A stretch of DNA of 64,000 bases, taken from Prosthecobacter sp. SYSU 5D2. GTDB lineage: Bacteria > Verrucomicrobiota > Verrucomicrobiia > Verrucomicrobiales > Verrucomicrobiaceae. The notes under the pieces were generated by a model that was not told the DNA's origin, did not search any database, and saw only the letters and a list, made by a program, of their open reading frames with translations. Shown here in pieces: positions 1 through 64,000 of the stretch; positions within the stretch are counted from its first letter, which is position 1, and the number at the start of each line of letters is the position of its first letter. Both the position numbers and the translations under genes were made by a program. Location of the stretch: positions 1 to 64,000 of the forward strand of contig NZ_JBBYXL010000002.1 of NCBI RefSeq assembly GCF_039655865.1, written 5' to 3'.

Positions 1-558
1 TTTGTTGAACCAGCGGCTGTAGCGTTCTTTGACTTCTTTGACGTAGATGGACAGGTCGCAGAAGCGTTTTTTGATGGCGGCGAGCTTCTCCTGCGCGCGG
101 TTTTCCAGGCCCTGGCGGCGGAGTTCGGCGAGGTCCTGCCGCAGCAGTCCGACGTAGGTTTTGCTGTAGAGGATGGCGAGGTGCTCCATGAGTTTTTCTT
201 CGCCCTGCGGCCCGGAAAACCGCTCCAGCCAGAGGTCTTTTTTGGGGACTTCCACCAGCAGGTGGAAGTGGTTGCCCATGATGCAGTAGGTGGCGAGTTT
301 GACGCCGCAGAAGTCTGCGAGCCGCCACATCAGCCGCTTGAGCGCCTCCTTTTCCACGTCATCGAAGAAGACCTCGCCACCGCAGGTGCGGGACATGACG
401 TGGTAGCAATAGCTCTCATAAGGGCCTTTGCCGACGATCCGTTTGCGTCCGCCTGACCAGGAGCGCGCGGCAGGATAGGGAGCGGTCTTGGCATTCACGC
501 CCACGAGCTGCGCCTCCAGCGCATCGCGTTGCGGATCAGTGGTTTGAGTGGCCTTCAT
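1..558 (-). CDS. REP-associated tyrosine transposase (RAYT, Y1 family), C-terminus cut by the window edge
   Basis: Reading the minus strand from the ATG at 558 gives 186 codons with no stop up to base 1, so the gene continues outside the window. The protein begins MKATQTTDPQ and carries Y1-transposase (IS200-like) landmarks: a strand reading YHVMSR near residue 52, then FFDDVEKEALKRL, the metal-binding HUH-type motif GNHFHLLVE near residues 95-103, and a late helix YVKEVKERYSRWFN typical of the larger RAYT group, where the nucleophilic Tyr is expected. RAYT proteins are single-strand endonucleases that recognise REP hairpins with a GTAG or GGAG foot; hairpins of that form occur at 9.4-18.8 kb here. 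The gene diverges from the MFS gene at 681, with a perfect palindrome between them. No flanking terminal repeats are visible, as expected for a domesticated RAYT. The family call is firm; activity cannot be judged. Confidence 0.85.
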   Translation of the reverse strand, partial: MKATQTTDPQRDALEAQLVGVNAKTAPYPAARSWSGGRKRIVGKGPYESYCYHVMSRTCGGEVFFDDVEKEALKRLMWRLADFCGVKLATYCIMGNHFHLLVEVPKKDLWLERFSGPQGEEKLMEHLAILYSKTYVGLLRQDLAELRRQGLENRAQEKLAAIKKRFCDLSIYVKEVKERYSRWFNK

Positions 559-595
559 GAGGCGATGCATAGCATCAAAGCCGTCGCAGTCAACA

Positions 596-616
596 ACTGT
601 ATGCCTGGCATACAGT
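596..616. promoter_or_regulatory. 10-bp-arm palindrome in divergent promoter region
   Basis: The arms ACTGTATGCC (596-605) and GGCATACAGT (607-616) are perfect reverse complements around one central T. The site lies between the divergent RAYT (start 558) and MFS (start 681) genes, where a dimeric repressor or activator could bind. It contains CTGT...ACAG, but with 11 bases between the halves rather than the 8 of a proteobacterial LexA box. It resembles GntR- or LacI-type operators in general shape only. Whether it controls either gene is inference. Confidence 0.45.
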
Positions 617-680
617 AAAATGCGGAAAGTCTTGCCCTTGGCTGGCGTTTCGCCTGTAATCAAACTCGATTCTCCCGATC

Positions 681-2204
681 ATGACTTCCGATTCTGCTGC
701 TGCATCTTCCTCCCCTGCCACCCAGCCCGACATGAAACTGTTCTGGGCCTGTTTCATCGCCCTCGTCGCCACGTCGTTTGTGTTCGGGGTGCGCTCAACC
801 TTGATCGGGGAGATCGCGAAGGACTTTCAGCTCTCGCAGGGGGATGTGGGGCGTATTTTGGGTGTGGGGCTGTGGCCGTTTGCGCTTAGCATCATTGTTT
901 TCAGCCTCATCATTGACCGCATCGGGTACAAAGTGGCGTCGCTGTTTGCCATCGTCTGCCATTTCCTGGCCATCGGCCTCACACTCATGGCCAGGCCGGA
1001 TAACGACCTCTTATATTGGGGAACCTTCACCGTGGCGCTGGCCAATGGGACGGTGGAAGCGCTCATCAATCCGGTGGTGGCGACGCTGTTCAGTAAAAAC
1101 AAGGCCAAGTGGCTGAACATCCTTCATGCGGGCTGGCCGGCTGGAATTGCCCTGGGCAGCATTTTCACCATGCTGTTGGGGGGCATGGAGGTGAGCTGGC
1201 AGGTGAAATTTGGCATGTGCCTCATCCCTGTGGTCATTTACACCCTGCTCATCCTGCCGCGAAAATTCCCTGTCAATGAGCGTGTGGCCGCCGGTGTCAG
1301 CTACCGGGATATGTTGGGCGAGTTTGGGGCCTTTGGCTTTTTCATGTTCACCGTCCTCCTGGTCATGGCCATCTACCAGGCCATGGGCACTTCGGCAAAC
1401 TGGGCCGTGGTTTTTGGTGCCGCCGCCGTGGTGGCCCTGGCGGCAGGGGGCTATACCCGCTCCCTGGGGCGGCCCATGTTCATCGTCATCCTCATCACCA
1501 TGCCTTTCCTGGCCACGACCGAGCTCGGCACGGATACCTGGATGCCCGACCTGCTGAGCCTGGAGCTGGGCAAGGCCGCCGCGTGGATCCTGGTCTATAC
1601 CTCCGTCATCATGACCATCCTGCGCAGCTTCGCCGGGCCGATTGTACATCGCCTGTCCCCCATTGGTCTGCTGGTCGTCAGTGCCGGGGTCGCCATCGCC
1701 GGTCTGCTGCTCATGCAGGGGGCCACTGGCTGGAGCATCGTCGCCGTGGCCACCTTGTATGCCTTTGGCAAGACCTTCCTCTGGTCCACCACCCTCGGTC
1801 TGGTGTCCGAGCAGTTTCCACGTGGCGGTGCCCTATCCCTCAATGGCGTCTCCGCCATTGGCGTTCTAGGCATGGGGGTCATCGGGGCCCCGCTCATGGG
1901 CATCTGGCAGGATACGGACATTGACAAAGCCCTGCGAGACAAGCATCCGGCCATCCATCAGCAGGTGAAGGGCAACGACATGGCCAATCTTATCGGCTCC
2001 GCCCCCTCGGTAAACGCCCAGGCGGTGGAAAATCTGCCCGAGGCGGACCGGAAAACCGTCACCACGATCCAGAACGAATTCAAGAAAAAGACCTTTGCCC
2101 GCACGGCCATTCTGCCGGGCTTCATGCTGGTCTGCTACCTCGGCCTTTTCCTGTATTTCCGCAGCCGGGGCGGATACAAGCCGGTCGAAATTGGCGCGCA
2201 TTGA
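681..2204 (+). CDS. MFS transporter (first of two paralogues)
   Basis: This 507-residue inner-membrane major facilitator protein has a short hydrophilic N-terminus, about 12 hydrophobic segments, and the loop 2-3 motif as DRIGYK (about residues 79-84). Residues about 118-160 (VALANGTVEALINP, then LNILHAGWPAG) are nearly repeated in the next gene, so the two are tandem paralogues. A hydrophilic insert at about 415-470 precedes the last helix and ends in a basic tail with RSRGGYKPVE, also shared ([11 protein letters not shown]). The substrate is unknown; in this phylum such pairs are often sugar or sugar-acid transporters, which is only context. The start is the ATG at 681, which gives the hydrophilic leader seen in the paralogue. 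Confidence 0.88.
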   Translation: MTSDSAAASSSPATQPDMKLFWACFIALVATSFVFGVRSTLIGEIAKDFQLSQGDVGRILGVGLWPFALSIIVFSLIIDRIGYKVASLFAIVCHFLAIGLTLMARPDNDLLYWGTFTVALANGTVEALINPVVATLFSKNKAKWLNILHAGWPAGIALGSIFTMLLGGMEVSWQVKFGMCLIPVVIYTLLILPRKFPVNERVAAGVSYRDMLGEFGAFGFFMFTVLLVMAIYQAMGTSANWAVVFGAAAVVALAAGGYTRSLGRPMFIVILITMPFLATTELGTDTWMPDLLSLELGKAAAWILVYTSVIMTILRSFAGPIVHRLSPIGLLVVSAGVAIAGLLLMQGATGWSIVAVATLYAFGKTFLWSTTLGLVSEQFPRGGALSLNGVSAIGVLGMGVIGAPLMGIWQDTDIDKALRDKHPAIHQQVKGNDMANLIGSAPSVNAQAVENLPEADRKTVTTIQNEFKKKTFARTAILPGFMLVCYLGLFLYFRSRGGYKPVEIGAH

Positions 2205-2367
2205 TACGATTATGCGCACTTTTTTCCTTGTGAGCCGCCTTCTGCCCTCATAAAACAAGCCCGCCTCTGCCAGGACTGGGTAGTTCCCGACGTTCAGGCA
2301 TTCCCGGTTCCCCTCATTCCATCATCAGTTCAAGCAACCGCAACAACCCAACCTACCCGAAAAACAC

Positions 2368-3951
2368 ATGTCAGCAAAATCAGAAGGCATCGCACCCAAC
2401 GCCAGCCGGCTCCTCTGGGCCGGATTCATGGCCATCCTCGCCGCCGGCGTCGGCTTCGCCATTCGTGGCGGCATCTTTGACAACTGGGGCAAGGAGTTCG
2501 GCTTCACAGGCGCTCAGCTCGGGGCCATCGGCGGTGCCGGATTCAGCGGCTTCTGCTTCGGCATCATCCTGGGTGGGGTGATCGTGGATAAAATTGGTTA
2601 CGGCAAGCTCGTTGCCCTGGCCCTTCTCTGCCACGTCGTTTCCGCTTTTGTGACCTTTGGTGCCAGCACACCTGAGAATGCTTACAGCTTCCTGTTTTGG
2701 GGAATGTTCATCTTTGCGTATGCCAATGGTACCTTGGAAGCCGTTGCCAACCCCTTGGTGGCCACTCTTTATCCTACCAAGCGCACGCATTACCTGAACA
2801 TCCTTCATGCCTCCTGGCCTGCCGGGATGGTGCTGGGTTCTGTCGCTGGCTGGGTGCTGGATGACAAAATGCAGCTTCACTGGAAAATGCAGCTCGCCCT
2901 CTATTTGGTGCCGACCGCGCTGTATGCCATCATGTTCCTGGGCCAGAAGTTCCCGAAATCCGAGGCTGCTGAAAAAGGTGCCAGTTTCGTTCAGATGTTC
3001 AAGCCTGTGGGCATTCTTGGAGCCGTCGTTGCCTGCTATTTGCTTTCCCTGTTCTTTGGTGACATCGCCAAGGCCTTCGCTCCTGACAATGCTAAAGCCA
3101 TTGGTTATGGCGTCGGCGGGGTGCTGCTCATCGTCAGCGCCATCATCACCAAGTTCTCCATTGGTTCCATCCTGCTGTTCATCCTGTTTGTGACCCATGC
3201 TCTCGTCGGTGCGGTGGAGCTCGGCACAGACGGCTGGATCCAGAACATAACCGGTAACCTGTTCACTTCTGAGCAGGGCAAATATCTCTTCATCTGGACT
3301 TCCGCCATCATGTTTGGCCTGCGCTTCTGCGCTCACTGGATCGAAACCAAGCTGAAGCTCTCCCCCATTGGCCTGCTTCTCGCCTGCTCAGTCATCGCTT
3401 GCGTCGGCCTGAATCTGGCCAGCAGCATGCAGACTTTTGGGATGGCCTTGGTGGCCCTGGGCATCTATGCCGTGGGCAAGACCTTCTTCTGGCCCACCAT
3501 GCTGGCCGTCGTGGGTGACCGTTATCCGCAGACGGGTGCAGTGGCCATGTCCATCATGGGCGGCATCGGCATGCTCTCCGCCGGTTTGATTGGTGGCCCG
3601 GGTCTCGGCTACGGCAAGGACCGCTTCGCAGGGGAAGCCCTTCAGAAGGCTGATTCTGCCATCTATGCCGAATACAAAGCGGAGACGCCAAGTACCTTCT
3701 TGAATCTGGCCTCCACCCAGGCCTATGGTTTGGACGGCAAGAAGCTGGCCGAAGCCAAAGAAGCCAAAGAAAAAACCCCGGCCCAGCAACTGGTCGTGGA
3801 CGCCGACCAGCAAGGCGACCGCGCCACGTTGAAGGCCGATGCGTACATCCCGCTCACCATGGCGGTGATCTACCTGCTCCTGATGATTTATTTCAAAGCC
3901 ATCGGCGGATATAAAGTCGTCCGCATGGACGAGCAGTCCGCATCGGCGTAA
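2368..3951 (+). CDS. MFS transporter (second paralogue)
   Basis: This 527-residue major facilitator protein is co-directional with the previous MFS gene after a 163-bp gap. It has DKIGYGK in the loop 2-3 position, the shared [18 protein letters not shown] segment and the shared [11 protein letters not shown] segment, and a charged lysine/glutamate-rich insert (about residues 430-490) before the final membrane helix. The gap and the terminator right after its stop suggest a transcription unit ending here. The substrate cannot be read from sequence. Paralogy with the upstream gene suggests gene duplication followed by specialisation for related solutes. Confidence 0.88.
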
Positions 3952-3979
3952 GCCATCAACAGCTCCAGTTAAATCCCAG

Positions 3980-4008
3980 CGGCGTCCCTTCACCGGGACG
4001 CCGTTTTT
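3980..4008 (+). terminator. Intrinsic terminator after the MFS pair
   Basis: A GC stem (GGCGTCCC at 3981-3988 pairing with GGGACGCC at 3995-4002, extended by C3980-G4003) has a six-base loop and is followed by a run of T. It sits 28 bases after the stop of the second MFS gene. Confidence 0.85.
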
Positions 4009-4074
4009 CGTTCTGCCATTGGCGCAAAGGACTCATGCCCTCCTCTTGACGAAGCGCCCACGACGCCCATCATG

Positions 4075-4107
4075 CTGAATACTGGAAACTGAAAACCGAA
4101 TACTGTA
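4075..4107. repeat. CTGAAAAC-type leader repeat
   Basis: A degenerate tandem of about 8-11 bp units of the form (A)CTGAAAAC or CTGAATACTG lies immediately before the start codon at 4117. A clearly related tract occurs at 14624-14658, again just before a start codon. It is too degenerate to be a clean microsatellite. Confidence 0.55.
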
Positions 4108-4116
4108 CCCCTCCCC

Positions 4117-4344
4117 ATGCCCACCTACGTTTACGAAACCATCCCCCAGTTTGAAGGCGATCTGCCCAAGCGCTTCGAGATCCGCCAGAGCATGAAGGAC
4201 AATGCGCTGACCCAGCATCCGGACAGTGGCCAGCCGGTGCGGCGTGTGCCCATTGGCGGCACCGGTGTCATGGGTGGTGCCAGCAGCTCCGGCAGCTCCT
4301 CATCCAGCGGCGGTTCCTGCGGCACCGGTTGCGGGTGCCATTGA
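4117..4344 (+). CDS. FmdB-like small protein lacking the N-terminal zinc ligands
   Basis: This 75-residue protein follows the FmdB-family outline: MPTYVYE at the start, RFEIRQSMKDNALTQ in the middle, then GQPVRRV, and a Gly/Ser-rich tail. Family members normally have two CxxC pairs, one after the YxY start and one in the CPxCG segment. Here both are gone (the second place reads HPDSGQ), and the only cysteines are in the C-terminal tail (SCGTGCGCH). The zinc ribbon is therefore either lost or rebuilt by the tail. FmdB proteins are called putative regulators, but their molecular role is not settled. The ATG is preceded by a CTGAAAAC-type repeat rather than a clear Shine-Dalgarno. Confidence 0.75.
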   Translation: MPTYVYETIPQFEGDLPKRFEIRQSMKDNALTQHPDSGQPVRRVPIGGTGVMGGASSSGSSSSSGGSCGTGCGCH

Positions 4345-4440
4345 CATGTGGCTATCTGCACAAGCAGGTGAGGTGCGGGGTCTGGCGCATCGGCCTTCCT
4401 TGATTTTACAGCGATTCTCCCGAGGTTCTCTCATTCAACT

Positions 4441-6162
4441 ATGAGAGCTCTTTTCACCACCCTCACGCTCCTCCTGCTGGCACAGGCAGGTGCGCTCGCC
4501 GCCGACTCTAAAACGGTCCGCATCCTGACCATCGGCAACAGTTTCTCGCGGAATGCGACCAACCACCTGGATGATCTGGCCGAGGCAGGTGGGCACACGC
4601 TCATTCACACGCCCATCGTCGTCGGCGGGGCCTCATTGGAACTGCATTCGGAAAAGGCCATTGCCCATGCCAAAGATCCCAAGGACAAGGCCGGGCTGTA
4701 TGCCAATGGCCGCAGCCTGGTGCAGGAGCTGAAGGCGGAAAAGTGGGACTATGTGACCATTCAGCAGGCCAGCATCAAGAGCCATGACCTGGCCACGTAT
4801 CAGCCCCATGCAGGCCAGCTTTGGGAGATCATCCAAAAGAATGCGCCATCCGCGAAGCTGCTCGTCCACCAGACCTGGGCCTATCGAAAAGACGATCCAC
4901 GCTTCACCCAGCCTAACAAAGAGGTTAACGGGCCAAAGACACAGGCCGAGATGTATCAACGTCTCAGTGCTGCGTATGCGGCCATCGCCAAGGAACTCGG
5001 TGCCCGCCGCCTGCCGGTGGGGGATGCCCTGTACCTGGCGGATACGGATGCCAAATGGGGTTACCAACCGGACACGGCCTTTGATTTCAAAAAGGCTGTG
5101 TATCCCGAGCTGCCTAACCAAAAGCATTCCCTGCATACCGGCTGGCTCTGGCGTGCCCCCAAGAACAACCCCAAGGGCAAAAAGACCCTCGGTATGGACG
5201 GCCATCATGCCAACATCGCCGGGGAATACCTGGGGGCCTGCGTGTGGTATGAAGTGCTGTTTGATGAAAGCGCTGTGGGCAACCACTACATCCCCAAAGA
5301 CATGGACGCAGACTACGCGCGCTTCCTTCAGGAGACGGCTCATCGGGCGGTGACCCAAGCCGCTGGCGAGGCTCCCAAGAAAACCGCCGCCACCACCGTC
5401 ATGAAGATGAAAGGCCTCGTGGCCTTTTGGGATTTCCAGGAAGCCGCAGGCCAGCCACGGGTGGACAAGGGCAGGGGAGCCTACGCATTGCAGGAGATGA
5501 AAGGCCCCATCCTGCGGGCTGATGGCGGCGTCTTCGGCCCAGGTGCGGCGGACATCAAGCGCGGTCAGTGGCTCATGATCCCGCGTGCGCAGATCGGCGC
5601 TCTGGACATCCATGGCAAGGGGGCCGAAGTGACCGTCGTGGCCTGGGTCAAGCGCCAGGGTAAGGACTCCTGGCAGGCCATCGCCGGGGTGTGGGATGAG
5701 ACCCGCAAGAAGCGCCAGTATTGTCTCTTCCTGAACGCCCCACGAGGAACGAAGGCCGATGAGATGAAGCGTTACCCCTTGGCCAACCGCATTCACGGCC
5801 ACGTTTCCGCCATCGGCGGCCCCACGCCTGGCGAGGACTTTTGCATCACCTACTCTAGCGGGGCTACGGAGATTCCTTTGAAAAAATGGGTTTGCCTGGT
5901 CATGCAGTATAATGGCCGTGAATCCCGCGTGTATGTGGATGGAAAGCTGGATGCGCTGGAGCAGTACAATCCCTTCCCCTATCCGGACGGTTTGTACGAT
6001 GGCGGCAAGGACGGCGCGGATTTCACCGTCGGGGCCGTGCATCGCGGTGGCACTTGGGGAAATTTCTTCGCCGGCCATCTCGGTGGACTGGCGGTGTATG
6101 ACCGCGCCCTGACCGATGACGAGCTCAAAAAGCTGGCCGGGCTGACTCCAAAAGCTGAATGA
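4441..6162 (+). CDS. Secreted SGNH/DUF4886-type hydrolase fused to a LamG-like domain
   Basis: The 573-residue product has a signal peptide (cleavage likely after ALAA, near residue 21). An N-terminal SGNH-like domain follows: block I reads IGNSFSRN with Ser34 as the likely nucleophile, and DGHH at 253-256 supplies the block V Asp-x-x-His. From about residue 325 to the end there is a concanavalin-like LamG beta-sandwich (VAFWDFQEAAG, VTVVAWVKRQG, WVCLVMQYNGRESRVYVDGKL, GGLAVYDRALTDDEL). Such architecture suggests an exported esterase or deacylase held to a polysaccharide by the LamG domain. Its stop codon overlaps the next start (ATGA at 6159-6162), so the two are translationally coupled. The substrate is unknown. 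Confidence 0.82.
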   Translation: MRALFTTLTLLLLAQAGALAADSKTVRILTIGNSFSRNATNHLDDLAEAGGHTLIHTPIVVGGASLELHSEKAIAHAKDPKDKAGLYANGRSLVQELKAEKWDYVTIQQASIKSHDLATYQPHAGQLWEIIQKNAPSAKLLVHQTWAYRKDDPRFTQPNKEVNGPKTQAEMYQRLSAAYAAIAKELGARRLPVGDALYLADTDAKWGYQPDTAFDFKKAVYPELPNQKHSLHTGWLWRAPKNNPKGKKTLGMDGHHANIAGEYLGACVWYEVLFDESAVGNHYIPKDMDADYARFLQETAHRAVTQAAGEAPKKTAATTVMKMKGLVAFWDFQEAAGQPRVDKGRGAYALQEMKGPILRADGGVFGPGAADIKRGQWLMIPRAQIGALDIHGKGAEVTVVAWVKRQGKDSWQAIAGVWDETRKKRQYCLFLNAPRGTKADEMKRYPLANRIHGHVSAIGGPTPGEDFCITYSSGATEIPLKKWVCLVMQYNGRESRVYVDGKLDALEQYNPFPYPDGLYDGGKDGADFTVGAVHRGGTWGNFFAGHLGGLAVYDRALTDDELKKLAGLTPKAE

Positions 6163-7034
6163 AGCCCACCTCCCGAGTTCCTCGCTGGGCCGCCATCATT
6201 CCCTGGCTGTTCGTCCTGCTGTGGAGCAGCGGTTTCATCGGGTCGAAGCTGGGCGTGCCCTATGCGGAGCCGTTCACCTTTCTCACGCTGCGTTACATCA
6301 TCGTGTTGGTGGTGCTGGTCCCCATCGCCCTGCTGACTCGGGCTCCCTGGCCTCAGGGGCGGGCGCAGCTGGCGCACCTCACCTTTGCCGGGCTGCTCAT
6401 CCATGCTCTGTATCTCAGCGGTTGTGTGTACGCCTTGCGGTTAGGCCTGCCGGCCGGAATCGTCAGCCTCATTGTCTCATTGCAACCCCTGCTGACCGCC
6501 GCCTTTGCGGGCATGATGTTGGGAGAGCGTGTCCTGCCCCGGCAGTGGGGCGGCCTGGCGCTGGGGTTCATCGGCACCGTGCTCGTCGTCGCGCACAAGA
6601 CCGGCAGCGGCCTCACTTTCATCTCCACCGTTCCCGCCCTGCTTGCCCTTGTCGGTATCACTGCCGGCACCCTCTGGCAGAAGCGTCACTGCCCTGCCTT
6701 TGACCTGCGCACCAGCACCGTGGTGCAGTACGCCGCCAGCCTCGTCGTTACCGCCTTCCTGGCCCTTCTTACCGAGCCGCTGGAGGTGCAGTGGACCGGT
6801 CAGTTTGTCTTCGCCCTGCTATGGGTGGCCCTGGTGCTTTCCATCGGGGCCATCAGCCTGTTAAACCACCTGATTCGCAGCGGCACCGCTGTGAATGTGG
6901 CCAGCCTCTTTTACACCGTCCCCGCCGTCACCGCCCTCATGGCCTGGGCCATCTTTGGCGAGACACTGACAGGGCTGTCGCTGATCGGCATGGTGGTGGC
7001 GGTTTTGGGCGTCTGGCTGGCGCGGGGAAGGTGA
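6159..7034 (+). CDS. EamA/DMT-family exporter
   Basis: This 291-residue protein has ten hydrophobic segments in two EamA halves (about residues 10-145 and 155-288). The N-terminal helix reads WAAIIPWLFVLLWSSGF and the second half ends AVLGVWLARGR. The pattern fits drug/metabolite transporters of the inner membrane, which usually export amino acids or metabolites. The start overlaps the stop of the SGNH-LamG gene by four bases. The substrate cannot be assigned. Confidence 0.88.
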   Translation: MKPTSRVPRWAAIIPWLFVLLWSSGFIGSKLGVPYAEPFTFLTLRYIIVLVVLVPIALLTRAPWPQGRAQLAHLTFAGLLIHALYLSGCVYALRLGLPAGIVSLIVSLQPLLTAAFAGMMLGERVLPRQWGGLALGFIGTVLVVAHKTGSGLTFISTVPALLALVGITAGTLWQKRHCPAFDLRTSTVVQYAASLVVTAFLALLTEPLEVQWTGQFVFALLWVALVLSIGAISLLNHLIRSGTAVNVASLFYTVPAVTALMAWAIFGETLTGLSLIGMVVAVLGVWLARGR

Positions 7035-7194
7035 TGCAGGCTTTTTTTGCCGCAGGGTGCATTCCCCCTTGTTTTGTCCTCATAAGGCAGCCTTACCTAT
7101 GATTGGCACTCTTCATTTTGGCCTGGTTTTCAACCTCCTCAATCCTTCCCAGGTCCAAAGCCCACGCCCGGCACGATCTTCACTTTGAATCTCC

Positions 7195-9393
7195 ATGCCA
7201 GCCTCATCAGCCAAAAGGAAAACCCCCATTCCAGAAATACCTCATGCAGCGGCCCGCGCCTTGCTCCATGAAACGATAACCATGCCTCCCGACCCGGCCC
7301 ATCCCGCGCCAAACCGTCCCGGTGTCGCCCTCAATTCCGAGGGTGCGCATTTCACCGTCTTTTCCCGTCACGCCACCCATCTGGATCTCTGCCTGTATGA
7401 TCCGGCGGATCCCACCACCGAGACCGCCCGCATCCGCATGTGGCGGGGCGAGCGCGACCTCTGGCACACCTTTGTCCCCGGCATCAAGTCCGGCCAGCTT
7501 TACGGCTATCGCGCCCACGGCCCGTGGACCCCGGAGCACGCCAACCGCTTCAATCCCCAAAAGCTCCTTTTGGATCCCTATGCCCTCGCCATTGTCGGCG
7601 ATCCCGCAGGCAATACCGCCATGCTGGGCAATGGCGGCCCGGATGAACTTCCAGGAGCCCACGACAACGGTCGCGAAGCCCTCAAATGCGCCGTGGTGGA
7701 CACTGCCTTTGACTGGCAGGGCGATGACCTCCCGCGCATCCCTTGGCAGCAGACCGTGCTCTACGAGCTGCACGTCAAAGGATTCACCCAAAAGCATCCC
7801 CACGTCCCCAAAAAACTACGTGGCACCTATGCCGGCCTCGCCCAGCCCGCCGTCATCGAATATCTCAAGGACCTCGGCATCACTAGCGTCCAGCTCCTGC
7901 CTGTGCACCAGCACCTGGATGACCAGTTTCTCATTGACAAAGGGCTGACCAATTACTGGGGCTACAACACCATCGGCTTCTTTGCCCCGCACAATGAATA
8001 CGGCTCTACCCCGGATCCCGCCGCCCAGGTGCGTGAGTTTAAGGAGATGGTGAAAGCCTTCCATGCTGCCGGCTTGGAGGTCATTCTGGATGTCGTTTAT
8101 AACCACACTGCCGAAGGCGACGAACGCGGCCCCACCCTCATGTTTCGCGGGCTGGATGACCGCCTGTATTACCGTCACGCGTTTGAAGAAACCGGTGCCA
8201 GTTACCTTAACATCACCGGCTGCGGCAATGCCGTGGATTCCTCCACCCCCGCGGCCCTTCGTCTCATCCTGGACAGCCTCCGCTACTGGGTCACCGAGAT
8301 GCATGTGGACGGCTTCCGCTTTGACCTTGCCGTCACCGTCGCCCGCGACCAGCACGATAACTTCGACATCAATTCCCAGTTCCTGGCCGCCGTCGCCCAG
8401 GACCCCGTGCTTTCCCAGGTGAAGCTCATCGCCGAGCCCTGGGACATCTTCCGCATGGACAGCTACCAGGTCGGCGGGTTCCCTGAGCCCTGGCGTGAGC
8501 TGAACGGCAAATATCGCGATGCTGTGCGCAAATTCTGGGCTGGCGATGAAGGCTCCACCGCTGAGTTTGCCAAGCGCTTTTGTGGCAGCCAGGACGTTTT
8601 TGGCTGGAACCAGCGCCCCGCCCTGAGCACCGTCAACTTCCTCACCAGCCACGACGGTTTCACCCTGCTGGACCTCGTCAGCTACGCCAGCAAGCATAAC
8701 GAAGCCAATGGCGAGGACAACCGCGACGGCGACAACGCCAACCACAGCGTCAGTTGCGGCGTCGAAGGCCCCACCAAGGACCCTCGGGTGAACAATCTCC
8801 GGGCCCGCCTCCGCCGCAGCCTCATGGCCACCCTTCTGACCTCCATCGGCGTTCCTTTCATCAATGCGGGGGATGAGCGCGGCCGTACCCAAAAGGGCAA
8901 CAACAACGCCTACTGCCAGGACAATGACCTGAGCTGGATGGACTGGGCCCATTGCGATGAAGAAATGCTCGACTTCACCCGCCGCATTATAGCCCTGCGA
9001 AAAGAGCTGCCCAGCCTGCGCCGCACCCGCTATTTCGATGGCGTGATCAATCCCACCAGCAACCTGGCTGACGTCACCTGGCTGGAAGGCGATGCCACCC
9101 TCCTCTGCCATGAAGAATGGCACGACCCCCGCCGCGCCTTCTTCGGAGCTCTCATGGATGGCACCCCGCCCCTTCTTCTGCTCTTCAATCGCGGCGACCG
9201 CCCCCAAAACTTCCTTATGCCCGGCAGCCCCGAGACCATCTGGGGCCTCGTCTTTGATACCAGCCTCTCTCCCGGTTTTCTGGAGCCCGGCTCCCGCCTC
9301 ATCGAAGGCAGCGTCCCCTTCCAGATCAAAGCCAGCTCCATGGCCTGCCTGCGCCTCACCGAAGGCCCCGCCCTCGTCAACCCCGCCTGCTGA
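7195..9393 (+). CDS. glgX: Glycogen debranching enzyme GlgX
   Basis: The protein hydrolyses alpha-1,6 branch points of glycogen (isoamylase-type, GH13). An N-terminal CBM48-like domain (about residues 38-150) precedes the TIM-barrel. The catalytic set is visible: nucleophile Asp377 in DGFRFDLA, acid Glu414 in AEPWDI, and Asp487 in SHDGFTLLD. NGEDNRDGDNANHSVSCG and the late AYCQDNDLSWMDW are characteristic of GlgX. The length of 732 is slightly above the usual 650-720. An alternative ATG at 7282 (MPPDPAHPAPNRPG) would give 703 residues and may be the true start, since residues before it match nothing known. The gene has its own 160-bp upstream spacer, and no other glycogen gene is next to it. 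Confidence 0.93.
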   Translation: MPASSAKRKTPIPEIPHAAARALLHETITMPPDPAHPAPNRPGVALNSEGAHFTVFSRHATHLDLCLYDPADPTTETARIRMWRGERDLWHTFVPGIKSGQLYGYRAHGPWTPEHANRFNPQKLLLDPYALAIVGDPAGNTAMLGNGGPDELPGAHDNGREALKCAVVDTAFDWQGDDLPRIPWQQTVLYELHVKGFTQKHPHVPKKLRGTYAGLAQPAVIEYLKDLGITSVQLLPVHQHLDDQFLIDKGLTNYWGYNTIGFFAPHNEYGSTPDPAAQVREFKEMVKAFHAAGLEVILDVVYNHTAEGDERGPTLMFRGLDDRLYYRHAFEETGASYLNITGCGNAVDSSTPAALRLILDSLRYWVTEMHVDGFRFDLAVTVARDQHDNFDINSQFLAAVAQDPVLSQVKLIAEPWDIFRMDSYQVGGFPEPWRELNGKYRDAVRKFWAGDEGSTAEFAKRFCGSQDVFGWNQRPALSTVNFLTSHDGFTLLDLVSYASKHNEANGEDNRDGDNANHSVSCGVEGPTKDPRVNNLRARLRRSLMATLLTSIGVPFINAGDERGRTQKGNNNAYCQDNDLSWMDWAHCDEEMLDFTRRIIALRKELPSLRRTRYFDGVINPTSNLADVTWLEGDATLLCHEEWHDPRRAFFGALMDGTPPLLLLFNRGDRPQNFLMPGSPETIWGLVFDTSLSPGFLEPGSRLIEGSVPFQIKASSMACLRLTEGPALVNPAC

Positions 9394-9401
9394 GTCTGAA
9401 C

Positions 9402-9424
9402 GGAGTGCGGACGCCCCCGTCCGC
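9402..9424 (+). repeat. REP-like element 1 (GGAG foot plus hairpin)
   Basis: GGAG (9402-9405), one base, then GCGGACG (9407-9413), loop CCCC, and CGTCCGC (9418-9424): a perfect 7-bp stem. Confidence 0.75.
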
Positions 9425-9465
9425 AAACCAAAACAAAGCCCCCTGGCGTCACGACGCCCTGGAGA

Positions 9466-9488
9466 GGAGCGCGGACACTCCTGTCTGC
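9466..9488 (+). repeat. REP-like element 2
   Basis: GGAG (9466-9469), C, then GCGGACA (9471-9477), loop CTCC, and TGTCTGC (9482-9488). The 7-bp stem has one G-T pair. It differs by one base from the copy embedded in a coding region at 17717. Confidence 0.75.
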
Positions 9489-9546
9489 AACGTTAGGCCA
9501 GACGATCCCGCACTTCCTCTCCCGCAACCTCGGAGCCCTCTCACGC

Positions 9547-9569
9547 GGAGCGCGGACGCCCCGGTCTGC
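9547..9569 (+). repeat. REP-like element 3
   Basis: GGAG (9547-9550), C, then GCGGACGCCCCGGTCTGC (9552-9569). The outer GCGGAC/GTCTGC arms pair with one G-T wobble. Confidence 0.7.
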
Positions 9570-9675
9570 CTCCCTCCTCCCGCTCTCAGGCCCCCGCCTG
9601 CCTCCGCCAAATCCATTTTCCCGCAAACCCCGCGATAGCTTGGCATGACTGAGGCTGTTTGATAGAACAGCGCTT

Positions 9676-10689
<1,014 letters not shown>

Positions 10690-10733
10690 AAACGCCCCCG
10701 GCTGGCAAGTGCTCAGATACCTTAATAGAGAAC

Positions 10734-11114
10734 ATGAAAACCATGCTCCTCCTTGTCATCTCCCTCTTTACCCTAGGCCTTGCCGCTGTCGAGCCTGTCC
10801 GTGAAGAAGGCCTTTCCGTTCACATGCTACCAGACCGCGTGGCCAAGCTGAGCGGCAAGCACGGTGGTTTCACCGTAGATCGCAGCAAACCTGCTTTAAA
10901 GACAGCCGACGAGGTCATTACTCACTTGGAAGGCCTGCCAAAAAAGACGCAGGCCAACGGCATTTGGGTCGTCACCACCCATCCCACTTCGTATTCCGAA
11001 GAAGAGACCCAAAAGCTCGAATCCCTGGCCAGTCTTGGTTCTGCCAAAGGCATCCCTGTCTTCACCTGTCGCGCCTCAGGCCTTCCCGCCGGCTGGCAAC
11101 GCATATCAAAATAA
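10734..11114 (+). CDS. Small exported protein of unknown function
   Basis: The frame opens with a GTG at 10686 overlapping the MoxR stop, but the ATG at 10734 gives a clean signal peptide (MKTMLLLVISLFTLGLAAVEP), so 126 residues are chosen. The mature part is about 105 residues, with no recognised domain and one Cys (FTCRASG). A small alpha/beta fold is possible (HGGFTVDRSKPAL, then ANGIWVVTTHP, then KGIPVFTCRAS). It separates MoxR from DUF58, which are usually adjacent, so it looks like a later arrival in the cluster. Function is unknown. Confidence 0.7.
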   Translation: MKTMLLLVISLFTLGLAAVEPVREEGLSVHMLPDRVAKLSGKHGGFTVDRSKPALKTADEVITHLEGLPKKTQANGIWVVTTHPTSYSEEETQKLESLASLGSAKGIPVFTCRASGLPAGWQRISK

Positions 11115-11153
11115 CAGCAAAATCTTTCTCCCCACTCCGCCCTCCCCCTCAGG

Positions 11154-11173
11154 ATTCGTCATTCGGAATTAAT
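11154..11173. repeat. GTCATTC leader repeat, copy 1
   Basis: The tract ATTCGTCATTCGGAATTAAT lies 7 bases before the DUF58 start codon. Related tracts precede the start codons at 12290 and 18961 and occur inverted upstream of 32598. Confidence 0.55.
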
Positions 11174-11180
11174 CCCCCCC

Positions 11181-12080
11181 ATGCCCTCCCACCTCGATAC
11201 CGCCGCCCTCGCCCGCATCCGCTCCCTGGAGTTGCGGGCCAAGGTCATCGTCGAGGGCCTTTGGAAAGGCATGCACCGCAGTCCCTACCACGGCTTCTCT
11301 GTCGAGTTCAGCGAATACCGCGCTTATGTCCAGGGGGACGATCCCCGCTCCATTGACTGGAAAGTACTGGCCCGCAGCGACCGCACCTTCATCAAAAAAT
11401 TCGAGGACGAGACCAACCTTCGCTGCCAGCTCGTCGTGGACCACAGCCGCTCCATGCAGTTCGGCTCCGGTCCCATGACCAAGGCGGAATACGCCGCCAC
11501 GCTCGCCGCTACGATGGCCCTTTTCCTCATGCAGCAGGGGGATGCTGTCGGCGTCACCACCTTTGGCCAGACCCTGCAGGAGCACATCCCCGCCCGCAAC
11601 CGCCCCGGCCACCTGCGCCGCCTCATGCTGGAGCTTGAAAAGCCCGCCCCACCCGGTGCCACCTCCCTGGACCTAAGTGTCAAACAGCTCTCCGACCTCG
11701 TCCGCAAGCGCGGCCTCATCTGCCTCGTCTCCGACCTCCTCGCCCCCGTGGACAAATTGGAAAAACAACTCGGCTGGTTAGGCGCGATGGGCCACGACGT
11801 CGTCCTCTTTCACGTCATGGACCGCGCCGAAATTGACTTCACCTTCGAAAAGTCTGCCCACTTCCGCGATGCCGAAACCGGCACCGAGCGCTTTATTGAT
11901 CCCGCCACCGCCCGCGACACCTACCTCAACCGCCTCACCGTCCACCGCGACTTCATCCGCCGCGCCTGCGAGCGCCAGGGCATCGAATACCACTGGACCC
12001 CCACCGACACCCCCCTCGAGTCCGTCCTCTTCGACTTCCTCTCCGCCCGCGCCCGCAAAAAAGGAGGCCCCCGCCGATGA
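11181..12080 (+). CDS. DUF58 protein with degenerate VWA fold
   Basis: The 299-residue protein carries the DUF58 core: FSEYRAYVQGDDPRSIDWKV (about 43-62) and the MIDAS-like VDHSRSM with Asp87, Ser89 and Ser91. It lacks strongly hydrophobic helices, so it is probably cytoplasmic or peripheral. DUF58 proteins partner MoxR ATPases, and the ATPase gene is just upstream. Its last codons contain a strong Shine-Dalgarno (AAGGAGG at 12061-12067), and its TGA overlaps an ATG (ATGA at 12077), but that ATG now leads to a stop after four codons. The next real gene starts 213 bases later at 12290, again with ATGA (see findings). Confidence 0.92.
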   Translation: MPSHLDTAALARIRSLELRAKVIVEGLWKGMHRSPYHGFSVEFSEYRAYVQGDDPRSIDWKVLARSDRTFIKKFEDETNLRCQLVVDHSRSMQFGSGPMTKAEYAATLAATMALFLMQQGDAVGVTTFGQTLQEHIPARNRPGHLRRLMLELEKPAPPGATSLDLSVKQLSDLVRKRGLICLVSDLLAPVDKLEKQLGWLGAMGHDVVLFHVMDRAEIDFTFEKSAHFRDAETGTERFIDPATARDTYLNRLTVHRDFIRRACERQGIEYHWTPTDTPLESVLFDFLSARARKKGGPRR

Positions 12081-12086
12081 TCACCG

Positions 12087-12111
12087 GGTAGGGACGCGCT
12101 GCGCCGCGTCC
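12087..12111 (+). repeat. REP-like element with GTAG foot
   Basis: GTAG (12088-12091) is followed by GGACGCG (12092-12098), a six-base loop, and CGCGTCC (12105-12111), a perfect 7-bp stem. The GTAG-plus-hairpin layout is the textbook REP form. It begins seven bases after the DUF58 stop codon. Confidence 0.7.
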
Positions 12112-12181
12112 GACTTGTCCTCAATAGAGATCCTCCAGTCCACACCACTCTCGTCCTCCCTCAAAACCTCCCCCAAAATCC

Positions 12182-12216
12182 CGTCAATCCTGTCATCTTG
12201 TTAATCCCGTAAAAAC
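12182..12216. repeat. AATCCTGT-type intergenic repeat, copy 1
   Basis: AATCCTGTCATCTTGTTAATCC forms a direct repeat of the AATCC(T/C)GT unit ending in AAAAAC. A shorter version is at 14561-14586. It lies in the DUF58-BatA spacer. Confidence 0.5.
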
Positions 12217-12256
12217 ATCCCCTCCCCACCCCAGCCTCCCACTTCGCCCACCTCCC

Positions 12257-12289
12257 TTTCGTCATTCTGAATTCGTCATTCGTCATTAA
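12257..12289. repeat. GTCATTC leader repeat, copy 2
   Basis: Three GTCATT(C/A) units occur, the last two in direct tandem, ending directly at the ATG of the BatA-like gene (12290). Confidence 0.6.
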
Positions 12290-14428
12290 ATGACCTGGCT
12301 CTTCCCTCTCTACCTCCTCGGAGCCGCCGCCATCATCGGCCCCATCCTCATGCACCTGCGCCGCCGCCCGCCGCAGGACCGTGTCGAATTCAGCTCCCTC
12401 ATGTTCCTGGACGCGCAGACCCCCATGCCCGTCAGCAAGCGCCGCCTGGAGCACTGGCTCCTCCTGCTTCTCCGCTGCCTCGCCCTCATCCTCCTCGCCC
12501 TCATGTTCTCCCGCCCCCTCTGGCGGGGGGAGGAAACCGCCGCCGTGGGGCAAAATCACGCCACCCTCATCCTTGTGGACCGCAGCGCCTCCATGCAGCG
12601 CGGCGATCTATGGCCACGCGCCCAGACCGAAGCCGCCCGCCTGCTCGCCGCCTCCACCCCCACCGACCGCATCGCGCTCGCCACCTTTGACCGCGATTTC
12701 ACCCCCCTCTGGACCTTTGCCGAGGACGCCGAATCCGCCAGCACCCGCACCGCCACGACCAGACAACGTCTGGAGCAAACCGCCCCCGGCTGGTCCTCCA
12801 CCGACCTCGGTCTCGCCCTCGTCCAGGCCGTCTCCAGCTTCACCAGCCAGCCCGGCCTCGCAGGGCTCAAAAAGCGCATCATCATCCTCACCGATTTCCA
12901 GGAAGGCACCCGCCTGGATGCCCTCCGCAGTCAGGTCTGGCCGGAGACCATCGCCGTCACCCTCCACCGCCTGGATGCCCCGGATTCTGACAACCTCTCC
13001 CTCTCCCTCGCCGCCACCAGCCCGGAGGATAACCAGGAGGATGACAACGCCACCCCGCCTGACACAGCACTCCCCGCAGCCTCCGCCACTTCCACACCTC
13101 GCCGCCCCGTTACCCGCCTCCGCCTCGCCAATAGCCGCGATTCCAAAGCCGCCAATTTCACCCTGGCCTGGGAAAAAGGCGGTGCTGAGTCCCTCGCCGG
13201 ATACCTTCCCCCCGGTGCCACCCGCATCCTCGCCGCCCCGCCCGTTGCGGATGAATCTCTCGCCCGCAGCCTCCTCCTCACCGGGGATGCGTGGGACTTT
13301 GACAATCGCGTCTTCATCACCCCCCCGCAGCCCCGTCCGGTCCGCATCCTCTTCATCGGGGATGAATCCACCCGCGACGAAGCCGCCTCCCCTCTCTTCT
13401 ACCTCAGCCGTGCCCTGCAAAAGACCCCCACTCTCGTTCCCGAACTTTCCGTTAGTTCCGCCACCGCCCTCACCCCCACGGCCCTGGCGGAAACCGACAT
13501 CGTCTTCACCTCCGGCACCCCGCTTCAGCCTCCGCAGGCCCAGGCCCTCCGCAGTTTCATGGAAGAAGGTGGCATGGTCGTTGCCGTCGTGGATGTCACT
13601 GCCACCCCGCCCGCCATCCTTAGCACCCTCACCTCCGCTCCCGCCACCTCCATCACCCTCGGCCAGCCCGCCCCCGCCCAGGATTACCTCATGCTGGCCG
13701 AAGTCGATACCGCCCACCCCCTGCTCCGCCCCTTTGCTGATGAGCGCCTGCGGGACTTCACCAAGCTCCGGTTTTGGAAACACCGCCCATTGGAACTCAC
13801 CGAAGCCGCCGCTCCGTTCCTGAAAGTCATCGCCCGTTTTGATGATCGTACGCCCGCCATCCTCACCGCCTCGCCAGGGCAGGGAACCCTGATCCTGCTC
13901 ACCAGCGGCTGGCACCCCGCCGACAGCCAGCTCGCCCTCTCCACCAAGTTCGTCCCCCTCCTCTACGGCTGGCTCGAAGCCGCCGGATTTCGCAACGAAC
14001 AGACCGCTTCTTTGTTAGTAGGAGATGTCTTTCCAGCAGAAGCCGGAACCCAGATCATGAAACCCGATGGCCAGCCCCTTACTCTGCCGGATGGTCTCGC
14101 ACCACGTGCCGAAGCGCCTGGGCTTTACACCCTCCAGTCCGAGCCCCCCCGCCTCATCGCCGTCAACCTCCCCCCAGAAGAAACCCGGGTCACCCCCTTA
14201 GAGCCTGACAAACTTCTCGAATTCGGCGTCCGCCTCGAATCCACCTCCGCCCTGGATCCTGCCTCCCCCACCGCCGCCGAAGACCGCGAGCGCCTGGCCA
14301 CCACTGAGCAGGAAGGCCGCCAGCGCGCCTGGTTCTGGCTCCTCACCGCCATCCTCGCCATCCTCGCCCTCGAGACCTGGCTCTCTGGAAGAATCCGCCA
14401 ATCCACCCCCCAGCCCACGTATTCATAA
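12290..14428 (+). CDS. BatA/VWA-domain membrane protein
   Basis: The 712-residue protein starts with the BatA N-terminal double-membrane segment (helix 1 about 3-21, VEFSSLMFLDAQ, basic SKRRLEHW, helix 2 about 56-74). It continues with a VWA domain whose MIDAS reads VDRSASM (Asp97, Ser99, Ser101) and whose second strand reads KRIIILTDFQEG. A long periplasmic part includes a class-I-amidotransferase-like Rossmann region (VRILFIGDESTRDEA, then DIVFTSGTPL, then FMEEGGMVVAVVDV). The C-terminal helix is at about 688-706. It is a likely partner of the MoxR/DUF58 pair at the inner membrane. The spacer before it holds several repeats. Confidence 0.88.
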   Translation: MTWLFPLYLLGAAAIIGPILMHLRRRPPQDRVEFSSLMFLDAQTPMPVSKRRLEHWLLLLLRCLALILLALMFSRPLWRGEETAAVGQNHATLILVDRSASMQRGDLWPRAQTEAARLLAASTPTDRIALATFDRDFTPLWTFAEDAESASTRTATTRQRLEQTAPGWSSTDLGLALVQAVSSFTSQPGLAGLKKRIIILTDFQEGTRLDALRSQVWPETIAVTLHRLDAPDSDNLSLSLAATSPEDNQEDDNATPPDTALPAASATSTPRRPVTRLRLANSRDSKAANFTLAWEKGGAESLAGYLPPGATRILAAPPVADESLARSLLLTGDAWDFDNRVFITPPQPRPVRILFIGDESTRDEAASPLFYLSRALQKTPTLVPELSVSSATALTPTALAETDIVFTSGTPLQPPQAQALRSFMEEGGMVVAVVDVTATPPAILSTLTSAPATSITLGQPAPAQDYLMLAEVDTAHPLLRPFADERLRDFTKLRFWKHRPLELTEAAAPFLKVIARFDDRTPAILTASPGQGTLILLTSGWHPADSQLALSTKFVPLLYGWLEAAGFRNEQTASLLVGDVFPAEAGTQIMKPDGQPLTLPDGLAPRAEAPGLYTLQSEPPRLIAVNLPPEETRVTPLEPDKLLEFGVRLESTSALDPASPTAAEDRERLATTEQEGRQRAWFWLLTAILAILALETWLSGRIRQSTPQPTYS

Positions 14429-14466
14429 AGACATCTGCGTCGCGCCTTCTGAAGCCCAGATCTGAA

Positions 14467-14505
14467 AACCACTAATGCCCAGCAATAAGCACTAATATTT
14501 CAAAC
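14467..14505. repeat. CACTAATGC repeat, half copy
   Basis: Bases matching the left half of the long hairpin at 18829-18910 (CCACTAATGCCCAGCAATA followed by AGCACTAATATTTCAAAC). The right arm is absent; a REP-like hairpin follows 21 bases later. Confidence 0.65.
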
Positions 14506-14526
14506 CTCAGCTACGCGGAGCGCCAT

Positions 14527-14549
14527 GGAGTGCCGACGATCCGTCGGCA
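14527..14549 (+). repeat. REP-like element with 8-bp stem
   Basis: GGAG (14527-14530) directly precedes TGCCGACG (14531-14538), loop ATC, and CGTCGGCA (14542-14549), a perfect 8-bp stem. The stem differs from the 9.4-kb group but has the same foot. Confidence 0.7.
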
Positions 14550-14560
14550 TTCAAACTCCC

Positions 14561-14586
14561 TAAATCCTGCTAATCCTGTAAAAACC
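14561..14586. repeat. AATCCTGT-type intergenic repeat, copy 2
   Basis: Two direct AATCCTG units followed by TAAAAACC, related to 12182-12216. Confidence 0.45.
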
Positions 14587-14623
14587 GCCCCGCCCGCCCC
14601 CTCTTCGCCCTGCAGTCTGACGC

Positions 14624-14658
14624 CTGAAAACGGAAGACTGAAAACTGTAAACTGAATC
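14624..14658. repeat. CTGAAAAC-type leader repeat, copy 2
   Basis: Four imperfect units (CTGAAAACGGAAGA, CTGAAAACTGTAAA, CTGAATC) end six bases before the DUF4175-type start codon. Confidence 0.55.
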
Positions 14659-14664
14659 CCCGCC

Positions 14665-17600
14665 ATGATCGAACAACAGATTCTCAAAGAAAAATTCCAG
14701 GCCGCTCACCGCGGCTGGCGGGGCGCGCACACCTCCTTCAGTTACTTCCTCATCTACGTCCTCGCTGCCGCCGCCTGCTTTCTCATTGGCTGGCAGGTTC
14801 GCGCCCTCCCGTGGATGTCCGGCACCGCCCCCTGGTGGCTCCTCCTTGTCCCTATCCCCATCGCCGCTGGCATCGCTTTCTTCATCACCCGGCGCATCCG
14901 TCAGCGCCGCTCCGTCGCCCGCGCCCTAGAGCGGGCCCACCCTGGCCTGGACGGCCTCCTGCTCACCGCCGAGGGCCTCCTGGACAAGCCGGACCTCAAC
15001 ATCCTTGAGCAGCGCGTCATCTCCGCCGCCACCGATCACGCCGCCAGCCACGACTGGACCTCCTCCCTCACGCGTTCCCGCGCCCGCCTCTTCCGCCGCC
15101 TCATGTTTTTCGGTCTTCTCCTGTGGGTGAATGCCTTCCTCTTCATGAACCACCGCTGGATTCAGGTCCACAATCAGCCTCAGCCTAACGAAATGGCTGA
15201 CAATATCAAAGAAGCCGCCCCATCTCCTCTCGCCCCCAATCTCTCTGTCACCCTCACCCCCGGCGATACCGAGATCGAGCGCGGCTCCCGCCTCATCGTT
15301 GAGGCCACCTTCGCCCAGGACGTCCCCGCCGAGGCCACCCTCGTTGTTACCGAACCTGAGTCCGATGCCAATGGCCAGGTCACTGTCCGCGAGCGCATCC
15401 CCATGCGCCTGACCATTGATGGCCAGGTCTTCGGTGCCCTCATCGCCCGCGTGGACAAAGACGCCCGCTACCATGTCGAATTCGGCCCCGGCAAATCCCA
15501 GGAACACACCATCACCACCTTCGTCTATCCCGCGCTGGAGCGGGCCGATGTTGTCATCACCCCGCCTGAGTACACCGGCCTGCCGCCCAAAGAAATCAAG
15601 AACACCCTCAAGGTCACCGCCATGGAAGGCAGCGACCTCGCCTTCACCTTCAAGGTCAACAAACCCGTCAAGGACGCGGAGCTTTTTGGCGAGGACAAAA
15701 CCATCCTCCCCCTCACGCCTTCCCCCACAGACCCCACTATCCTCACCGCCACGATGAAGGCGGAAAAATCCCAAAAATGGCGGCTCCACCTCGTGGATGA
15801 CAAGGAACGCGCCAATAAAAATCCGCCCTGGCTCAGTGTCAGAGTCCAGGCCAACCAGCTTGCCAAAATCGAGATCGTCTTCCCCAAGCGTGACATCCAG
15901 GTCTCCTCCATCCAGGAGCTTCCGGTCGAAGCGAAAGTCTGGGACGATCTCGGCGTAACCAAAAGTGGCGTCAGCTTCAGCCTCGCCGGCCAGAGCAAGG
16001 AAGTCGTTTTTAAACACGGCACCACCCAGCCCGCCAAAAAGCAGGACGTGAAAGAGCTGCTCGCCCTCGAGCACGAAAGCGCTGAGCCACGCCAGCTCGT
16101 CAGTTACCATTTTTGGGCGGAGGATACCGGACCCCAGGGCGAAGTCCGCCGCGCCATGAGCGACATGTTTTTTGCTGACGTCCGCCACTTTGAAGACATC
16201 TTCCGCGAGTCCGAAGCCCCGCCGCCGCAGCCCGGCATGCCCGATAAAAAGACCGAGACCGACAAGCTCGTCGAGCTCCAAAAACAGATCGTCAATGCCA
16301 CTTGGCGCCTCGTCCGGGAAACCGCTGCCGGCCGCGTCATGGAGGCCGCCGCCCCGGATGTGGAGGTCGTTCAGGAATCCCAGACTCTCGCCCTCGGTCA
16401 GACCAAGGAGGCGATGGAAGAGGTGGAAGACGCGGAGATCAAAACCGCCCTCACCGAGGCCTGGAAAAGCATGAAGGATGCCCTAGATCCCTTGGAGCAG
16501 GCAGCCTCGGAAAAGAAACGCACCCCGCTGAACCAGGCCCTTACCTTTGAGCAGAGCGCCCTCGAGTGGCTCCACCGCGCCCAGAGCCGCGAGCACCGCG
16601 TGATGCGGCAGAAGCAGCCCAGCCAGTCCAGCAGCGCCTCCCAGCAGGCCAAACAGAACCAGCTCATGAACCTCGAACTCAAGCAGGACGAGGAGCGCTA
16701 CGAACAGGAAAAACAGGCCACCCCGGAGCAGACCGCCGAGCAGCAGGAAAACCTCCAGGTCCTCAATCGCCTCAAAGAACTCGCCCGCCGCCAGGAAGCC
16801 CTCGCCGAGAAGATGAAGGAGCTTCAAAAGCAGATCGAGAAAGCCAAAACCGAAGAGGAAAAGGAAGAACTCGCCAACCAGCTCAAGCGTCTTCAGGAAG
16901 AGCAGGAGCAGCTCCTCCGCGATGTGGATGATCTCAAGGAGCGCATGGAGTCCCCGGAAAACGCCACCAACATGGCCGAGGCCAAAGAACAGCTCGAGCA
17001 GACCCGCGAGCAGGTTATGGATGCGGCCGAAAAGCTCAAAGAACAGCAGCTTGCCGATGCCGCCAACGCTGCCACCCGCGCCCAGCGCGACCTCGAGCAG
17101 ATGCAGGAGGACTTCAAACAAAAGACCGCCAAACGCTTCAGCGATGAAATGAAACAGGTCCGCCAGCAGGCCCGCGAAGTCGCCGAAAGCCAAAAGCTGA
17201 TCAGCGAATCCCTGGAAAACCAAAAGACCACCGAGCCCAGCGCCGACACCAGCAGCGCCCTGGAAAAAATGCTCGATGGCAGCCAGGTCGCCCGCCAGAT
17301 CGAGGAGCAGACCACCAAGGTCAATGACCTCCTCGAAAACATGCGCCGCATCAGCGAGCAGGCCGAAGGTAACAACCCTCTCCTTCATCGCCGCCTCTAT
17401 GAGGCCGTCCGCGATGCCCAGACCAGCGGCCTCGAAGAAAACCTCGAAGAAGCGCGCCTCCAGTCCCGCTACGGCAACCGCGCCGATGCCCAGGACGCCG
17501 AGCGCAAAGCCACCACCTCCGTCGAGCAGCTCCAAAAGAACGTCGAAAAAGCCGCCGAAAGCGTCCTCGGCAGCGAGACCGAAGCCCTCCGCCTCGCCCG

Positions 17601-18753
17601 CAACGAACTCGACAAACTCATCGAAGATATCGAATCCGAGCAGACGCAATCTGGCCAAAGCTCAGAGAAGACCGCAGACGCCCTCGCCCGCAACGAAGAA
17701 GCCCAAGGCTACGAGAGGAGCGCGGACACTCCTGTCCGCAATGAAGTCCCCGGATCCACCCCTCAACCCACCGACTCCCAGCAAACCCAAGCCTCCACCG
17801 GCGAGTCCAATAAAGAAGGCCAACCCGGCGAACCCGCCGAAAAAGGTGAAGGTACAAAGCCCGGTGAAGGCCAAGGCCAGCAACCCGGCCAAATGGCCCA
17901 AAACGCAGAAGGTCAGCCCTCCTCCCAACCCGGTAAAGGGCAGCAGCCAGGCGAATCCGGCACCGAAGGCAAAGGGACAAAGCCAGGCCAAGGCCAGGGC
18001 CAGGGCCAGGGCCAGGGCCAGCAACCCGGCCAAATGGCCCAAAACGAAAAAGGTCAACCTTCCTCCCAATCCGGCGAAGGGCAGCAGCCAGGGGAATCTG
18101 GCACCGAAGGCAAAGGCACCAAACCAGGCCAAGGCAAAGGGCAAGGGCAGAGCCAGCAGCCAGGTCAAATGGCTCAGAACGAAGATGACCAACAACCTGG
18201 CCAATCCCCCGGCCAAGGCCAGCCCGGCGAGTCCCAATCCCCCGGCTCCAATTCCCCTTCCGGCGGCCCCTCCACCGCCAACCGCAATCCAGGTGGTCCC
18301 GGCGGTGACGACCGCCGCCGCTCCCTCCTTCCCAACGCTGGCGGTGGGGGCGGCGATGACCGCCGCAGCCCTGGCTCCTTCTTCTTCGATGAATCCGCCG
18401 AGCAACCCAACCCCAGCCCCCTCACCGGCGAAGGGTACGACCAATGGGCCGACCGCCTCCGCAACGTTGAAGAGCTCCTTAACCAACCCGAGCTGCGCAA
18501 CGAAGCCGCCAAGGTCCTCGACAACGCCCGCGCCATGCGCATTGACCACCAGCGCAACAACCTGGCCCCACAGTCTGACCACCTCGCCATGCGCATCACC
18601 CAGCCCCTCGTCGAGCTCCGCAACCGCGTTGCCGAAGAACTGGCCAAGCGCGACACCAACAACCCCATGGTCCCTGTTGACCGCGACCCCGTCCCCCCCG
18701 CCTTCCGCGAACTCGTGAAACGCTACTACCAAGAACTCGGCAATGGCAACTAA
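14665..18753 (+). CDS. Giant DUF4175-type membrane/coiled-coil protein
   Basis: This is a 1362-residue protein. Two N-terminal membrane helices (about 27-50 and 55-75) and one more (about 148-165) precede an extracytoplasmic beta-rich region (about 190-500). Long Gln/Glu/Lys-rich coiled coils (about 550-990) follow, then a Gly/Gln/Pro low-complexity zone with three imperfect copies of a 41-47 residue unit (from residue 1063). A conserved C-terminal segment contains GYDQWADRLRNVEELLNQPELR. This layout matches DUF4175-type proteins in MoxR/BatA clusters of this phylum, probably scaffolds of an envelope complex. A REP-like hairpin is translated in frame near residue 1018 (ERSADTPVRNE). The ATG at 14665 starts MIEQQILKEKFQAAHRGW. 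Confidence 0.85.
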   Translation: MIEQQILKEKFQAAHRGWRGAHTSFSYFLIYVLAAAACFLIGWQVRALPWMSGTAPWWLLLVPIPIAAGIAFFITRRIRQRRSVARALERAHPGLDGLLLTAEGLLDKPDLNILEQRVISAATDHAASHDWTSSLTRSRARLFRRLMFFGLLLWVNAFLFMNHRWIQVHNQPQPNEMADNIKEAAPSPLAPNLSVTLTPGDTEIERGSRLIVEATFAQDVPAEATLVVTEPESDANGQVTVRERIPMRLTIDGQVFGALIARVDKDARYHVEFGPGKSQEHTITTFVYPALERADVVITPPEYTGLPPKEIKNTLKVTAMEGSDLAFTFKVNKPVKDAELFGEDKTILPLTPSPTDPTILTATMKAEKSQKWRLHLVDDKERANKNPPWLSVRVQANQLAKIEIVFPKRDIQVSSIQELPVEAKVWDDLGVTKSGVSFSLAGQSKEVVFKHGTTQPAKKQDVKELLALEHESAEPRQLVSYHFWAEDTGPQGEVRRAMSDMFFADVRHFEDIFRESEAPPPQPGMPDKKTETDKLVELQKQIVNATWRLVRETAAGRVMEAAAPDVEVVQESQTLALGQTKEAMEEVEDAEIKTALTEAWKSMKDALDPLEQAASEKKRTPLNQALTFEQSALEWLHRAQSREHRVMRQKQPSQSSSASQQAKQNQLMNLELKQDEERYEQEKQATPEQTAEQQENLQVLNRLKELARRQEALAEKMKELQKQIEKAKTEEEKEELANQLKRLQEEQEQLLRDVDDLKERMESPENATNMAEAKEQLEQTREQVMDAAEKLKEQQLADAANAATRAQRDLEQMQEDFKQKTAKRFSDEMKQVRQQAREVAESQKLISESLENQKTTEPSADTSSALEKMLDGSQVARQIEEQTTKVNDLLENMRRISEQAEGNNPLLHRRLYEAVRDAQTSGLEENLEEARLQSRYGNRADAQDAERKATTSVEQLQKNVEKAAESVLGSETEALRLARNELDKLIEDIESEQTQSGQSSEKTADALARNEEAQGYERSADTPVRNEVPGSTPQPTDSQQTQASTGESNKEGQPGEPAEKGEGTKPGEGQGQQPGQMAQNAEGQPSSQPGKGQQPGESGTEGKGTKPGQGQGQGQGQGQQPGQMAQNEKGQPSSQSGEGQQPGESGTEGKGTKPGQGKGQGQSQQPGQMAQNEDDQQPGQSPGQGQPGESQSPGSNSPSGGPSTANRNPGGPGGDDRRRSLLPNAGGGGGDDRRSPGSFFFDESAEQPNPSPLTGEGYDQWADRLRNVEELLNQPELRNEAAKVLDNARAMRIDHQRNNLAPQSDHLAMRITQPLVELRNRVAEELAKRDTNNPMVPVDRDPVPPAFRELVKRYYQELGNGN
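17717..17739 (+). repeat. REP-like element inside a coding sequence
   Basis: GGAG (17717-17720), C, GCGGACA (17722-17728), loop CTCC, TGTCCGC (17733-17739), a perfect 7-bp stem. It is read in frame as part of ERSADTPVRNE in the DUF4175-type protein, just upstream of the Gly/Gln-rich zone. One base separates its hairpin from the intergenic copy at 9466-9488. Confidence 0.85.
17851..18195 (+). repeat. Coding tandem repeat, three imperfect units
   Basis: Units begin at 17851, 17974 and 18115 (residues 1063, 1104 and 1151), each GTKPGxGxGQ...QQPGQMAQN, the first two continuing to QQPGESGTEG. The second unit is longer because a six-base CAGGGC microsatellite (about 17985-18020) adds Gly-Gln pairs. 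Such arrays are prone to length change by slippage. Confidence 0.85.
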
Positions 18754-18764
18754 CCCGCCAGCCT

Positions 18765-18786
18765 GGAGCGCGCGCGTCTCGCGTGC
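18765..18786 (+). repeat. REP-like element downstream of the DUF4175-type gene
   Basis: GGAG (18765-18768), C, GCGCGCG (18770-18776), loop TCT, CGCGTGC (18780-18786). The 7-bp stem has one G-T pair. It lies 11 bases after the stop codon and could double as a transcript-end hairpin. Confidence 0.6.
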
Positions 18787-18828
18787 AGAGTTCTGCGTCC
18801 CGCGGAACACCGCCCCAAACCTTCATTA

Positions 18829-18910
18829 AACCACTAATGCCCAGCAATAAGCACTAATATTTCAAACATCAGACTTATCCATGAGTGCCTATTGCTGAGC
18901 ATTAGTGGTT
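18829..18910. repeat. CACTAATGC long inverted repeat, full copy
   Basis: The left arm 18829-18849 and right arm 18890-18910 are reverse complements at 20 of 21 positions, with a 40-base centre that contains an inner pairing (AGCACT with GAGTGC). Related elements lie at 14467-14505, 26788-26869 and 28970-28997, all between genes. Confidence 0.8.
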
Positions 18911-18924
18911 CAAAAACCTACCTC

Positions 18925-18945
18925 TTCGTCATTCGTCATTCGGAT
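18925..18945. repeat. GTCATTC leader repeat, copy 3
   Basis: TTCGTCATTCGTCATTCGGA has two direct GTCATTC units, 15 bases before the chosen start at 18961. Confidence 0.6.
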
Positions 18946-18960
18946 TTTTCCCATTTCCCC

Positions 18961-21327
18961 ATGCCCACCCTTACCTTCCAGCACCCTGAGCGCCTCTGGC
19001 TCTCCCTCGGCCTCATGGCCGTCGTGCTGGTCCTGCTTTACATCGGCTACCGCCGCTCCCCTCTTCGCGGCCCCACCCGCTGGGCCGCCCTTGCCTGCAA
19101 AGCATCCGCCTGGGCCATCCTCGCCCTTTGCCTGACCGATCCCGTCTGGTCCCGCAAGCAGCCCAAGACCGGCGAGAACGAAGTCATCCTCGTCGCCGAC
19201 AACAGCGCCTCCCTGAACCTCACCGAAAAACAAGGCAGCCCCACCCGCGCCGCCCAGATGCGCGAAGCCCTCGGCGCTGACGAAACCACCCCGCCGTCCT
19301 GGCTCGACGAACTCGGCCTCATGTTCCGAGTCAAGACCCAGCTTGCTGATGAGCGTCTGCAAAGCGTCGCCGACTTCTCCAAGCTCAGCTTCACCGGCAC
19401 CAAGTCCGAGCTGAACCGCGCCCTCAGCACCCTCCGCAGCGGCGGCCCCGCCAGCCGCGTCGCCGCCATCGTCCTCATCACCGACGGCTCCCCCACCGAC
19501 ATCGCGGCCACCCAGGAAGCCTCTTCCTCCATCCCGGTTTTCCCCGTTCTCGTCGGCGAGTCCGCCCCGGATCCAGATCTCCACATCGTCGGCCACACCA
19601 TCACCCAGACCTCTTTTGAAGACACCCCCGTCACCATCACTGCCCAGGTCGCCGGTCAGGGTTTCGCAGGCAAGGACATCGCCGTCTGCGTCCTGGATGA
19701 AGAAGGCCGCGCCGTTGTTAGCGAAAAGCTCCGCCTAACCAAAGATGACACCACGCAGGTGGTCCGTCTCCGCGTCCCCGCCGTCAGGCCCGGCGTCTCC
19801 TTCTACCGCCTCGCCGTCATGGAGGCAGGACTGGCAGCCAAGGTCGCCAAGGACGAATGGAAAACCCTTTCCAAAGAAGCCACGCTCGCCAACAACGAGC
19901 GCCACCTCGCCATTGACCGTGGGGCCGGTCCTTATCGCGTCCTCTACATCTCCGGCCGACCTAACTGGGAGTATAAATTCCTCCGCCGCGCTCTCATGGG
20001 CGATGACGAAATTCAGCTCCCCTCCCTCATCCGCATCGCCAAGCGCGAGCCCAAGTTCGAATGGCGCGGCCGCACCGGCGAAACCAGCAATCCCCTCTTT
20101 CGCGGTTTCGGCCAGCAGGGGGAGGCCCAGCGTTATGACCAGCCTGTGCTCATTCGCCTCGGTACCCGCGATGCCGCCGAGCTCAGCGACGGCTTCCCCA
20201 AATCCCCCGAAGAGCTTTTTGGCGAATACCGCGCTATCATCATTGACGACCTCGAGGCCGCCTTCTTCACCCAGGAACAGATGAACCTCATGGAGCGTTT
20301 CGTCAGCGAGCGCGGCGGTGCTCTTCTCATGCTTGGCGGCCAGGAAAACTATCAGGCTGGCGGATACGACCACACCCCCGTCGGCCGCATGCTCCCCGTC
20401 TATCTGGACCGCATCAGCAAGTCTCCTGCCCTCGCCAATGGCCGCCTCAATCTCACCCGTGAAGGCTGGCTGGAACCCTGGACCCGCCTGCGTCCTGGGC
20501 GCGAGGAGGACGAGCAGCGCCTGGCCCAGATGCCCGGCTTCCAATCCGTGAACCAGACCTTCTCCATCAAGCCCGGAGCCAGCGTCCTGGCCACCGTCAG
20601 CGGTGATGAACATGATTCCCTGCCCGCCCTCGCCGCCCAGCGCTTTGGTGAAGGCCGTGTCGCCTCCCTGATGATCGCCGACATGTGGCGCTGGGGCATG
20701 CGCGATGAAACTACAGCCAAAGACCTGGAGCGCGCCTGGCGGCAGATGATGCGCTGGCTCGTCGTGGATGTCCCGGACCGCATCCAGATCGTCAGCACTC
20801 CCGAGGACGGCCGCATCAAGCTCGAAGTCCGCGTCCGCGACCGCTCCTTTCGCGCCCAGGACGATGCCATGGTTAAGATCGAAGTCACCGGCCCCGATGG
20901 TAAACCCTCCACCCTCTACGCCGAGCCAAGCCTCAAAGAAGCCGGCCTCTTTGAAGCCGAGTTTTTCCCCCGCGATTCCGGCCCCTATCGCGCCGCCGCC
21001 ACCGTCGAATCTACCGCTGACAACACGCTCCCCGCTGATAAAATCCTCGGTGCCAAAGCTACCGGCTGGGTCCACGACCCCCTCACCGCCGAGTTTGCCT
21101 CGGTCAAACCCGGCAACGACTGGATGGACCGCATCGCCCAGGAATCCGGCGGCCAGAAGCTCCTTCTCAAAGACATCAGTTCTCTCCCCGACCTGCTGAA
21201 AAACATCCGTGTCCCCGTCGAGGAAACCATCACCAAGCCCCTCTGGCACACCCCCTGGATCTTCGCCCTCGTCCTCACCCTCCTTACTCTCGAATGGTAT
21301 CTTCGTCGCAAAGGAGGCATGGTATGA
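18961..21327 (+). CDS. VWA-like membrane protein with amidotransferase-like domain
   Basis: The frame opens at 18892, but that start lies inside a long repeat and encodes repeat-derived residues, so the ATG at 18961 (MPTLTFQHPERLWLSLG) is chosen, giving 788 residues. Features: two N-terminal membrane helices, a VWA MIDAS-like strand (VILVADNSASL), then VAAIVLITDGSPTD, a long extracytoplasmic region, and a Rossmann/amidotransferase-like part (VLYISGRPNWEYKFLRRAL, then AIIIDDLEAAFFTQEQM, then GGALLMLGGQENYQAGGY). It ends with a membrane helix near the C-terminus. It is the second large VWA protein of MoxR cluster 1. Its stop overlaps the next start (ATGA), and a strong Shine-Dalgarno for that gene lies within its last codons. 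Confidence 0.85.
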   Translation: MPTLTFQHPERLWLSLGLMAVVLVLLYIGYRRSPLRGPTRWAALACKASAWAILALCLTDPVWSRKQPKTGENEVILVADNSASLNLTEKQGSPTRAAQMREALGADETTPPSWLDELGLMFRVKTQLADERLQSVADFSKLSFTGTKSELNRALSTLRSGGPASRVAAIVLITDGSPTDIAATQEASSSIPVFPVLVGESAPDPDLHIVGHTITQTSFEDTPVTITAQVAGQGFAGKDIAVCVLDEEGRAVVSEKLRLTKDDTTQVVRLRVPAVRPGVSFYRLAVMEAGLAAKVAKDEWKTLSKEATLANNERHLAIDRGAGPYRVLYISGRPNWEYKFLRRALMGDDEIQLPSLIRIAKREPKFEWRGRTGETSNPLFRGFGQQGEAQRYDQPVLIRLGTRDAAELSDGFPKSPEELFGEYRAIIIDDLEAAFFTQEQMNLMERFVSERGGALLMLGGQENYQAGGYDHTPVGRMLPVYLDRISKSPALANGRLNLTREGWLEPWTRLRPGREEDEQRLAQMPGFQSVNQTFSIKPGASVLATVSGDEHDSLPALAAQRFGEGRVASLMIADMWRWGMRDETTAKDLERAWRQMMRWLVVDVPDRIQIVSTPEDGRIKLEVRVRDRSFRAQDDAMVKIEVTGPDGKPSTLYAEPSLKEAGLFEAEFFPRDSGPYRAAATVESTADNTLPADKILGAKATGWVHDPLTAEFASVKPGNDWMDRIAQESGGQKLLLKDISSLPDLLKNIRVPVEETITKPLWHTPWIFALVLTLLTLEWYLRRKGGMV

Positions 21328-22277
21328 CCAATCCAATGAAATGGCCCGTTCTCCTTTGCCTGTTTAACCTTTTGTTAGGCCTTGCTTCCCCCCTCCAGGC
21401 GCGTGATCTCGACATCCTCCTCGTCGTCGGCACCCCTGGCGAAGACCAGTATGCCAAGCTTTTCGATGCCCAGGTTACCGCCTGGAAGGACGCCAGCACC
21501 AAGGCGGGCGTGAAGCTCAACATTATCGGCCAGGACAAGGACGAAGACGACCTCAAGCAACTCGAGTCCGCCCTCAAGAAAGCCGTTACCGCCAAGACTG
21601 GCCAGTTCTGGTTCGTCATGATTGGCCACGGCACCTTTGACGGCCGCGAGGCCAAGTTCAACCTGCGCGGCCCCGACATCACCGCCCGCCAGCTTGGCGA
21701 CTGGCTTCGCCCCATCCAGCGTGAGCTTGTCTTTATCCAGACCGCCTCCGCCAGCGCTGCCTTTATGCAACCTTTGTTAGGTAAAAACGGAGTCGTCATC
21801 AGCGCCACCAAAGGGGCCGATGAAATCTATTACACCCGCTTTGGCGAGTTCTTTGCTCCCGCCATCGCCGGTCTGCCCGAAGCCGACCTGGACCAGGACA
21901 GGCAAGTCTCCCTCCTCGAAGCCTTTCTGCATGCCAGTAAGAAGGTGGCCGAGTTCTATGAGCAGGAAGAGCGCCTCGCCACCGAACATGCCCTCATCGA
22001 GGACAATGGCGACGGCATCGGCACCCGGTCCGAGGTCTTCGAAGGCGTCAAGGCCAGCGACCCCAAGGCCGACGGTGTCCGCGCCGCCCAGATTGCCCTC
22101 GTCCTGAGTGAAGAAGAGATGCGCCTCACCGATGCGCAAAGACATCAGCGCGATGCTTTGGAGCGCGAACTTGAAGTCCTCAAAGGCAAACGTGCTGAGA
22201 TGGATGAAGACGCCTACTATGCCGATCTGGAAAAGCTCCTCCGTGAACTCGCGGAGCTATACTCCGGCGACTCATAA
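21324..22277 (+). CDS. Exported caspase/C13-like protein, probable non-Cys variant
   Basis: The 317-residue product starts at the ATG at 21324; AGGAGG at 21312-21317 lies six bases upstream and the ATG overlaps the previous stop. It has a signal peptide ending in LQA. The fold resembles clan-CD peptidases (legumain/caspase): strand LDILLVVG, then WFVMIGHGTFDG with His102 in the usual catalytic His-Gly, and KNGVVISATKGADEIYYTRFGEFF after the second site. Where an ACxSG-type Cys is expected it reads QTASAS (140-144), with no Cys. It is therefore probably non-proteolytic or uses another residue. It is the last gene of MoxR cluster 1 and overlaps the convergent patatin gene by six bases. Confidence 0.7.
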   Translation: MTNPMKWPVLLCLFNLLLGLASPLQARDLDILLVVGTPGEDQYAKLFDAQVTAWKDASTKAGVKLNIIGQDKDEDDLKQLESALKKAVTAKTGQFWFVMIGHGTFDGREAKFNLRGPDITARQLGDWLRPIQRELVFIQTASASAAFMQPLLGKNGVVISATKGADEIYYTRFGEFFAPAIAGLPEADLDQDRQVSLLEAFLHASKKVAEFYEQEERLATEHALIEDNGDGIGTRSEVFEGVKASDPKADGVRAAQIALVLSEEEMRLTDAQRHQRDALERELEVLKGKRAEMDEDAYYADLEKLLRELAELYSGDS

Positions 22278-23108
22278 CAGGTGCTTCAATTCGGTGTCAT
22301 ACAGCCTCTGCGCCTCGGCTTCACCGGCAGCATAATAATTGGGCATCTGGCTGCCGGAGAAGGTGACCGGCCGGGAATGCACGGTGCGTGCAGTGAGAAG
22401 CTGCTTGCCATGCAGGCCGGCCAGGCGGACGCGATATTCCTGGAGCTGCTCGCTGGCACATTCATGCGCCTTTGAGGCCAGGTGGAAAAGATTGAAAGGG
22501 AAGAGTTTCGGCGCAGCACTCGGTGTGTGGGTCACACGGTGCATGATGATGAGGTCAATGTCCTCTTGTTCCAGCCAGGGATCAATGGGGGCCTCATGAG
22601 CCACACCCCCGTCAAAGCAGGCCATGCCATCAATGGTGATCGGTGAAAAGACCGTCGGGATGCAGCAACTGGCGATCATGACATGCGCCAGTGGTCCGCT
22701 GGTCAGGAAGTGGGTCTTGCAGGTCTCGAGGTTGCTCACGGCCGCCATGTATCTGGGGGCTTTGAGGTCCTTGATGTCCACATCTCCCACCACCTTCTTG
22801 AGGTATTCCACTGCGCCGTCGGTCTTGAAGGCACCCATGTTGGATTCAAAAAAGGTATTCCGGATGTAGTGCGTCAGCCAGGGGGTGCGTCGGACGAAGG
22901 AGCGGCGGAAACGGTGGGCGAAGACCACCTTGCGGATGTTCTCGGCCGAGACCCCGGCGGCGTATAAGCCGGAGGTGATGGCCCCGGCGGAGGACCCGCC
23001 AACGGCGACCGGGCGTATTCCCAGGTCATGCAGGCGCGCCATGAAACCGGCGTGGGTGGCAAAGCCAAGAAAGGAGGAACCGAGGGAGATCGCGATGCGG
23101 GGTTTCAA
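22272..23108 (-). CDS. Patatin-like phospholipase
   Basis: The 278-residue protein has the patatin dyad: GGSSAG at 37-42 with Ser40 as nucleophile and DGG at 166-168 with Asp166. The oxyanion loop near the N-terminus reads GSSFLGFATHAG, less glycine-rich than the family norm. No signal peptide is seen, so it acts in the cytoplasm or at the inner membrane, probably as a lipid acyl hydrolase. Its start overlaps the stop of the flippase-like gene (ATGA at 23105-23108), placing it last in the SDR-ACP-flippase-patatin operon. The substrate is not known. Confidence 0.85.
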   Translation of the reverse strand: MKPRIAISLGSSFLGFATHAGFMARLHDLGIRPVAVGGSSAGAITSGLYAAGVSAENIRKVVFAHRFRRSFVRRTPWLTHYIRNTFFESNMGAFKTDGAVEYLKKVVGDVDIKDLKAPRYMAAVSNLETCKTHFLTSGPLAHVMIASCCIPTVFSPITIDGMACFDGGVAHEAPIDPWLEQEDIDLIIMHRVTHTPSAAPKLFPFNLFHLASKAHECASEQLQEYRVRLAGLHGKQLLTARTVHSRPVTFSGSQMPNYYAAGEAEAQRLYDTELKHLL

Positions 23109-24109
23109 GCGTCAGAGGGGGGAGAGGGCGTAGGTGACTCAGCAGGATGAGTGCCGCAAATGAAGAGGAGACCGCCAAACAGGCCCCAGACCACCATCAT
23201 CAGCCACCCGGCCAGGGATGCTGAGACAGCGGTGGCTTCGGGCAGGCCGGTCATGGCATGAATGAGGGTTTCAAAAGTCTTTTCACGCACGCCCAGGCCG
23301 GAGACGGAAAGGGGCAGTCCGGCGGCGGTATCCACGATGGGCATGGCCGCCATGACCTCCCACAGCGGAGCCTGGCCGCCCACGGCAAAGATGGCGCAGT
23401 AAAAGGACAGGAAATGCGCGGCAAAGATGAGGGCCGAAAGGAGAATGGCCAGCAGGGAGCAGCCCCAGGATCGCCGGATGGCATCACAGGCCTGGGCAAA
23501 GTCTTTTAAGGGGGGAAAGCCCAGCAGCTTTGGAAACTGCCTTTCCCCCCAGCCATACAGGCGGGGGGTGAAGGAGATGGCAGAGAGGGTGATACCGAAA
23601 ATGGAGCCTCCCAGGAACCAGGTGAAGCCTTTCACAATGGCATGCACCTCCGGACCGTAGCTTTCCAGCCGGTCACGAAAGGCCCAGCCAAAGCCGAGGA
23701 AGAGGATGGCCAGCCCGTAGATTCCCAGCATGTGATCCAGCATGATGGAGACCATAATCGGCAGTTTACGCGCTCCCGGCCGCTTTAGCAAAGCGATGGC
23801 CTTATACGCATCGCCGCCCACGGCGCCCAGGGAGGTGATGTTGAAGAAGTTGCTCACAAAGGTCAGCCGCAGCACCGTCGCGGCCGGAACAGGATGCTGC
23901 TGGCCGATAAGAAGCACCTGCCAGCGCAGGGAGTGGAACCAGCAGGAAAGACCCACCAGGGCCAGGCCCGCCAGCGTCCAGTCCCAGTGGGTGAGCATGG
24001 CCTTCAGATGCGGCAGGATGGCCACGGTGAAGCGGTGCTCACGGAAGATCATCCAGAGCAGCACCGTGGTGATGCCGATCTTGAGCAGGATGAGCAGGGC
24101 CTTCTTCAT
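23105..24109 (-). CDS. Lysylphosphatidylglycerol synthase TM / flippase-like membrane protein
   Basis: This 334-residue integral membrane protein (about eight helices) belongs to the UPF0104/LPG-synthase transmembrane type: FRWQ-like SLRWQVLLIGQQ, then FVSNFFNITSLGAVGGDAYKAIAL, and late DTAAGLPLSVSGLGVREKTFETL. These proteins lack the soluble synthase domain and are thought to move or sense lipids. It is coupled to the patatin (four-base overlap) and lies 14 bases after the ACP gene, suggesting one lipid-modifying operon. The exact role is unknown. Confidence 0.85.
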   Translation of the reverse strand: MKKALLILLKIGITTVLLWMIFREHRFTVAILPHLKAMLTHWDWTLAGLALVGLSCWFHSLRWQVLLIGQQHPVPAATVLRLTFVSNFFNITSLGAVGGDAYKAIALLKRPGARKLPIMVSIMLDHMLGIYGLAILFLGFGWAFRDRLESYGPEVHAIVKGFTWFLGGSIFGITLSAISFTPRLYGWGERQFPKLLGFPPLKDFAQACDAIRRSWGCSLLAILLSALIFAAHFLSFYCAIFAVGGQAPLWEVMAAMPIVDTAAGLPLSVSGLGVREKTFETLIHAMTGLPEATAVSASLAGWLMMVVWGLFGGLLFICGTHPAESPTPSPPSDA

Positions 24110-24123
24110 GTGCCCGGAGTGTC

Positions 24124-24378
24124 TCAGGCCAGACCCGCCTCTTCAATCGCCTTGGCGATGCTGTCCACGCTATGGAGGATCTCGCGGGCTTTGTTTTGAT
24201 CGCTGATCTTGAGCTTGAAGTGCTTTTCAATGGCCACCACCAGTTGCAGCGCATCGACACTGTCCAGTCCGATGCCTTCAGGACCAAAGAGCGGGGCTTC
24301 GTCAGCGATTTCTTCGGCACTGACTTCCAGCATGAGCTCGCTGGCCATGACTTCTTTGATGCGTTGGCGTAGGTTCAT
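24124..24378 (-). CDS. Acyl carrier protein (accessory)
   Basis: This 84-residue acidic four-helix carrier has the phosphopantetheine Ser40 in GIGLDSVDALQ. The Asp-Ser-Val-Asp motif and the insertion GPEGIG differ from the housekeeping AcpP motif, suggesting a dedicated carrier for a specialised acyl product. It lies between the SDR reductase and the flippase-like gene, all on the minus strand with short gaps. A second, different ACP is encoded at 37932-38168. Confidence 0.92.
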   Translation of the reverse strand: MNLRQRIKEVMASELMLEVSAEEIADEAPLFGPEGIGLDSVDALQLVVAIEKHFKLKISDQNKAREILHSVDSIAKAIEEAGLA

Positions 24379-24412
24379 TCGTGAAAGGGAAAAAGGAAAG
24401 AATTAGCAGGTT

Positions 24413-25147
24413 TCAGACAAGTGCGCCGTCCAGTTTTAAGGAAGCGCCAGTCATATAGCTGGCCTCCGGGCTGGCAAGAAAGAAAACAACGGCGGCGATC
24501 TCTTCAGGCCGTGCAAATCGCCGCATGGGTGTCTCGCGCTTCACCGCTTTGATCTGGTCTTCGCTCCAGTTCGCCGGCAGGGCTCCCTCAATGTGGCCTG
24601 GGCAGATGGCATTGACGGTGATGCCCATGCGGGCGGTTTCCTTGGCCAGGCTTTGGGTCAGGCCAAGCACGCCGGCCTTGGCTGCGGCATAATTGGTTTG
24701 GCCAGCCGGGCTGTGCAGAGCGCTCAGGGAGGCGATATTAATGATGCGGCCCCAGCGCTGCCGCATCATTGGCTGCATGGCGGCCTGGCAGCCCAGGAAG
24801 ACGGCGTTCAGGTTTGCATCCAGCACGCCGGACCATTGCGGCAGCGTCATGGTGGCCAGCAGAGCATCGTCATGATACCCGGCATTGTTGATCAGCACCG
24901 ACAGCGGGCCGCTGGCGGCCTCGATCTGCGCCAGGGCCGTTGTCCAGGATTCCGCATCGGTGATCTCCAGCGGGCAGAGGAAGGCGCGGTCCGGAAAGGC
25001 CGCCACCAAAGCCGCCGCTGTTTCCCGCCGCTCCCGCACGCCCAGGAAGACCTGGCATGCAGCATCCTTCTCCAGAAAATATCGGGCGGTCGCATGACCG
25101 AGCGTACCGTTGGCTCCGGTGATGAGGATGCGGCGTGGATCTGGCAT
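24413..25147 (-). CDS. SDR-family 3-oxoacyl-ACP reductase-like protein
   Basis: The ATG at 25147 gives 244 residues starting MPDPRRILITG; a longer frame up to 25207 runs into the trigger-factor terminator and is rejected. TGANGTLG (10-17) binds NAD(P), NNAG is at 87-90, and the catalytic set is Ser140, Tyr153, Lys157 (YAAAK). It ends MTGASLKLDGALV like FabG. With the ACP 34 bases downstream, it probably reduces a 3-oxoacyl-ACP in a specialised pathway rather than bulk fatty-acid synthesis. Confidence 0.88.
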   Translation of the reverse strand: MPDPRRILITGANGTLGHATARYFLEKDAACQVFLGVRERRETAAALVAAFPDRAFLCPLEITDAESWTTALAQIEAASGPLSVLINNAGYHDDALLATMTLPQWSGVLDANLNAVFLGCQAAMQPMMRQRWGRIINIASLSALHSPAGQTNYAAAKAGVLGLTQSLAKETARMGITVNAICPGHIEGALPANWSEDQIKAVKRETPMRRFARPEEIAAVVFFLASPEASYMTGASLKLDGALV

Positions 25148-25165
25148 GGATACGGAAGGAAATGC

Positions 25166-25197
25166 AAAAACAGCGCCGGGGCACCGACGCTGTTCGT
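25166..25197 (-). terminator. Intrinsic terminator after trigger factor
   Basis: Read on the minus strand, AACAGCG and CGCTGTT pair around a G/C-rich inner stem and are followed by a T run. The hairpin lies between tig and the SDR gene, so the SDR operon probably has its own promoter; its start codon is inside or just after this spacer. Confidence 0.75.
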
Positions 25198-25226
25198 GTG
25201 GGATCAACTTTTCGGCTGCATAAATC

Positions 25227-26585
25227 TTATGCGGCAGCCGGGGAATGCGTGTCGCAATGCTCGGGCTCAGGCTCGGTTTCTTCCACCTCGGCCTTGTCTT
25301 TCACAAACTGCAGGGCGCTTTCCAGCAGCAGATCGTCGCGTAGGCGCTCGATCATGCCGGACTTCTGGGCTTCGGCCATGAATTTCTTCACGGGCTTGTT
25401 CTGGCGGGCTGCCATATTGGCCAGCGCGTAGGTGAGCTGCTGGTCGCCGATGGTGAGGCCTTCTTTTTTAGCGATCTGCTCCAGGATGAAGCTGACCTTC
25501 ACGCTCTGACGTGCCTGGTTGGTGGCGCTGCTCAGGATTTCGTCCTGCTGCTTCACCAGCTCGTCCTGGGAGATGCCCTGCTGCAGAGCGCGGTTGGCGA
25601 TGTCGTTGGTGCGGCGCTGGGCCTCACGGTTCACCAGCTCCTGGGGCAGGTCGAATTCCACCTTTTCGAAAATGTGGGCGATGACCTGGTTGCTCTTGGC
25701 CGTCTCACGCGCCTGCTCCTTGCGGCGGCGGATGGCTTCCTTGACTTCTGAGCGAAGAGTTTCTTCGTTCATTTCACCGCCGCCGATCTTCTTGATGAAC
25801 TCTTCGTCCAAAGGCGGGACCACTTTGTCCTTCACGCCTTTGCAGTTGATGGCCAGGTCCAGGGTCTTGCCACGGAGGGCTTCAAAGGCGAAGTCTTCAG
25901 GAAGGGTCAGGGAAAGGGTGCGCTGCTCATCCTTCTTGATTCCCACCAGGCCGGCGTAGAAGCCCGGAATAAAGTCTTCCTCTTCATCCAGGAGGAACCA
26001 GTTCTCTTCGATGGCCTTGAGGTGGTCCGGGGCTTCAGGCATGGCTTCGGCCAGGGGCTGGCCTTCCAGGGTGGTGGTGAAACCAAGGACGACGACGTTG
26101 CCATTGGCGGCCGGGGTGTCAATGTCCTCAAAGGAGGCGTAACGCTCGCGCAGGTGCAGGATGTCGTGCTCCACATCCGCGTCGGTCACTTCGATGCGCG
26201 GGAGCTTGACGGGGATGCCCGTGTAATCCGGCAGCTCAAATTTCGGCGCCAGGCTCATTTCGGCGCTGAAGCTGAAGCTCTTGTCGGTATCGTGATGGAT
26301 CTTGTCGGTGACGGAGAGGACGTTCAGGACTTCCAGGCCTTCGTTTTTGATGGCGGTGCGCAGACCGTCATTGATGAGTTGCTTTTCCAGCTCACTGCGG
26401 ATGTCATCGCCGAAGCGCTTCTGGACAGCGGCGGCCGGGGCCTTGCCTGGGCGAAAGCCGGGCAGGCGGACCTGGCTGGCGAAGTAAGCGGTGATGGAGG
26501 AGCGCTGTTTGGCGACTTCTTCGGCAGGCACACGGATGTGTGCGATGGCGCGGCAGTTGGGCTGGTGTTCGACGTTGATGTTCAT
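25227..26585 (-). CDS. tig: Trigger factor
   Basis: This 452-residue ribosome-associated chaperone and peptidyl-prolyl isomerase has the ribosome-docking signature LPGFRPGKAP at about 40-50 in the N-terminal domain, a PPIase domain (about 150-245), and a long helical C-terminal domain ending in an acidic tail with PEPEHCDTH. The length is normal. Trigger factor is often followed by clpP-clpX, but here it is followed by a terminator and an unrelated lipid operon. A sigma-70-like promoter candidate lies at 26655-26683. Confidence 0.95.
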   Translation of the reverse strand: MNINVEHQPNCRAIAHIRVPAEEVAKQRSSITAYFASQVRLPGFRPGKAPAAAVQKRFGDDIRSELEKQLINDGLRTAIKNEGLEVLNVLSVTDKIHHDTDKSFSFSAEMSLAPKFELPDYTGIPVKLPRIEVTDADVEHDILHLRERYASFEDIDTPAANGNVVVLGFTTTLEGQPLAEAMPEAPDHLKAIEENWFLLDEEEDFIPGFYAGLVGIKKDEQRTLSLTLPEDFAFEALRGKTLDLAINCKGVKDKVVPPLDEEFIKKIGGGEMNEETLRSEVKEAIRRRKEQARETAKSNQVIAHIFEKVEFDLPQELVNREAQRRTNDIANRALQQGISQDELVKQQDEILSSATNQARQSVKVSFILEQIAKKEGLTIGDQQLTYALANMAARQNKPVKKFMAEAQKSGMIERLRDDLLLESALQFVKDKAEVEETEPEPEHCDTHSPAAA

Positions 26586-26654
26586 GGCTTAAAGACGGAT
26601 AAAAGTCCCGTCCGGCATGGCGGCTGGCACAGCGCCCAGGCCGGAGGGGCGCGC

Positions 26655-26683
26655 AGGCTAGAGCATGTTCGTGGATTTGACAA
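26655..26683 (-). promoter_or_regulatory. Candidate sigma-70 promoter for tig
   Basis: On the minus strand, TTGTCA (26683-26678) and TAGCCT (26660-26655) are separated by exactly 17 bases, about 70 bases upstream of the tig start. The -35 match is good and the -10 match is 3 of 6, so this is a candidate only. Confidence 0.4.
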
Positions 26684-26787
26684 CCCTGGAACGCATCTTG
26701 TTAGAAGGGAGGGCTCCCAGGCGGTTTCCGTTTTTCAGCGGAGGAGCGGAAAGCAGTGTCCGGTGAAAGAAGGTAAAAAGATTTTTA

Positions 26788-26869
26788 AACCACTAATGCT
26801 CAGCAATATGCACTAATGCTCCAAGCCTCTGATTCTGACATTAGTGATCATTGCCGGGTATTAGCGGTC
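26788..26869. repeat. CACTAATGC long inverted repeat, diverged copy
   Basis: The left arm 26788-26808 matches the 18829 copy closely; the right arm 26849-26869 has decayed to about 15 of 21 pairing positions. The element fills most of the spacer between tig and the sialidase gene. The rest of that 308-bp spacer (26586-26893) holds the tig promoter region and no open frame. Confidence 0.7.
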
Positions 26870-26893
26870 TAATCGACCCTCTTGATGAGGGGG

Positions 26894-28867
26894 CTATTTG
26901 GGGAGGCTGTGCTGGAGGATGAACTGGAGCATCTCTTCAGATTCGAAAAATCCGGGGTCGTATTCGTGGCCTTTGCCGGGGATGGTGATGAGCTGGATGG
27001 GGCCGCCGAGGGCCTGGTATTTTTTGGCGAGGGCTCCGCTGTTGGCCTCGATGGGGACGACGACATCGGAATCGCCGTGGATGTGGAGGATGGGGATTTT
27101 GGCGGCGGCGATGGGGGCCAGGCGCTCGATGGGGGTATGGCGGGTGATTTCCTGGTTGAGCTGGTCCGGGGTGAGGCCGTAGGCGGGGGCGGCGCGTTCC
27201 AGGCCGGGATAGCTGCGGATGTCGCAGACGGTGTAGATGCCGGCGATGCAACTGACCCACTCGGGATGGTCGGCGGCGAGGTTGTAGTGATTCAGGCCAC
27301 CACGGCTCTGGGCGATGAGAGCGGCCTTGGGAGCGAGCTGGTAGTTTTCCCGAAGGTGCTTATAAAACGCGGTGAACTGCTGGCGGCTCTGCGGATTGGC
27401 GAAGGTTTCCCCGACGTAAAGGCCGACTACGTAAAAGCCTTTGTCCAGAAGGCGCTGGATGAGCCAGGTGTTGCTGGCCCCAGGGTTGTTACCAATGGTG
27501 GGGGCATACCAGGCCCAGGGGCGGGTGCCATCGGCGGCGGGTTTGGTCGGATGGAGGACGAAGCCTTCGACTCCGGCGACTTCGAAATCCTCCCTTTTAG
27601 TGCCGAAATCGAGCTTGCCATTGAGGGGGCCTTTCAGGCTGTCCTTGCCGTTACTGGCCCATTCCAGATTAAAGCGGGCGACGGTGAGGTGGGTGTAATG
27701 GGTGGACTTTTTGAGGGCGAGACCGTCGTCTGTGCCGCGCTCATAAAGGCAAAGGGCATCGCCATTGGGGAGGACGGCGAGGTCGCTGTAACCTCCATAG
27801 CCGGCCTCGAGGGTTTTGTTGAACTTCCAGGTCTTGCCTTCGTCCTGGCTGATCTTGATGGAGAGGTTGCGGCGGTCACGGGATTTGCCGGGGATTTCTT
27901 TTCCGTCCAAGCGCTCCAGGTTGTGGGGATTGGCAAAGAGGATGCGGTTTTTATCGGCGGCGGGGCGCATGGAATAACGGACGATGCTGCCCATGCAGAT
28001 GGGCTCCAGGAGCTTGTCATCGAAGCGGGGCTTGGCCCAGCTTTCGCCGCCATCACGGCTGAGGTTGATGAGGCGGCGGTGATTCTTGGATTCGGTGCGG
28101 GCATTGATCATGACGGTGCCGACGAGGGTCTCGACGATGCAGGTCTCATTGGGATAGACCCACTCCGGTGTATCCGGGATGGCGATGGCGCCGGCCTGCC
28201 AGGTGGCACCGTGGTCATCGCTGTAAATGGTGGCGGTGACGGAGGGGCGGTGGGCATGACCGCCGGTGCCGAGGGAAAGCCAGACGGGGACGATGAGGCG
28301 GCCGGTGCGGAGCTGGATGCCGTGCGCAGGGCCGGTGGCGAGGATCTTCCAGTCATAACCGGGGCGGAATTTTTCAAAAGTGGCGGTGATGTCCACAGGC
28401 TCTGTCCAGGTCACGCCGTCATCGTCACTGCGGATGTAATGGCAGGTGGCGTACTCCAGACAGTAAAGGAGGTGGACTGAGCCGTTGCGGTCGGCAAAGG
28501 CCACCGGGTTGTTGGCGGTGTTGTCGCCGGGTTTGTCCAGGTTTTGGGCGGCGGCGAGGGGGTTGACAGGGAGGTCGCCCTCAATGTGGACGATGGTCTG
28601 GCGGGGGAGCCAGGTCTTGCCGCCATCGGTGCTGCGGCGCATGACGATGTCAATGGGCCCCCAGTCGCCCTTGGCCAGTTTCCGGGCTTCGCAGTAGGCG
28701 AGGGCGGTGCCTGTCTTGGTGACGACGATGCCGGGAATGCGGTAAAGGGCGTAGCCGTCTTGGCCAGCCTCAAAGAGGTCGGTCTTTTCCAGGAAGGGCT
28801 CGGCGGCGGGAAGCGAGGCGGCGCTGGTGAGGAAGGCGGCGAGCAGGGGCAGGAGATGGCGTTTCAT
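26894..28867 (-). CDS. Exported sialidase (BNR) fused to an alpha/beta hydrolase
   Basis: The ATG at 28867 gives 657 residues with a signal peptide (MKRHLLPLLAAFLTSAASLPAAE). The N-terminal ~400 residues form a six-bladed sialidase-type propeller, with YRIPGIV early and Asp-boxes reading RRSTDGGKTW, YSDDHGATW, SRDGGESW and SQDEGKTW. The C-terminal ~215 residues look like an alpha/beta hydrolase: AQSRGG with Ser in GxSxG position, IHGDSDVVVPIEAN with the Asp, and PGKGHEYD with the His. A glycan sialidase joined to an esterase suggests removal of O-acylated terminal sugars in one secreted enzyme, which is inference. The fused length is about 250 residues above a single sialidase. Confidence 0.82.
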   Translation of the reverse strand: MKRHLLPLLAAFLTSAASLPAAEPFLEKTDLFEAGQDGYALYRIPGIVVTKTGTALAYCEARKLAKGDWGPIDIVMRRSTDGGKTWLPRQTIVHIEGDLPVNPLAAAQNLDKPGDNTANNPVAFADRNGSVHLLYCLEYATCHYIRSDDDGVTWTEPVDITATFEKFRPGYDWKILATGPAHGIQLRTGRLIVPVWLSLGTGGHAHRPSVTATIYSDDHGATWQAGAIAIPDTPEWVYPNETCIVETLVGTVMINARTESKNHRRLINLSRDGGESWAKPRFDDKLLEPICMGSIVRYSMRPAADKNRILFANPHNLERLDGKEIPGKSRDRRNLSIKISQDEGKTWKFNKTLEAGYGGYSDLAVLPNGDALCLYERGTDDGLALKKSTHYTHLTVARFNLEWASNGKDSLKGPLNGKLDFGTKREDFEVAGVEGFVLHPTKPAADGTRPWAWYAPTIGNNPGASNTWLIQRLLDKGFYVVGLYVGETFANPQSRQQFTAFYKHLRENYQLAPKAALIAQSRGGLNHYNLAADHPEWVSCIAGIYTVCDIRSYPGLERAAPAYGLTPDQLNQEITRHTPIERLAPIAAAKIPILHIHGDSDVVVPIEANSGALAKKYQALGGPIQLITIPGKGHEYDPGFFESEEMLQFILQHSLPK

Positions 28868-28969
28868 GGCTGCGGAGGAAACGGGGGAGAAGCGAAAGGG
28901 TGACTGGTGAGGACAGGGGACCAGTAGAAGGGAGTTAAGAGTGCTTGGTTCGCAGTTCACAGACATTGA

Positions 28970-28997
28970 AAACTAATGCCGGGCATTAGTGGTTTAA
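28970..28997. repeat. CACTAATGC repeat, short copy
   Basis: AACTAATGCC meets GGGCATTAGTGGTTT, a compact palindrome that matches one arm of the 18829 element. It lies between the sialidase gene and the cardiolipin synthase stop. Confidence 0.6.
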
Positions 28998-29045
28998 AAT
29001 GTTTTATGATGATAAAGGTCATGAACAGAATGAAGATGAAGGAGG

Positions 29046-30497
29046 CTACAGGATGGGGATGAAGAGGCGGGCGAAGCCGCTGCGGAGGCGGTGGGAGAGG
29101 GGGGTGGACTGAAGGGTGGTGAGGGTGACCTCTGTGCACTCTTTCAGACGCTCTTCGAAGATGGTCTGAAGGCGGGTGGCAAGGGAGGGGGAACGGCAGG
29201 CGAGGTTAAATTCGAAATTGAGCCGGAGGCTGCGGGGATCCCAGTTCGTTGAGCCGATGCAGGACCATGTGTTGTCCACAAGGAGCAGCTTGGAGTGGTC
29301 GAATGGAGCGTGGGATTCGAAGATGCGGCAGCCGGACTCCAGCAGTTCGGGGTAGAGGGTGCGGGAGGCCCAGGCGACGAAAGGGATGTTGTTTTTGGCC
29401 GGGGTGATGATGGTGACCTGGATCCCGCGTGTGGCGCACAGTTTCAGTGCGGCCATGAGGATGGTGGTAGGAAGGAAATAAGGCGTCATGATGCTGACGC
29501 GCTCGCGGGCGGCATTGAGAGCGGCAAAGAGGGCGACGGGCATGACCTCCAAGTCTTCATCCGGTCCGTCCACGATGCCGAGCGCATGGGTCTCTCCTGC
29601 GGCGGGGATTTCCGGGAACCAGTCGGGACCGTCCAGCACTTCATGTGAGCAGAAATACCAGTCCTCCGCAAAAACCCGCTGCATCTGGGCGACCACGGGA
29701 CCGGTGACGCGGAAGTGCAGGTCGCGGACCGGGTGGGAGGGGCTGCGGGAGATCATGTTGCCCTCGCGGATGTTCATACCGCCGGTAAAGCCGGTGTGCC
29801 CGTCCACAACGAGGATTTTTTTGTGGTTGCGCAGGTTCATGGTGAGCAGGCGCAGGATAAAGCGGTTGGGCATGAAGCGGCGGACGGGGACGCCGTTTTT
29901 CTTCAGGATGCGGGTGACGGGGGGCCAGGAATAACGGGTGCCGGCATCATCCACCATGACGCGGACCTGGACGCCGCGCTGATGGGCGGCGGTGAGGGCC
30001 TGGACAAAGTCTGCGCCAATGTGGTGAGCCTCAAAGATGTAACTGGAGAGGGTGATGCTGGTGCGGGCGGACTGGATGGCCTGGATCATGGCGGGCATGG
30101 CTTCGTCGCCATTGATGAGGGGCTCCACCTGGTTGCCTGGAGTGAAATGAAAGCGGGAGATGCGGTCCAGGGTGATGGCGAGGGAGCAGTCCCGTTCAGC
30201 GGTGACGGGATCGGCATCAGGAAAGTTGGGACAGGCAGGAAGCGGGTCCCGATAGGCCGGGCCGATGCTGCCACGGTAGTCCTTGCCTTTGCGACGGACG
30301 AAATTGATGCCGAGGAGACCATACAGACAGGCTCCAACAAGGGGGGAGAGAAGGATGAGGGCGACCCAGAAGGCGGCGGAGCGGTGGTCGCGGTGATGCT
30401 TCAGCAGGTGAAGCAGGGCTGTGACGCTAAGGGAGAGGGTAAGGATGGCCAGGGTGACGGTGCGCCAGTTCCACTCAAGAATCACGTAAGACAGCAT
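29046..30497 (-). CDS. cls: Cardiolipin synthase (phospholipase D family)
   Basis: The 483-residue membrane-bound enzyme has two N-terminal helices (about 14-32 and 41-63) and two HKD motifs: His225/Lys227/Asp232 in NHKKILVVDGH and His401/Lys403/Asp408 in DHSKLLLVDNT, each followed by the GS/GG-N pattern. It transfers a phosphatidyl group between phospholipids to make cardiolipin. Length and order match the classical ClsA layout. It follows the prepilin-like gene, with a terminator between them. Confidence 0.93.
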   Translation of the reverse strand: MLSYVILEWNWRTVTLAILTLSLSVTALLHLLKHHRDHRSAAFWVALILLSPLVGACLYGLLGINFVRRKGKDYRGSIGPAYRDPLPACPNFPDADPVTAERDCSLAITLDRISRFHFTPGNQVEPLINGDEAMPAMIQAIQSARTSITLSSYIFEAHHIGADFVQALTAAHQRGVQVRVMVDDAGTRYSWPPVTRILKKNGVPVRRFMPNRFILRLLTMNLRNHKKILVVDGHTGFTGGMNIREGNMISRSPSHPVRDLHFRVTGPVVAQMQRVFAEDWYFCSHEVLDGPDWFPEIPAAGETHALGIVDGPDEDLEVMPVALFAALNAARERVSIMTPYFLPTTILMAALKLCATRGIQVTIITPAKNNIPFVAWASRTLYPELLESGCRIFESHAPFDHSKLLLVDNTWSCIGSTNWDPRSLRLNFEFNLACRSPSLATRLQTIFEERLKECTEVTLTTLQSTPLSHRLRSGFARLFIPIL

Positions 30498-30535
30498 AGG
30501 CTCAAGATGCCGCTCCGGGGGCAGGATGCAGCAAG

Positions 30536-30570
30536 AAAAACGCCGCCAGGATTTCTCCGGGCGGCGTCTG
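30536..30570 (-). terminator. Intrinsic terminator after the prepilin-like gene
   Basis: On the minus strand, ACGCCGCC (30567-30560) pairs with GGCGGCGT (30547-30540) over a 12-base loop and is followed by TTTTTC. It separates the prepilin-like gene from cls. Confidence 0.8.
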
Positions 30571-30595
30571 CAGGATGATTATCCGGGGTCAGTGT

Positions 30596-31486
30596 TTACT
30601 GCGCAGGAGGAGGAGGGGGCAGACCGCCACCGGCAGGGGCACCAGGAAGGGTAGGCATCGCGCCACCGGCAGGGGCGCCGGGAAGCTGGGGGATACCAGG
30701 CTGCTGGCCGTAGCCACCAGGGGCTGGAGGAAGACCGCCAGGAGCACCAGGCATACCGGACTGGGTAGGATCGCTGGTGAAGCTGCCACCGCCACGGGGG
30801 ACGATGTTCAGGATCTGCTGCGGGGAGTTCGGGCTGGCCATGGTGAACATGTCAAAACCGCTGCCAAGAAGGCGGGGTCCGACGGCTGCACCCTGGGCGG
30901 CCATGAGCTTGACGGTTTCCACACTGGCGTCGTTTTTGCCAATGAGGATGGTTCCGCCCTGCCAGGCACGACCGGCGACAGGCTTGCCTGCAGCATCCGC
31001 ATTCCACTGGGGTGGCCAGCCGGCGGCGACGGGGTTTTCAAACACGATGGGCATGATGCTGGTCGTCGTGTTGGACTGGCCCTGTGTCATGGCCCAATGG
31101 TTTTCCCCGGCGATGAGAGCCTGGTCAAAGGTGGGTGCGATGCCGATGTTTTTATCAGGCATGAACATGCTGCCGGGGCAGCCGAAGATGGTCTCATCCT
31201 GGACGAGACCTTCCTGCACAAGCATGCGGAAGGCGTCGTTGGAGGTGAGGGCGACGCTGCCGGTAACCGGATTGGTGACGGAGTCCGGATAGAGACCGTT
31301 GTTGTCGGAGGCGAACGTCATCATCAGACCGATGATCTGGCGGCAGTTGCTGCCGCCTTTCATCTGGTTGGCCTTGACGGTGATAAGGTTGTAAGTGGGG
31401 ACGGCCAGGCTCGCGATGATCGCGATAATGGTGATCACCACCAGGAGTTCAATGAGGGTGAAACCTCTTTGGAGTGCTCGTTTCAT
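30596..31486 (-). CDS. Prepilin-like protein with Pro/Gly-rich tail
   Basis: The 296-residue protein has a type-IV prepilin N-terminus: short basic leader, cleavage after Gly8 in QRGFTLIELLVV, Glu5 of the mature protein present, and a 20-residue hydrophobic helix. The globular part contains MKGGSNCRQIIGLMMTF and NNGLYPDS, as in the many DUF1559-like pseudopilins of this phylum. The last ~70 residues are repeats of Leu-Pro-Gly-Ala-Pro-Ala-Gly-Gly type ending in a run of Pro. No pilus assembly genes are nearby, so it is probably a stand-alone secretion or envelope pseudopilin. Strong terminator after it. Confidence 0.82.
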   Translation of the reverse strand: MKRALQRGFTLIELLVVITIIAIIASLAVPTYNLITVKANQMKGGSNCRQIIGLMMTFASDNNGLYPDSVTNPVTGSVALTSNDAFRMLVQEGLVQDETIFGCPGSMFMPDKNIGIAPTFDQALIAGENHWAMTQGQSNTTTSIMPIVFENPVAAGWPPQWNADAAGKPVAGRAWQGGTILIGKNDASVETVKLMAAQGAAVGPRLLGSGFDMFTMASPNSPQQILNIVPRGGGSFTSDPTQSGMPGAPGGLPPAPGGYGQQPGIPQLPGAPAGGAMPTLPGAPAGGGLPPPPPAQ

Positions 31487-31626
31487 GGTAGTAGTGCGTT
31501 TATGGTTTGGTTTATGATGTTATGTGCAGGCACGCCCGAAGACGCACCCGCATGACGAGTATGACAAAGCCGGGGGGATAAATGCGAGAAAAATCTTTTG
31601 CGGCTTCACCTGCGCAGAAAGAAAAG

Positions 31627-32598
31627 TCATTCTTCTCCAGGAGGAAGGGCGTCTCCGGCCTCAATAACGGCCCCCAGACGGAGGCGGTAGCCGCCGGAGC
31701 GGTCATCATAGACGAGGTCCAGCAGACCGCGCTTGCCCGCCGCCTCCAGCAGGGCATTGAAGGAGCGGAAGCCGTGGAAACGCTCACTGAACTGGGGGGT
31801 GCGGCGTTTGATGGTCTCCTTGACCTTCCAGCCCCAGACGCCCTGGTCGCCGCCCTGCTCGCCAATGAGGGCATCCACAGTTTCCATGAGCATTTCGATG
31901 GCTTTTTCCGGGTCGCCTGCGGGTTTGGGGTCGGCGAGGGCGGGTCTGGCTTCTGCCTGGGCGGCGGCGGGGGCGGAAGAGGCAGCCGCTGTTTTTGCAG
32001 CGGAAGTACGGGATGAAGGGGCGCGGCTGGAGGGACGTGGCTCCTTTTCGCCATTCTCAGCAGCGGGAGCGGAGGGGGTGGCCGTGGCGCGGGGCAGTCG
32101 GGTGGAGCGGCGCTTCTGCTGCTCGCGGACCAGATCGTCGTAAAAGATGAATTCGTCGCAGTTTCCGATGAACAGGTCGCTGGTGGAGTTTTTGACGCCG
32201 ACGCCAATGACGGTTTTGTTGTTTTCGCGCAGCTTGCTGACAAGAGGGGAGAAGTCGGAATCGCCGGAGACGATGATGAAGGTGTCCACATGGGCCTTGG
32301 TGTAGCAGAGGTCCAGGGCATCCACGACCATGCGGATGTCGGCGCTGTTTTTGCCGGACATGCGGAGGTGGGGGATCTCGATCATCTCAAAGGCGGCCTC
32401 GTGCATGGCCTTTTTAAATTCACGGTAGCGCTCCCAGTCGCAGTAGGCCTTTTTGACGACGATGCTGCCTTTGACCAGGAGGCGCTCCAGTACTTTGCCC
32501 ATGTCAAATTTGTCATACTTGGCGTCCCTGACGCCGAGGGCCAGGTTTTCAAAGTCACAGAAGACGGCCATCGTGTGGGTGCGGTCAGGGTTGCGCAT
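31627..32598 (-). CDS. NYN-domain protein with C-terminal LOTUS (OST-HTH) domain
   Basis: The 323-residue protein has an N-terminal NYN/LabA-type PIN-like nuclease fold (about 10-160): FCDFENLALG with Asp15, KNSADIRMVVDAL, and IIVSGDSDFSPLVSKLRE supply the acidic residues. An Ala/Pro/Glu-rich linker (about 165-230) leads to a LOTUS/OST-HTH domain (about 245-315; GWKVKETIKRRTPQFSERFHGFRSFNALLEAA). NYN proteins are metal-dependent RNases; LOTUS domains bind RNA or proteins. The ATG at 32598 is used; MAVFCDFEN at 32571 is an alternative start. The pairing suggests an RNA-turnover enzyme of unknown target. Confidence 0.85.
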   Translation of the reverse strand: MRNPDRTHTMAVFCDFENLALGVRDAKYDKFDMGKVLERLLVKGSIVVKKAYCDWERYREFKKAMHEAAFEMIEIPHLRMSGKNSADIRMVVDALDLCYTKAHVDTFIIVSGDSDFSPLVSKLRENNKTVIGVGVKNSTSDLFIGNCDEFIFYDDLVREQQKRRSTRLPRATATPSAPAAENGEKEPRPSSRAPSSRTSAAKTAAASSAPAAAQAEARPALADPKPAGDPEKAIEMLMETVDALIGEQGGDQGVWGWKVKETIKRRTPQFSERFHGFRSFNALLEAAGKRGLLDLVYDDRSGGYRLRLGAVIEAGDALPPGEE

Positions 32599-32650
32599 GG
32601 GATCGCAGGGTGTGTGAGGGAAAGGAAAAGGTCAAGAGGGGCAGTGGTGG

Positions 32651-32672
32651 GAATGACGAATGACGAATGTTC
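32651..32672. repeat. GTCATTC leader repeat, inverted copy
   Basis: GAATGACGAATGACGAATG is the reverse complement of the tracts before 12290 and 18961. It lies between the divergent NYN gene (start 32598) and hisC (start 32766). Confidence 0.6.
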
Positions 32673-32765
32673 TGGCGGGCGGGCAGGAACGAAGAGGTGA
32701 GGAGGGGATGGGACTTGCCAGACAGGGGATCTAAGGCGAAAGGAGGGACGTTTTTATTGCTCATT

Positions 32766-33860
32766 ATGTCCATCTGGAACTACGCCAACCCGCAGTTGAA
32801 AGACCTTGTCGCTTATGAACCTGGGAAACCCATCGAGGATGTGGCCAGGGAGCTGGGGCTGAAGCCGGAGGAGATCATCAAAATGGCCTCGAATGAGAAT
32901 CCGCTTGGCCCCTCGCCAAAGGCGATCACGGCGATGCAGGAGGCGGTGAAAGAGGTTCACATCTATCCTGACGGGGCCTCTTACAGATTGCGGGAGGCGC
33001 TGGCGAAGAAATTCGACCTGCAAATGGAGAACATCATCGTGGGCTGCGGGAGCAACGAGATCATTGAGTTCATCGGCCATGCCTTTTTGAAGCCGGGGGA
33101 CAATGTGATCACGGCGAAGCACGCCTTCCTGGTTTACAAGCTGATGGCGAAGCTCTTCGGTGCAGATACGATCGAGGTGGATGACCCGGGGTATGTGCAT
33201 GACCTGGAAGCCATGGCGGCGGCGGTCACACCGCAGACCAAGGAGATCTTTGTTGCGAACCCAAACAACCCGACGGGGACTCTGGTCACGCAGGAGGCGA
33301 TTGACCGCTTCATGGACCAGGTGCCGCCGCATGTGGTGGTGGTCTTTGACGAGGCCTATTATGAGTTTTTGGACAACCCGCCGGATACGCTGAAGTATGT
33401 GCGTGAGGGGCGCAATGTGGTGGTGCTGCGGACGTTTTCCAAGATCCAGGGCCTGGCGGGAACGCGCGTGGGCTATGGCATCGGCAATCCGGAGCTTATC
33501 AATGTGCTGCAGCGGACACGGCAGCCGTTTAACATCAACAGCATCGCCCAGGCCGGGGCGCTGGCGGGGCTGCTGGACCAGGAGCACCAGGACAGGACGA
33601 AGGCCATCACCGATGAGGGGCGTGACTATCTGCAGGGGCAGTTTGAGGCGATGGGCCTGGAGTATGTGCCCAGCTACGCAAACTTTGTGCTGGTGAAAGT
33701 GGGAGACGGAAATGCCGTCTTCAAAGCCATGATGGCCAAGGGCATCATCCTGCGGGCTATGGCCTCCTACAAGCTGCCGGAATGGGTGCGCATTTCCATC
33801 GGCACCATGCCGCAGAATGAACGCTGCATTGCGGAACTGAAGGCGGTGCTGGGGAAATAA
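32766..33860 (+). CDS. hisC: Histidinol-phosphate aminotransferase
   Basis: The ATG at 32766 (MSIWNYANPQLKDLVAYEPG) gives 364 residues, the normal length; the frame extends upstream to 32667 but that part matches nothing. This PLP enzyme (aminotransferase class I/II) converts imidazole-acetol phosphate and glutamate to histidinol phosphate. Visible marks are MASNENPLGPSPKA near the start, DEAYYEF, and the PLP-lysine segment RTFSKIQGLAGTRVGYG. It is a lone hisC with no other his genes in view. Confidence 0.9.
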   Translation: MSIWNYANPQLKDLVAYEPGKPIEDVARELGLKPEEIIKMASNENPLGPSPKAITAMQEAVKEVHIYPDGASYRLREALAKKFDLQMENIIVGCGSNEIIEFIGHAFLKPGDNVITAKHAFLVYKLMAKLFGADTIEVDDPGYVHDLEAMAAAVTPQTKEIFVANPNNPTGTLVTQEAIDRFMDQVPPHVVVVFDEAYYEFLDNPPDTLKYVREGRNVVVLRTFSKIQGLAGTRVGYGIGNPELINVLQRTRQPFNINSIAQAGALAGLLDQEHQDRTKAITDEGRDYLQGQFEAMGLEYVPSYANFVLVKVGDGNAVFKAMMAKGIILRAMASYKLPEWVRISIGTMPQNERCIAELKAVLGK

Positions 33861-33912
33861 GCCCCGATGGCGGGCTGTCTGTCTCCTGTGACGGAAACTG
33901 GTCAGGTCTCTC

Positions 33913-34926
33913 TCAGGGGAGAGATGGGGATTTGAAATCTCCCCAACGAACGAAAGTGGCAGCCCAGGAAAGACCGACGCCAAAGCCCACAAGCATGACA
34001 TTCATGCCAGGCTTGAGACGCCCTTCATCAACCGCCTCTTTCAGGGCAATGGGGATGGTAGATGAGACCGTATTCCCACAATGTTGCATGTGAACATAAA
34101 ACTTCTCCGTCGGAATGTTGATCTTTTGCCGCAGATGCTCAAGCATGTACACGTTGGCTTGATGAAAGACAAAAAGGTCCACTTCATCAATGCGGGTGCC
34201 TGCCTTCACACAGAGGGCTTGAACGCTGGCAGGGACGGCATCCAGGGTGAACCGAAAAATCTCAGGCCCATTCATGGTCAGGTAGCAGGGCGGTGATGGA
34301 GCCGTGTCTGTCTGGGAAAAACCACGTGAGGCGCTCTGCCTGAGCATGAGGTGGGAGGCTCCACTGCCGTCGGTCCCAAAGACAAAAGGTCCGATGCTTT
34401 CTTTTTCTTGCTCAACAGCGGTGATCCAGCAGGCGGCGGCTCCATCACCAAACAGCGTTCGCACGCTGCGGTCCGCCGGCCCCAGGTACTTGCTGTAAGT
34501 ATCGGCGGTGACCAGGACTGCGTTTTTGATCTGGCCGCTTTCGATCATGCCTTTGACCAGACTGAGGCCATAGACAAAACCCGAGCAGCCGAGAGTAAAG
34601 TCAAACGCAGCAACTGTCCTGGACAGCCCCAGCCGGTCTTGCAGCAAGCAGGCAGTACTGGGAAGCAGATAGTCTGGAGACTGGGTGCATACCACGAGGG
34701 CTTCCACCCATGTTTTATCCAGACCGGGGTGTGAAAAAAGTTTGGTTGCTGCTGCAAAGGCCAAATCTGAAGCATATTCATCTGTGGCTGCGATATGGCG
34801 TTCCGTGATTCCGGTTTTTGCAAAAATGGCCTGCTCATTCCATTCTGGAAATTCTCCAGCCAAGTCTCCGTTTGTCAGGACTGCCAACGGAAGATGGTAG
34901 TCTATGGCGAGTATGGATGCCTTCAT
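33913..34926 (-). CDS. Beta-ketoacyl-ACP synthase III-like protein (KAS III-b)
   Basis: The 337-residue thiolase-fold enzyme has the KAS III triad Cys114 (LGCSGF), His255 (FHQAN) and Asn285 (GNTVSS), and the closing GFGVGLSWAA. It condenses an acyl-CoA with malonyl-ACP. The sequence is clearly related to the KAS III at 36862-37920 but diverged, so the two may act on different starters, or one may make a product while the other transfers it. It is the last gene of a five-gene run (KAS III, SDR, deacetylase, KAS III with ACP first), 11 bases after the deacetylase stop. Confidence 0.88.
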   Translation of the reverse strand: MKASILAIDYHLPLAVLTNGDLAGEFPEWNEQAIFAKTGITERHIAATDEYASDLAFAAATKLFSHPGLDKTWVEALVVCTQSPDYLLPSTACLLQDRLGLSRTVAAFDFTLGCSGFVYGLSLVKGMIESGQIKNAVLVTADTYSKYLGPADRSVRTLFGDGAAACWITAVEQEKESIGPFVFGTDGSGASHLMLRQSASRGFSQTDTAPSPPCYLTMNGPEIFRFTLDAVPASVQALCVKAGTRIDEVDLFVFHQANVYMLEHLRQKINIPTEKFYVHMQHCGNTVSSTIPIALKEAVDEGRLKPGMNVMLVGFGVGLSWAATFVRWGDFKSPSLP

Positions 34927-34937
34927 TTCAAATGCCG

Positions 34938-36005
34938 TTAATGTGAATTAGCCGAGCTGCCGGGAGCTTGGCCAGGCATGCCGGACTGCCATTTTTGGAG
35001 GTCCCGGCCCCGTCTGTAAAGGGTGTCTTGCAAAACCAATTTTTGGAACCGGCTGGCATTATAAACGCAGATGCGGGGGATGAGCAAAGGATGTCGTGAA
35101 GCGGCAATGGTGGCGGGGAATGTGGTGACCGAGGTAAGAAAGCCTGATGAGGCCAGAATTTCGACTGCTTCGGGGCAGATGTCTTCCGCGTTCCCGTTGG
35201 GATAGGCATAATGATTGCATACCCCCAAGCGGCGGATGATGGCATCCCGAGAAAGGTGAATCTGTCGTGAGATCTCATCCCTGCCATGAAGACTGTGGAG
35301 GGGAAAATGTTCATGGCCGTGGGCACCGATGACCACCCCCTGACGGTGCAGGTCAGCCACCTGGTCCCAGTTCATTAAAGCGTCGCTTGAGTAGATTCCT
35401 TCGACTTCAGCCCAGCGGGAAGGAGACAGGAGCTCCCGGACGACCAGGATCATTTCACGTACCTCGGCCGCCGGACGTGTTTTGAAAAGATGGGTGATGA
35501 GGGCTGCCGCAGCGCGCCGTTCCTCTTCATTTCCTAGAGGCAAAGTCTGGTCCCGGATGTGCAACTGAGACTTTTCAGTCAGAAAGATGGCCGCCCGGGC
35601 AATGAATGTGGGTAAACGGTCACCTGTCTCCATGGATGAGGTGGTCAGATAAAGTGTGAAAGGGATATCCAGGCTGCGCAGTATTGGGGCTGCAAGACGA
35701 TGGTTGTTTTGATAACCGTCATCAAAGGTCAGCATGACGCATCTGCCCAAATCGCCATCTTTTGCAGTTAATCTTTGGTGGTATTCATCCAGGTTAATCA
35801 GGCAAAACCGCCGCTTCAAATATCTGGTCAGTACCTCAAAATCATTCAGGCAGATGTGCAGGTTCTGAATGCGTTCATCAATAAGCTCTTCCTCGACTCC
35901 ATGCAAAAACAGGGCTTGAGGCTGGAACAACACTTTTTCAGCGAGAAAGGCCTGAACCTGAGACGGGATCAGGTACCTGGCCAGGGCGGGCAAAAGTGAT
36001 TTCAT
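34938..36005 (-). CDS. NodB-type polysaccharide deacetylase
   Basis: The 355-residue protein has the NodB homology core: MLTFDDGYQNN with the metal/catalytic Asp pair at 95-96, IPFTLYLTTSS, and the metal histidines in GAHGHEHFP. Family members remove N-acetyl groups from hexosamine glycans. The N-terminus has a weak hydrophobic start (LLPALARYLIP) but no convincing signal peptide. Being embedded between acyl-carrier genes, it may free an amine that the GNAT/acyl system then re-acylates (inference). Confidence 0.85.
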   Translation of the reverse strand: MKSLLPALARYLIPSQVQAFLAEKVLFQPQALFLHGVEEELIDERIQNLHICLNDFEVLTRYLKRRFCLINLDEYHQRLTAKDGDLGRCVMLTFDDGYQNNHRLAAPILRSLDIPFTLYLTTSSMETGDRLPTFIARAAIFLTEKSQLHIRDQTLPLGNEEERRAAAALITHLFKTRPAAEVREMILVVRELLSPSRWAEVEGIYSSDALMNWDQVADLHRQGVVIGAHGHEHFPLHSLHGRDEISRQIHLSRDAIIRRLGVCNHYAYPNGNAEDICPEAVEILASSGFLTSVTTFPATIAASRHPLLIPRICVYNASRFQKLVLQDTLYRRGRDLQKWQSGMPGQAPGSSANSH

Positions 36006-36059
36006 TTTAGAAACGGTTCCTTTTGGCGGGCACAGGAATTGCGATTGGCCGGGACACTT

Positions 36060-36833
36060 CTAAGCAAGCCTGCCGCCATCCACGACCAAACTTGTGCCTG
36101 TAATCCATCTGGAGGCGTCGGAAAGCAAAAACGCCAGGGCATTGGAAACATCTCGGGGAAATCCTGCACCCAACGGATGCAGATCAAATCCGGCTTTGAC
36201 GGCATTCTTGCCTGCTACATTTTGCTCATAACTGATGACCATCTCTGTTTGGACCAGGCCAGGCACCACCGAATTTACACGGATGGATTCCCGTGCCAGT
36301 TCGATGGCCAAAACACGTACGGCTGCATCAATGGCCCCTTTGGTGGCCGCATAAATGCTGAGTCCAGGAAAGCCTTTATGTCCTGCTGTGGAAGAGACGA
36401 GCACCACGGACAGTCCTCCGTCTTTCCTCCGGACTTGTTTTTGGCGCACCGCGTGGACCATGGCCATGCTTGCTTTGAAATTCAAATCCATCAGGTGGTC
36501 CATTTTATCAAAGTCCAGATGGCGGATCGCCTCGGTGTTTGTGGCTCCGGCTGCACATACAATGCCGTCGATCGGTCCACATTCTACAGCGACGGTTTTC
36601 ATCCATGCTGCCGTCTCTCGAACCTGGGTGACATCGAAGGAATAATAATGGTGTCCCTCTCCCGTCATGCTCTCGAGCGTTTTGACCAGTTCATCCTGCC
36701 TGCGTGCCACCAAGATGACTTTTGCACCCAGTTCAGACAGGAGGATGCAGGCATCCCGGCCGATGCCGGACGATGCCCCCGTGACCAAAACAGTTTTGCC
36801 TGAGAGATCGAGCGGATTGACGATGGCAGGCAT
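36060..36833 (-). CDS. SDR-family ketoreductase
   Basis: The ATG at 36833 (MPAIVNPLDLSGKTVLVTG) gives 257 residues; a longer frame to 36968 overlaps the KAS III gene and is rejected. TGASSGIG (18-25), Ser148, Tyr161 and Lys165 (YAATK) are the SDR hallmarks, and the protein ends ITGTSLVVDGGRLA. It is likely the FabG-like step that reduces the KAS III product on the dedicated ACP. A decayed partial copy of this gene lies at 39578-39748. Confidence 0.88.
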   Translation of the reverse strand: MPAIVNPLDLSGKTVLVTGASSGIGRDACILLSELGAKVILVARRQDELVKTLESMTGEGHHYYSFDVTQVRETAAWMKTVAVECGPIDGIVCAAGATNTEAIRHLDFDKMDHLMDLNFKASMAMVHAVRQKQVRRKDGGLSVVLVSSTAGHKGFPGLSIYAATKGAIDAAVRVLAIELARESIRVNSVVPGLVQTEMVISYEQNVAGKNAVKAGFDLHPLGAGFPRDVSNALAFLLSDASRWITGTSLVVDGGRLA

Positions 36834-36861
36834 AGATGAACAGGAAAGAAGTAAAGCAATT

Positions 36862-37920
36862 TTAGACTTCGACAAGTGCAGGCATGACCATCGGACCCGG
36901 TTGCAGCGCCAGAGCAGCCCAGGACCAGCCGACGCCAAATCCGGCCAGCAGCAGTTTTGCACCGCCATGGGTCAATGCTTCTCGCAGACAGACCGTCATG
37001 GTGAGAGGAATGGATGCGGAACTGGTGTTGCCATACCAGTCAATGCTCATGGGGACCTTTTCCATCGGGATGCCGACTTTGGATGCGATCGTGGAAAGCA
37101 TGAAGGCATTGGCCTGATGAAAAACGAGGGCATCCACTTCACTGGCGTCCCAGCCTTTTAGAGTGAGGCACTTTTGTATGAGAGGCGGAACCTCCCGGAT
37201 ACCAAAAGAAAAGACTTCCGGACCGTTCATATGAAGGTTTTCGGAGGTTCGAAGATTACCGTCGGCACCTTTTTGGGCTGCGCAGGACATTGGGCTGCTC
37301 TTTTCGCGATAACCACCTGCAGGAATAATGATGTTGGAGTGCCCCGCCCCGTTGGTTCCTCCGATAAATGCGATTTCATTGAGGGCATCACCATCAGCAG
37401 GGAACTCGAAGGCCGTTGCCGTCCCGCAATCTCCGAACAATGGGGCTGCGGAGCGGTCCTCAGCACCAACCATGGCGCTGCTTGTGTCTCCAGCCAGAAG
37501 CAAAGCTCTCTGACCTGGCTCCAAGAGCTTGGATGTCAGCCAAATTCCATAAGTGTAACCGGAACATCCCAAATTCACATCAAAGGCAGTGCAATCAGTA
37601 GAAAGCCCCAGTCGTTGTTGAATCACACAAGACGTAGCGGGCAGGCGGTAATCCGGGGACTGGGTAATGAACACCAAATGCTGGATAGAAGATCTCTCCC
37701 AGCCCAGTTCAGAAATCAATTTTTCGGCGGCAGCAACACAAAGATCCGAGGTGCAAAGACTGCGGTCAATTCTGCGCTCTTTGACGCCGGTGCCTTTTAC
37801 CAGCCTGCCTGCATCTTTTTCCCCAAAAACCGCGGCCAGTTCTTCCACTCCTTCGCGACGGGAAGGTACCGCTGATGCCACCCCCCGAATGGATGCGTGA
37901 TTAAAAACACTCTGGGGCAT
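36862..37920 (-). CDS. Beta-ketoacyl-ACP synthase III-like protein (KAS III-a)
   Basis: The ATG at 37920 (MPQSVFNHASIRGVAS) gives 352 residues; the longer frame upstream runs through the ACP gene and is not real. The triad is Cys119 (LGCSGY), His268 (FHQAN) and Asn298 (GNTSSA). The C-terminus GFGVGWSWAALAL is followed by an extra MPALVEV. It starts 11 bases after the ACP stop, so the carrier and its condensing enzyme are co-expressed. Compared with its neighbour KAS III-b it has a longer central insertion (about 175-235). Confidence 0.88.
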   Translation of the reverse strand: MPQSVFNHASIRGVASAVPSRREGVEELAAVFGEKDAGRLVKGTGVKERRIDRSLCTSDLCVAAAEKLISELGWERSSIQHLVFITQSPDYRLPATSCVIQQRLGLSTDCTAFDVNLGCSGYTYGIWLTSKLLEPGQRALLLAGDTSSAMVGAEDRSAAPLFGDCGTATAFEFPADGDALNEIAFIGGTNGAGHSNIIIPAGGYREKSSPMSCAAQKGADGNLRTSENLHMNGPEVFSFGIREVPPLIQKCLTLKGWDASEVDALVFHQANAFMLSTIASKVGIPMEKVPMSIDWYGNTSSASIPLTMTVCLREALTHGGAKLLLAGFGVGWSWAALALQPGPMVMPALVEV

Positions 37921-37931
37921 AATGCGTGACT

Positions 37932-38168
37932 TTAATCGTTGGAAAGCCGGTCTTCCACCGTGCGGACCAGGTCTGCGACCGTTTCCGCCGCCACGATGGA
38001 GGCAGGCGGGGGTGGGGAACCCAAGTGCTTGTCTGTGGCAGCAATAAATGCCACGACGGACAGGGAATCCCAACCTTCAAGTTCAGCGAGCTTTTCTTCT
38101 CCTGATAAAGAATTTCTGTCCAATTCGACGATATCTTCGATTAAATTTAAGAATTCTTTTTTATTCAT
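37932..38168 (-). CDS. Acyl carrier protein (dedicated)
   Basis: This 78-residue carrier starts at the ATG at 38168 (MNKKEFLNLI). The phosphopantetheine Ser35 is in EGWDSLSVV, a motif typical of accessory carriers in polyketide or glycan-modification loci rather than DSLDTVE of AcpP. It lies upstream of KAS III-a with 11 bases between. The unusual PPPP at about 51-54 falls in loop 3. Confidence 0.9.
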   Translation of the reverse strand: MNKKEFLNLIEDIVELDRNSLSGEEKLAELEGWDSLSVVAFIAATDKHLGSPPPPASIVAAETVADLVRTVEDRLSND

Positions 38169-38361
38169 ATGAATATTTTTGGCATTGAGCTTAAGTGGAA
38201 AGCTGGAATTGTTGTTTTGGATTGCTCCAAGGAACTTCACGCTGGATTGAGTCTTGAGCAAGAGCAATGATGCTGGCGTCGCCGCTTAATTTTTGCAACG
38301 CAAGTCTCTAAATTGAGAAAGCATGTTTATTTTTCCTGAGAGGGCAGTTTTTTCACGACTG
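38169..38361. promoter_or_regulatory. AT-rich spacer before the ACP operon
   Basis: This 193-bp AT-rich spacer between the GNAT-like gene stop and the ACP start probably holds a promoter for ACP-KAS III-SDR-deacetylase-KAS III. No confident -35/-10 pair or hairpin was found. Confidence 0.35.
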
Positions 38362-39366
38362 TTACAAAAGAGCGTCTCCGTTATAAAGCGGCCAGTGTCC
38401 CCTGTTCAAAGCTGATGCATTTGAAGGCTGGTGGACCCAAATATCTGCCTGCTGGGAAAGGGTCTTAAAACGACCGGTCCGACCGGCAGCTTGTGCGAGA
38501 TTTGGCGTTAAATGAGCTATTTGGATCGAATGAAATCCGTGCCGTCGGGCTGTTTTGATGATCAAGTTCACCATTTCTCTGAGATGATTCACTGTCGCGT
38601 CGTGAGGCCAGACATCGGAGAGTTGGAGCCTGCCATCTCCAAAGTCCGTCATCAATACACACAGAGGAAACACAGCCCCGTTAATGACAAGCGGGTGGTA
38701 AAACAGCGAGCACGAAAAGGATGGATTGTTGATTGAGAACCAGGCCCAGTAATTCCAGTCCCGGACAGGTCCGTTTAGAGATGCACTTTGAATGTTTACC
38801 CAATGGCGGTCCACCTGCTCTGCCGCCGTTTCATGAGTGATTTTATTGGATGCAACGAAACGTGGAAGCCGTTTGTGGGGAATGGAAAAGCGGAGCATCC
38901 GGCATAATGCGGCGAGCGGGCTGCCCCAATGAATGGAAGACATCACTTCAGGCCGGAGGCAGGTCCAATAGTGTGAGAACATTTTCATGATCTTCACTGC
39001 CGTGGCGTTTGGAGTTCCATTGATATTGATCAAATGGGATATCCTGGCATCCAATGCCATAGGCAACTGGAGGCTCACCGAACGGTAGGCAGGCAAAACG
39101 CGCCAGGTGGAACGCAAAGCCGCAAGCTGGACTTTTCCATCAACAACCAGCCGGATCGGGATGCAAAGACATATGCCCTGAACGGATCCCTCCGCCATGA
39201 GCATGCTGCCGCGAGGCCAGTCTTCTGTCATGGCCGGGTTATTTTTCCACCAATGATTCAGGCGGTGGATCCAGAACTCCGTGGATCTTCCATCCCCTGG
39301 GAAACTGGAGCAAAATTCGGCGATAAGGTGTGTGTTTTCAGCTAGAACTGGGAGGATTTCAGGCAT
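38362..39366 (-). CDS. GNAT-like acyltransferase of the carrier cassette
   Basis: The ATG at 39366 (MPEILPVLAENTHLIAEFCSSFPG) gives 334 residues; an upstream TTG would add 16 unlikely residues. The layout suggests two GNAT/FemAB-type halves: an N-terminal part (about 30-150) and a C-terminal part with SLFYHPLVINGAVFPLCVLMTDFGDG then HLREMVNLIIKTARRHGFHSIQIAH. There is no signal peptide. With the ACP and condensing enzymes downstream, it is a good candidate for moving the finished acyl group to an acceptor amine, but this is inferred from position; the GNAT assignment itself is moderate. Confidence 0.6.
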   Translation of the reverse strand: MPEILPVLAENTHLIAEFCSSFPGDGRSTEFWIHRLNHWWKNNPAMTEDWPRGSMLMAEGSVQGICLCIPIRLVVDGKVQLAALRSTWRVLPAYRSVSLQLPMALDARISHLININGTPNATAVKIMKMFSHYWTCLRPEVMSSIHWGSPLAALCRMLRFSIPHKRLPRFVASNKITHETAAEQVDRHWVNIQSASLNGPVRDWNYWAWFSINNPSFSCSLFYHPLVINGAVFPLCVLMTDFGDGRLQLSDVWPHDATVNHLREMVNLIIKTARRHGFHSIQIAHLTPNLAQAAGRTGRFKTLSQQADIWVHQPSNASALNRGHWPLYNGDALL

Positions 39367-39577
39367 GAATCGGATTCTAAAATTAGCTGGACACGCTAGG
39401 GCAGATGTAAACAAATACGGGTGGCCATGGGTGTTACAACCGTTTAAATCCGTCTGGTGTCGATGCCATTGATGCAGGTAACCAGCCTGGCAGTGGAGAA
39501 AGAGATTTTATTTGAGAAAAGATCTCTTCTTGGGGAGCGCCGTCAGATCAGAAGTGCCATCGAATGATTAACAGCGA

Positions 39578-39748
39578 TGACCTCACCTGTCATGCGCTCG
39601 AGCGTTTTGACCATTTCTTACTGCATGCGGGCCACGAGGATGATTTTTACCCTCAGCTCTGACAGCTAGATGCAGGCATCCCGGTCGATGCTCCGGTGAC
39701 CAGGATGGTTTTGCCTGAGAGATCGAGCGGATTGACGATGGCAGGCAT
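39578..39748 (-). pseudogene. Decayed 5' copy of the cassette SDR gene
   Basis: Read on the minus strand from 39748, the sequence starts MPAIVNPLDLSGKTILVTGA, then diverges from the intact SDR (36833 start) by a deletion in the TGASSGIG region and hits a stop after MPASSCQS. Downstream bases remain recognisably similar to the intact gene to about residue 57. Just outside, at 39777-39807, bases match the KAS III-a 3' end (..LVEV), at nearly the same distance as in the intact cluster. So this is a copied junction fragment, not an isolated gene. It lies in the 583-bp spacer before the third MFS gene. Confidence 0.85.
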
Positions 39749-39949
39749 AATGAATGGCGGATGATACAGAGCGAACAGACTTCAACAAGGCCGGGCACGG
39801 CGTCAGGTAAAAGGCAGCCTTCTTGGCGGCTGCAAGGGCGGAGGCGGTCATTTAGAGCTGCCAAATTCCCTGCCCATGGCCTCACGGATTCCCTGGGAGA
39901 TGCATTTCTTGTTTGCCTCGCTGGCGTGCGTGCTTCACTCTGCGCGCCC

Positions 39950-41326
39950 ATGAGCCAGACTGCACCTCTCCTCGACGACAACGCCCCGTGGTATAAACTC
40001 CTGACCTCGTATCACTGGTTTGTTTTTATTGTGGCCTCCCTGGCGTGGCTGTTCGACTGCCTGGACCAGCAGCTTTTCCTGCTGGCACGCAATGGGGCAA
40101 TGAAGGCGCTGCTGCCGCCTGACATGGACCCGATCAAGTATGGTGGGTATGCGACATCCATCTTTGTGGCGGGCTGGGCGACGGGGGGACTGATCTTTGG
40201 GTCCGTGGGTGACCGGATCGGACGGGCGAAGACGCTGACGATGACCGTGCTGATCTACTCAGTGTGTACGGGTCTTTCGGCCTTTTCCAAAGGGTGGATT
40301 GATTTTGCGATCTACCGTTTCCTGACGGGCCTCGGTGTGGGCGGGGTGTTTGGCCTGGCAGTGGCGCTGGTGGCGGATACGCTGCCTGACCGCGCACGCA
40401 CGGGCGCTCTGGGGACTTTGCAGGCGTTGTCTGCCGTGGGCAACGTAACGGCTGGCCTGGTGAGCATGTACATGGGCCACCTTGAGGGCATGAAAACCAT
40501 CGAGCCCGGGACGGCCTGGAAGTATATGTTCCTGGTGGGGGCGGCTCCGGCTTTCCTCTGTGTCTTTATCCAGATGCGACTGAAAGAGCCGGAGAAGTGG
40601 GTGAAGGCCCGCGCTGCTGGCAAGGCGGCAGGGGTGAAATTCGGTTCCTACTCGGCCCTGCTGGGCGATGTACGCTGGCGGAAGAATGCGCTCCTGGGAA
40701 TGCTACTGTGCATTTCTGGCGTCATCGGCCTGTGGGGTATCGGGTTCTTCAGCCCGGAATTGGTGGGAGATGTGATGCAGCGCTCGTTGGAGGCTGAAGG
40801 TGTGCCTGCGGCCGAGATCGCCGGCCAGAAGACGACCTGGATCGGGATCAACTCGATTGTGCAGAACATCGGGGCATTCATCGGCATGCTGCTGTTCACG
40901 AAGTTTGCGCAATCCTTGGGTCGCAAGAAAGCCTTCGCGATTGCCTTCGTGCTGGCCTTGGTGAGCACGGTCGGTTATTTCCAGATGTTTAATGGCCGGG
41001 GTGATATCTGGATGAGTGCGGTGATGGGCGGTTGCCAGCTCGCCTTGTTTGCCGGATTTGCGATTTATTTGCCGGAGCTGTTCCCGACCAGCCTGCGCAG
41101 CACGGGGACGAGCTTTTGTTATAACGTGGGCCGTTTTGTGGCGGCCAGCGGACCCTTTACCCTAGGCAGTCTGCAGGCGGCCCTGAAAGCGGGGGCGACG
41201 ACGCCTGAGGCGAAGCTGGACGCCTTCCGCAACGCCTGCAGCTACATGAGCGTGGTGTTTGTGATCGGCCTGATCGCCCTGATGTTCCTGCCTGAAACGA
41301 AAGGCCGGGCAATGCCGGAAGATTGA
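39950..41326 (+). CDS. MFS transporter (sugar-porter/metabolite:H+ symporter type)
   Basis: The ATG at 39950 (MSQTAPLLDDNAPWYKLLTSYHW) gives 458 residues with 12 helices; upstream frame residues overlap the pseudogene region and are excluded. The loop 2-3 motif is GSVGDRIGRAK (about 88-98), and RFLTGLGVGGVFGLAVALVAD follows helix 4; the protein ends FLPETKGRAMPED, the sugar-porter PETKG signature. Probable role: uptake of a sugar or aromatic acid. It is unrelated to the two MFS paralogues at the window start. Confidence 0.9.
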   Translation: MSQTAPLLDDNAPWYKLLTSYHWFVFIVASLAWLFDCLDQQLFLLARNGAMKALLPPDMDPIKYGGYATSIFVAGWATGGLIFGSVGDRIGRAKTLTMTVLIYSVCTGLSAFSKGWIDFAIYRFLTGLGVGGVFGLAVALVADTLPDRARTGALGTLQALSAVGNVTAGLVSMYMGHLEGMKTIEPGTAWKYMFLVGAAPAFLCVFIQMRLKEPEKWVKARAAGKAAGVKFGSYSALLGDVRWRKNALLGMLLCISGVIGLWGIGFFSPELVGDVMQRSLEAEGVPAAEIAGQKTTWIGINSIVQNIGAFIGMLLFTKFAQSLGRKKAFAIAFVLALVSTVGYFQMFNGRGDIWMSAVMGGCQLALFAGFAIYLPELFPTSLRSTGTSFCYNVGRFVAASGPFTLGSLQAALKAGATTPEAKLDAFRNACSYMSVVFVIGLIALMFLPETKGRAMPED

Positions 41327-41351
41327 TCTTACAGAAAGAGGTTTCTTATCC

Positions 41352-41384
41352 AAGGGGCTCCGGCTGTGAAAAGCCGGGGCCCTT
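41352..41384 (+). terminator. Intrinsic terminator after the third MFS gene
   Basis: AAGGGGCTCCGGCT pairs with AGCCGGGGCCCTT with one mismatch around a GTGAAA loop, followed by a T-rich tract. It lies 25 bases after the stop. Confidence 0.8.
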
Positions 41385-41426
41385 TGTGTTTGCAGGGGAG
41401 GCGTTTTACGGGAAAATGGCGGGGTT

Positions 41427-41705
41427 ATGACGCCTGCTGAGCTTGCTGCCGCCCCTGTCCTTCCCGCTGGTCTGAGCGCGGAGGCGCAGTCGCTCTGGCA
41501 CACGAAGCAGGGGAACTGGGAGGAGGCGCACAACATCGCGCAGGACATCCACACGGCGATGGGCTCGTGGATCCACGCGCTACTGCATGTGATCGAAGGG
41601 GATCAATGGAATGCGGACTATTGGTTTTCCAAGGCCAAGAAGCCTTCAAAAGGCCCCAAGGAAGTGGATGCTCTGTGGGAGGAGATCGCGGGACAGGTGC
41701 TGTAG
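41427..41705 (+). CDS. Small conserved-looking protein of unknown function
   Basis: The 92-residue product has no signal peptide or membrane helix. It is rich in Trp and His (SLWHTKQGNWEEAHNIAQDI, then WIHALLHVIEGDQWNADYWF, then AKKPSKGPKEVDALWEEIAG), suggesting a small all-helical domain. It is the only gene between the MFS terminator and the AT-rich spacer. No family recognised. Confidence 0.65.
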   Translation: MTPAELAAAPVLPAGLSAEAQSLWHTKQGNWEEAHNIAQDIHTAMGSWIHALLHVIEGDQWNADYWFSKAKKPSKGPKEVDALWEEIAGQVL

Positions 41706-42569
41706 CGGGGAGATGGAAATGTGGCAGGTTATTCAATCCCGCTGGATGAAAACCTGACTGGATTCAATACGCAGAAAAGCTCTTGAGCGGATGAGCGGCC
41801 ATTTCCTTTCCGGAACTTGCCCGTTGGGTATGACGGGAGGCATTCAGCAAATGCATGAGACGCCGAGACCTTGGATGCACGCATTTCCTGAGCAACAATC
41901 GAAAAGGATCCACCCGAGCTTTTGGTTAGGGAAGCCCGCATTCAGGACTTCAAGATGAGATTGTTGGACGATTTAGCCCGGAGACACTCAAAGCATGAGC
42001 TGATAAACTAAGTCTATTAGGATAATAAAACAAAGTAATGATACAACCTTGCATCTGCGGCTGTGAGAGAAGAAAATTGAAAGCTGTCTGGCACTCACGC
42101 TTATTAGGCGGTCAGGTTTCAGTCACATTTTTTTGCGATCACCCTGAAATCAAAGGGCATCAAGGTTTGCAGGGGTGCTGTTAAAGGATGAAAAAAGAAC
42201 AGATGTGGGAAACGATATCCCAAAGGTTGACACAATCAGCTCTCAATTAGGGGCAGATAACACCCCGAATTTCGGTTAATATGCACGAAATACGATCATT
42301 TTTCGCGTGAAATAAGGAAAAACTAGTACTTAAGCTCAATTTAGCGCGTGACAGATATTTATGAGTACTAATGATGGCAATGACATTGTTAAATACTCAT
42401 TTTTAATCAAAAAACGACTTTTTTTGAAAAAATAACAAGTGTAAACTGGTAAAAATGCAGTGATAATGCAATACATAAATATTACATACGCATAGTACAC
42501 ATAACTATTCGGAATCGCATATTTAATTCGAAGTACTACGCTGAGAGGATTTTAACCAAATGTGCTTTT
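41706..42569. other. 864-bp intergenic region, AT-rich in its second half
   Basis: No convincing coding frame is present. The first ~230 bases resemble the genome average; from about 41940 to 42569 the region is AT-rich, with A/T tracts and TATA-like strings (around 42300-42540) such as GATAAT at 42462-42467. One motif of the GTTAGG family is at 41919-41931. It probably carries promoter elements of the PEP-CTERM gene; an exosortase-type sigma-54 site was sought and not found convincingly. Confidence 0.5.
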
Positions 42570-43475
42570 ATGAATACGTGCAAAAAACAATGCGATGTGA
42601 AGATGGGGATCAGAAATTGCGGATTGGCCCTTGTTTTGGCTTTTTCCGTGGCAACCTCAGCTCAGGCACAATTGATATCCTCCGGGGAATTCTTTAATCC
42701 CGACTTTGATGCGCGCGGTGCGGGAGGATCCAATTTGCTGGATCTAACCGTTGATACGGCCACGCAGTTTCAAAATGTCACCCCAACACAAACAGACGGC
42801 AGGGTGTCGTGGACCCATACGGCCCAAGGGTTGGTCCAGGCAGGACTGCGGGTGGACATTCTGTTTATCGAAACGCAAGTCGCGGATGTAACTCTGGCGG
42901 CCTACACCCAAACGGCGGCTGACAGTCTGATCTTTGGTAGGCAGCTAACCGTGAACACGCTGGTTGACGGCTTTGATGGCTTGCTCAATGGCGTGGTGAG
43001 CAATGTGGTCGGGGCCAGTGCGATCAATCAATGGAACTCAATCGCCGATGTGACAAGCCTGACGTTGAACGAAGGGGTGCTTTACTCAGCCAGTTTCTCC
43101 GTTTCGAGCGGGAGCGGGCTGAATCTGGATGCGCTGAGCGCGGCAAATTTCACGTTGCTTAGCGGCGGGGTCGTGATTCAGAATATCAATGCAGTGGAAA
43201 CGCTGAATGTGCTGGATCTGCTGACGATTGGCGGGGGAACGGCGACGGTGGATTTTCAGTTTTATGCGCCGGAGGGCGGGCTGGATGAACTGACCTTTGA
43301 ATTTGACGCCGCGACAGTGGCGAATGTGGCCCTGCTGGGAGGTATCACCGGGAACCAAACGGTCATGGAGTTCAACTCGTTCTCCGTGGCCCCGGTGCCG
43401 GAACCTGGGAGTCTGGCGCTGGCTGCGGTGGGCTTCATGGTGCTGCTGCGCCGCCGCCGGTTCCGTGGGGTATGA
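42570..43475 (+). CDS. Secreted PEP-CTERM protein
   Basis: The 301-residue protein has a signal peptide ending SAQAQ, a beta-rich central part, and a C-terminal PEP-CTERM sorting signal: VPEPGSLAL, a hydrophobic helix (AAVGFMVLL) and a basic RRRRFRG end. It is expected to be exported and then processed by an exosortase to the outer envelope. No exosortase is in the window. An alternative ATG at 42603 (MGIRNCGLALVL) would give a shorter signal peptide. The central domain has no recognised fold; it contains many Thr/Asn/Gly strands. The upstream region is AT-rich. Confidence 0.85.
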   Translation: MNTCKKQCDVKMGIRNCGLALVLAFSVATSAQAQLISSGEFFNPDFDARGAGGSNLLDLTVDTATQFQNVTPTQTDGRVSWTHTAQGLVQAGLRVDILFIETQVADVTLAAYTQTAADSLIFGRQLTVNTLVDGFDGLLNGVVSNVVGASAINQWNSIADVTSLTLNEGVLYSASFSVSSGSGLNLDALSAANFTLLSGGVVIQNINAVETLNVLDLLTIGGGTATVDFQFYAPEGGLDELTFEFDAATVANVALLGGITGNQTVMEFNSFSVAPVPEPGSLALAAVGFMVLLRRRRFRGV

Positions 43476-43591
43476 TGATTCTGCGCGACCAAGTCTAAAT
43501 ATCCATGTCCATAAGGGCCTGGATTTTTTATTGTTTGGAATTGCCAGGACAGGCAGACATCTGTCATCGTTCCGGGTTCATTTCAGAGCCC

Positions 43592-44110
43592 ATGGAACCT
43601 GGCAGTTCAGGCTGCGATATCATCAACTCCCGCACCTACCTGCATCCGCGTGAACGGGTGTTTGAGGCGTTTTCAGATCCTGTCCGGCTGGCCCGGTGGT
43701 GGGGGCCGAAGGGGTTCACCAACAGCTTTCATACTTTCGATTTTCAACCGGGAGGCCAATGGCAATTAACCATGTACAGCCCCGACGGACATGACTTTAA
43801 AAACGAGTGTGTCTTTCAGGAAATCACCATGCCTGGACGGATCGTTATCGAGCACGTCTCAGCCCCCAAATATGTGCTGGCAGTGACACTGGAAAAGGCG
43901 GGTGATGGTACGAGGTTGCTCTGGGTGCAGCGGTTTGAGTAGGCGGAGATGCGGGATAAGATTGTGAAATTTGCCGGTCTGGCGAATGAGGAGCTTTTGG
44001 ACCGGTTGGGTGAGGTTATGGGCGAGACGACAGACGATCCATCTGGCCCCAAATTAACCACCGCAAGAGCTCAGGAGACCGCAGTGAAAGCCATTTACAT
44101 TTATGGGTGA
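43592..44110 (+). pseudogene. AHSA1/SRPBCC-domain gene interrupted by an in-frame stop
   Basis: From the ATG at 43592 (MEPGSSGCDIINSRTYLHP) the frame encodes an SRPBCC/AHSA1-type domain: RVFEAFSDPVRLARWWGPKGFTN, then GGQWQLTMYSPDGHDF, then VLAVTLEKAGDGTRLLWVQRFE. A TAG at 43940-43942 then interrupts it, after which the same frame continues as AEMRDKIVKFAGLANEELLDRL, exactly the usual family C-terminus, to a stop at 44108. One substitution to TAG explains the break. Either the gene is inactive, the stop is read through, or it is a sequencing error. A longer upstream frame to 43505 adds no domain. Confidence 0.75.
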
Positions 44111-44142
44111 CATTTTCCCGTGTATCATGACAGCCAGAAGCT

Positions 44143-44670
44143 ATGAAATCCAAAACATCCCATTCTGATGAGGAGCGGTCTGCTTCCTGCCAATCTTTGA
44201 AGCCAAAGAAAGCCCGACCGGGTGTCTCTGAAACCGGGACTGGCAAGATGCAGAAAAATGAGCAGGGGGTGGTCCTCCTCTCCGGGGGGAATCCGCAGAT
44301 TGCGAAGGGGGATGGGGATGAGCCCGTGCAGGCTTATATTGCAGCGATGCCGGGGTGGAAGAGTGCACTGGGCAAGCGGCTGGATGAGATCATCACCCGG
44401 AGCGTGCCGGATGTGCGCAAGGCGGTGAGATGGAACTCGCCCTTTTATGGGAGCGAGGGCGGGGGCTGGTTTGTGACCTTTCATGTGCTGACACGGTATG
44501 TGAAAGTGACCTTTTTCGACGGCACGTCCCTGCAGCCCATCCCACCCGGCGGCACGCCTAAAAGCAAAGAGGCGCGCTGGATCGACATCTACGAAGCTGA
44601 TGAACTGGATGAATCGCAGATGACAGGCTGGGTGAAGCAGGCGTCGGCATTGCCAGGGTGGGTGCCGTAG
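44143..44670 (+). CDS. DUF1801-domain protein
   Basis: The 175-residue cytoplasmic protein has a variable N-terminal ~40 residues followed by DUF1801: PVQAYIAAMPGWKSALGKRLDEII, then RKAVRWNSPFYGSEGGGWFVTFHVLTRYVKVTFFDG, then a C-terminal WIDIYEADELDESQMTGWVKQA. DUF1801 proteins have a small alpha/beta fold of unknown function and often sit near AHSA1/SRPBCC genes, as here. The start is the ATG at 44143. Confidence 0.85.
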   Translation: MKSKTSHSDEERSASCQSLKPKKARPGVSETGTGKMQKNEQGVVLLSGGNPQIAKGDGDEPVQAYIAAMPGWKSALGKRLDEIITRSVPDVRKAVRWNSPFYGSEGGGWFVTFHVLTRYVKVTFFDGTSLQPIPPGGTPKSKEARWIDIYEADELDESQMTGWVKQASALPGWVP

Positions 44671-44726
44671 AAGAACATGCCTACTCACTCAAGTGAACTG
44701 AATCTTCATTGACCCAGCGGCCGACT

Positions 44727-44987
44727 ATGAACGACGAACCCCATTCACTCCCTGAAAGTGATATAGCCTGTGCTGCGCCAAAAGGGGAGGAAGGTCGATC
44801 AGCGCCAATGAGCGGTTGTCTATGGGGTGGCTGTTATTTACCTTTCCTTTTGTTTGTCCTGGCAATGTTATCAGGGGATATTGGAGGCCCCTTATTCTGG
44901 CCCATTCTATGCTTCGTGTTAGGCCTGGCTGGACTGTTGATTGGATGCTCTTGCCGTTTCTTGAAAAGGTTTAATTTTCGAAATTGA
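44727..44987 (+). CDS. Small Cys-rich membrane protein
   Basis: The ATG at 44727 (MNDEPHSLPES) gives 86 residues; an upstream TTG would add six. A hydrophilic acidic N-terminus leads to two hydrophobic segments (about 44-60 and 65-82), with Cys in GCLWGGCY and LIGCSCRF. No family is recognised. It is convergent with the exported protein gene whose stop lies at 45010. Confidence 0.6.
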   Translation: MNDEPHSLPESDIACAAPKGEEGRSAPMSGCLWGGCYLPFLLFVLAMLSGDIGGPLFWPILCFVLGLAGLLIGCSCRFLKRFNFRN

Positions 44988-45009
44988 AACGGTGTGTCCT
45001 CGATTGCAC

Positions 45010-45909
45010 TCACCGCCGATACGCCGATGACTGCTTGAACGGGTTATACGGGCGGATGCCGGGTTTATCGGCATAGACGAAGCCGTAGCGGTCGTTTTTT
45101 TCATCCACGGGCTCCAGGAACTGGCTGCGGAAGTTGATTTTGTCGGTGTATTCCATGAGCACGCGGGCGGTGCCGTTGATGCCCCACATTTTGAATCCGG
45201 TGCCAAAGAGGCCGCCATTGGGGTAGAGCTGGTCCAGGCCGGCCATGGCGTGGAAGCAATTGATGGCGATGTGGTCTTTCCGGTAAAGGCGGTCATCGGC
45301 GCGATATTTAATGGTGCCACCTTCCAGGAGGCGCAGGCGCTGCACGCCGAGGTCAAAGCCAGCCTGGGTGACCTCATACGGACCCCACATGCAGACAGCA
45401 TTTTTCACATTCACGGCCAGGCGGATGGTCTCCTCCAGATTAAAACTCTTGCCGGGGGAGAAGGGGCAAGCGTTCATGCGAGGGAAGAGCCGGCTGCCGC
45501 AGCCCTTGAAAACGCAGAGGTTGGGGTTGGTATCAAAATCATGCGGGAGCCAGCTGATGGTGAAGGCCTCAAACTCGCGGTTCTTGTAAAAGCCACGCCG
45601 GAGGCCTTCGGTGAGGTGGAGCTGTTTGCGATCCGCCAGGACGCGGATGACGGAGATGAAGGAGTGGGAGAACTCGGGTGCGTTACCTTTGTTTTGATAA
45701 GCGAAGGGGACGATGAAATAGCGGTCCTGCGAGTTATGACCGCCGCCCAGCCGCTCCAGGATGCCGTCCTTGATGCGGTTGGTGATCTGCTCGTACAGCG
45801 GCATGTCGTACTGCGAATAATCCGGCTTGCGATCCAGGATCCCGGCATGGGTGTCCAGGGTGAGCATAACCAACAATGCGAAACATAAGCGGGAGAGGAA
45901 ACCGGACAT
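45010..45909 (-). CDS. Exported protein of unknown function
   Basis: The ATG at 45909 (MSGFLSRLCFALLVMLTLDTHA) gives 299 residues with a signal peptide; the frame extends to 45957 without one. The mature part has no recognised domain but contains ordered blocks: DYSQYDMPLYEQITNRIKDGILERL, then DRYFIVPFAYQNKG, then LRLLEGGTIKYRADDRLYRKDH, then CFHAMAGLDQLYPN and WGINGTARVLMEYTDK. Several Cys (CVFKGCG, CPFS, CMWG) suggest disulfides. It lies downstream of the DUF1080 gene on the same strand (gap 82 bp), so the two may be co-expressed. Confidence 0.7.
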   Translation of the reverse strand: MSGFLSRLCFALLVMLTLDTHAGILDRKPDYSQYDMPLYEQITNRIKDGILERLGGGHNSQDRYFIVPFAYQNKGNAPEFSHSFISVIRVLADRKQLHLTEGLRRGFYKNREFEAFTISWLPHDFDTNPNLCVFKGCGSRLFPRMNACPFSPGKSFNLEETIRLAVNVKNAVCMWGPYEVTQAGFDLGVQRLRLLEGGTIKYRADDRLYRKDHIAINCFHAMAGLDQLYPNGGLFGTGFKMWGINGTARVLMEYTDKINFRSQFLEPVDEKNDRYGFVYADKPGIRPYNPFKQSSAYRR

Positions 45910-45991
45910 ATGAGAATCGGGGTTTGGATATTTCATGCCATGCTGCTTGCGGACCATGGCCGCTGTCTTGGAGATGAATGGTAGTTAGGCC

Positions 45992-46807
45992 TTACGGTTT
46001 TTCGAGTGATTTCAGCTCAATCTTGCGGAACCAGACGGGCTGGCCTTCAGCCTGAAGTGCGATGTGACCAGAGCGGAGCTTGAGGGGGCCGCCTGCAGCA
46101 GTGATGTCGCTGGCGGGGGCGATCTTGCAGTCTGGGTCGAGCTGCGGGTGCTGGTAGCGGAGGACTTCCACGCCATTCACGCGGTGGATGATTTCCTCAT
46201 GGCCGTGCACCTCCACCTCCATGCGCACCCATTCATCAGCAGGAAAGGTGGGGGCGCTGGATTTGACGATGTGTTTGGTGATGAGTTCGCCGCCCATTTC
46301 CACGTGGGTGCCGGGGGTGCAGAGGTTGCCGGTGGAGCGGGGGCCTTTGCCTTCATCGGCCAGGAACTGTATCTCCAGGCTGGCGGGGAAACCCTGGTCA
46401 AAGCGCATGCTTTGGGGCGGCTGGGCGTGCAGCATGACGCCGCTGTTCAGGTTCACATACTTGGGCGCATCCGTCATCATGCTGCCGGTGAAACGATACT
46501 CCAGGCGCAGGATGTAGCGGGAGTAGGCGAGGTTTGTGAAGAGGTGCCCATACTGCTGGTCGAACTTTTCGTAGCCATCGTAGCTGACTTTGAGGATGCC
46601 GTCTTCCACCCGGAAGGTATCGGCAAAGTTTTCGCCCAGGGGATGCTTGGCTATTTTGATGGTCCATCCCTGGAGATCCTTGCCGTTGAACAACGACACC
46701 CATTCTTCCTGAGGTTCGGCTGCCTGCGCGGGGCATGACAAGGTACCGGTTAGGCGGATGGCGAGGGCCAGCAGGATGAGGGTGGCGGTTCGGGCGGGTG
46801 GGAACAT
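45992..46807 (-). CDS. DUF1080 (3-keto-disaccharide hydrolase-type) exported protein
   Basis: The 271-residue protein has a signal peptide (to about residue 30, AQAAEPQ) and the DUF1080 beta-sandwich: WVSLFNGKDLQGWTIKI at the start, then VEDGILKVSYDGYEKFDQQYGHLFT, YILRLEYRF, VNLNSGVMLHAQP, and a C-terminal SGHIALQAEGQPVWFRKIELKSL. Relatives act on glycans in the periplasm or outside the cell. The gene is divergent from the PVC dehydrogenase gene, with a shared 155-bp spacer. Confidence 0.9.
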   Translation of the reverse strand: MFPPARTATLILLALAIRLTGTLSCPAQAAEPQEEWVSLFNGKDLQGWTIKIAKHPLGENFADTFRVEDGILKVSYDGYEKFDQQYGHLFTNLAYSRYILRLEYRFTGSMMTDAPKYVNLNSGVMLHAQPPQSMRFDQGFPASLEIQFLADEGKGPRSTGNLCTPGTHVEMGGELITKHIVKSSAPTFPADEWVRMEVEVHGHEEIIHRVNGVEVLRYQHPQLDPDCKIAPASDITAAGGPLKLRSGHIALQAEGQPVWFRKIELKSLEKP

Positions 46808-46962
46808 GTACGACAGTTTACCAAAGAGTGGCGGTCATCAATTTGGCATTCTAATTTCAGGCTGCGAATTAGGGGTATAGATTTTGGCCTTTTTTGCGTT
46901 CAGAATCGGAGCGGCTGGCGTATAACGCAGATTCGCGTTCAACTGCCCGCCACTACTCCCGT

Positions 46963-49900
46963 ATGATGCGTTACTTGCTCCTTCTGCCGACCCTAGGTCT
47001 CCTCACCGCTCCGGTATCCGCCCTGACGCTGGAGGAGATGAACAAGCGGCAGACGCCGCTGCCGACGGTGGCGGAGAAGGATCTGCCGCCGATGAAAAAT
47101 GTGCGGGAGCCATTTCCGGGCATTGTCAAACATCCGGGATATGACGCCCATACGTGGGTGAGGTTTCCGTTTGTGGAGAATCCGGGGAGTTTTGGGATTG
47201 ATCCCAAGGGGTGGCTGTTTGTAGCGGAGGCGAACCGTTTCTGGCGCGGGGTGCCGGACTTGCGCGGGGCGAATGAGCTGATCCGGGAGGACTTCCAGGC
47301 GGAGACGCTGGAGGACCGGACGAAGCTCTACAAAACCTGGGAGGCACGTTTCCCGAAGGACTTTTTTACGAGCACAGCGGACCGGCTGATCCGCCTGGAA
47401 GATCGCGATGGCAATGGGGCGGCGGATCATCGCACGGTTTTTTCGGACCGGTTTAAGGAGCCGCTGGATGGGCTCGGATTTTCGGTGCTGGCGGAGGATG
47501 ATGCGGTGTACTTTACCTGCATCCCCAGCCTGTGGAAGCTGACGGATGCGAATGATGATGGCGTGGCGGATGCGGAGGAGGCGCTGGTGACGGGCTTCGG
47601 CGTGAGGGTCTCCTTCATCGGGCATGACCTGCATGGCATCACCCGCGGGCCGGATGGGCGGCTGTATTTTTCGGTGGGGGATCGTGGCTATCACGTGACG
47701 ACCAAGGATGGCCGGGTGCTGGCTGGCGGAGGGCGCGGGGCGATCTTTCGCTGTGAATCAGACGGCAGCGGCTTTGAGGTGTTTTGCAAAGGGCTGCGGA
47801 ATCCGCAGGAGCTGGCCTTCGATGAAGAGGGAAACCTTTTCACCTTCGACAATACGGGGGACATCGGCGATGTGGCCCGCATGGTGTATGCGCTGGAGGG
47901 CAGCGACTCTGGCTGGGACATGAGCCACCAGTCCGCACACCAGTATGTGACGGTGCTGGACTGGGAGGACTTCCATCCGCAAAAGTCCATGTGGGTGGCG
48001 GAAAGGATGTATGACCTGTTTAATGAGGAGCAGCCGCAGTGGGTCTATCCGCCGGCCTCGCATGTGGCACGTGGCCCGTCTGGTGTGACGTGGCTGACGG
48101 GGGAGAGTGTGGCGGAAGATCTGCGTGGGAAATTTCTTTTGTCCAATTATCGCGGGGCATCACAAGTCACCACTGTGCTGTCTGTTGGCATCAGGCCGAA
48201 AGGGGCGGGTTATGCGGCCAGCTCAGAGGATGTGTTTGTGGAGGGAGTCGGCGTGAGTGATGTGGAGCTGGGTTACGACGGGAATATTTACCTGTGCGAC
48301 TTCGGCGGTGGCTGGAGCGTGAACACGAACGGTGCCATCGAGGTGCTGACGCCGAAGGATGAAGGCCAGAAAAAAGCTGGTGCAGAGATGCAGGCGGTCT
48401 TTGCCAAAGGCTTAAAGGATGAGGCGGTGGCGAAGCTGGTGGGCTACATGGAATCGCCAGACAGGCGCCTGCGCCAGGCGGCGCAATTTGAACTGGTGAA
48501 GCGGAATGAGATGGCCACGCTCACGGCCCTGGCGGCTGATGCTGCCAAGCCAGTGAAGATACGCCTGCATGGCATCTGGGGCCTGGATCAACTGGGGAGA
48601 AAAGGCACGCCAGTGAGCGAAGCTTTGCTGGGCCTAACCAAAGATAAGGAAGTGGAAATCCGTGCCAATGCCGCCCGCACCCTGGGCAGTGTGCACGCAC
48701 AGGACAGCCGCGATGCCCTGCTGGCGCTGCTGAAGGATGAATCTCCCCGCGTGCGCTCGCTGGCAGCCATTGCCCTGCAACGCGTGGTGAAGCCCGGTGA
48801 CGTACAGGTCACGGATGCGCTGTATGAACTGGCGGCGCAAAATGGCTCCGGCACGGTGGATGCAGTGCTTCGTCATGCGGTCCTGTCCGCGCTGGATCGG
48901 GTGGGAACGGTCCCCGCAGCCACGGCACGCGCTTCTTCGGCGAATCGTGAGGAGCGATTGACGGCGCTGCTTTTCCTGCGCCGTCATGAGAGCGCGGAGA
49001 CGGCGGTGTTTCTCAAAGATACGGATCCACTGATCCGCCGTGAGGCTGTGCGGGCGATCTATGATACCGCTGCGGTGGACGGCCCGGCAGGGGATGCCCT
49101 CGCAGCTCTGGCCAAAGAGACCTCCGCTTTCCCTCCCACCATCCAGCAGCGCATTGTGGCGGCCAATTATCGCCGGGGTGCAGCGGCCAATGCGATGAAT
49201 CTTCTCATGATGGTTCGTGATGAGAAACTCGCGGATGCCACGCGCAGCGCTGCGCTGCATGGGCTGCGACTTTGGGAAAAACAGATCGTCACGGACCCGG
49301 TGCTGGGCATCTACCGGCCGTTACCAAAAAGCGAGCGCACGCTTGCCGCGCTAGGGCAGGTTATTGACGCGGATCTCCGCGCCCTGCTGGCCGGTGACCT
49401 GCCGCCGCAACTTGCATCCCTGGCCTTAAAGCTGGCGGCTGAAACCGGTGTCCGCCTGGAGCCAAAAACGTTGCAGAATTTCGCTGCGAACAAGGCGCTC
49501 GCTGATGAGGTGCGCACGGCCGCTCTGGACAGCCTGGTTTCGTCCGCACCTGCAGAGGCTACCGCTTTGGTGCGTAGCCTTATTAAAGATGCCTCGCCCA
49601 CCGTGACCGCCGCCGCGCTGGCGCATGGCTTCGCTTTGAAGCTGGATGGCCTAACCGATACTGCCCGGCAGGCTATCACCAAGGGGCCGCTGATCATCGC
49701 CCATGCGGGGATCGCGGGTCTGGCTTCGCTCCATCCGGAGGAGATTGAGGCTCTGTGGAAAGACCGCGAGAGCAACGGCCTGCGCAAGTCCTTGTGGCTG
49801 GATGTCTTTCTGGCTCTGCAGACGATGACCACGCCGAGCAGCCAGGCGCTGGTGGCTGCGCATGTGAACAGCGCCCCGGATGCTGTTTTCCGCCTCACTG

Positions 49901-50379
49901 AAACAGGCGGCAATGCCCGGCTGGGGGAGGCTGTTTTCCGCAATCAGGGGGCCTGCCTGCAATGCCACAAGGTGGGGAGTGACGGAGGCATTCAGGGGCC
50001 GGATCTGACCCAAATCGGTCAACGGATGCAGCCGGATAAACTCGTCGAATCATTGGTTAATCCCAACGCTGTCATTGCACCAGGTTACGGCCTGGCCGCT
50101 ATCACGATGAAGGACGGCACTCTTCTGATGGGCCGGTTGGCCAAAGAAACCGAAACCGATGTGGAAGTCGTCGCCATGGATGGCAAAAGCTCCACGCTCG
50201 CCCGGTCCGCCATCACCACCATCGCGCCGCCTGTTTCCGCCATGCCGCCTATGGGCATGGCCCTGCCGCCGAAGGATCTGCGTGATCTTGTCGCTTATCT
50301 CACAAGTCTCAAAAAAGGCGGCAAAGCCAAGAAAGACGCCGCCAGCCATGGGGACGAGGACGAGAAGATTGCCAAGTGA
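46963..50379 (+). CDS. PVC-type secreted dehydrogenase with HEAT repeats and cytochrome c
   Basis: The ATG at 46963 (MMRYLLLLPTLGLLTAPVSA) supplies the signal peptide and gives 1138 residues. A six-bladed propeller of membrane-bound dehydrogenase type follows (about 60-500; GFSVLAEDDAVYFTCIPSLWKLTDANDDG, then GHDLHGITRGPDGRLYFSVGDRG). HEAT-like helical repeats come next (about 530-900), then a cytochrome c domain with CLQCH (heme Cys998 and Cys1001, His1002) and the GPDLTQIGQRMQPDKLVESLVNPN block. These proteins are common in Planctomycetes-Verrucomicrobia and probably oxidise sugars or alcohols at the envelope. Neighbours (DUF1080, sulfatase) fit a polysaccharide-use role. Confidence 0.92.
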   Translation: MMRYLLLLPTLGLLTAPVSALTLEEMNKRQTPLPTVAEKDLPPMKNVREPFPGIVKHPGYDAHTWVRFPFVENPGSFGIDPKGWLFVAEANRFWRGVPDLRGANELIREDFQAETLEDRTKLYKTWEARFPKDFFTSTADRLIRLEDRDGNGAADHRTVFSDRFKEPLDGLGFSVLAEDDAVYFTCIPSLWKLTDANDDGVADAEEALVTGFGVRVSFIGHDLHGITRGPDGRLYFSVGDRGYHVTTKDGRVLAGGGRGAIFRCESDGSGFEVFCKGLRNPQELAFDEEGNLFTFDNTGDIGDVARMVYALEGSDSGWDMSHQSAHQYVTVLDWEDFHPQKSMWVAERMYDLFNEEQPQWVYPPASHVARGPSGVTWLTGESVAEDLRGKFLLSNYRGASQVTTVLSVGIRPKGAGYAASSEDVFVEGVGVSDVELGYDGNIYLCDFGGGWSVNTNGAIEVLTPKDEGQKKAGAEMQAVFAKGLKDEAVAKLVGYMESPDRRLRQAAQFELVKRNEMATLTALAADAAKPVKIRLHGIWGLDQLGRKGTPVSEALLGLTKDKEVEIRANAARTLGSVHAQDSRDALLALLKDESPRVRSLAAIALQRVVKPGDVQVTDALYELAAQNGSGTVDAVLRHAVLSALDRVGTVPAATARASSANREERLTALLFLRRHESAETAVFLKDTDPLIRREAVRAIYDTAAVDGPAGDALAALAKETSAFPPTIQQRIVAANYRRGAAANAMNLLMMVRDEKLADATRSAALHGLRLWEKQIVTDPVLGIYRPLPKSERTLAALGQVIDADLRALLAGDLPPQLASLALKLAAETGVRLEPKTLQNFAANKALADEVRTAALDSLVSSAPAEATALVRSLIKDASPTVTAAALAHGFALKLDGLTDTARQAITKGPLIIAHAGIAGLASLHPEEIEALWKDRESNGLRKSLWLDVFLALQTMTTPSSQALVAAHVNSAPDAVFRLTETGGNARLGEAVFRNQGACLQCHKVGSDGGIQGPDLTQIGQRMQPDKLVESLVNPNAVIAPGYGLAAITMKDGTLLMGRLAKETETDVEVVAMDGKSSTLARSAITTIAPPVSAMPPMGMALPPKDLRDLVAYLTSLKKGGKAKKDAASHGDEDEKIAK

Positions 50380-50382
50380 GTG

Positions 50383-51711
50383 TCAGCGGTTTGCTGATGA
50401 CCTGATGCGTTTCTCCCAGGCATCCAGCTCCTGGCGCAGGGATGCGGCCAGCTCCGGCCTGGCCGGTAGCAGGTTGTGCTCCTCACCAGCGTCCGCCTCC
50501 AGGTCATAGAGCCCGCCCTGCCCGTCCTCGTATTCCACCAGTTTCCAACGACCCTGCCGGACGGCCCTGCCTTCGGGGTTCTTCTGGCGGAGCCGCTTTT
50601 TGCTCCGCCAGAACAGGGTGCGCTCCCCGGCGGGTTCCTGGCCGGTGAGCAGGGGCAGCAGGTCCATCCCATCTTCGCCTGCGGGGTCGGCCCCCGCACC
50701 GGCCAGCCTGCGGAAGGTGGCCGTCCAGTCCATGGTGATGGCCACCTGAGAGGTCGTACTCCCCGCAGGCAGCACCCCCGGCCAGCGGGCAATGCAGGGC
50801 ACACGGATTCCGCCCTCCCAGAGCGTGGCTTTGAAATCGCGCAGGGGGGCATTGCGCGACAGGGTATGGCCGCCGTTGTCCGATGTGAAAACGACGAGGG
50901 TGCGGTCCTTGAGGCCCAGTTCCTCCAGCTTGGCCAGCACCTGGCCAATGCCCTGGTCCATCCTCTCCACCATCGCCGCATAAGTCTTGCGGTCTCCCTG
51001 CTGCCAGGAAGGCTTTTTGGGCTCCACCTTTTTGTCCCGGTCATCCGGCCCCTGCCAGGGAAAATGCGGCGCGGCGTGGGCCAGATACAAAAAGAAGGGC
51101 TGTTCACGGGACCGCTCCAGAAAGGCGATGGCCTCTGCCGTGAACAGGTCCGTGCTGTAATCCGGGCGCTGCACCGCCTCATTGCCCAGCCACAGATCCG
51201 GCACCCCGATGCGGTCCATGTGCTCAAAGTAATGGTGGTTGCCGCCGAGCAGACCGAAAAAATGCTCGAATCCCTGCTGCAGCGGACGCCGGTCTTGATC
51301 ATAGCCCAGATGCCATTTGCCGACGATCCCGGTGGCATAGCCGGCATTGAGCAGCGCATCTGCGACCGTGCGTCCGCCCTCAGGCAGTCCGCGTCCCATT
51401 TCCTGGTAAGTCACCGCATCCTCCAGGCCGATTCTCTGCTGATACCGCCCGGTCATGAACGCCGCACGGGTGGGCGTGCAGACGAAGCCATTGGCATAAA
51501 AATCCGTGAAACGAATCCCCTCTCCGGCGAGGCGATCCAGATGCGGTGTACGGATGTCCGGTGCTCCGTAACAGGACAGGTCCCCATAGCCCAGATCATC
51601 CGCCAGGATGAAAAGGATGTTAGGCATGGCCTGCGCCCCGGCGGGTGGGGTGGCATGGAGAAGCCATGAGGCAGAAAGGAGGACGGCAGGAAGGAGGACA
51701 GTCTTGAGCAT
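50383..51711 (-). CDS. Sulfatase (Cys-type, FGly)
   Basis: The 442-residue exported enzyme has a signal peptide (to about residue 27) and the N-terminal metal Asp pair LADDLGYGD (38-39). The active-site sequence CTPTRAAFMTGR has Cys78, converted to formylglycine by a maturase not in view. AHAAPHFPWQGP and TSDNGG complete the metal/His set. It removes sulfate esters from glycans or small substrates. Convergent with the PVC dehydrogenase gene, with 3 bases between stops; the two may serve one sulfated-polysaccharide pathway. Confidence 0.92.
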   Translation of the reverse strand: MLKTVLLPAVLLSASWLLHATPPAGAQAMPNILFILADDLGYGDLSCYGAPDIRTPHLDRLAGEGIRFTDFYANGFVCTPTRAAFMTGRYQQRIGLEDAVTYQEMGRGLPEGGRTVADALLNAGYATGIVGKWHLGYDQDRRPLQQGFEHFFGLLGGNHHYFEHMDRIGVPDLWLGNEAVQRPDYSTDLFTAEAIAFLERSREQPFFLYLAHAAPHFPWQGPDDRDKKVEPKKPSWQQGDRKTYAAMVERMDQGIGQVLAKLEELGLKDRTLVVFTSDNGGHTLSRNAPLRDFKATLWEGGIRVPCIARWPGVLPAGSTTSQVAITMDWTATFRRLAGAGADPAGEDGMDLLPLLTGQEPAGERTLFWRSKKRLRQKNPEGRAVRQGRWKLVEYEDGQGGLYDLEADAGEEHNLLPARPELAASLRQELDAWEKRIRSSANR

Positions 51712-51842
51712 AACAAAAAGGGTGTTTGCGGAGGCCAGGCGCGAAAGCTACATCCCCCGGCTATTTTAAACGCAGATCCCCACCACGGCTCTGCGTCAAA
51801 GTTTATGCCAAATGCGACATCCGCCAACCAGGCAGTGCATCC

Positions 51843-53933
51843 TTAAAATGCAAAACCCACCGTGATATGCAGCATGCCACTTTTTTCGCCGGAGCGGCGG
51901 TCGAGGTTGTGGCCGTAGTCCAGGCGGATGGGGCCGAAGGGGAGCTTGTAGCGGAGGCCGGCACCGACGGTAGTGCGGAAGTCTGAGGAGTAATCGAATG
52001 GACTGCCGTTGTTGGCTCCGGCGAGGCTGCCAACATCGGTGAAGACGGCGAACTCGAGGTTGGGATAGATTTCGTAGCTGAACTCCGCGCTGGCGAAGAC
52101 GGCGGCGGTGCCGCCCAGGGGGGTGTCACCTGGGGTGACGGGGCCGAGCTCACGTTCGGCAAAGGCGCGGACGGTGTTGGGGCCACCGTTGAAGACGCGG
52201 GAGTCAATGGGCAGCTCCTCGGTGGAGGCACCCTGGATGCTGAGCAAGCCACCGCCAGCGGCGAAGCGGAACTTTTTGGTGATGGGCTGGTAAATGGCAG
52301 CGCGCACATCGGTCCGGATAAAGCTGGCGGTGCCGCCGGTGGTCTCCAGACGGGCGCTGAGAAACCAGCCTTTTTTGGGCAGCACCGGGCTGTCGCGGTA
52401 GTCCAGCATGAGGCTGGCGCCGATGGAGCCAAAGGCGTAGGCGTCCGGGCCGATCTCGACATCGGTCAGCACGTCGGTGGAGACGGTATTGGCAGAGAAG
52501 CCGGCGAAGACGGTGTAGGAGAAGCCTTTGCTGACGCGCCGGGCCAGCTCCAGGGTAAGGCTGGTGCCGTATCGTGAGTATTCAAAGAGGCTGAAATTTT
52601 CCAGGGCGAGCTGCACGGAGGCGCTGTAGCCGGAGTTGAAGATGGCGGGATCGGTCAGCTTGATGGAGCCCAGGGGACCGGCGACGCTGTAGTTGAGCTC
52701 GGCGGCTAGAGTATTGCCCCGGTCCCGAAAATTGGTGTTGCGATAGTTAATGCCTGCCTGGGCACCGAGAAAGGTGTCATAGCCCAGCTCAAAGCCCAGG
52801 GTCTTGGGTTTGGTTTCCTCCCCGCTAAGGCGCAGCTCAGCCGCGGCAGGGGAGACGCCTGGGAGCATTCGGGGCTCGACATCCAGCCGGGCGAACATGG
52901 CGGTATCCAGCGTCCGCTTGAACATGATGTCGAGATCCTCAGACTGGTAATATTTGCCTTCGGCTTCGCGGAAATTGGCGGTGAGCACACGCCTGGATCC
53001 CCGGCTGAAATCCTCATGCGGGACGACGCGGGTAATCATCACGCGCTCTCCCGCAGTCATGAGGATCACGACATCCACGGTGCCGCCCATTTTTCCCAAG
53101 GTATAATCGGACATGGTGGTCGCATTCAGCCAGCCACGGTCTTTGGCTATAGTGGTCAGCTGGCCTTCGATCTGCTGCACCCGGGCTTCATTGAAGGGCT
53201 CGCCGGGTGTCTGGGCAATTTGGGCGCGCATTTTGGCGTCCAGTTCGGCGGGGGCACCGCTGAATTCGACGCTGCCAAAGGTGAAGCGGGGTCCGGCATC
53301 CACCTCCACCGTCAGGTTACGCAGGCCGTCAGGCTGGATGTCCGGCGCCGGGGTCATTTTCACTGTGGCCTGCAAATAGCCTTCGGCCCGGAGACGGCGC
53401 TGTACCAGGCCCACGCCGCCATCCAGCTCTTTTCGCACCCACACGGGATTGGCACTGTCCGCGCCTTCTCTTTCCGTGCTGGGCCGCAGCAAAAAGCTGC
53501 GCAGTTCTTCCTCAGGGAGAATGAGCTCTCCTCTCCAGGTGATCTCCCCTACCCGGATCTGCCTGCCGGAATCAATCTCCAGGGTGATGACATTGCCTGT
53601 GACTTCCCACTCGACATTAGCGTCCGGCCAGCCCTTGCGGATGTATTCCTGGCGGGTGAAAAAAGCCAGGTCATCCGCCAGGGGTTCTGTGGCGGTGGTA
53701 TTGCCTGAGAGGGTGAGCTGGTCCCGCAGCATGTCCCGGAGGTCATCCCAGGCGGTGGTCTCGATGCCGGATACCGTCACTGTGACTCCGGCCTCCTGCA
53801 GGGTAAAAGGGGCGGGTGCCACCTGTGCTGCGGCAGGCAGCAACAGGACAAGGAGGAGTGCGGCAACGAATTGCCTCCAGCTTAACCGGGGCAGGGGAAT
53901 GCCCTTTTGAGCTCCATACACATCACTCCACAT
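51843..53933 (-). CDS. BamA/TamA-like outer-membrane protein with POTRA domains
   Basis: The ATG at 53933 (MWSDVYGAQKGIPLPRL) gives 696 residues and overlaps the ABC gene stop by eleven bases; upstream frame residues lie inside that gene. After a signal-like helix (about 22-38), three POTRA-type units are seen (about 40-330; VTVSGIETTAWDDL, then IRVGEITWRGELIL, then FTFGSVEFSGAPAELD). A surface-antigen beta barrel follows (about 370-696), ending in HITVGFAF with a terminal Phe, as for Bam-assembled proteins. Probably inserts or exports outer-membrane material; the ABC-MoxR operon context is unusual. Confidence 0.82.
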   Translation of the reverse strand: MWSDVYGAQKGIPLPRLSWRQFVAALLLVLLLPAAAQVAPAPFTLQEAGVTVTVSGIETTAWDDLRDMLRDQLTLSGNTTATEPLADDLAFFTRQEYIRKGWPDANVEWEVTGNVITLEIDSGRQIRVGEITWRGELILPEEELRSFLLRPSTEREGADSANPVWVRKELDGGVGLVQRRLRAEGYLQATVKMTPAPDIQPDGLRNLTVEVDAGPRFTFGSVEFSGAPAELDAKMRAQIAQTPGEPFNEARVQQIEGQLTTIAKDRGWLNATTMSDYTLGKMGGTVDVVILMTAGERVMITRVVPHEDFSRGSRRVLTANFREAEGKYYQSEDLDIMFKRTLDTAMFARLDVEPRMLPGVSPAAAELRLSGEETKPKTLGFELGYDTFLGAQAGINYRNTNFRDRGNTLAAELNYSVAGPLGSIKLTDPAIFNSGYSASVQLALENFSLFEYSRYGTSLTLELARRVSKGFSYTVFAGFSANTVSTDVLTDVEIGPDAYAFGSIGASLMLDYRDSPVLPKKGWFLSARLETTGGTASFIRTDVRAAIYQPITKKFRFAAGGGLLSIQGASTEELPIDSRVFNGGPNTVRAFAERELGPVTPGDTPLGGTAAVFASAEFSYEIYPNLEFAVFTDVGSLAGANNGSPFDYSSDFRTTVGAGLRYKLPFGPIRLDYGHNLDRRSGEKSGMLHITVGFAF

Positions 53934-54939
53934 GCTTTGCGGTGTCGCCCTTGAAGGTGCCTTTGTCAATCTGGCCCAGCATGTCAATGAAGGCATCTTC
54001 GAGCCGGCGCTCTTCGCGGTGAAAGTCGGTAACCTGCAATCCATCAATGATCATTCGGCGCAGAACGCCTGCCAGCGTGGCTTCATCTTTGGAATTTACG
54101 CGCAATCTTGCCCCGCGCTTCGTTTCTTCGATGACCTCGATCATCGGGGCGGTGAGCGCCCACTGGACCAGCGATCCCGGTTCACCCGCCACCTGGACGT
54201 TGACGAGCGTCTCCTCCGTCACGGTGCCCCGGATCATGGAATCCGCATCGCCATGATGGACAATTTTTCCCTGGTCAATGAACAGCAGGCTGTCGCACAT
54301 CTCCCCCAGCTCGCTGAGAATGTGAGAGCTGATGAGGATGGTCTTGCCCTCCTCCGCCAGGATGCGGATGAGCTGCTTCAGCTCCACGCGTGCCTTGGGG
54401 TCCAGGCCGGCAGCAGGCTCATCCATGATGAGGATCTGCGGATCGTGCAAAAGGGCACGCCCCAGGCACAGGCGCTGGGTCTGGCCCTTGGACATCTTGT
54501 TGCTCATGCGGTCCGCCAGCGGGGTGAGGTCGGTAAAGTCCATCACCTCCTGGATGCGCTGCAGCCGCTCCTGCCCTTTGTAACCGAGGGCGCGGGCGTA
54601 AAAGTCAAGATACTCCAGCACGGTCATGTGCTCATAGGTGCCGAAGCTGTCCGGCATCCAGCCTAACAAACGACGCACTTTGGCTGGATAATGGACGACG
54701 TTATGCCCGCCGATCTTCACCGTTCCTTCATTGGGATAGTCCAGTGTGGCCAGGATGCGCATGGTGGTGGTCTTGCCTGCGCCATTGGCCCCGACAAAAC
54801 CGACCACCTTGCCATGACCGATGGTGAAGGAGACGCCTTGCACCGCCTGCAAGCTGCCAAAGGAGCGCTGCAGATTCACCACCTCAATGGCGGGCTGGCT
54901 GCGGTCCATTTCCGGAAGGGCATGTGCGGGCTGGTGCAT
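53923..54939 (-). CDS. ABC transporter ATP-binding protein
   Basis: The 338-residue ATPase has Walker A GANGAGKT (50-57), the signature MSKGQTQRLCLGRAL, Walker B ILIMDEPAAGLDP, and a C-terminal extension (about 235-330) typical of gliding/ABC-2 type exporters. No permease follows; the upstream gene (54942-56729) is a large membrane protein that may take that place. The stop codon overlaps the start of the BamA-like gene, so the three are one transcript. Confidence 0.9.
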   Translation of the reverse strand: MHQPAHALPEMDRSQPAIEVVNLQRSFGSLQAVQGVSFTIGHGKVVGFVGANGAGKTTTMRILATLDYPNEGTVKIGGHNVVHYPAKVRRLLGWMPDSFGTYEHMTVLEYLDFYARALGYKGQERLQRIQEVMDFTDLTPLADRMSNKMSKGQTQRLCLGRALLHDPQILIMDEPAAGLDPKARVELKQLIRILAEEGKTILISSHILSELGEMCDSLLFIDQGKIVHHGDADSMIRGTVTEETLVNVQVAGEPGSLVQWALTAPMIEVIEETKRGARLRVNSKDEATLAGVLRRMIIDGLQVTDFHREERRLEDAFIDMLGQIDKGTFKGDTAKHVE

Positions 54940-54941
54940 GT

Positions 54942-56729
54942 TTAAGGAAGGGGGACGCTGCCGTGGACGATGATCTTGTCGGTCTGCCAGCGGATGGAGG
55001 ACAGCGTCTCCTGGGTGAAGCCGGGCGCGGCTTTGGCGATGGCAAAGAATTCGTTCTGCGGTGCTACCACAAGCTCCTGCACCCCATCCATTTTGAGAAC
55101 TTCTCTCTTGTCATTCCACCACTGCCGCAACTCATCCGGCTCCACTTTGACCAGGTCCGCCTTCTGGCCGGTGGCCAGCGGAGATTGGAGCCTCCAAATA
55201 CCGCCTGTGGCATCTGCATAAAACATCTCCTCCACGGTAAAACCGAGGGCGGAAACTAGCACAGGGGGATCTTCAGCGGAGGTCGCCGGCTGGACCTCCA
55301 GCCGCGCGCGGGTGGAGATGGCGGTGCGGATCATTTGCGCCTGCTCAGCGCGGCTTTGGAAAAAATTGCCGCCTCTGGACGGCCCGTTTTGAGTGAGGCT
55401 GACGGGCTGCATGTCGTGGGTGTTTTTCAGTTTCACCCAGTCCGTGGCAGGCAGCGTGAGAGGCTCCACCAGTGCGGCTTGTTTCATTTCAAAGCCTGCT
55501 CCCAAAAGGACGCCGGTGCGGCTGATCTGCTTTTGCGTGACATAGGCAGCCGCCTCCTGCGGCTCCAGATGCAGGTAAATGGCGCGCGCTCCAATGCCGC
55601 CGATGCCATCCTGGACCAGGATGATGCCCACCATCATGACACTGGCCCCCAGAGACAGGAGCGGGGTGGTGATGAAAAGCCGGTGCCTGCGGCCGGAGGG
55701 AGCTAGCATAAAAAGGTTCACCGGCCCCACCAGGATGCCAAAGAGGACCAGGAAAACGATGACCTGCCAGGAGTTGAAACTGCGCTTGCCGAGGGCATCC
55801 AGCATTGGCCAGCCGCGGACATTGGTGTGGCCGGATTGCAGCGTGTTCAGGCGCTGCGGTTTGTTCCAATATCGGGCGACCGTCCCCGCCGCCAGGAGCT
55901 TGCTGCCATTCCAGGTGAAGGTTTCGATCTGGCCCAGGCCGTAGCTCTTGCTGTTGGGCGGCAGGCTGGCGGGCCTTTCCCCCCGGATGTAAAAGTGCAA
56001 CTTTCCGCCCAGGCGCGTCCATTGCAGCAAGGCGTGACGTGAAGCAGATGTCATTTTCTGCCAGTCTGCATCGGTCAGCATCACATAATCAAAACCGCTG
56101 AAGCCCAGCCAGTCCTCTGGTGTCTCTTCAAGGCTGAAACGACTCCCGAAGGTGTTGGCCCCTCCAAAGTATTTGGAAGCCGCTTTGATCTTTTTTTCCA
56201 CCTCATCTTCCAGTCCGCTGAGGCTGTTTTCCGCCAGGGTTTTGGTCATCGCGATGGCTGGGAAAGCACTCTGAGGCTGGTCGTAATTGGAATAGGCCCG
56301 CGTGACCGGGCTGTTCAGGTTGATGCTATAGGACCGGGAGTTGCTCCGATAGGAGGTGGTGGAGCCATAGTCCGGAGCCATGGATGCCATAAAGACAGTG
56401 GATTGCGTGGCCTGTGGTCCAACAACCAGGCTGAGGCTGCTCCGTGAGGCATTGCTCCGCTGGAATTCCTGGGTTTGTGAATGAAAGTCTAACTGCCACA
56501 CCTCCTCCCTACTGGAACCGTTGGTGGCCACAATTCGCAGGGGGGCATAACCCGTCGGCGGCAGTGGATCAAACACGCTGCGGATCTCCAGCCGGGTGCC
56601 ATTGGCGTCATTGAGCATTTCATCCGCCAGGCTTTTTTGCGCCTGCACCTGGCCGGTGAAGACGCACATCAGACCGGCGCAGCAGACCATCCAGGCGGCA
56701 GAGTGCTTTTTGGAAAGGGTGCTCTTCAT
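54942..56729 (-). CDS. Large membrane protein of MoxR operon 2
   Basis: The 595-residue protein has a signal peptide (to QVQAQ), a long extracytoplasmic region (about 30-310), then two or three membrane helices (about 318-335, 350-372) followed by a C-terminal domain (about 410-590). Blocks include RLEIRSVFDPLPPTGYAPLRIV (an Ig-like start), GFDYVMLTDADWQKM (Rossmann-like) and FLVLFGILVGPVNLFMLAPSGRRHRLF. The Asp-rich middle strand resembles the amidotransferase-like parts of the VWA proteins in cluster 1. No named family was recognised. The start overlaps the MoxR stop by four bases. Confidence 0.75.
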   Translation of the reverse strand: MKSTLSKKHSAAWMVCCAGLMCVFTGQVQAQKSLADEMLNDANGTRLEIRSVFDPLPPTGYAPLRIVATNGSSREEVWQLDFHSQTQEFQRSNASRSSLSLVVGPQATQSTVFMASMAPDYGSTTSYRSNSRSYSINLNSPVTRAYSNYDQPQSAFPAIAMTKTLAENSLSGLEDEVEKKIKAASKYFGGANTFGSRFSLEETPEDWLGFSGFDYVMLTDADWQKMTSASRHALLQWTRLGGKLHFYIRGERPASLPPNSKSYGLGQIETFTWNGSKLLAAGTVARYWNKPQRLNTLQSGHTNVRGWPMLDALGKRSFNSWQVIVFLVLFGILVGPVNLFMLAPSGRRHRLFITTPLLSLGASVMMVGIILVQDGIGGIGARAIYLHLEPQEAAAYVTQKQISRTGVLLGAGFEMKQAALVEPLTLPATDWVKLKNTHDMQPVSLTQNGPSRGGNFFQSRAEQAQMIRTAISTRARLEVQPATSAEDPPVLVSALGFTVEEMFYADATGGIWRLQSPLATGQKADLVKVEPDELRQWWNDKREVLKMDGVQELVVAPQNEFFAIAKAAPGFTQETLSSIRWQTDKIIVHGSVPLP

Positions 56730-57742
56730 GCAGCCTCCTTGAGGGTTCTTGGGGTGGCCAGATTTTGAACCGGCACTTCGGCCAAGATGGCCTTCACGAT
56801 GCCTGCACTGCTGCGGCCATCCATGCGGGCGGTGTAGTCCAGCAGCACGCGGTGGTTCAGCACGGCGGGTGCCAGGGCCTGCACGTCTTCGAAGCTGGCA
56901 TTGGGCCGCCCATGCATCAATGCCCGTGCCTTGGCCGCCGAGGCCAGGCTGAGCGCGGCACGGGGGCTGGCTCCATAACGCACGCCTTCGGAAGCCTTCG
57001 ACTGCCCAGGGTGGGTGGCATCCACGATCCGGGCGATGTAATCCGCGACAATCTCCGGCAGGAAAATCCGCCGTGCGGTCTGCTGAATGTGCGCAAACTC
57101 TTCCCGGGTGGTGATGGCCGGCACCACCGGCTCTACGCCCAATTCACGATGCGAAACGATCTTGGCCAGCGTCTCCGCGCTGTTGCGGAGCACTTCCAGC
57201 TTGAAGAGAAATCGGTCCACCTGTGCCTCCGGCAGCGGATAGGTTCCTTCCAGTTCAATGGGGTTTTGGGTGGCCAGGACAAAGAACGGATCTGGAAGGG
57301 TGTGCGTCTGCCCCAGGACGGTGACGCGCCGCTCCTGCATGGCCTCCAGCAGGGCCGACTGGGTCTTGGGAGAGGCGCGGTTGATTTCATCCGCCAGCAG
57401 CAGATTGGTAAAAATGGGTCCTGGCTGGAAGACGAACTCGCGCCGTCCATCCACCTCCTGGAGCACCGGGTTTCCGGTGATGTCCCCCGGCAGCAGGTCG
57501 GGTGTGAACTGCACGCGCCTGGTGGTCAGGTTCAGCGCCTTGGACAGGCCTTTGACCAGCTCCGTCTTGCCAAGCCCGGGCAGGCCCTCCAGCAGTACAT
57601 GGCCGCGAGCGATGACTCCGCATAGCACCAGATCAATGAGCTCTCCCTGGCCAAAAAGCACTTCGTTCAATGCCTGCCTGAGCGCCGCGATGGGTCGCGT
57701 GGCGGACGGGATCTCACTGTCAAGGGCGTAAGCGTCAGGCAT
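56726..57742 (-). CDS. MoxR-family AAA+ ATPase (cluster 2)
   Basis: The 338-residue ATPase has a canonical Walker A GLPGLGKT (53-60), Walker B LADEIN (116-121), TQSALLEAMQERRVTV and FVLATQNPIELEGTYPLPEAQVDRF. It is about as long as the cluster 1 MoxR but differs in Walker A (Gly instead of Ala). It heads a minus-strand operon (MoxR, large membrane protein, ABC ATPase, BamA-like) with start/stop overlaps at each junction. No DUF58 or VWA gene follows, unlike cluster 1. It is divergent from the CocE-type gene. Confidence 0.93.
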   Translation of the reverse strand: MPDAYALDSEIPSATRPIAALRQALNEVLFGQGELIDLVLCGVIARGHVLLEGLPGLGKTELVKGLSKALNLTTRRVQFTPDLLPGDITGNPVLQEVDGRREFVFQPGPIFTNLLLADEINRASPKTQSALLEAMQERRVTVLGQTHTLPDPFFVLATQNPIELEGTYPLPEAQVDRFLFKLEVLRNSAETLAKIVSHRELGVEPVVPAITTREEFAHIQQTARRIFLPEIVADYIARIVDATHPGQSKASEGVRYGASPRAALSLASAAKARALMHGRPNASFEDVQALAPAVLNHRVLLDYTARMDGRSSAGIVKAILAEVPVQNLATPRTLKEAA

Positions 57743-57958
57743 CGTGGTCCAGTAAAGCAGTGGGACCGCTTACCCGTCGAGCGGAAAAGCAGCCTGCTTA
57801 CGGATATTTCGCTGGGCTGGCTTTTCGCCATTCTGCTTCTCCCCGCAGTAAACTTGATCGTAGGGGGGCGGGTCGATTCGAGACGCAATGCGTCTAATTT
57901 TGGAGAGCCCAGATGCATTGCTCCGATGGATGCGCCGTTTCAAACACGTACGTGTGAA

Positions 57959-59596
57959 ATGAAATCCGCCTTCGCCATTCTGGCTCTTGTTTTTGTCCTG
58001 CTGCCTGCCCAGGCCAAAGATCTGCCCAAGCTGGACCTGCCGGGGGTGCGTGAGCAGCATGTCATGATCCCCATGCGCGATGGCACCCGGCTTTCCGCCT
58101 ATCTTTATCTGCCGGAAGGCGAGGGTAAATGGCCGGCTGTTTTTGAGCAGCGATACGCCTCCCTCACCGGCAGTAGCGGGCGGAAAAATGCCGCCTCGCT
58201 CGCCCGTCACGGGTATGCCGTGGCGATGGTGAACTTCCGTGGTGCGCAGCTCAGCGAGGGGCGTTACGTCGGTTATCGTGCGCTCGGGTGGGGAGAGCAA
58301 AAGGATGGTTATGACACCTGCGAATGGCTCGCCGTGCAGCCCTGGTGTACGGGCAAGGTCGGCAGCTTCGGCGGCTCTCAGGGCGGCTTTGCACAGAACT
58401 TCCTGGCGGTCACCCAGCCGCCCCATCTCGCCTGCCAGTACATGGTGGATACGGGCACGAGCCTTTTTCATGAAGGCTACCGCATCGGTGGCATCACCCG
58501 GCCAGGCCGCTTTGCCGATTTCGGTGCCAACTGCCGCAACCCGGAAGACAACGCCGCACTGATGGCCGAATGGGACCGGCACCCGGACTATGACGACTAT
58601 TGGAAGGCTGAAGACACCCGCCCCCACTTCGCCAAAATGAACGTCCCGTGCTTCACCATCGGGAGCTGGTATGACTTCATGGTCCAGGGCAGCATCCGCA
58701 GTTTCATCGGCCGCAAGTCGCATGCTTTTCAGCAACTTTTGTTAGGCCCCTGGCTTCATGGCCGGCTGAACAAAGGCAACAAAATTGGCGATCTCATGTA
58801 TCCCGACAACGCCACCTGGCCCGAAGCCGCCCACATGGTCCGCTGGTTTGATCACTGGCTGAAAGGCGTGGACAACGGCATCGAAAAGGAGCCTGCTGTC
58901 CGCTACTACGTCATGGGTGCCGTGGGTGAGTCCGGTGCGCCTGGCAATGTCTGGCGCGAAGCGGCTGACTGGCCACCCGCCGCCACTGAGACCAGCTGCT
59001 ACCTGCATGCGGACGGCCTTCTGTCTTCTGATTCCCCCATGGCCACCTCCAGCGGCACGAGTTACGAATCCGATCCGCTAACCCCCATGGAGATCCCTGG
59101 CCGCTCCTTTCCCGGGGCCAAAGATGCGCGTGCCTTTGAGCAGCAAAAGGATGTCCGCATCTGGACCACCGCGCCGCTCACCCAGCCGCTGGAAATCACC
59201 GGCCAGATCCAGGCTGAGCTCTGGGTGCAGTCCACCGCGCCGGATACCGATTTTATCCTTCGCATCTCCGATGTTTATCCGGATGGCCGCAGCATCCTGC
59301 TGATGGATTATCCCATGCGTGCCCGCTACCGCGATGGCTTTGAAAAGCAGGTCCTTCTGACCCCTGGCGAGCCCGCGAGGTTGCGGTGGTCCATTGGTCA
59401 CACCAGTCTCATACTCAATGCTGGCCATCGCCTGCGCATCACCGTCAGCAGCACAGGTGCGCCATTGTATGAGCCGAACAGCCAGACGGGCGGTTCTCAG
59501 CACAAGGACTGGCTTCAAGATACCCAAAAAGCCACACATACCGTTCTCCACGAAAAAGCCCATCCCTCCCGTGTGCTGCTGCCGGTGATGCAATGA
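57959..59596 (+). CDS. Exported CocE/NonD-type hydrolase
   Basis: The ATG at 57959 (MKSAFAILALVFVLLPAQAKD) gives a signal peptide and 545 residues. The alpha/beta hydrolase core carries MRDGTRLSAYLYLPEGEGKWPAV and the nucleophile in GSFGGSQGGF (Ser in GxSxG). A helical cap and a C-terminal jelly-roll X-Pro domain follow (about 350-540; GQIQAELWVQSTAPDTDFILRISDVYPDG, then LRITVSSTG). Family members hydrolyse esters or release X-Pro dipeptides; the exact substrate is open. A terminator follows the stop. Confidence 0.9.
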   Translation: MKSAFAILALVFVLLPAQAKDLPKLDLPGVREQHVMIPMRDGTRLSAYLYLPEGEGKWPAVFEQRYASLTGSSGRKNAASLARHGYAVAMVNFRGAQLSEGRYVGYRALGWGEQKDGYDTCEWLAVQPWCTGKVGSFGGSQGGFAQNFLAVTQPPHLACQYMVDTGTSLFHEGYRIGGITRPGRFADFGANCRNPEDNAALMAEWDRHPDYDDYWKAEDTRPHFAKMNVPCFTIGSWYDFMVQGSIRSFIGRKSHAFQQLLLGPWLHGRLNKGNKIGDLMYPDNATWPEAAHMVRWFDHWLKGVDNGIEKEPAVRYYVMGAVGESGAPGNVWREAADWPPAATETSCYLHADGLLSSDSPMATSSGTSYESDPLTPMEIPGRSFPGAKDARAFEQQKDVRIWTTAPLTQPLEITGQIQAELWVQSTAPDTDFILRISDVYPDGRSILLMDYPMRARYRDGFEKQVLLTPGEPARLRWSIGHTSLILNAGHRLRITVSSTGAPLYEPNSQTGGSQHKDWLQDTQKATHTVLHEKAHPSRVLLPVMQ

Positions 59597-59608
59597 CGCG
59601 GGTGCAAT

Positions 59609-59640
59609 AAAAAGCCTGTCCGGTGAGGGACAGGCTTTTG
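59609..59640. terminator. Bidirectional intrinsic terminator
   Basis: AAAAGCCTGTCC (59610-59621) and GGACAGGCTTTT (59628-59639) form a perfect 12-bp stem over GGTGAG. It has a T run in one direction and A run in the other, so it can end both the CocE-type gene and the helicase gene. Confidence 0.92.
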
Positions 59641-59665
59641 AATGGGGATTCTTTACCGGGCAGGA

Positions 59666-61690
59666 TCAGTCTTCCCAGCGGCGAGGCTTGAAACCGCCAT
59701 TGGGCTTGCCACCAGGTTTGCCGCCTGCGCCGCCATAGGGCTTGCGAAAGCCGCCTGGCTTGGCACCGCCGCCGTAGCTGGGCTTGCTGCCGAAACCACG
59801 GGGACCGAAGCTGTTGCCGCTGCGCTGGCCCTGTCCGCCATCCTGGCGGTCGGCCAGGTTGATGCGGATGTCGCGGCCACGATAGTTGGTGCCGGTGACG
59901 GTTTGCATGACGGTTTCTACGTGGTCATCAGGAACCTCGACGTAGGCGCATTTTTCGAAGATCTCGATCGTGCCAAGGGTGCCGCTGGGGATCTTGGAGG
60001 TGTTGTAGATCATGCCGGCGATATCGCCCGGGCGGGCGTTGTCCATGCCGCCGATGTTGACGAAAAGACGCACCATGCCGGAGCGGGGGCCTTTTTGCAC
60101 AAAGGAGCGGGAGCGCATCGGCGCGGGGCCGAAGTCATCGCGAGCTTCCTGCTGATACTGCGGGGCCGCTGCGTCCTGGCGGCGGGGGCCTTCGTCGCGG
60201 GCAGGCTCATCGGCCTGGCGCGGGGCGGCAGGGGCGGCATCGGCGCGGGGGGCGTTGTCGGCCGGGCGTGGAACCGGGGCGAAATCGCCTGCGGCAGCGG
60301 TGCGGCCGGTGACGGCGGACTGCTGGCTGGGGACGAACTCACGCTGGGCCTGCTGCGGGCGCTGGTTGGCGCGGTCTTCAATGATCTGCTCTCCCTCACG
60401 GGAGAATTCCTTCATCCAGAGATCCAGCACGGCGCTGGTGACATCGGTGGAGTCAAACCCGGCATCCAGCAGGCGCTGGACGGTGTGCTCGTGCTTGGCG
60501 TAGTTGCCGGCTTCGAGCGTGGCTTTGAGTTTCTCAAAAGTCTGGTCCACACGGGTGGCTTCCAGCTCTTCCTGGGAGGGCACTTTGGTGCGGGTGACCT
60601 TGGCATTGGTGAAGCGCTGGATGCGCTGCATGAGGTAAATTTCACGGCCAGCGACGAGGCTGACGGCGGTGCCTTTGCGCCCGGCACGGCCGGTGCGGCC
60701 GATGCGGTGCACATAGTCTTCCGTGTCATACGGGAGCTCAAAATTGACGATGAGGTCAATGTCGTTCACGTCCAGACCACGGGCGGCCACGTCGGTGGCG
60801 ACAAGGACTTCGACATTGCCGCTGCGGAAGTTGCGCATCACACGCTCACGCATGACCTGGTTGAGATCGCCATGGAGGCGGTCGGCGGCGTAACCACGGG
60901 CGGTGAGGGCATCCACAGTATCATCCACGGCCTTCTTCGTGTTGGCAAAGACGATGGTGAGGCGGGGGGAGTCCATGTCCAGGATGCGGCAAAGGACTTC
61001 CGTCTTGCTGCGGCCCTGCACTTCATAGTAGCGCTGCTCGATGGTCGGCACCGTCATCGCCTTTTGCTCGATAGTGATGGTGGCCGGGTTGTTCGTGTAC
61101 CGGTCGATCAGGCGGCGGATGCGCGGATCAAAGGTGGCGGAGAAGAAGATGGTCTGGCGCTCTTTTGGCACCGCCTGCATGAGGCGCTCGATTTCATCGG
61201 CAAAGCCCATGTCGAGCATTTCATCCGCTTCATCGAAGACCAGGGTCTTGAGGTTGTCCAGGCGGAGCGTGCCGCGGTCCACGAAGTCCAGGATACGGCC
61301 GGGGGTACCGACGACGATCTGGGAGCCCATCTGGAGGGCGCGGATCTGGCGGTCGTAAGAGGAGCCGCCGTAAATGGGGGTGGCGCGCACGCCTTCTTTG
61401 AAGGAGGCGACTTTGTGGATTTCCGCACAGACCTGCATGGCCAGCTCACGGGTGGGGCACATGATGAGCACCTGCGTGTCGCGGCTGTTGGCATCGATGC
61501 GGTCCACGGCGGGCAGGCCGAAGGCGAGGGTCTTGCCGGAGCCGGTCTGGCTCTGGCCGACGACGTCCCGGCCGGTGAGGGCGACGGGAATGGCCTGGGC
61601 CTGGATGGGGGAGGGTTGTTCGAAGCCCTGGGCCTCGATAGCTTTCATTAACTCGGGCGAAAGGCCGAGATCTGCGAATGTCTTTTCCAT
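59666..61690 (-). CDS. DEAD-box RNA helicase with DbpA-type RNA-binding domain
   Basis: The ATG at 61690 (MEKTFADLGLSPELMKAIEAQ) gives 674 residues; the longer frame to 61852 is upstream spacer. The helicase motifs are in order: Q motif QPSPIQ, SQTGSGKT, PTRELA, DEAD, SAT, ARGLDV, HRIGRTGR. A long linker rich in Pro/Ala/Arg leads to a DbpA-like domain (about 555-635; RLFVNIGGMDNARPGDIAGM, then YVEVPDDHVETVM), and a Gly/Arg-rich RGG-like tail. It is an ATP-dependent RNA helicase, probably for ribosome assembly or cold adaptation. The tail is longer than in DbpA proper. Confidence 0.93.
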   Translation of the reverse strand: MEKTFADLGLSPELMKAIEAQGFEQPSPIQAQAIPVALTGRDVVGQSQTGSGKTLAFGLPAVDRIDANSRDTQVLIMCPTRELAMQVCAEIHKVASFKEGVRATPIYGGSSYDRQIRALQMGSQIVVGTPGRILDFVDRGTLRLDNLKTLVFDEADEMLDMGFADEIERLMQAVPKERQTIFFSATFDPRIRRLIDRYTNNPATITIEQKAMTVPTIEQRYYEVQGRSKTEVLCRILDMDSPRLTIVFANTKKAVDDTVDALTARGYAADRLHGDLNQVMRERVMRNFRSGNVEVLVATDVAARGLDVNDIDLIVNFELPYDTEDYVHRIGRTGRAGRKGTAVSLVAGREIYLMQRIQRFTNAKVTRTKVPSQEELEATRVDQTFEKLKATLEAGNYAKHEHTVQRLLDAGFDSTDVTSAVLDLWMKEFSREGEQIIEDRANQRPQQAQREFVPSQQSAVTGRTAAAGDFAPVPRPADNAPRADAAPAAPRQADEPARDEGPRRQDAAAPQYQQEARDDFGPAPMRSRSFVQKGPRSGMVRLFVNIGGMDNARPGDIAGMIYNTSKIPSGTLGTIEIFEKCAYVEVPDDHVETVMQTVTGTNYRGRDIRINLADRQDGGQGQRSGNSFGPRGFGSKPSYGGGAKPGGFRKPYGGAGGKPGGKPNGGFKPRRWED

Positions 61691-61974
61691 GTATTTTACG
61701 TGCCGGTGTGTAGGCTTCCGTGAGCGGGCAACCTGTCGCAGTAAGGGCGTCTCGTGAGAGGGAGACGGGATCACCACCAGATCTGGCGGGCTACATGTCA
61801 AACTTCGGCCCCAAGTGGGGAAGCGGTAAAAAACCGGTGAGCAGGATTCCACAGCCTATGGAAATAGCAAGCGGGGATTGTGAAGGGGGGATTGGACCGT
61901 GGAGGAGTGCAGGACTGTGCACGCTGCTCCCACGGTGGATTTGCCACGGTGCTAAAGATCCCCAGGAGGTGATA
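61691..61974. other. Spacer between helicase and histidine kinase
   Basis: This 284-bp spacer upstream of the helicase holds its promoter region; no convincing open frame, hairpin or repeat was found. Confidence 0.5.
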
Positions 61975-63999
61975 TCACACGCCTTTGGGGAGCTGGTTCA
62001 GCAGCAGCCTGAGCTGGTCCAGGTTCACGGGCTTGACGAGGTGGGCGAAGAATCCGGCTTCTTTGGTCTGGTGGAAGTCTTCTTCCATGCCGTAGCCGCT
62101 GAGGGCGATGCCGGGGACGGGGCGCTGGCGCTGGATCTCGCGCATGAGGTCCAGGCCGCTGCCGTCGGGCAGGCCGAGGTCGGTGATGACGGCATCAAAA
62201 TTGGCTGCGGCATAGGCGGTGAGCGCATCGCGGGAGTTGGTGGCGGTGGTCACCTGGTGGCCGCGGCGGGTGAGCAGGCGGTAAAGAACGGCCAGGGTGG
62301 CTTCGTGATCCTCCACGACGAGCAGGCGCAGATGGTGGTCCGGGCCGACGGGGGGGTCGGCTTTCACGGGTTGAATCTGCGGGGCGTTTCCGGTGGCGAG
62401 TTCCACGGAAAAGGTGGCCCCATGGCCCTCGCCCTGGCTCTCGGCAATGATCTCTCCACCATGGGCCATGACGATGGCCTTGGAGATGGCCAGGCCGAGG
62501 CCGAGCCCGCCAAACTGATGCACGCCATTGGCTTCGATCTGCTCAAAGGCGTTGAAGATGCGGGTCAGGGATTCCTTCGCGATGCCGATGCCCGTGTCTG
62601 CCACGGAGATGCGGATGGAGCCATCCTTGTCGCTCTGGGTCCTGACGGTGATGGCCCCGCCTGTGGGGGTAAATTTGAGGGCGTTTTTGATGAGGTTCCA
62701 AAACACCTGCTGCAGCCGTGCCGGGTCCGCCAGAACATGGTGGTTCTTCGCATCCAGCATGAAGCGGATGCGCACCTGCTTGCCCGGGCCGTCGCTGCGG
62801 ACGATCTCCGCCGTGTGCTCCAGCAGATCATGGATGTCTGAGACCACAGGGGAGATTTGCAGCTTGCCGTGGCTGATGCGGGTGAGGTCCAAAAGGTCAT
62901 CAATGAGCCGCGCCTCCAGCTCCACATTGCGGCGGATCATGCCTAGCTGGCTGCGCAGGTCGTCACTCAGGGTGGTATCGCTCTCCAGCGCGGAGGCTGT
63001 CATCAGCACGGGGGTGAGCGGGGTCCGCAGTTCATGGCTGAGAGCCGCGAGAAACTCATCCTTGGCACGTGAGGACTGCTCGATCTCCGCCATGGCATGG
63101 CGCAGGGATCGCTCGGCCTGCGTGCGGTCGGTGATGTCCTCAATGGCCAGGACGATGCGGTCCGGCGTGCCGTCCGCGCTGTCCACCTGCCGGGCATTCA
63201 GCAGCATGGTCCGGCTGCCGAGGGTTTCAAATTCGTGATTCACTTCATAACCGGTGAAGTGATTTTTCTGCGGCAGGATGTCCTCCAGCAGCTTGCGCAG
63301 GTCCGGGATGTCCCATTGACGGTTGCCCAGTTCATAGATCAACCGCCCCTCGCTTTCGGAGGCGTCCACATCGAAGACCTTGTAAAAAACATCGCTTGCG
63401 GATTGCACGCGAAGGTCCGCCCGCAGGATCAGAAACGGCACTGGCAGCGTCCTCAGGATGGCCTCGGCATAGTCCCGCGCCGCCGCGATCTGCTGCTGCT
63501 GGTGCTTCAGGTCATTGATGTCATTGAGGACCAGCACCACACCGTCAATCCGCTTGTCCAGCGTCAGGTAGGGGCGCACTTGCAGGGAAAACCAGCGGCC
63601 TTCGCGGTCTTGCACTTCCATTTCACGCGGGCTGATGGATTCCATCACATCGGTCAGCATGTCCGCCAGACCAGGCAGGTTAAGATGATGCCTCAGGCCG
63701 ACAAAATTCCGCCCCAGGTCCGCAGCCACCAGATTGAAAATCTTTTCCGCCGAGGGTGAAAAACGGCGGATGGAAAGATCACGGCCCAGCAGCAGGATGG
63801 CTGTCTGGAGGCTCGCCTGGAGGTTGTTCAGGTCTGAATTGAGCCGGCTCTGTTCCGCATCCCGGTGTACCAGTTCCTCGTTGATCGTTGTCAGCTCTTC
63901 ATTGGTGGATTCCAGCTCCTCCTTGGACGTTTCCAGCTCTTCATTGATGCTTTGCAGCTCCTCATTGGCGCTTTGCAGTTCCTCGCTGGAGGCCTGCAA
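61975..63999 (-). CDS. Hybrid histidine kinase / response regulator, N-terminus outside window
   Basis: The frame is open to the window end (674 codons visible), and position 63999 is not a real start, so the gene continues. Visible order: a Glu/Leu coiled coil (SSEELQSANEELQSINEEL, repeated), two PAS-type domains (about 45-145 and 150-270), a DHp histidine box (about 305-330; FLAALSHELRTPL), ATPase boxes (NLIKNALKFTP, DTGIGIA, FGGLGLGLAI), and a receiver domain (about 545-670) with phospho-Asp in VITDLGLPDGSG. The coiled-coil/PAS layout is typical of CheB-CheR-PAS kinases, so chemotaxis-type methylesterase/methyltransferase domains probably lie just outside. Confidence 0.9.
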   Translation of the reverse strand: MQASSEELQSANEELQSINEELETSKEELESTNEELTTINEELVHRDAEQSRLNSDLNNLQASLQTAILLLGRDLSIRRFSPSAEKIFNLVAADLGRNFVGLRHHLNLPGLADMLTDVMESISPREMEVQDREGRWFSLQVRPYLTLDKRIDGVVLVLNDINDLKHQQQQIAAARDYAEAILRTLPVPFLILRADLRVQSASDVFYKVFDVDASESEGRLIYELGNRQWDIPDLRKLLEDILPQKNHFTGYEVNHEFETLGSRTMLLNARQVDSADGTPDRIVLAIEDITDRTQAERSLRHAMAEIEQSSRAKDEFLAALSHELRTPLTPVLMTASALESDTTLSDDLRSQLGMIRRNVELEARLIDDLLDLTRISHGKLQISPVVSDIHDLLEHTAEIVRSDGPGKQVRIRFMLDAKNHHVLADPARLQQVFWNLIKNALKFTPTGGAITVRTQSDKDGSIRISVADTGIGIAKESLTRIFNAFEQIEANGVHQFGGLGLGLAISKAIVMAHGGEIIAESQGEGHGATFSVELATGNAPQIQPVKADPPVGPDHHLRLLVVEDHEATLAVLYRLLTRRGHQVTTATNSRDALTAYAAANFDAVITDLGLPDGSGLDLMREIQRQRPVPGIALSGYGMEEDFHQTKEAGFFAHLVKPVNLDQLRLLLNQLPKGV

Positions 64000-64000
64000 A

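Follow-up and report, generated by a model that had tools for sequence, protein, structure and literature searches.

Gene content of the cassette

The window (the whole stretch of DNA that was analysed, 64,000 nucleotides) contains a cassette of six co-directional genes within positions 33913-39366, as the preliminary description had reported. All six are encoded on the minus strand, and an ORF check found no internal stops in any of them. The cassette and its immediate surroundings comprise the following features.

33861..39900, no strand: insert flanked by hisC and an MFS gene, delimited by congener comparison and low G+C
33913..34926, minus strand: KAS III of clade KASa, 337 aa; KAS III domains, Cys-His-Asn motifs kept
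34938..36005, minus strand: CE4 (NodB-homology) polysaccharide deacetylase, 355 aa; PF01522 (Polysacc_deac_1) at E 1.9e-15, TFDDG and HxxxH
36060..36833, minus strand: SDR-family ketoreductase, 257 aa; SDR family match, TGASSGIG and YxxxK
36862..37920, minus strand: KAS III of clade KASb, 352 aa; KAS III domains, Cys-His-Asn motifs kept
37932..38168, minus strand: acyl carrier protein (ACP), 78 aa; DSL at residues 34-36, Pfam PP-binding at E 1.5e-6 (longer ORF 37932-38267)
38362..39366, minus strand: GNAT-like protein, 334 aa; by prediction an N-acyltransferase of tandem-GNAT type whose modelled fold resembles N-myristoyltransferase
39554..39797, minus strand: relic; the start of the SDR gene in degraded form (39754-39554), possibly with the KASb end before it (39797-39777)

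From the GNAT-like gene through ACP, KASb, SDR and deacetylase to KASa, the intergenic gaps are 193, 11, 28, 54 and 11 bp. The motif check found GCSG, HQAN and GNT in KASa and KASb alike, and with their KAS III domains and this Cys-His-Asn triad both proteins belong to the KAS III (FabH-like) family; the closest solved relatives are 3gwa for KASa (E 2.9e-98) and 4efi for KASb (E 4.1e-81). The deacetylase had been described as NodB-type, and its PF01522 match and kept motifs, at residues 93 and 229, bear out its place among the CE4 deacetylases. For this assignment we rely on the roles that the TFDD and HxxxH motifs presumably have in such enzymes. A Pfam scan of the cassette, run on the longest ORFs, matched no dehydratase, KAS I/II or thioesterase family, as had also been noted from the sequence, and no family of the VioA aminotransferase or VioB acyltransferase type.

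The GNAT-like protein matched no Pfam or NCBIfam family at E 0.01, and we accordingly rejected its membership of the NodA family. A query with the single sequence against solved structures returned nothing useful, and a profile of 11 sequences of its family reached N-myristoyltransferase (NMT) weakly (E 0.004). We also analyzed its AlphaFold model (of middling confidence, with pLDDT 65.7; poor at 117-164 and 284-334), for which the best PDB matches were N-myristoyltransferases (Z 13.6, 266 residues, rmsd 4.6), with 8% identity to the best of these structures over the 266 aligned residues. The protein is not a member of the NMT sequence family, given that it has no Pfam match and shows remote similarity only. 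On the basis of the model, we predict a tandem GNAT with an N-myristoyltransferase-like fold. Near its C-terminus the protein has a conserved Gly-Asp.

Insertion between hisC and the MFS gene

The aminotransferase that flanks the cassette is HisC according to NCBIfam. The DNA of seven congeners resembles the window up to 33829-33864 and again from 39901-39913, with no similarity between. Searching the hisC-MFS site of these seven genomes for the cassette proteins gave no match at E 0.01, while the same search recovered 6/6 in the window; as it misses distant SDRs, including the second SDR of the window, this result speaks for the cassette genes and not for any SDR. One further genome (G019) was left out of this comparison because its hisC and MFS genes are about 150 kb apart. 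Within the genus, KASa is present in 3/48 genomes.

The block also differs in base composition. Its G+C content is 0.526, compared with 0.605 in the remainder of the window, and the lowest value among 459 non-overlapping 6-kb windows was 0.541. The GC3 values of the six cassette genes are 0.52-0.58, compared with 0.72-0.80 in 10 of 11 genes measured outside the cassette; the exception is a PEP-CTERM gene with a GC3 of 0.649. Judging from these sequence comparisons, the cassette was apparently acquired horizontally from another bacterium. Positions 42001-44000 are likewise low in G+C (0.493). As for carriage on plasmids, which we rejected, KASa relatives (E <= 1e-60) occur on 10 of 72,556 plasmid records; the GNAT-like protein had no match at E <= 0.01 on the same 72,556 records.

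Upstream of the cassette lies the degraded copy of the SDR start, which the preliminary description did not mention. Its alignment with positions 36840-36628 spans 213 columns and has a gap of 10 bases, with a nucleotide identity of 78% (E 2e-47); the possible KASb portion of the relic is a 21-base match that is weak alone (E 0.22). This relic of a second SDR copy, the rarity of KASa in the genus and the absence of any glycosyltransferase family among the 40 window proteins scanned are consistent with a decaying, non-functional island that hitch-hiked into the genome. However, all six reading frames and their catalytic motifs are intact, and we consider such decay quite improbable.

Recurrence in other genomes

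To place the cassette, we turned to homologous loci, of which 80 contain KASa when L036 and L057, which are the same locus, are counted once. Of the 80, 68 have an ACP and 49 an SDR on the KASa strand no more than 6 kb away, which, with the precedent in Pseudomonas syringae described below, upholds the earlier proposal of a dedicated ACP/KAS III/SDR set that would supply a hydroxyacyl group for an amino sugar. A second KAS III is found within the same distance and on the same strand in 12/80, and in 11/80, from several phyla, KASa is paired with KASb. We also constructed a KAS III tree from 52 of the 94 sequences found (all those from two-KAS loci and about one-third of the single ones). KASb forms a 12-row clade with support of 100/100, and the KASa and KASb clades are well separated; their occurrence side by side as separate clades suggests distinct roles.

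A homologous cassette in the same genus is that of G031, in the order ACP-SDR-GNAT-deacetylase-KASa, with identities to our cassette of 61% for KASa, 51% for the ACP, 50% for the SDR, 45% for the deacetylase and 31% for the GNAT-like protein. Directly upstream of it are genes for an AAA_31 (Wzc-like) ATPase, two GT4 glycosyltransferases, a PIG-L protein, two methyltransferases and a hexapeptide transferase. The full six-gene set occurs in the window and in two other Verrucomicrobiota (G506 and G616); in G506 the order is KASa-ACP-KASb-SDR-GNAT-deacetylase, flanked by two GT4 genes and a Wzy_C protein. The same genes with glycosyltransferases nearby, which the preliminary description had proposed to look for, are thus present in relatives (G031 and G506). 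None of the 40 window proteins scanned matched a glycosyltransferase family, which counts against the N-acylation reading proposed below. The genome that carries the cassette has a homologue of the Wzc-like ATPase (58% identical) located 26-31 kb from a GT4 gene and a second deacetylase, and we regard this stretch of contig 1, with its glycosyltransferases, second deacetylase and Wzc-like ATPase, as a candidate source of the glycan.

Next, we asked how often the deacetylase and the GNAT recur together. In 12/93 loci, KASa has homologues of both no more than 8 kb away, some by weak matches: GNAT family scores were weak in L159 (E 2.7e-4) and L096 (E 5.8e-3), deacetylase matches were weak in L096 and L129 (about 26 bits), and three entries were added by hand (the GNAT in L158, and the GNAT and deacetylase in L160), with the GNAT of L158 and L160 assigned by homology to L155 or by a Pfam score below the cut-off. 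The two genes occur together in 7/80 loci compared with 1.35 expected if they were independent (P 8e-6), a count that rests on a GNAT profile built after L108, L118 and L151 had been seen; an earlier, narrower profile gave 4/80 (P 0.004, or P 0.001 with strong deacetylase matches only), and the statistic is confounded in that such genes cluster in polysaccharide loci anyway. KASb is missing from most of these loci, including that of G031.

These counts bear on the possibility that the deacetylase is separate from acylation, trimming N-acetyl groups from an exopolysaccharide as IcaB/PgaB do, with the GNAT acting elsewhere and the six genes being mere neighbours in a glycan island. NCBIfam matches the deacetylase to PgaB and IcaB, far below the cut-off, and two loci (L050 and L052) have GNAT and deacetylase homologues and no match to the KAS III or ACP of the cassette. 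Co-occurrence beyond chance near KASa, and the presence of both genes a few kb away from it in G031, G506, G616, G501, G614 and G691, speak against this explanation, which we find unlikely.

Loci with GNAT and deacetylase tend to have fewer PglD-type genes (4/12 vs 49/81, P 0.07, using a profile that also catches other hexapeptide proteins, such as one beside L057) and fewer DegT genes (2/12 vs 37/81, P 0.05). Both differences are trends only, and we therefore rejected a strict exclusion between the two kinds of loci. The layout had been called unfamiliar; it is so in that our search of the open-licence literature found no published description of an acyl-making set paired with a deacetylase and a GNAT, but both the KASa-KASb pair and the deacetylase-GNAT pair near KASa recur. 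The acyl-making half is of a known type. Combined with a deacetylase and an unusual acyltransferase, it makes up a variant that recurs but that we did not find described.

Proposed mechanism and known systems

We propose that this is a horizontally acquired N-acylation cassette for a sugar of a surface polysaccharide, working by Nod-factor-like deacetylation followed by re-acylation from an ACP, and we consider the chances of this reading to be about even. In the following scheme we infer the sugar, the acyl group and every enzymatic step. KASa would condense acetyl-CoA with malonyl-ACP, the carrier being the ACP of the cassette, and the SDR would reduce the product to 3-hydroxybutyryl-ACP. 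KASb would then add a second malonyl unit, which after reduction by the SDR would give 3,5-dihydroxyhexanoyl-ACP; if there were no second round, the product would be 3-hydroxybutyryl. The CE4 deacetylase would remove the N-acetyl group from a HexNAc, a step that we tentatively place in the cytoplasm because the protein has no obvious signal peptide by eye, and the tandem GNAT would move the acyl group from the ACP onto the freed amine. Glycosyltransferases encoded elsewhere in the genome would build the glycan itself. In its logic the scheme would parallel Nod-factor synthesis, where NodB and NodA work with acyl-ACP, but its components are different ones.

The number of condensation rounds can be argued both ways. 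The preliminary description favoured a single-round beta-hydroxyacyl product; this would be 3-hydroxybutyryl, and KASa and KASb would act in parallel or as a heterodimer. In the excerpted text of PMC3927599, P. syringae makes N-hydroxybutyryl viosamine with acp, vioS, vioR and vioB, using one KAS III, an ACP and a reductase; this precedent, the scarcity of a second KAS III among the KASa loci and the lack of a dehydratase or KAS I/II in the cassette all fit a single round. The two separate clades side by side in several phyla point the other way, as does the O-polysaccharide locus of Flavobacterium psychrophilum, in which two ketoacyl-ACP synthases, an ACP and a reductase (within wfpC-wfpG) are predicted to make 3,5-dihydroxyhexanoyl (PMC6519341, excerpted text). 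This two-synthase set leads us to favour two rounds in the cassette, so that the earlier single-round product becomes doubtful, although it is still a plausible one.

More broadly, we tentatively suggest that the cassette may represent a Nod-like deacetylate/re-acylate module that acts on surface polysaccharides. It would have come together independently of rhizobia, by combining KAS III, SDR and a CE4 deacetylase with tandem GNATs of a new, N-myristoyltransferase-like family, which would accept a short hydroxyacyl group (3-hydroxybutyryl or 3,5-dihydroxyhexanoyl) from ACP. Such a module would be horizontally exchanged, and we see candidates for it in Verrucomicrobiota, Acidobacteriota, Planctomycetota, Bacteroidota and Gammaproteobacteria. 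If this speculation is true, then unusual N-acyl groups on the surface glycans of bacteria have a gene signature that does without a nucleotide-sugar aminotransferase, and acyl-ACP is a donor that can be tested with a so far uncharacterised family of transferases. A locus with one KAS III clade would then be predicted to make a C4 monohydroxy acyl group and a locus with two a C6 dihydroxy one, a prediction that genome sequences would supply and mass spectrometry could check.

Among known systems, the F. psychrophilum set, as far as the same excerpts describe it, has in common with the cassette two different ketoacyl-ACP synthases, a dedicated ACP and a reductase by enzyme type. In that set the acyltransferase is of the PglD type, its predicted substrate being UDP-D-Qui2NAc4NH2 from PglE and PglF (PMC6519341), whereas the cassette has no PglD-type family by Pfam and no such aminotransferase, and instead has the deacetylase and the tandem GNAT. 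In the genus Flavobacterium, 24/299 genomes had a match, and the six loci examined showed mixed layouts: L168 and L169 each have one KASa-like and one KASb-like gene, L165-L167 have KASb-like genes only, and L170 has three KAS genes that are not all clearly of either type.

The viosamine island of P. syringae (acp, vioS, vioR, vioB, vioA, vioM and vioT), again as excerpted, shares a dedicated ACP, KAS III and SDR with the cassette, but it has a single KAS III, VioA and VioB, and a flagellin target, none of which are features of the cassette. A flagellin glycan had been suggested as the target by analogy with such islands. In Burkholderia glumae, the flagellin/vioA locus does hold both KAS III types, and on plasmid pBGF3 a KAS III and an ACP follow flagellin, fliD, fliT, a TPR gene and vioA. 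However, flagellin (PF00669) had no match in the genome that carries our cassette, which is 99.98% complete, while 4/14 control genomes were positive, and the cassette has no VioA-type or VioB-type gene. The flagellin reading is therefore refuted here unless the gene lies in an unassembled gap, which makes it exceedingly improbable.

Excerpted accounts of Nod-factor synthesis describe a NodB deacetylase and a NodA that takes its acyl group from an acyl carrier protein. Unlike NodA, the cassette transferase matches no Pfam or NCBIfam family, NCBIfam does not call the cassette deacetylase NodB, and the cassette has KAS III where rhizobia have the Nod ketosynthase; the logic of nodB, nodA, nodE and nodF is nevertheless the same, namely an N-deacetylase, an N-acyltransferase drawing on an ACP, and a dedicated ACP with its condensing enzyme. 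Finally, eukaryotic N-myristoyltransferase shares the tandem-GNAT fold with the model of the GNAT-like protein, in addition to the weak profile match, but it uses a CoA donor, whereas the donor of the cassette GNAT would presumably be ACP.

The cassette and its insertion site

All six cassette genes are present as the preliminary description claimed, intact and tightly packed on the minus strand. Pfam was applied to the longest ORFs of the cassette, and the two KAS III genes are labeled here by their clades, KASa and KASb.

Features of the insert, with the cassette genes in transcription order
39366-38362, minus strand: first gene, GNAT-like (predicted tandem-GNAT N-acyltransferase), no Pfam or NCBIfam family
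38168-37932, minus strand: second gene, ACP, Pfam-supported
37920-36862, minus strand: third gene, KAS III (KASb), Pfam-supported
36833-36060, minus strand: fourth gene, SDR, Pfam-supported
36005-34938, minus strand: fifth gene, CE4 (NodB-homology) deacetylase, Pfam-supported
34926-33913, minus strand: sixth gene, KAS III (KASa), Pfam-supported
39554-39797, minus strand: relic inside the insert, a degraded second SDR start, perhaps with a KASb end

The block carrying the cassette is an insert. We compared the site with seven same-genus relatives (G430, G018, G034, G168, G429, G010 and G435), and in all seven the DNA similarity spans hisC to 33829-33864 and resumes at 39901-39913, ahead of the MFS gene. 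No cassette protein matched at their hisC-MFS junctions at E 0.01, a search that recovered all six in the window. The gap is about 60 to 655 bp in six relatives and 4.9 kb in G034 (L139), where trigger factor, SDR, membrane-protein and other genes take the cassette's place; the roughly 650 bp at this position in G430 and G168 show no DNA similarity with the window. The junction (33861/39901) is thus variable among relatives. The gene kinds named at the G034 junction also occur at 23105-26585 of the window.

The G+C content is 0.526 within the block vs 0.605 outside, and the minimum among 459 non-overlapping 6-kb windows was 0.541. Third-position G+C is 0.52-0.58 in the six cassette genes and 0.72-0.80 in 10 of the 11 non-cassette genes measured. 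The remaining one (0.649) is a PEP-CTERM gene beyond the MFS gene (42570-43475, plus strand), and the stretch 42001-44000 is likewise low in G+C (0.493). Elsewhere, the window holds two MoxR-type AAA ATPase genes (9676-14428, plus; 56726-57742, minus); behind the first come DUF58 and BatA/VWA genes. KASa was detected in three of 48 genomes of the genus (E <= 1e-70) and 12 of 387 of the phylum (E <= 1e-85), own genome included in both. Upstream of the cassette, at 39754-39554 (minus), the relic repeats the SDR gene start with 78% nucleotide identity over 213 columns and a 10-base gap; a portion of the cassette has therefore probably been duplicated at this site in the past.

Recurrence of the acyl-making and putative transfer halves

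We scanned the genome collection with a KASa alignment and kept the best 80 of 408 confirmed stretches. Within 6 kb on the same strand, and with one doubly tallied locus subtracted, these 80 showed ACP in 68, SDR in 49, a GT4 like that of the same-genus homologue locus G031 in 28, a second KAS III in 12, a deacetylase in five and a GNAT-like gene in two. In a tree of 52 KAS III rows, the window's KASb grouped with one KAS III from each of 11 loci (L064, L067, L099, L104, L106, L107, L120, L125, L126, L131 and L134) to form a clade of 12 rows (support 100/100); the loci belong to Chloroflexota, Acidobacteriota, Thermodesulfobacteriota, Ignavibacteriota, Bacteroidota and Pseudomonadota. Across the split lie their partner KAS III and the window's KASa. 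Each of L077 and L135 has two KAS III of the KASa kind. A quick tree of 13 further Verrucomicrobiota loci gave KASa plus KASb in four (L153, L155, L157 and L158, whose KASb is a long branch).

All six genes, whose recurrence had been proposed as a check, are found together in the window and two other Verrucomicrobiota, G506 (KASa-ACP-KASb-SDR-GNAT-deacetylase, with two GT4 and a Wzy_C protein) and G616; G031, G691, G501 and G614 have the set minus KASb. In G031, ACP, SDR, GNAT-like, deacetylase and KASa stand in a row (51, 50, 31, 45 and 61% identical to the window's), with no KASb up to the contig end. Upstream lie an AAA_31 protein (called Wzc-like here by architecture), two GT4, one of which barely exceeds its cut-off, PIG-L, two methyltransferases and a hexapeptide transferase. 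A distant GNAT-like paralogue in the own genome (G000:C4:342261-342614; 25% identity over the matched part) had no further cassette match in the surrounding 19 kb.

Deacetylase and GNAT-like genes occurred together in seven of the 80 loci (1.35 expected from 12 and 9; P 8e-6), with a GNAT profile widened after the first look. The earlier profile, for which the separate counts were 12 and 6, gave joint occurrence in four of 80 (P 0.004), or P 0.001 with strong deacetylase matches only. With the 13 Verrucomicrobiota loci added to the 80, 12 of the 93 had both genes no farther than 8 kb from KASa; several of the assignments behind this count are weak, and three entries were made by hand. These 12 had PglD-type genes in four vs 49 of 81 others (P 0.073) and DegT aminotransferases in two vs 37 of 81 (P 0.052), both above 0.05. 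In L131 and L064, a PglD-type hexapeptide acyltransferase gene sits between SDR and KASa, the window's deacetylase slot. Judged from gene content, the deacetylase and tandem GNAT form a recurring variant of putative transfer function, which our literature searches did not find described.

The transferase model and the target

The predicted GNAT-like structure (pLDDT 65.7, with residues 117-164 and 284-334 poorly modeled) had N-myristoyltransferases as top structural matches (Foldseek E 3.7e-7; Z 13.6 over 266 residues, rmsd 4.6, 8% identity). An 11-sequence GNAT profile, in which Gly330-Asp331 near the C-terminus is invariant in 11/11, matched an N-myristoyltransferase at E 0.004, ranking first among six different sequences with E values up to 1. 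Although fold does not equal function, a tandem GNAT for N-acylation with groups longer than acetyl fits the gene's place.

We rejected flagellin as the target because a PF00669 search that was positive in four of 14 control genomes found nothing in the own genome, itself 99.98% complete. The expected neighboring glycosyltransferases occur in the G031 and G506 loci, but a Pfam scan of 40 window proteins found no glycosyltransferase family. Contig 1 of the own genome encodes a homologue of the G031 AAA_31 ATPase (228997-231189; 58% identical) and, near 200-203 kb, a GT4 and a second deacetylase. These genes suggest that a polysaccharide cluster may exist in this genome, but not adjoining the cassette.

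Proposed pathway and known systems

In the proposed pathway, KASa would condense acetyl-CoA with malonyl-ACP, the SDR would reduce the product, KASb would perform a second condensation and the SDR a second reduction; CE4 would then N-deacetylate a HexNAc, and the GNAT would transfer the acyl group to nitrogen. The deacetylate-then-acylate order is modeled on NodB and NodA. In nodulation systems, NodF is the ACP and NodE the synthase. The text of PMC5080398 names them in reverse, and gives an acyl carrier protein as the acyl donor of NodA.

The predicted second round is suggested by the two-synthase locus of F. psychrophilum, whose O-polysaccharide bears a 3,5-dihydroxyhexanoyl group, shown by NMR (PMC6519341), in the (3S,5S) form (PMC3210612). 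The locus has two different ketoacyl-ACP synthases, ACP, reductase and PglD-like transferase, with predicted roles (PMC6519341); the group is also reported from V. cholerae O3 (PMC3210612). A single-round product, favored initially, agrees with the P. syringae island, where one synthase gives the hydroxybutyryl form (PMC3927599), but the two KAS III clades and the F. psychrophilum precedent suggest the second round. The computed residue mass of Qui4N plus 3,5-dihydroxyhexanoyl plus one oxygen is 291.13; its agreement with the 291.1-Da B. pseudomallei flagellin glycan, whose composition a review reads otherwise (PMC3958885), is a mass coincidence only.

Among Flavobacterium-genus loci, three of six (L168, L169 and L170) have a 362-365 aa protein among the KAS III genes. 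Plasmid pBGF3 of B. glumae (L164) carries, in order, flagellin, fliD, fliT, TPR gene, vioA, KAS III, ACP, SDR, acetyltransferase and Rieske, and a KASb-like KAS III gene in two frames (9266-10367) lies between ACP and SDR; the PLSDB gene table, from which pseudogenes are omitted, does not list it. The acyl-making half of the cassette is an already known kind of system.
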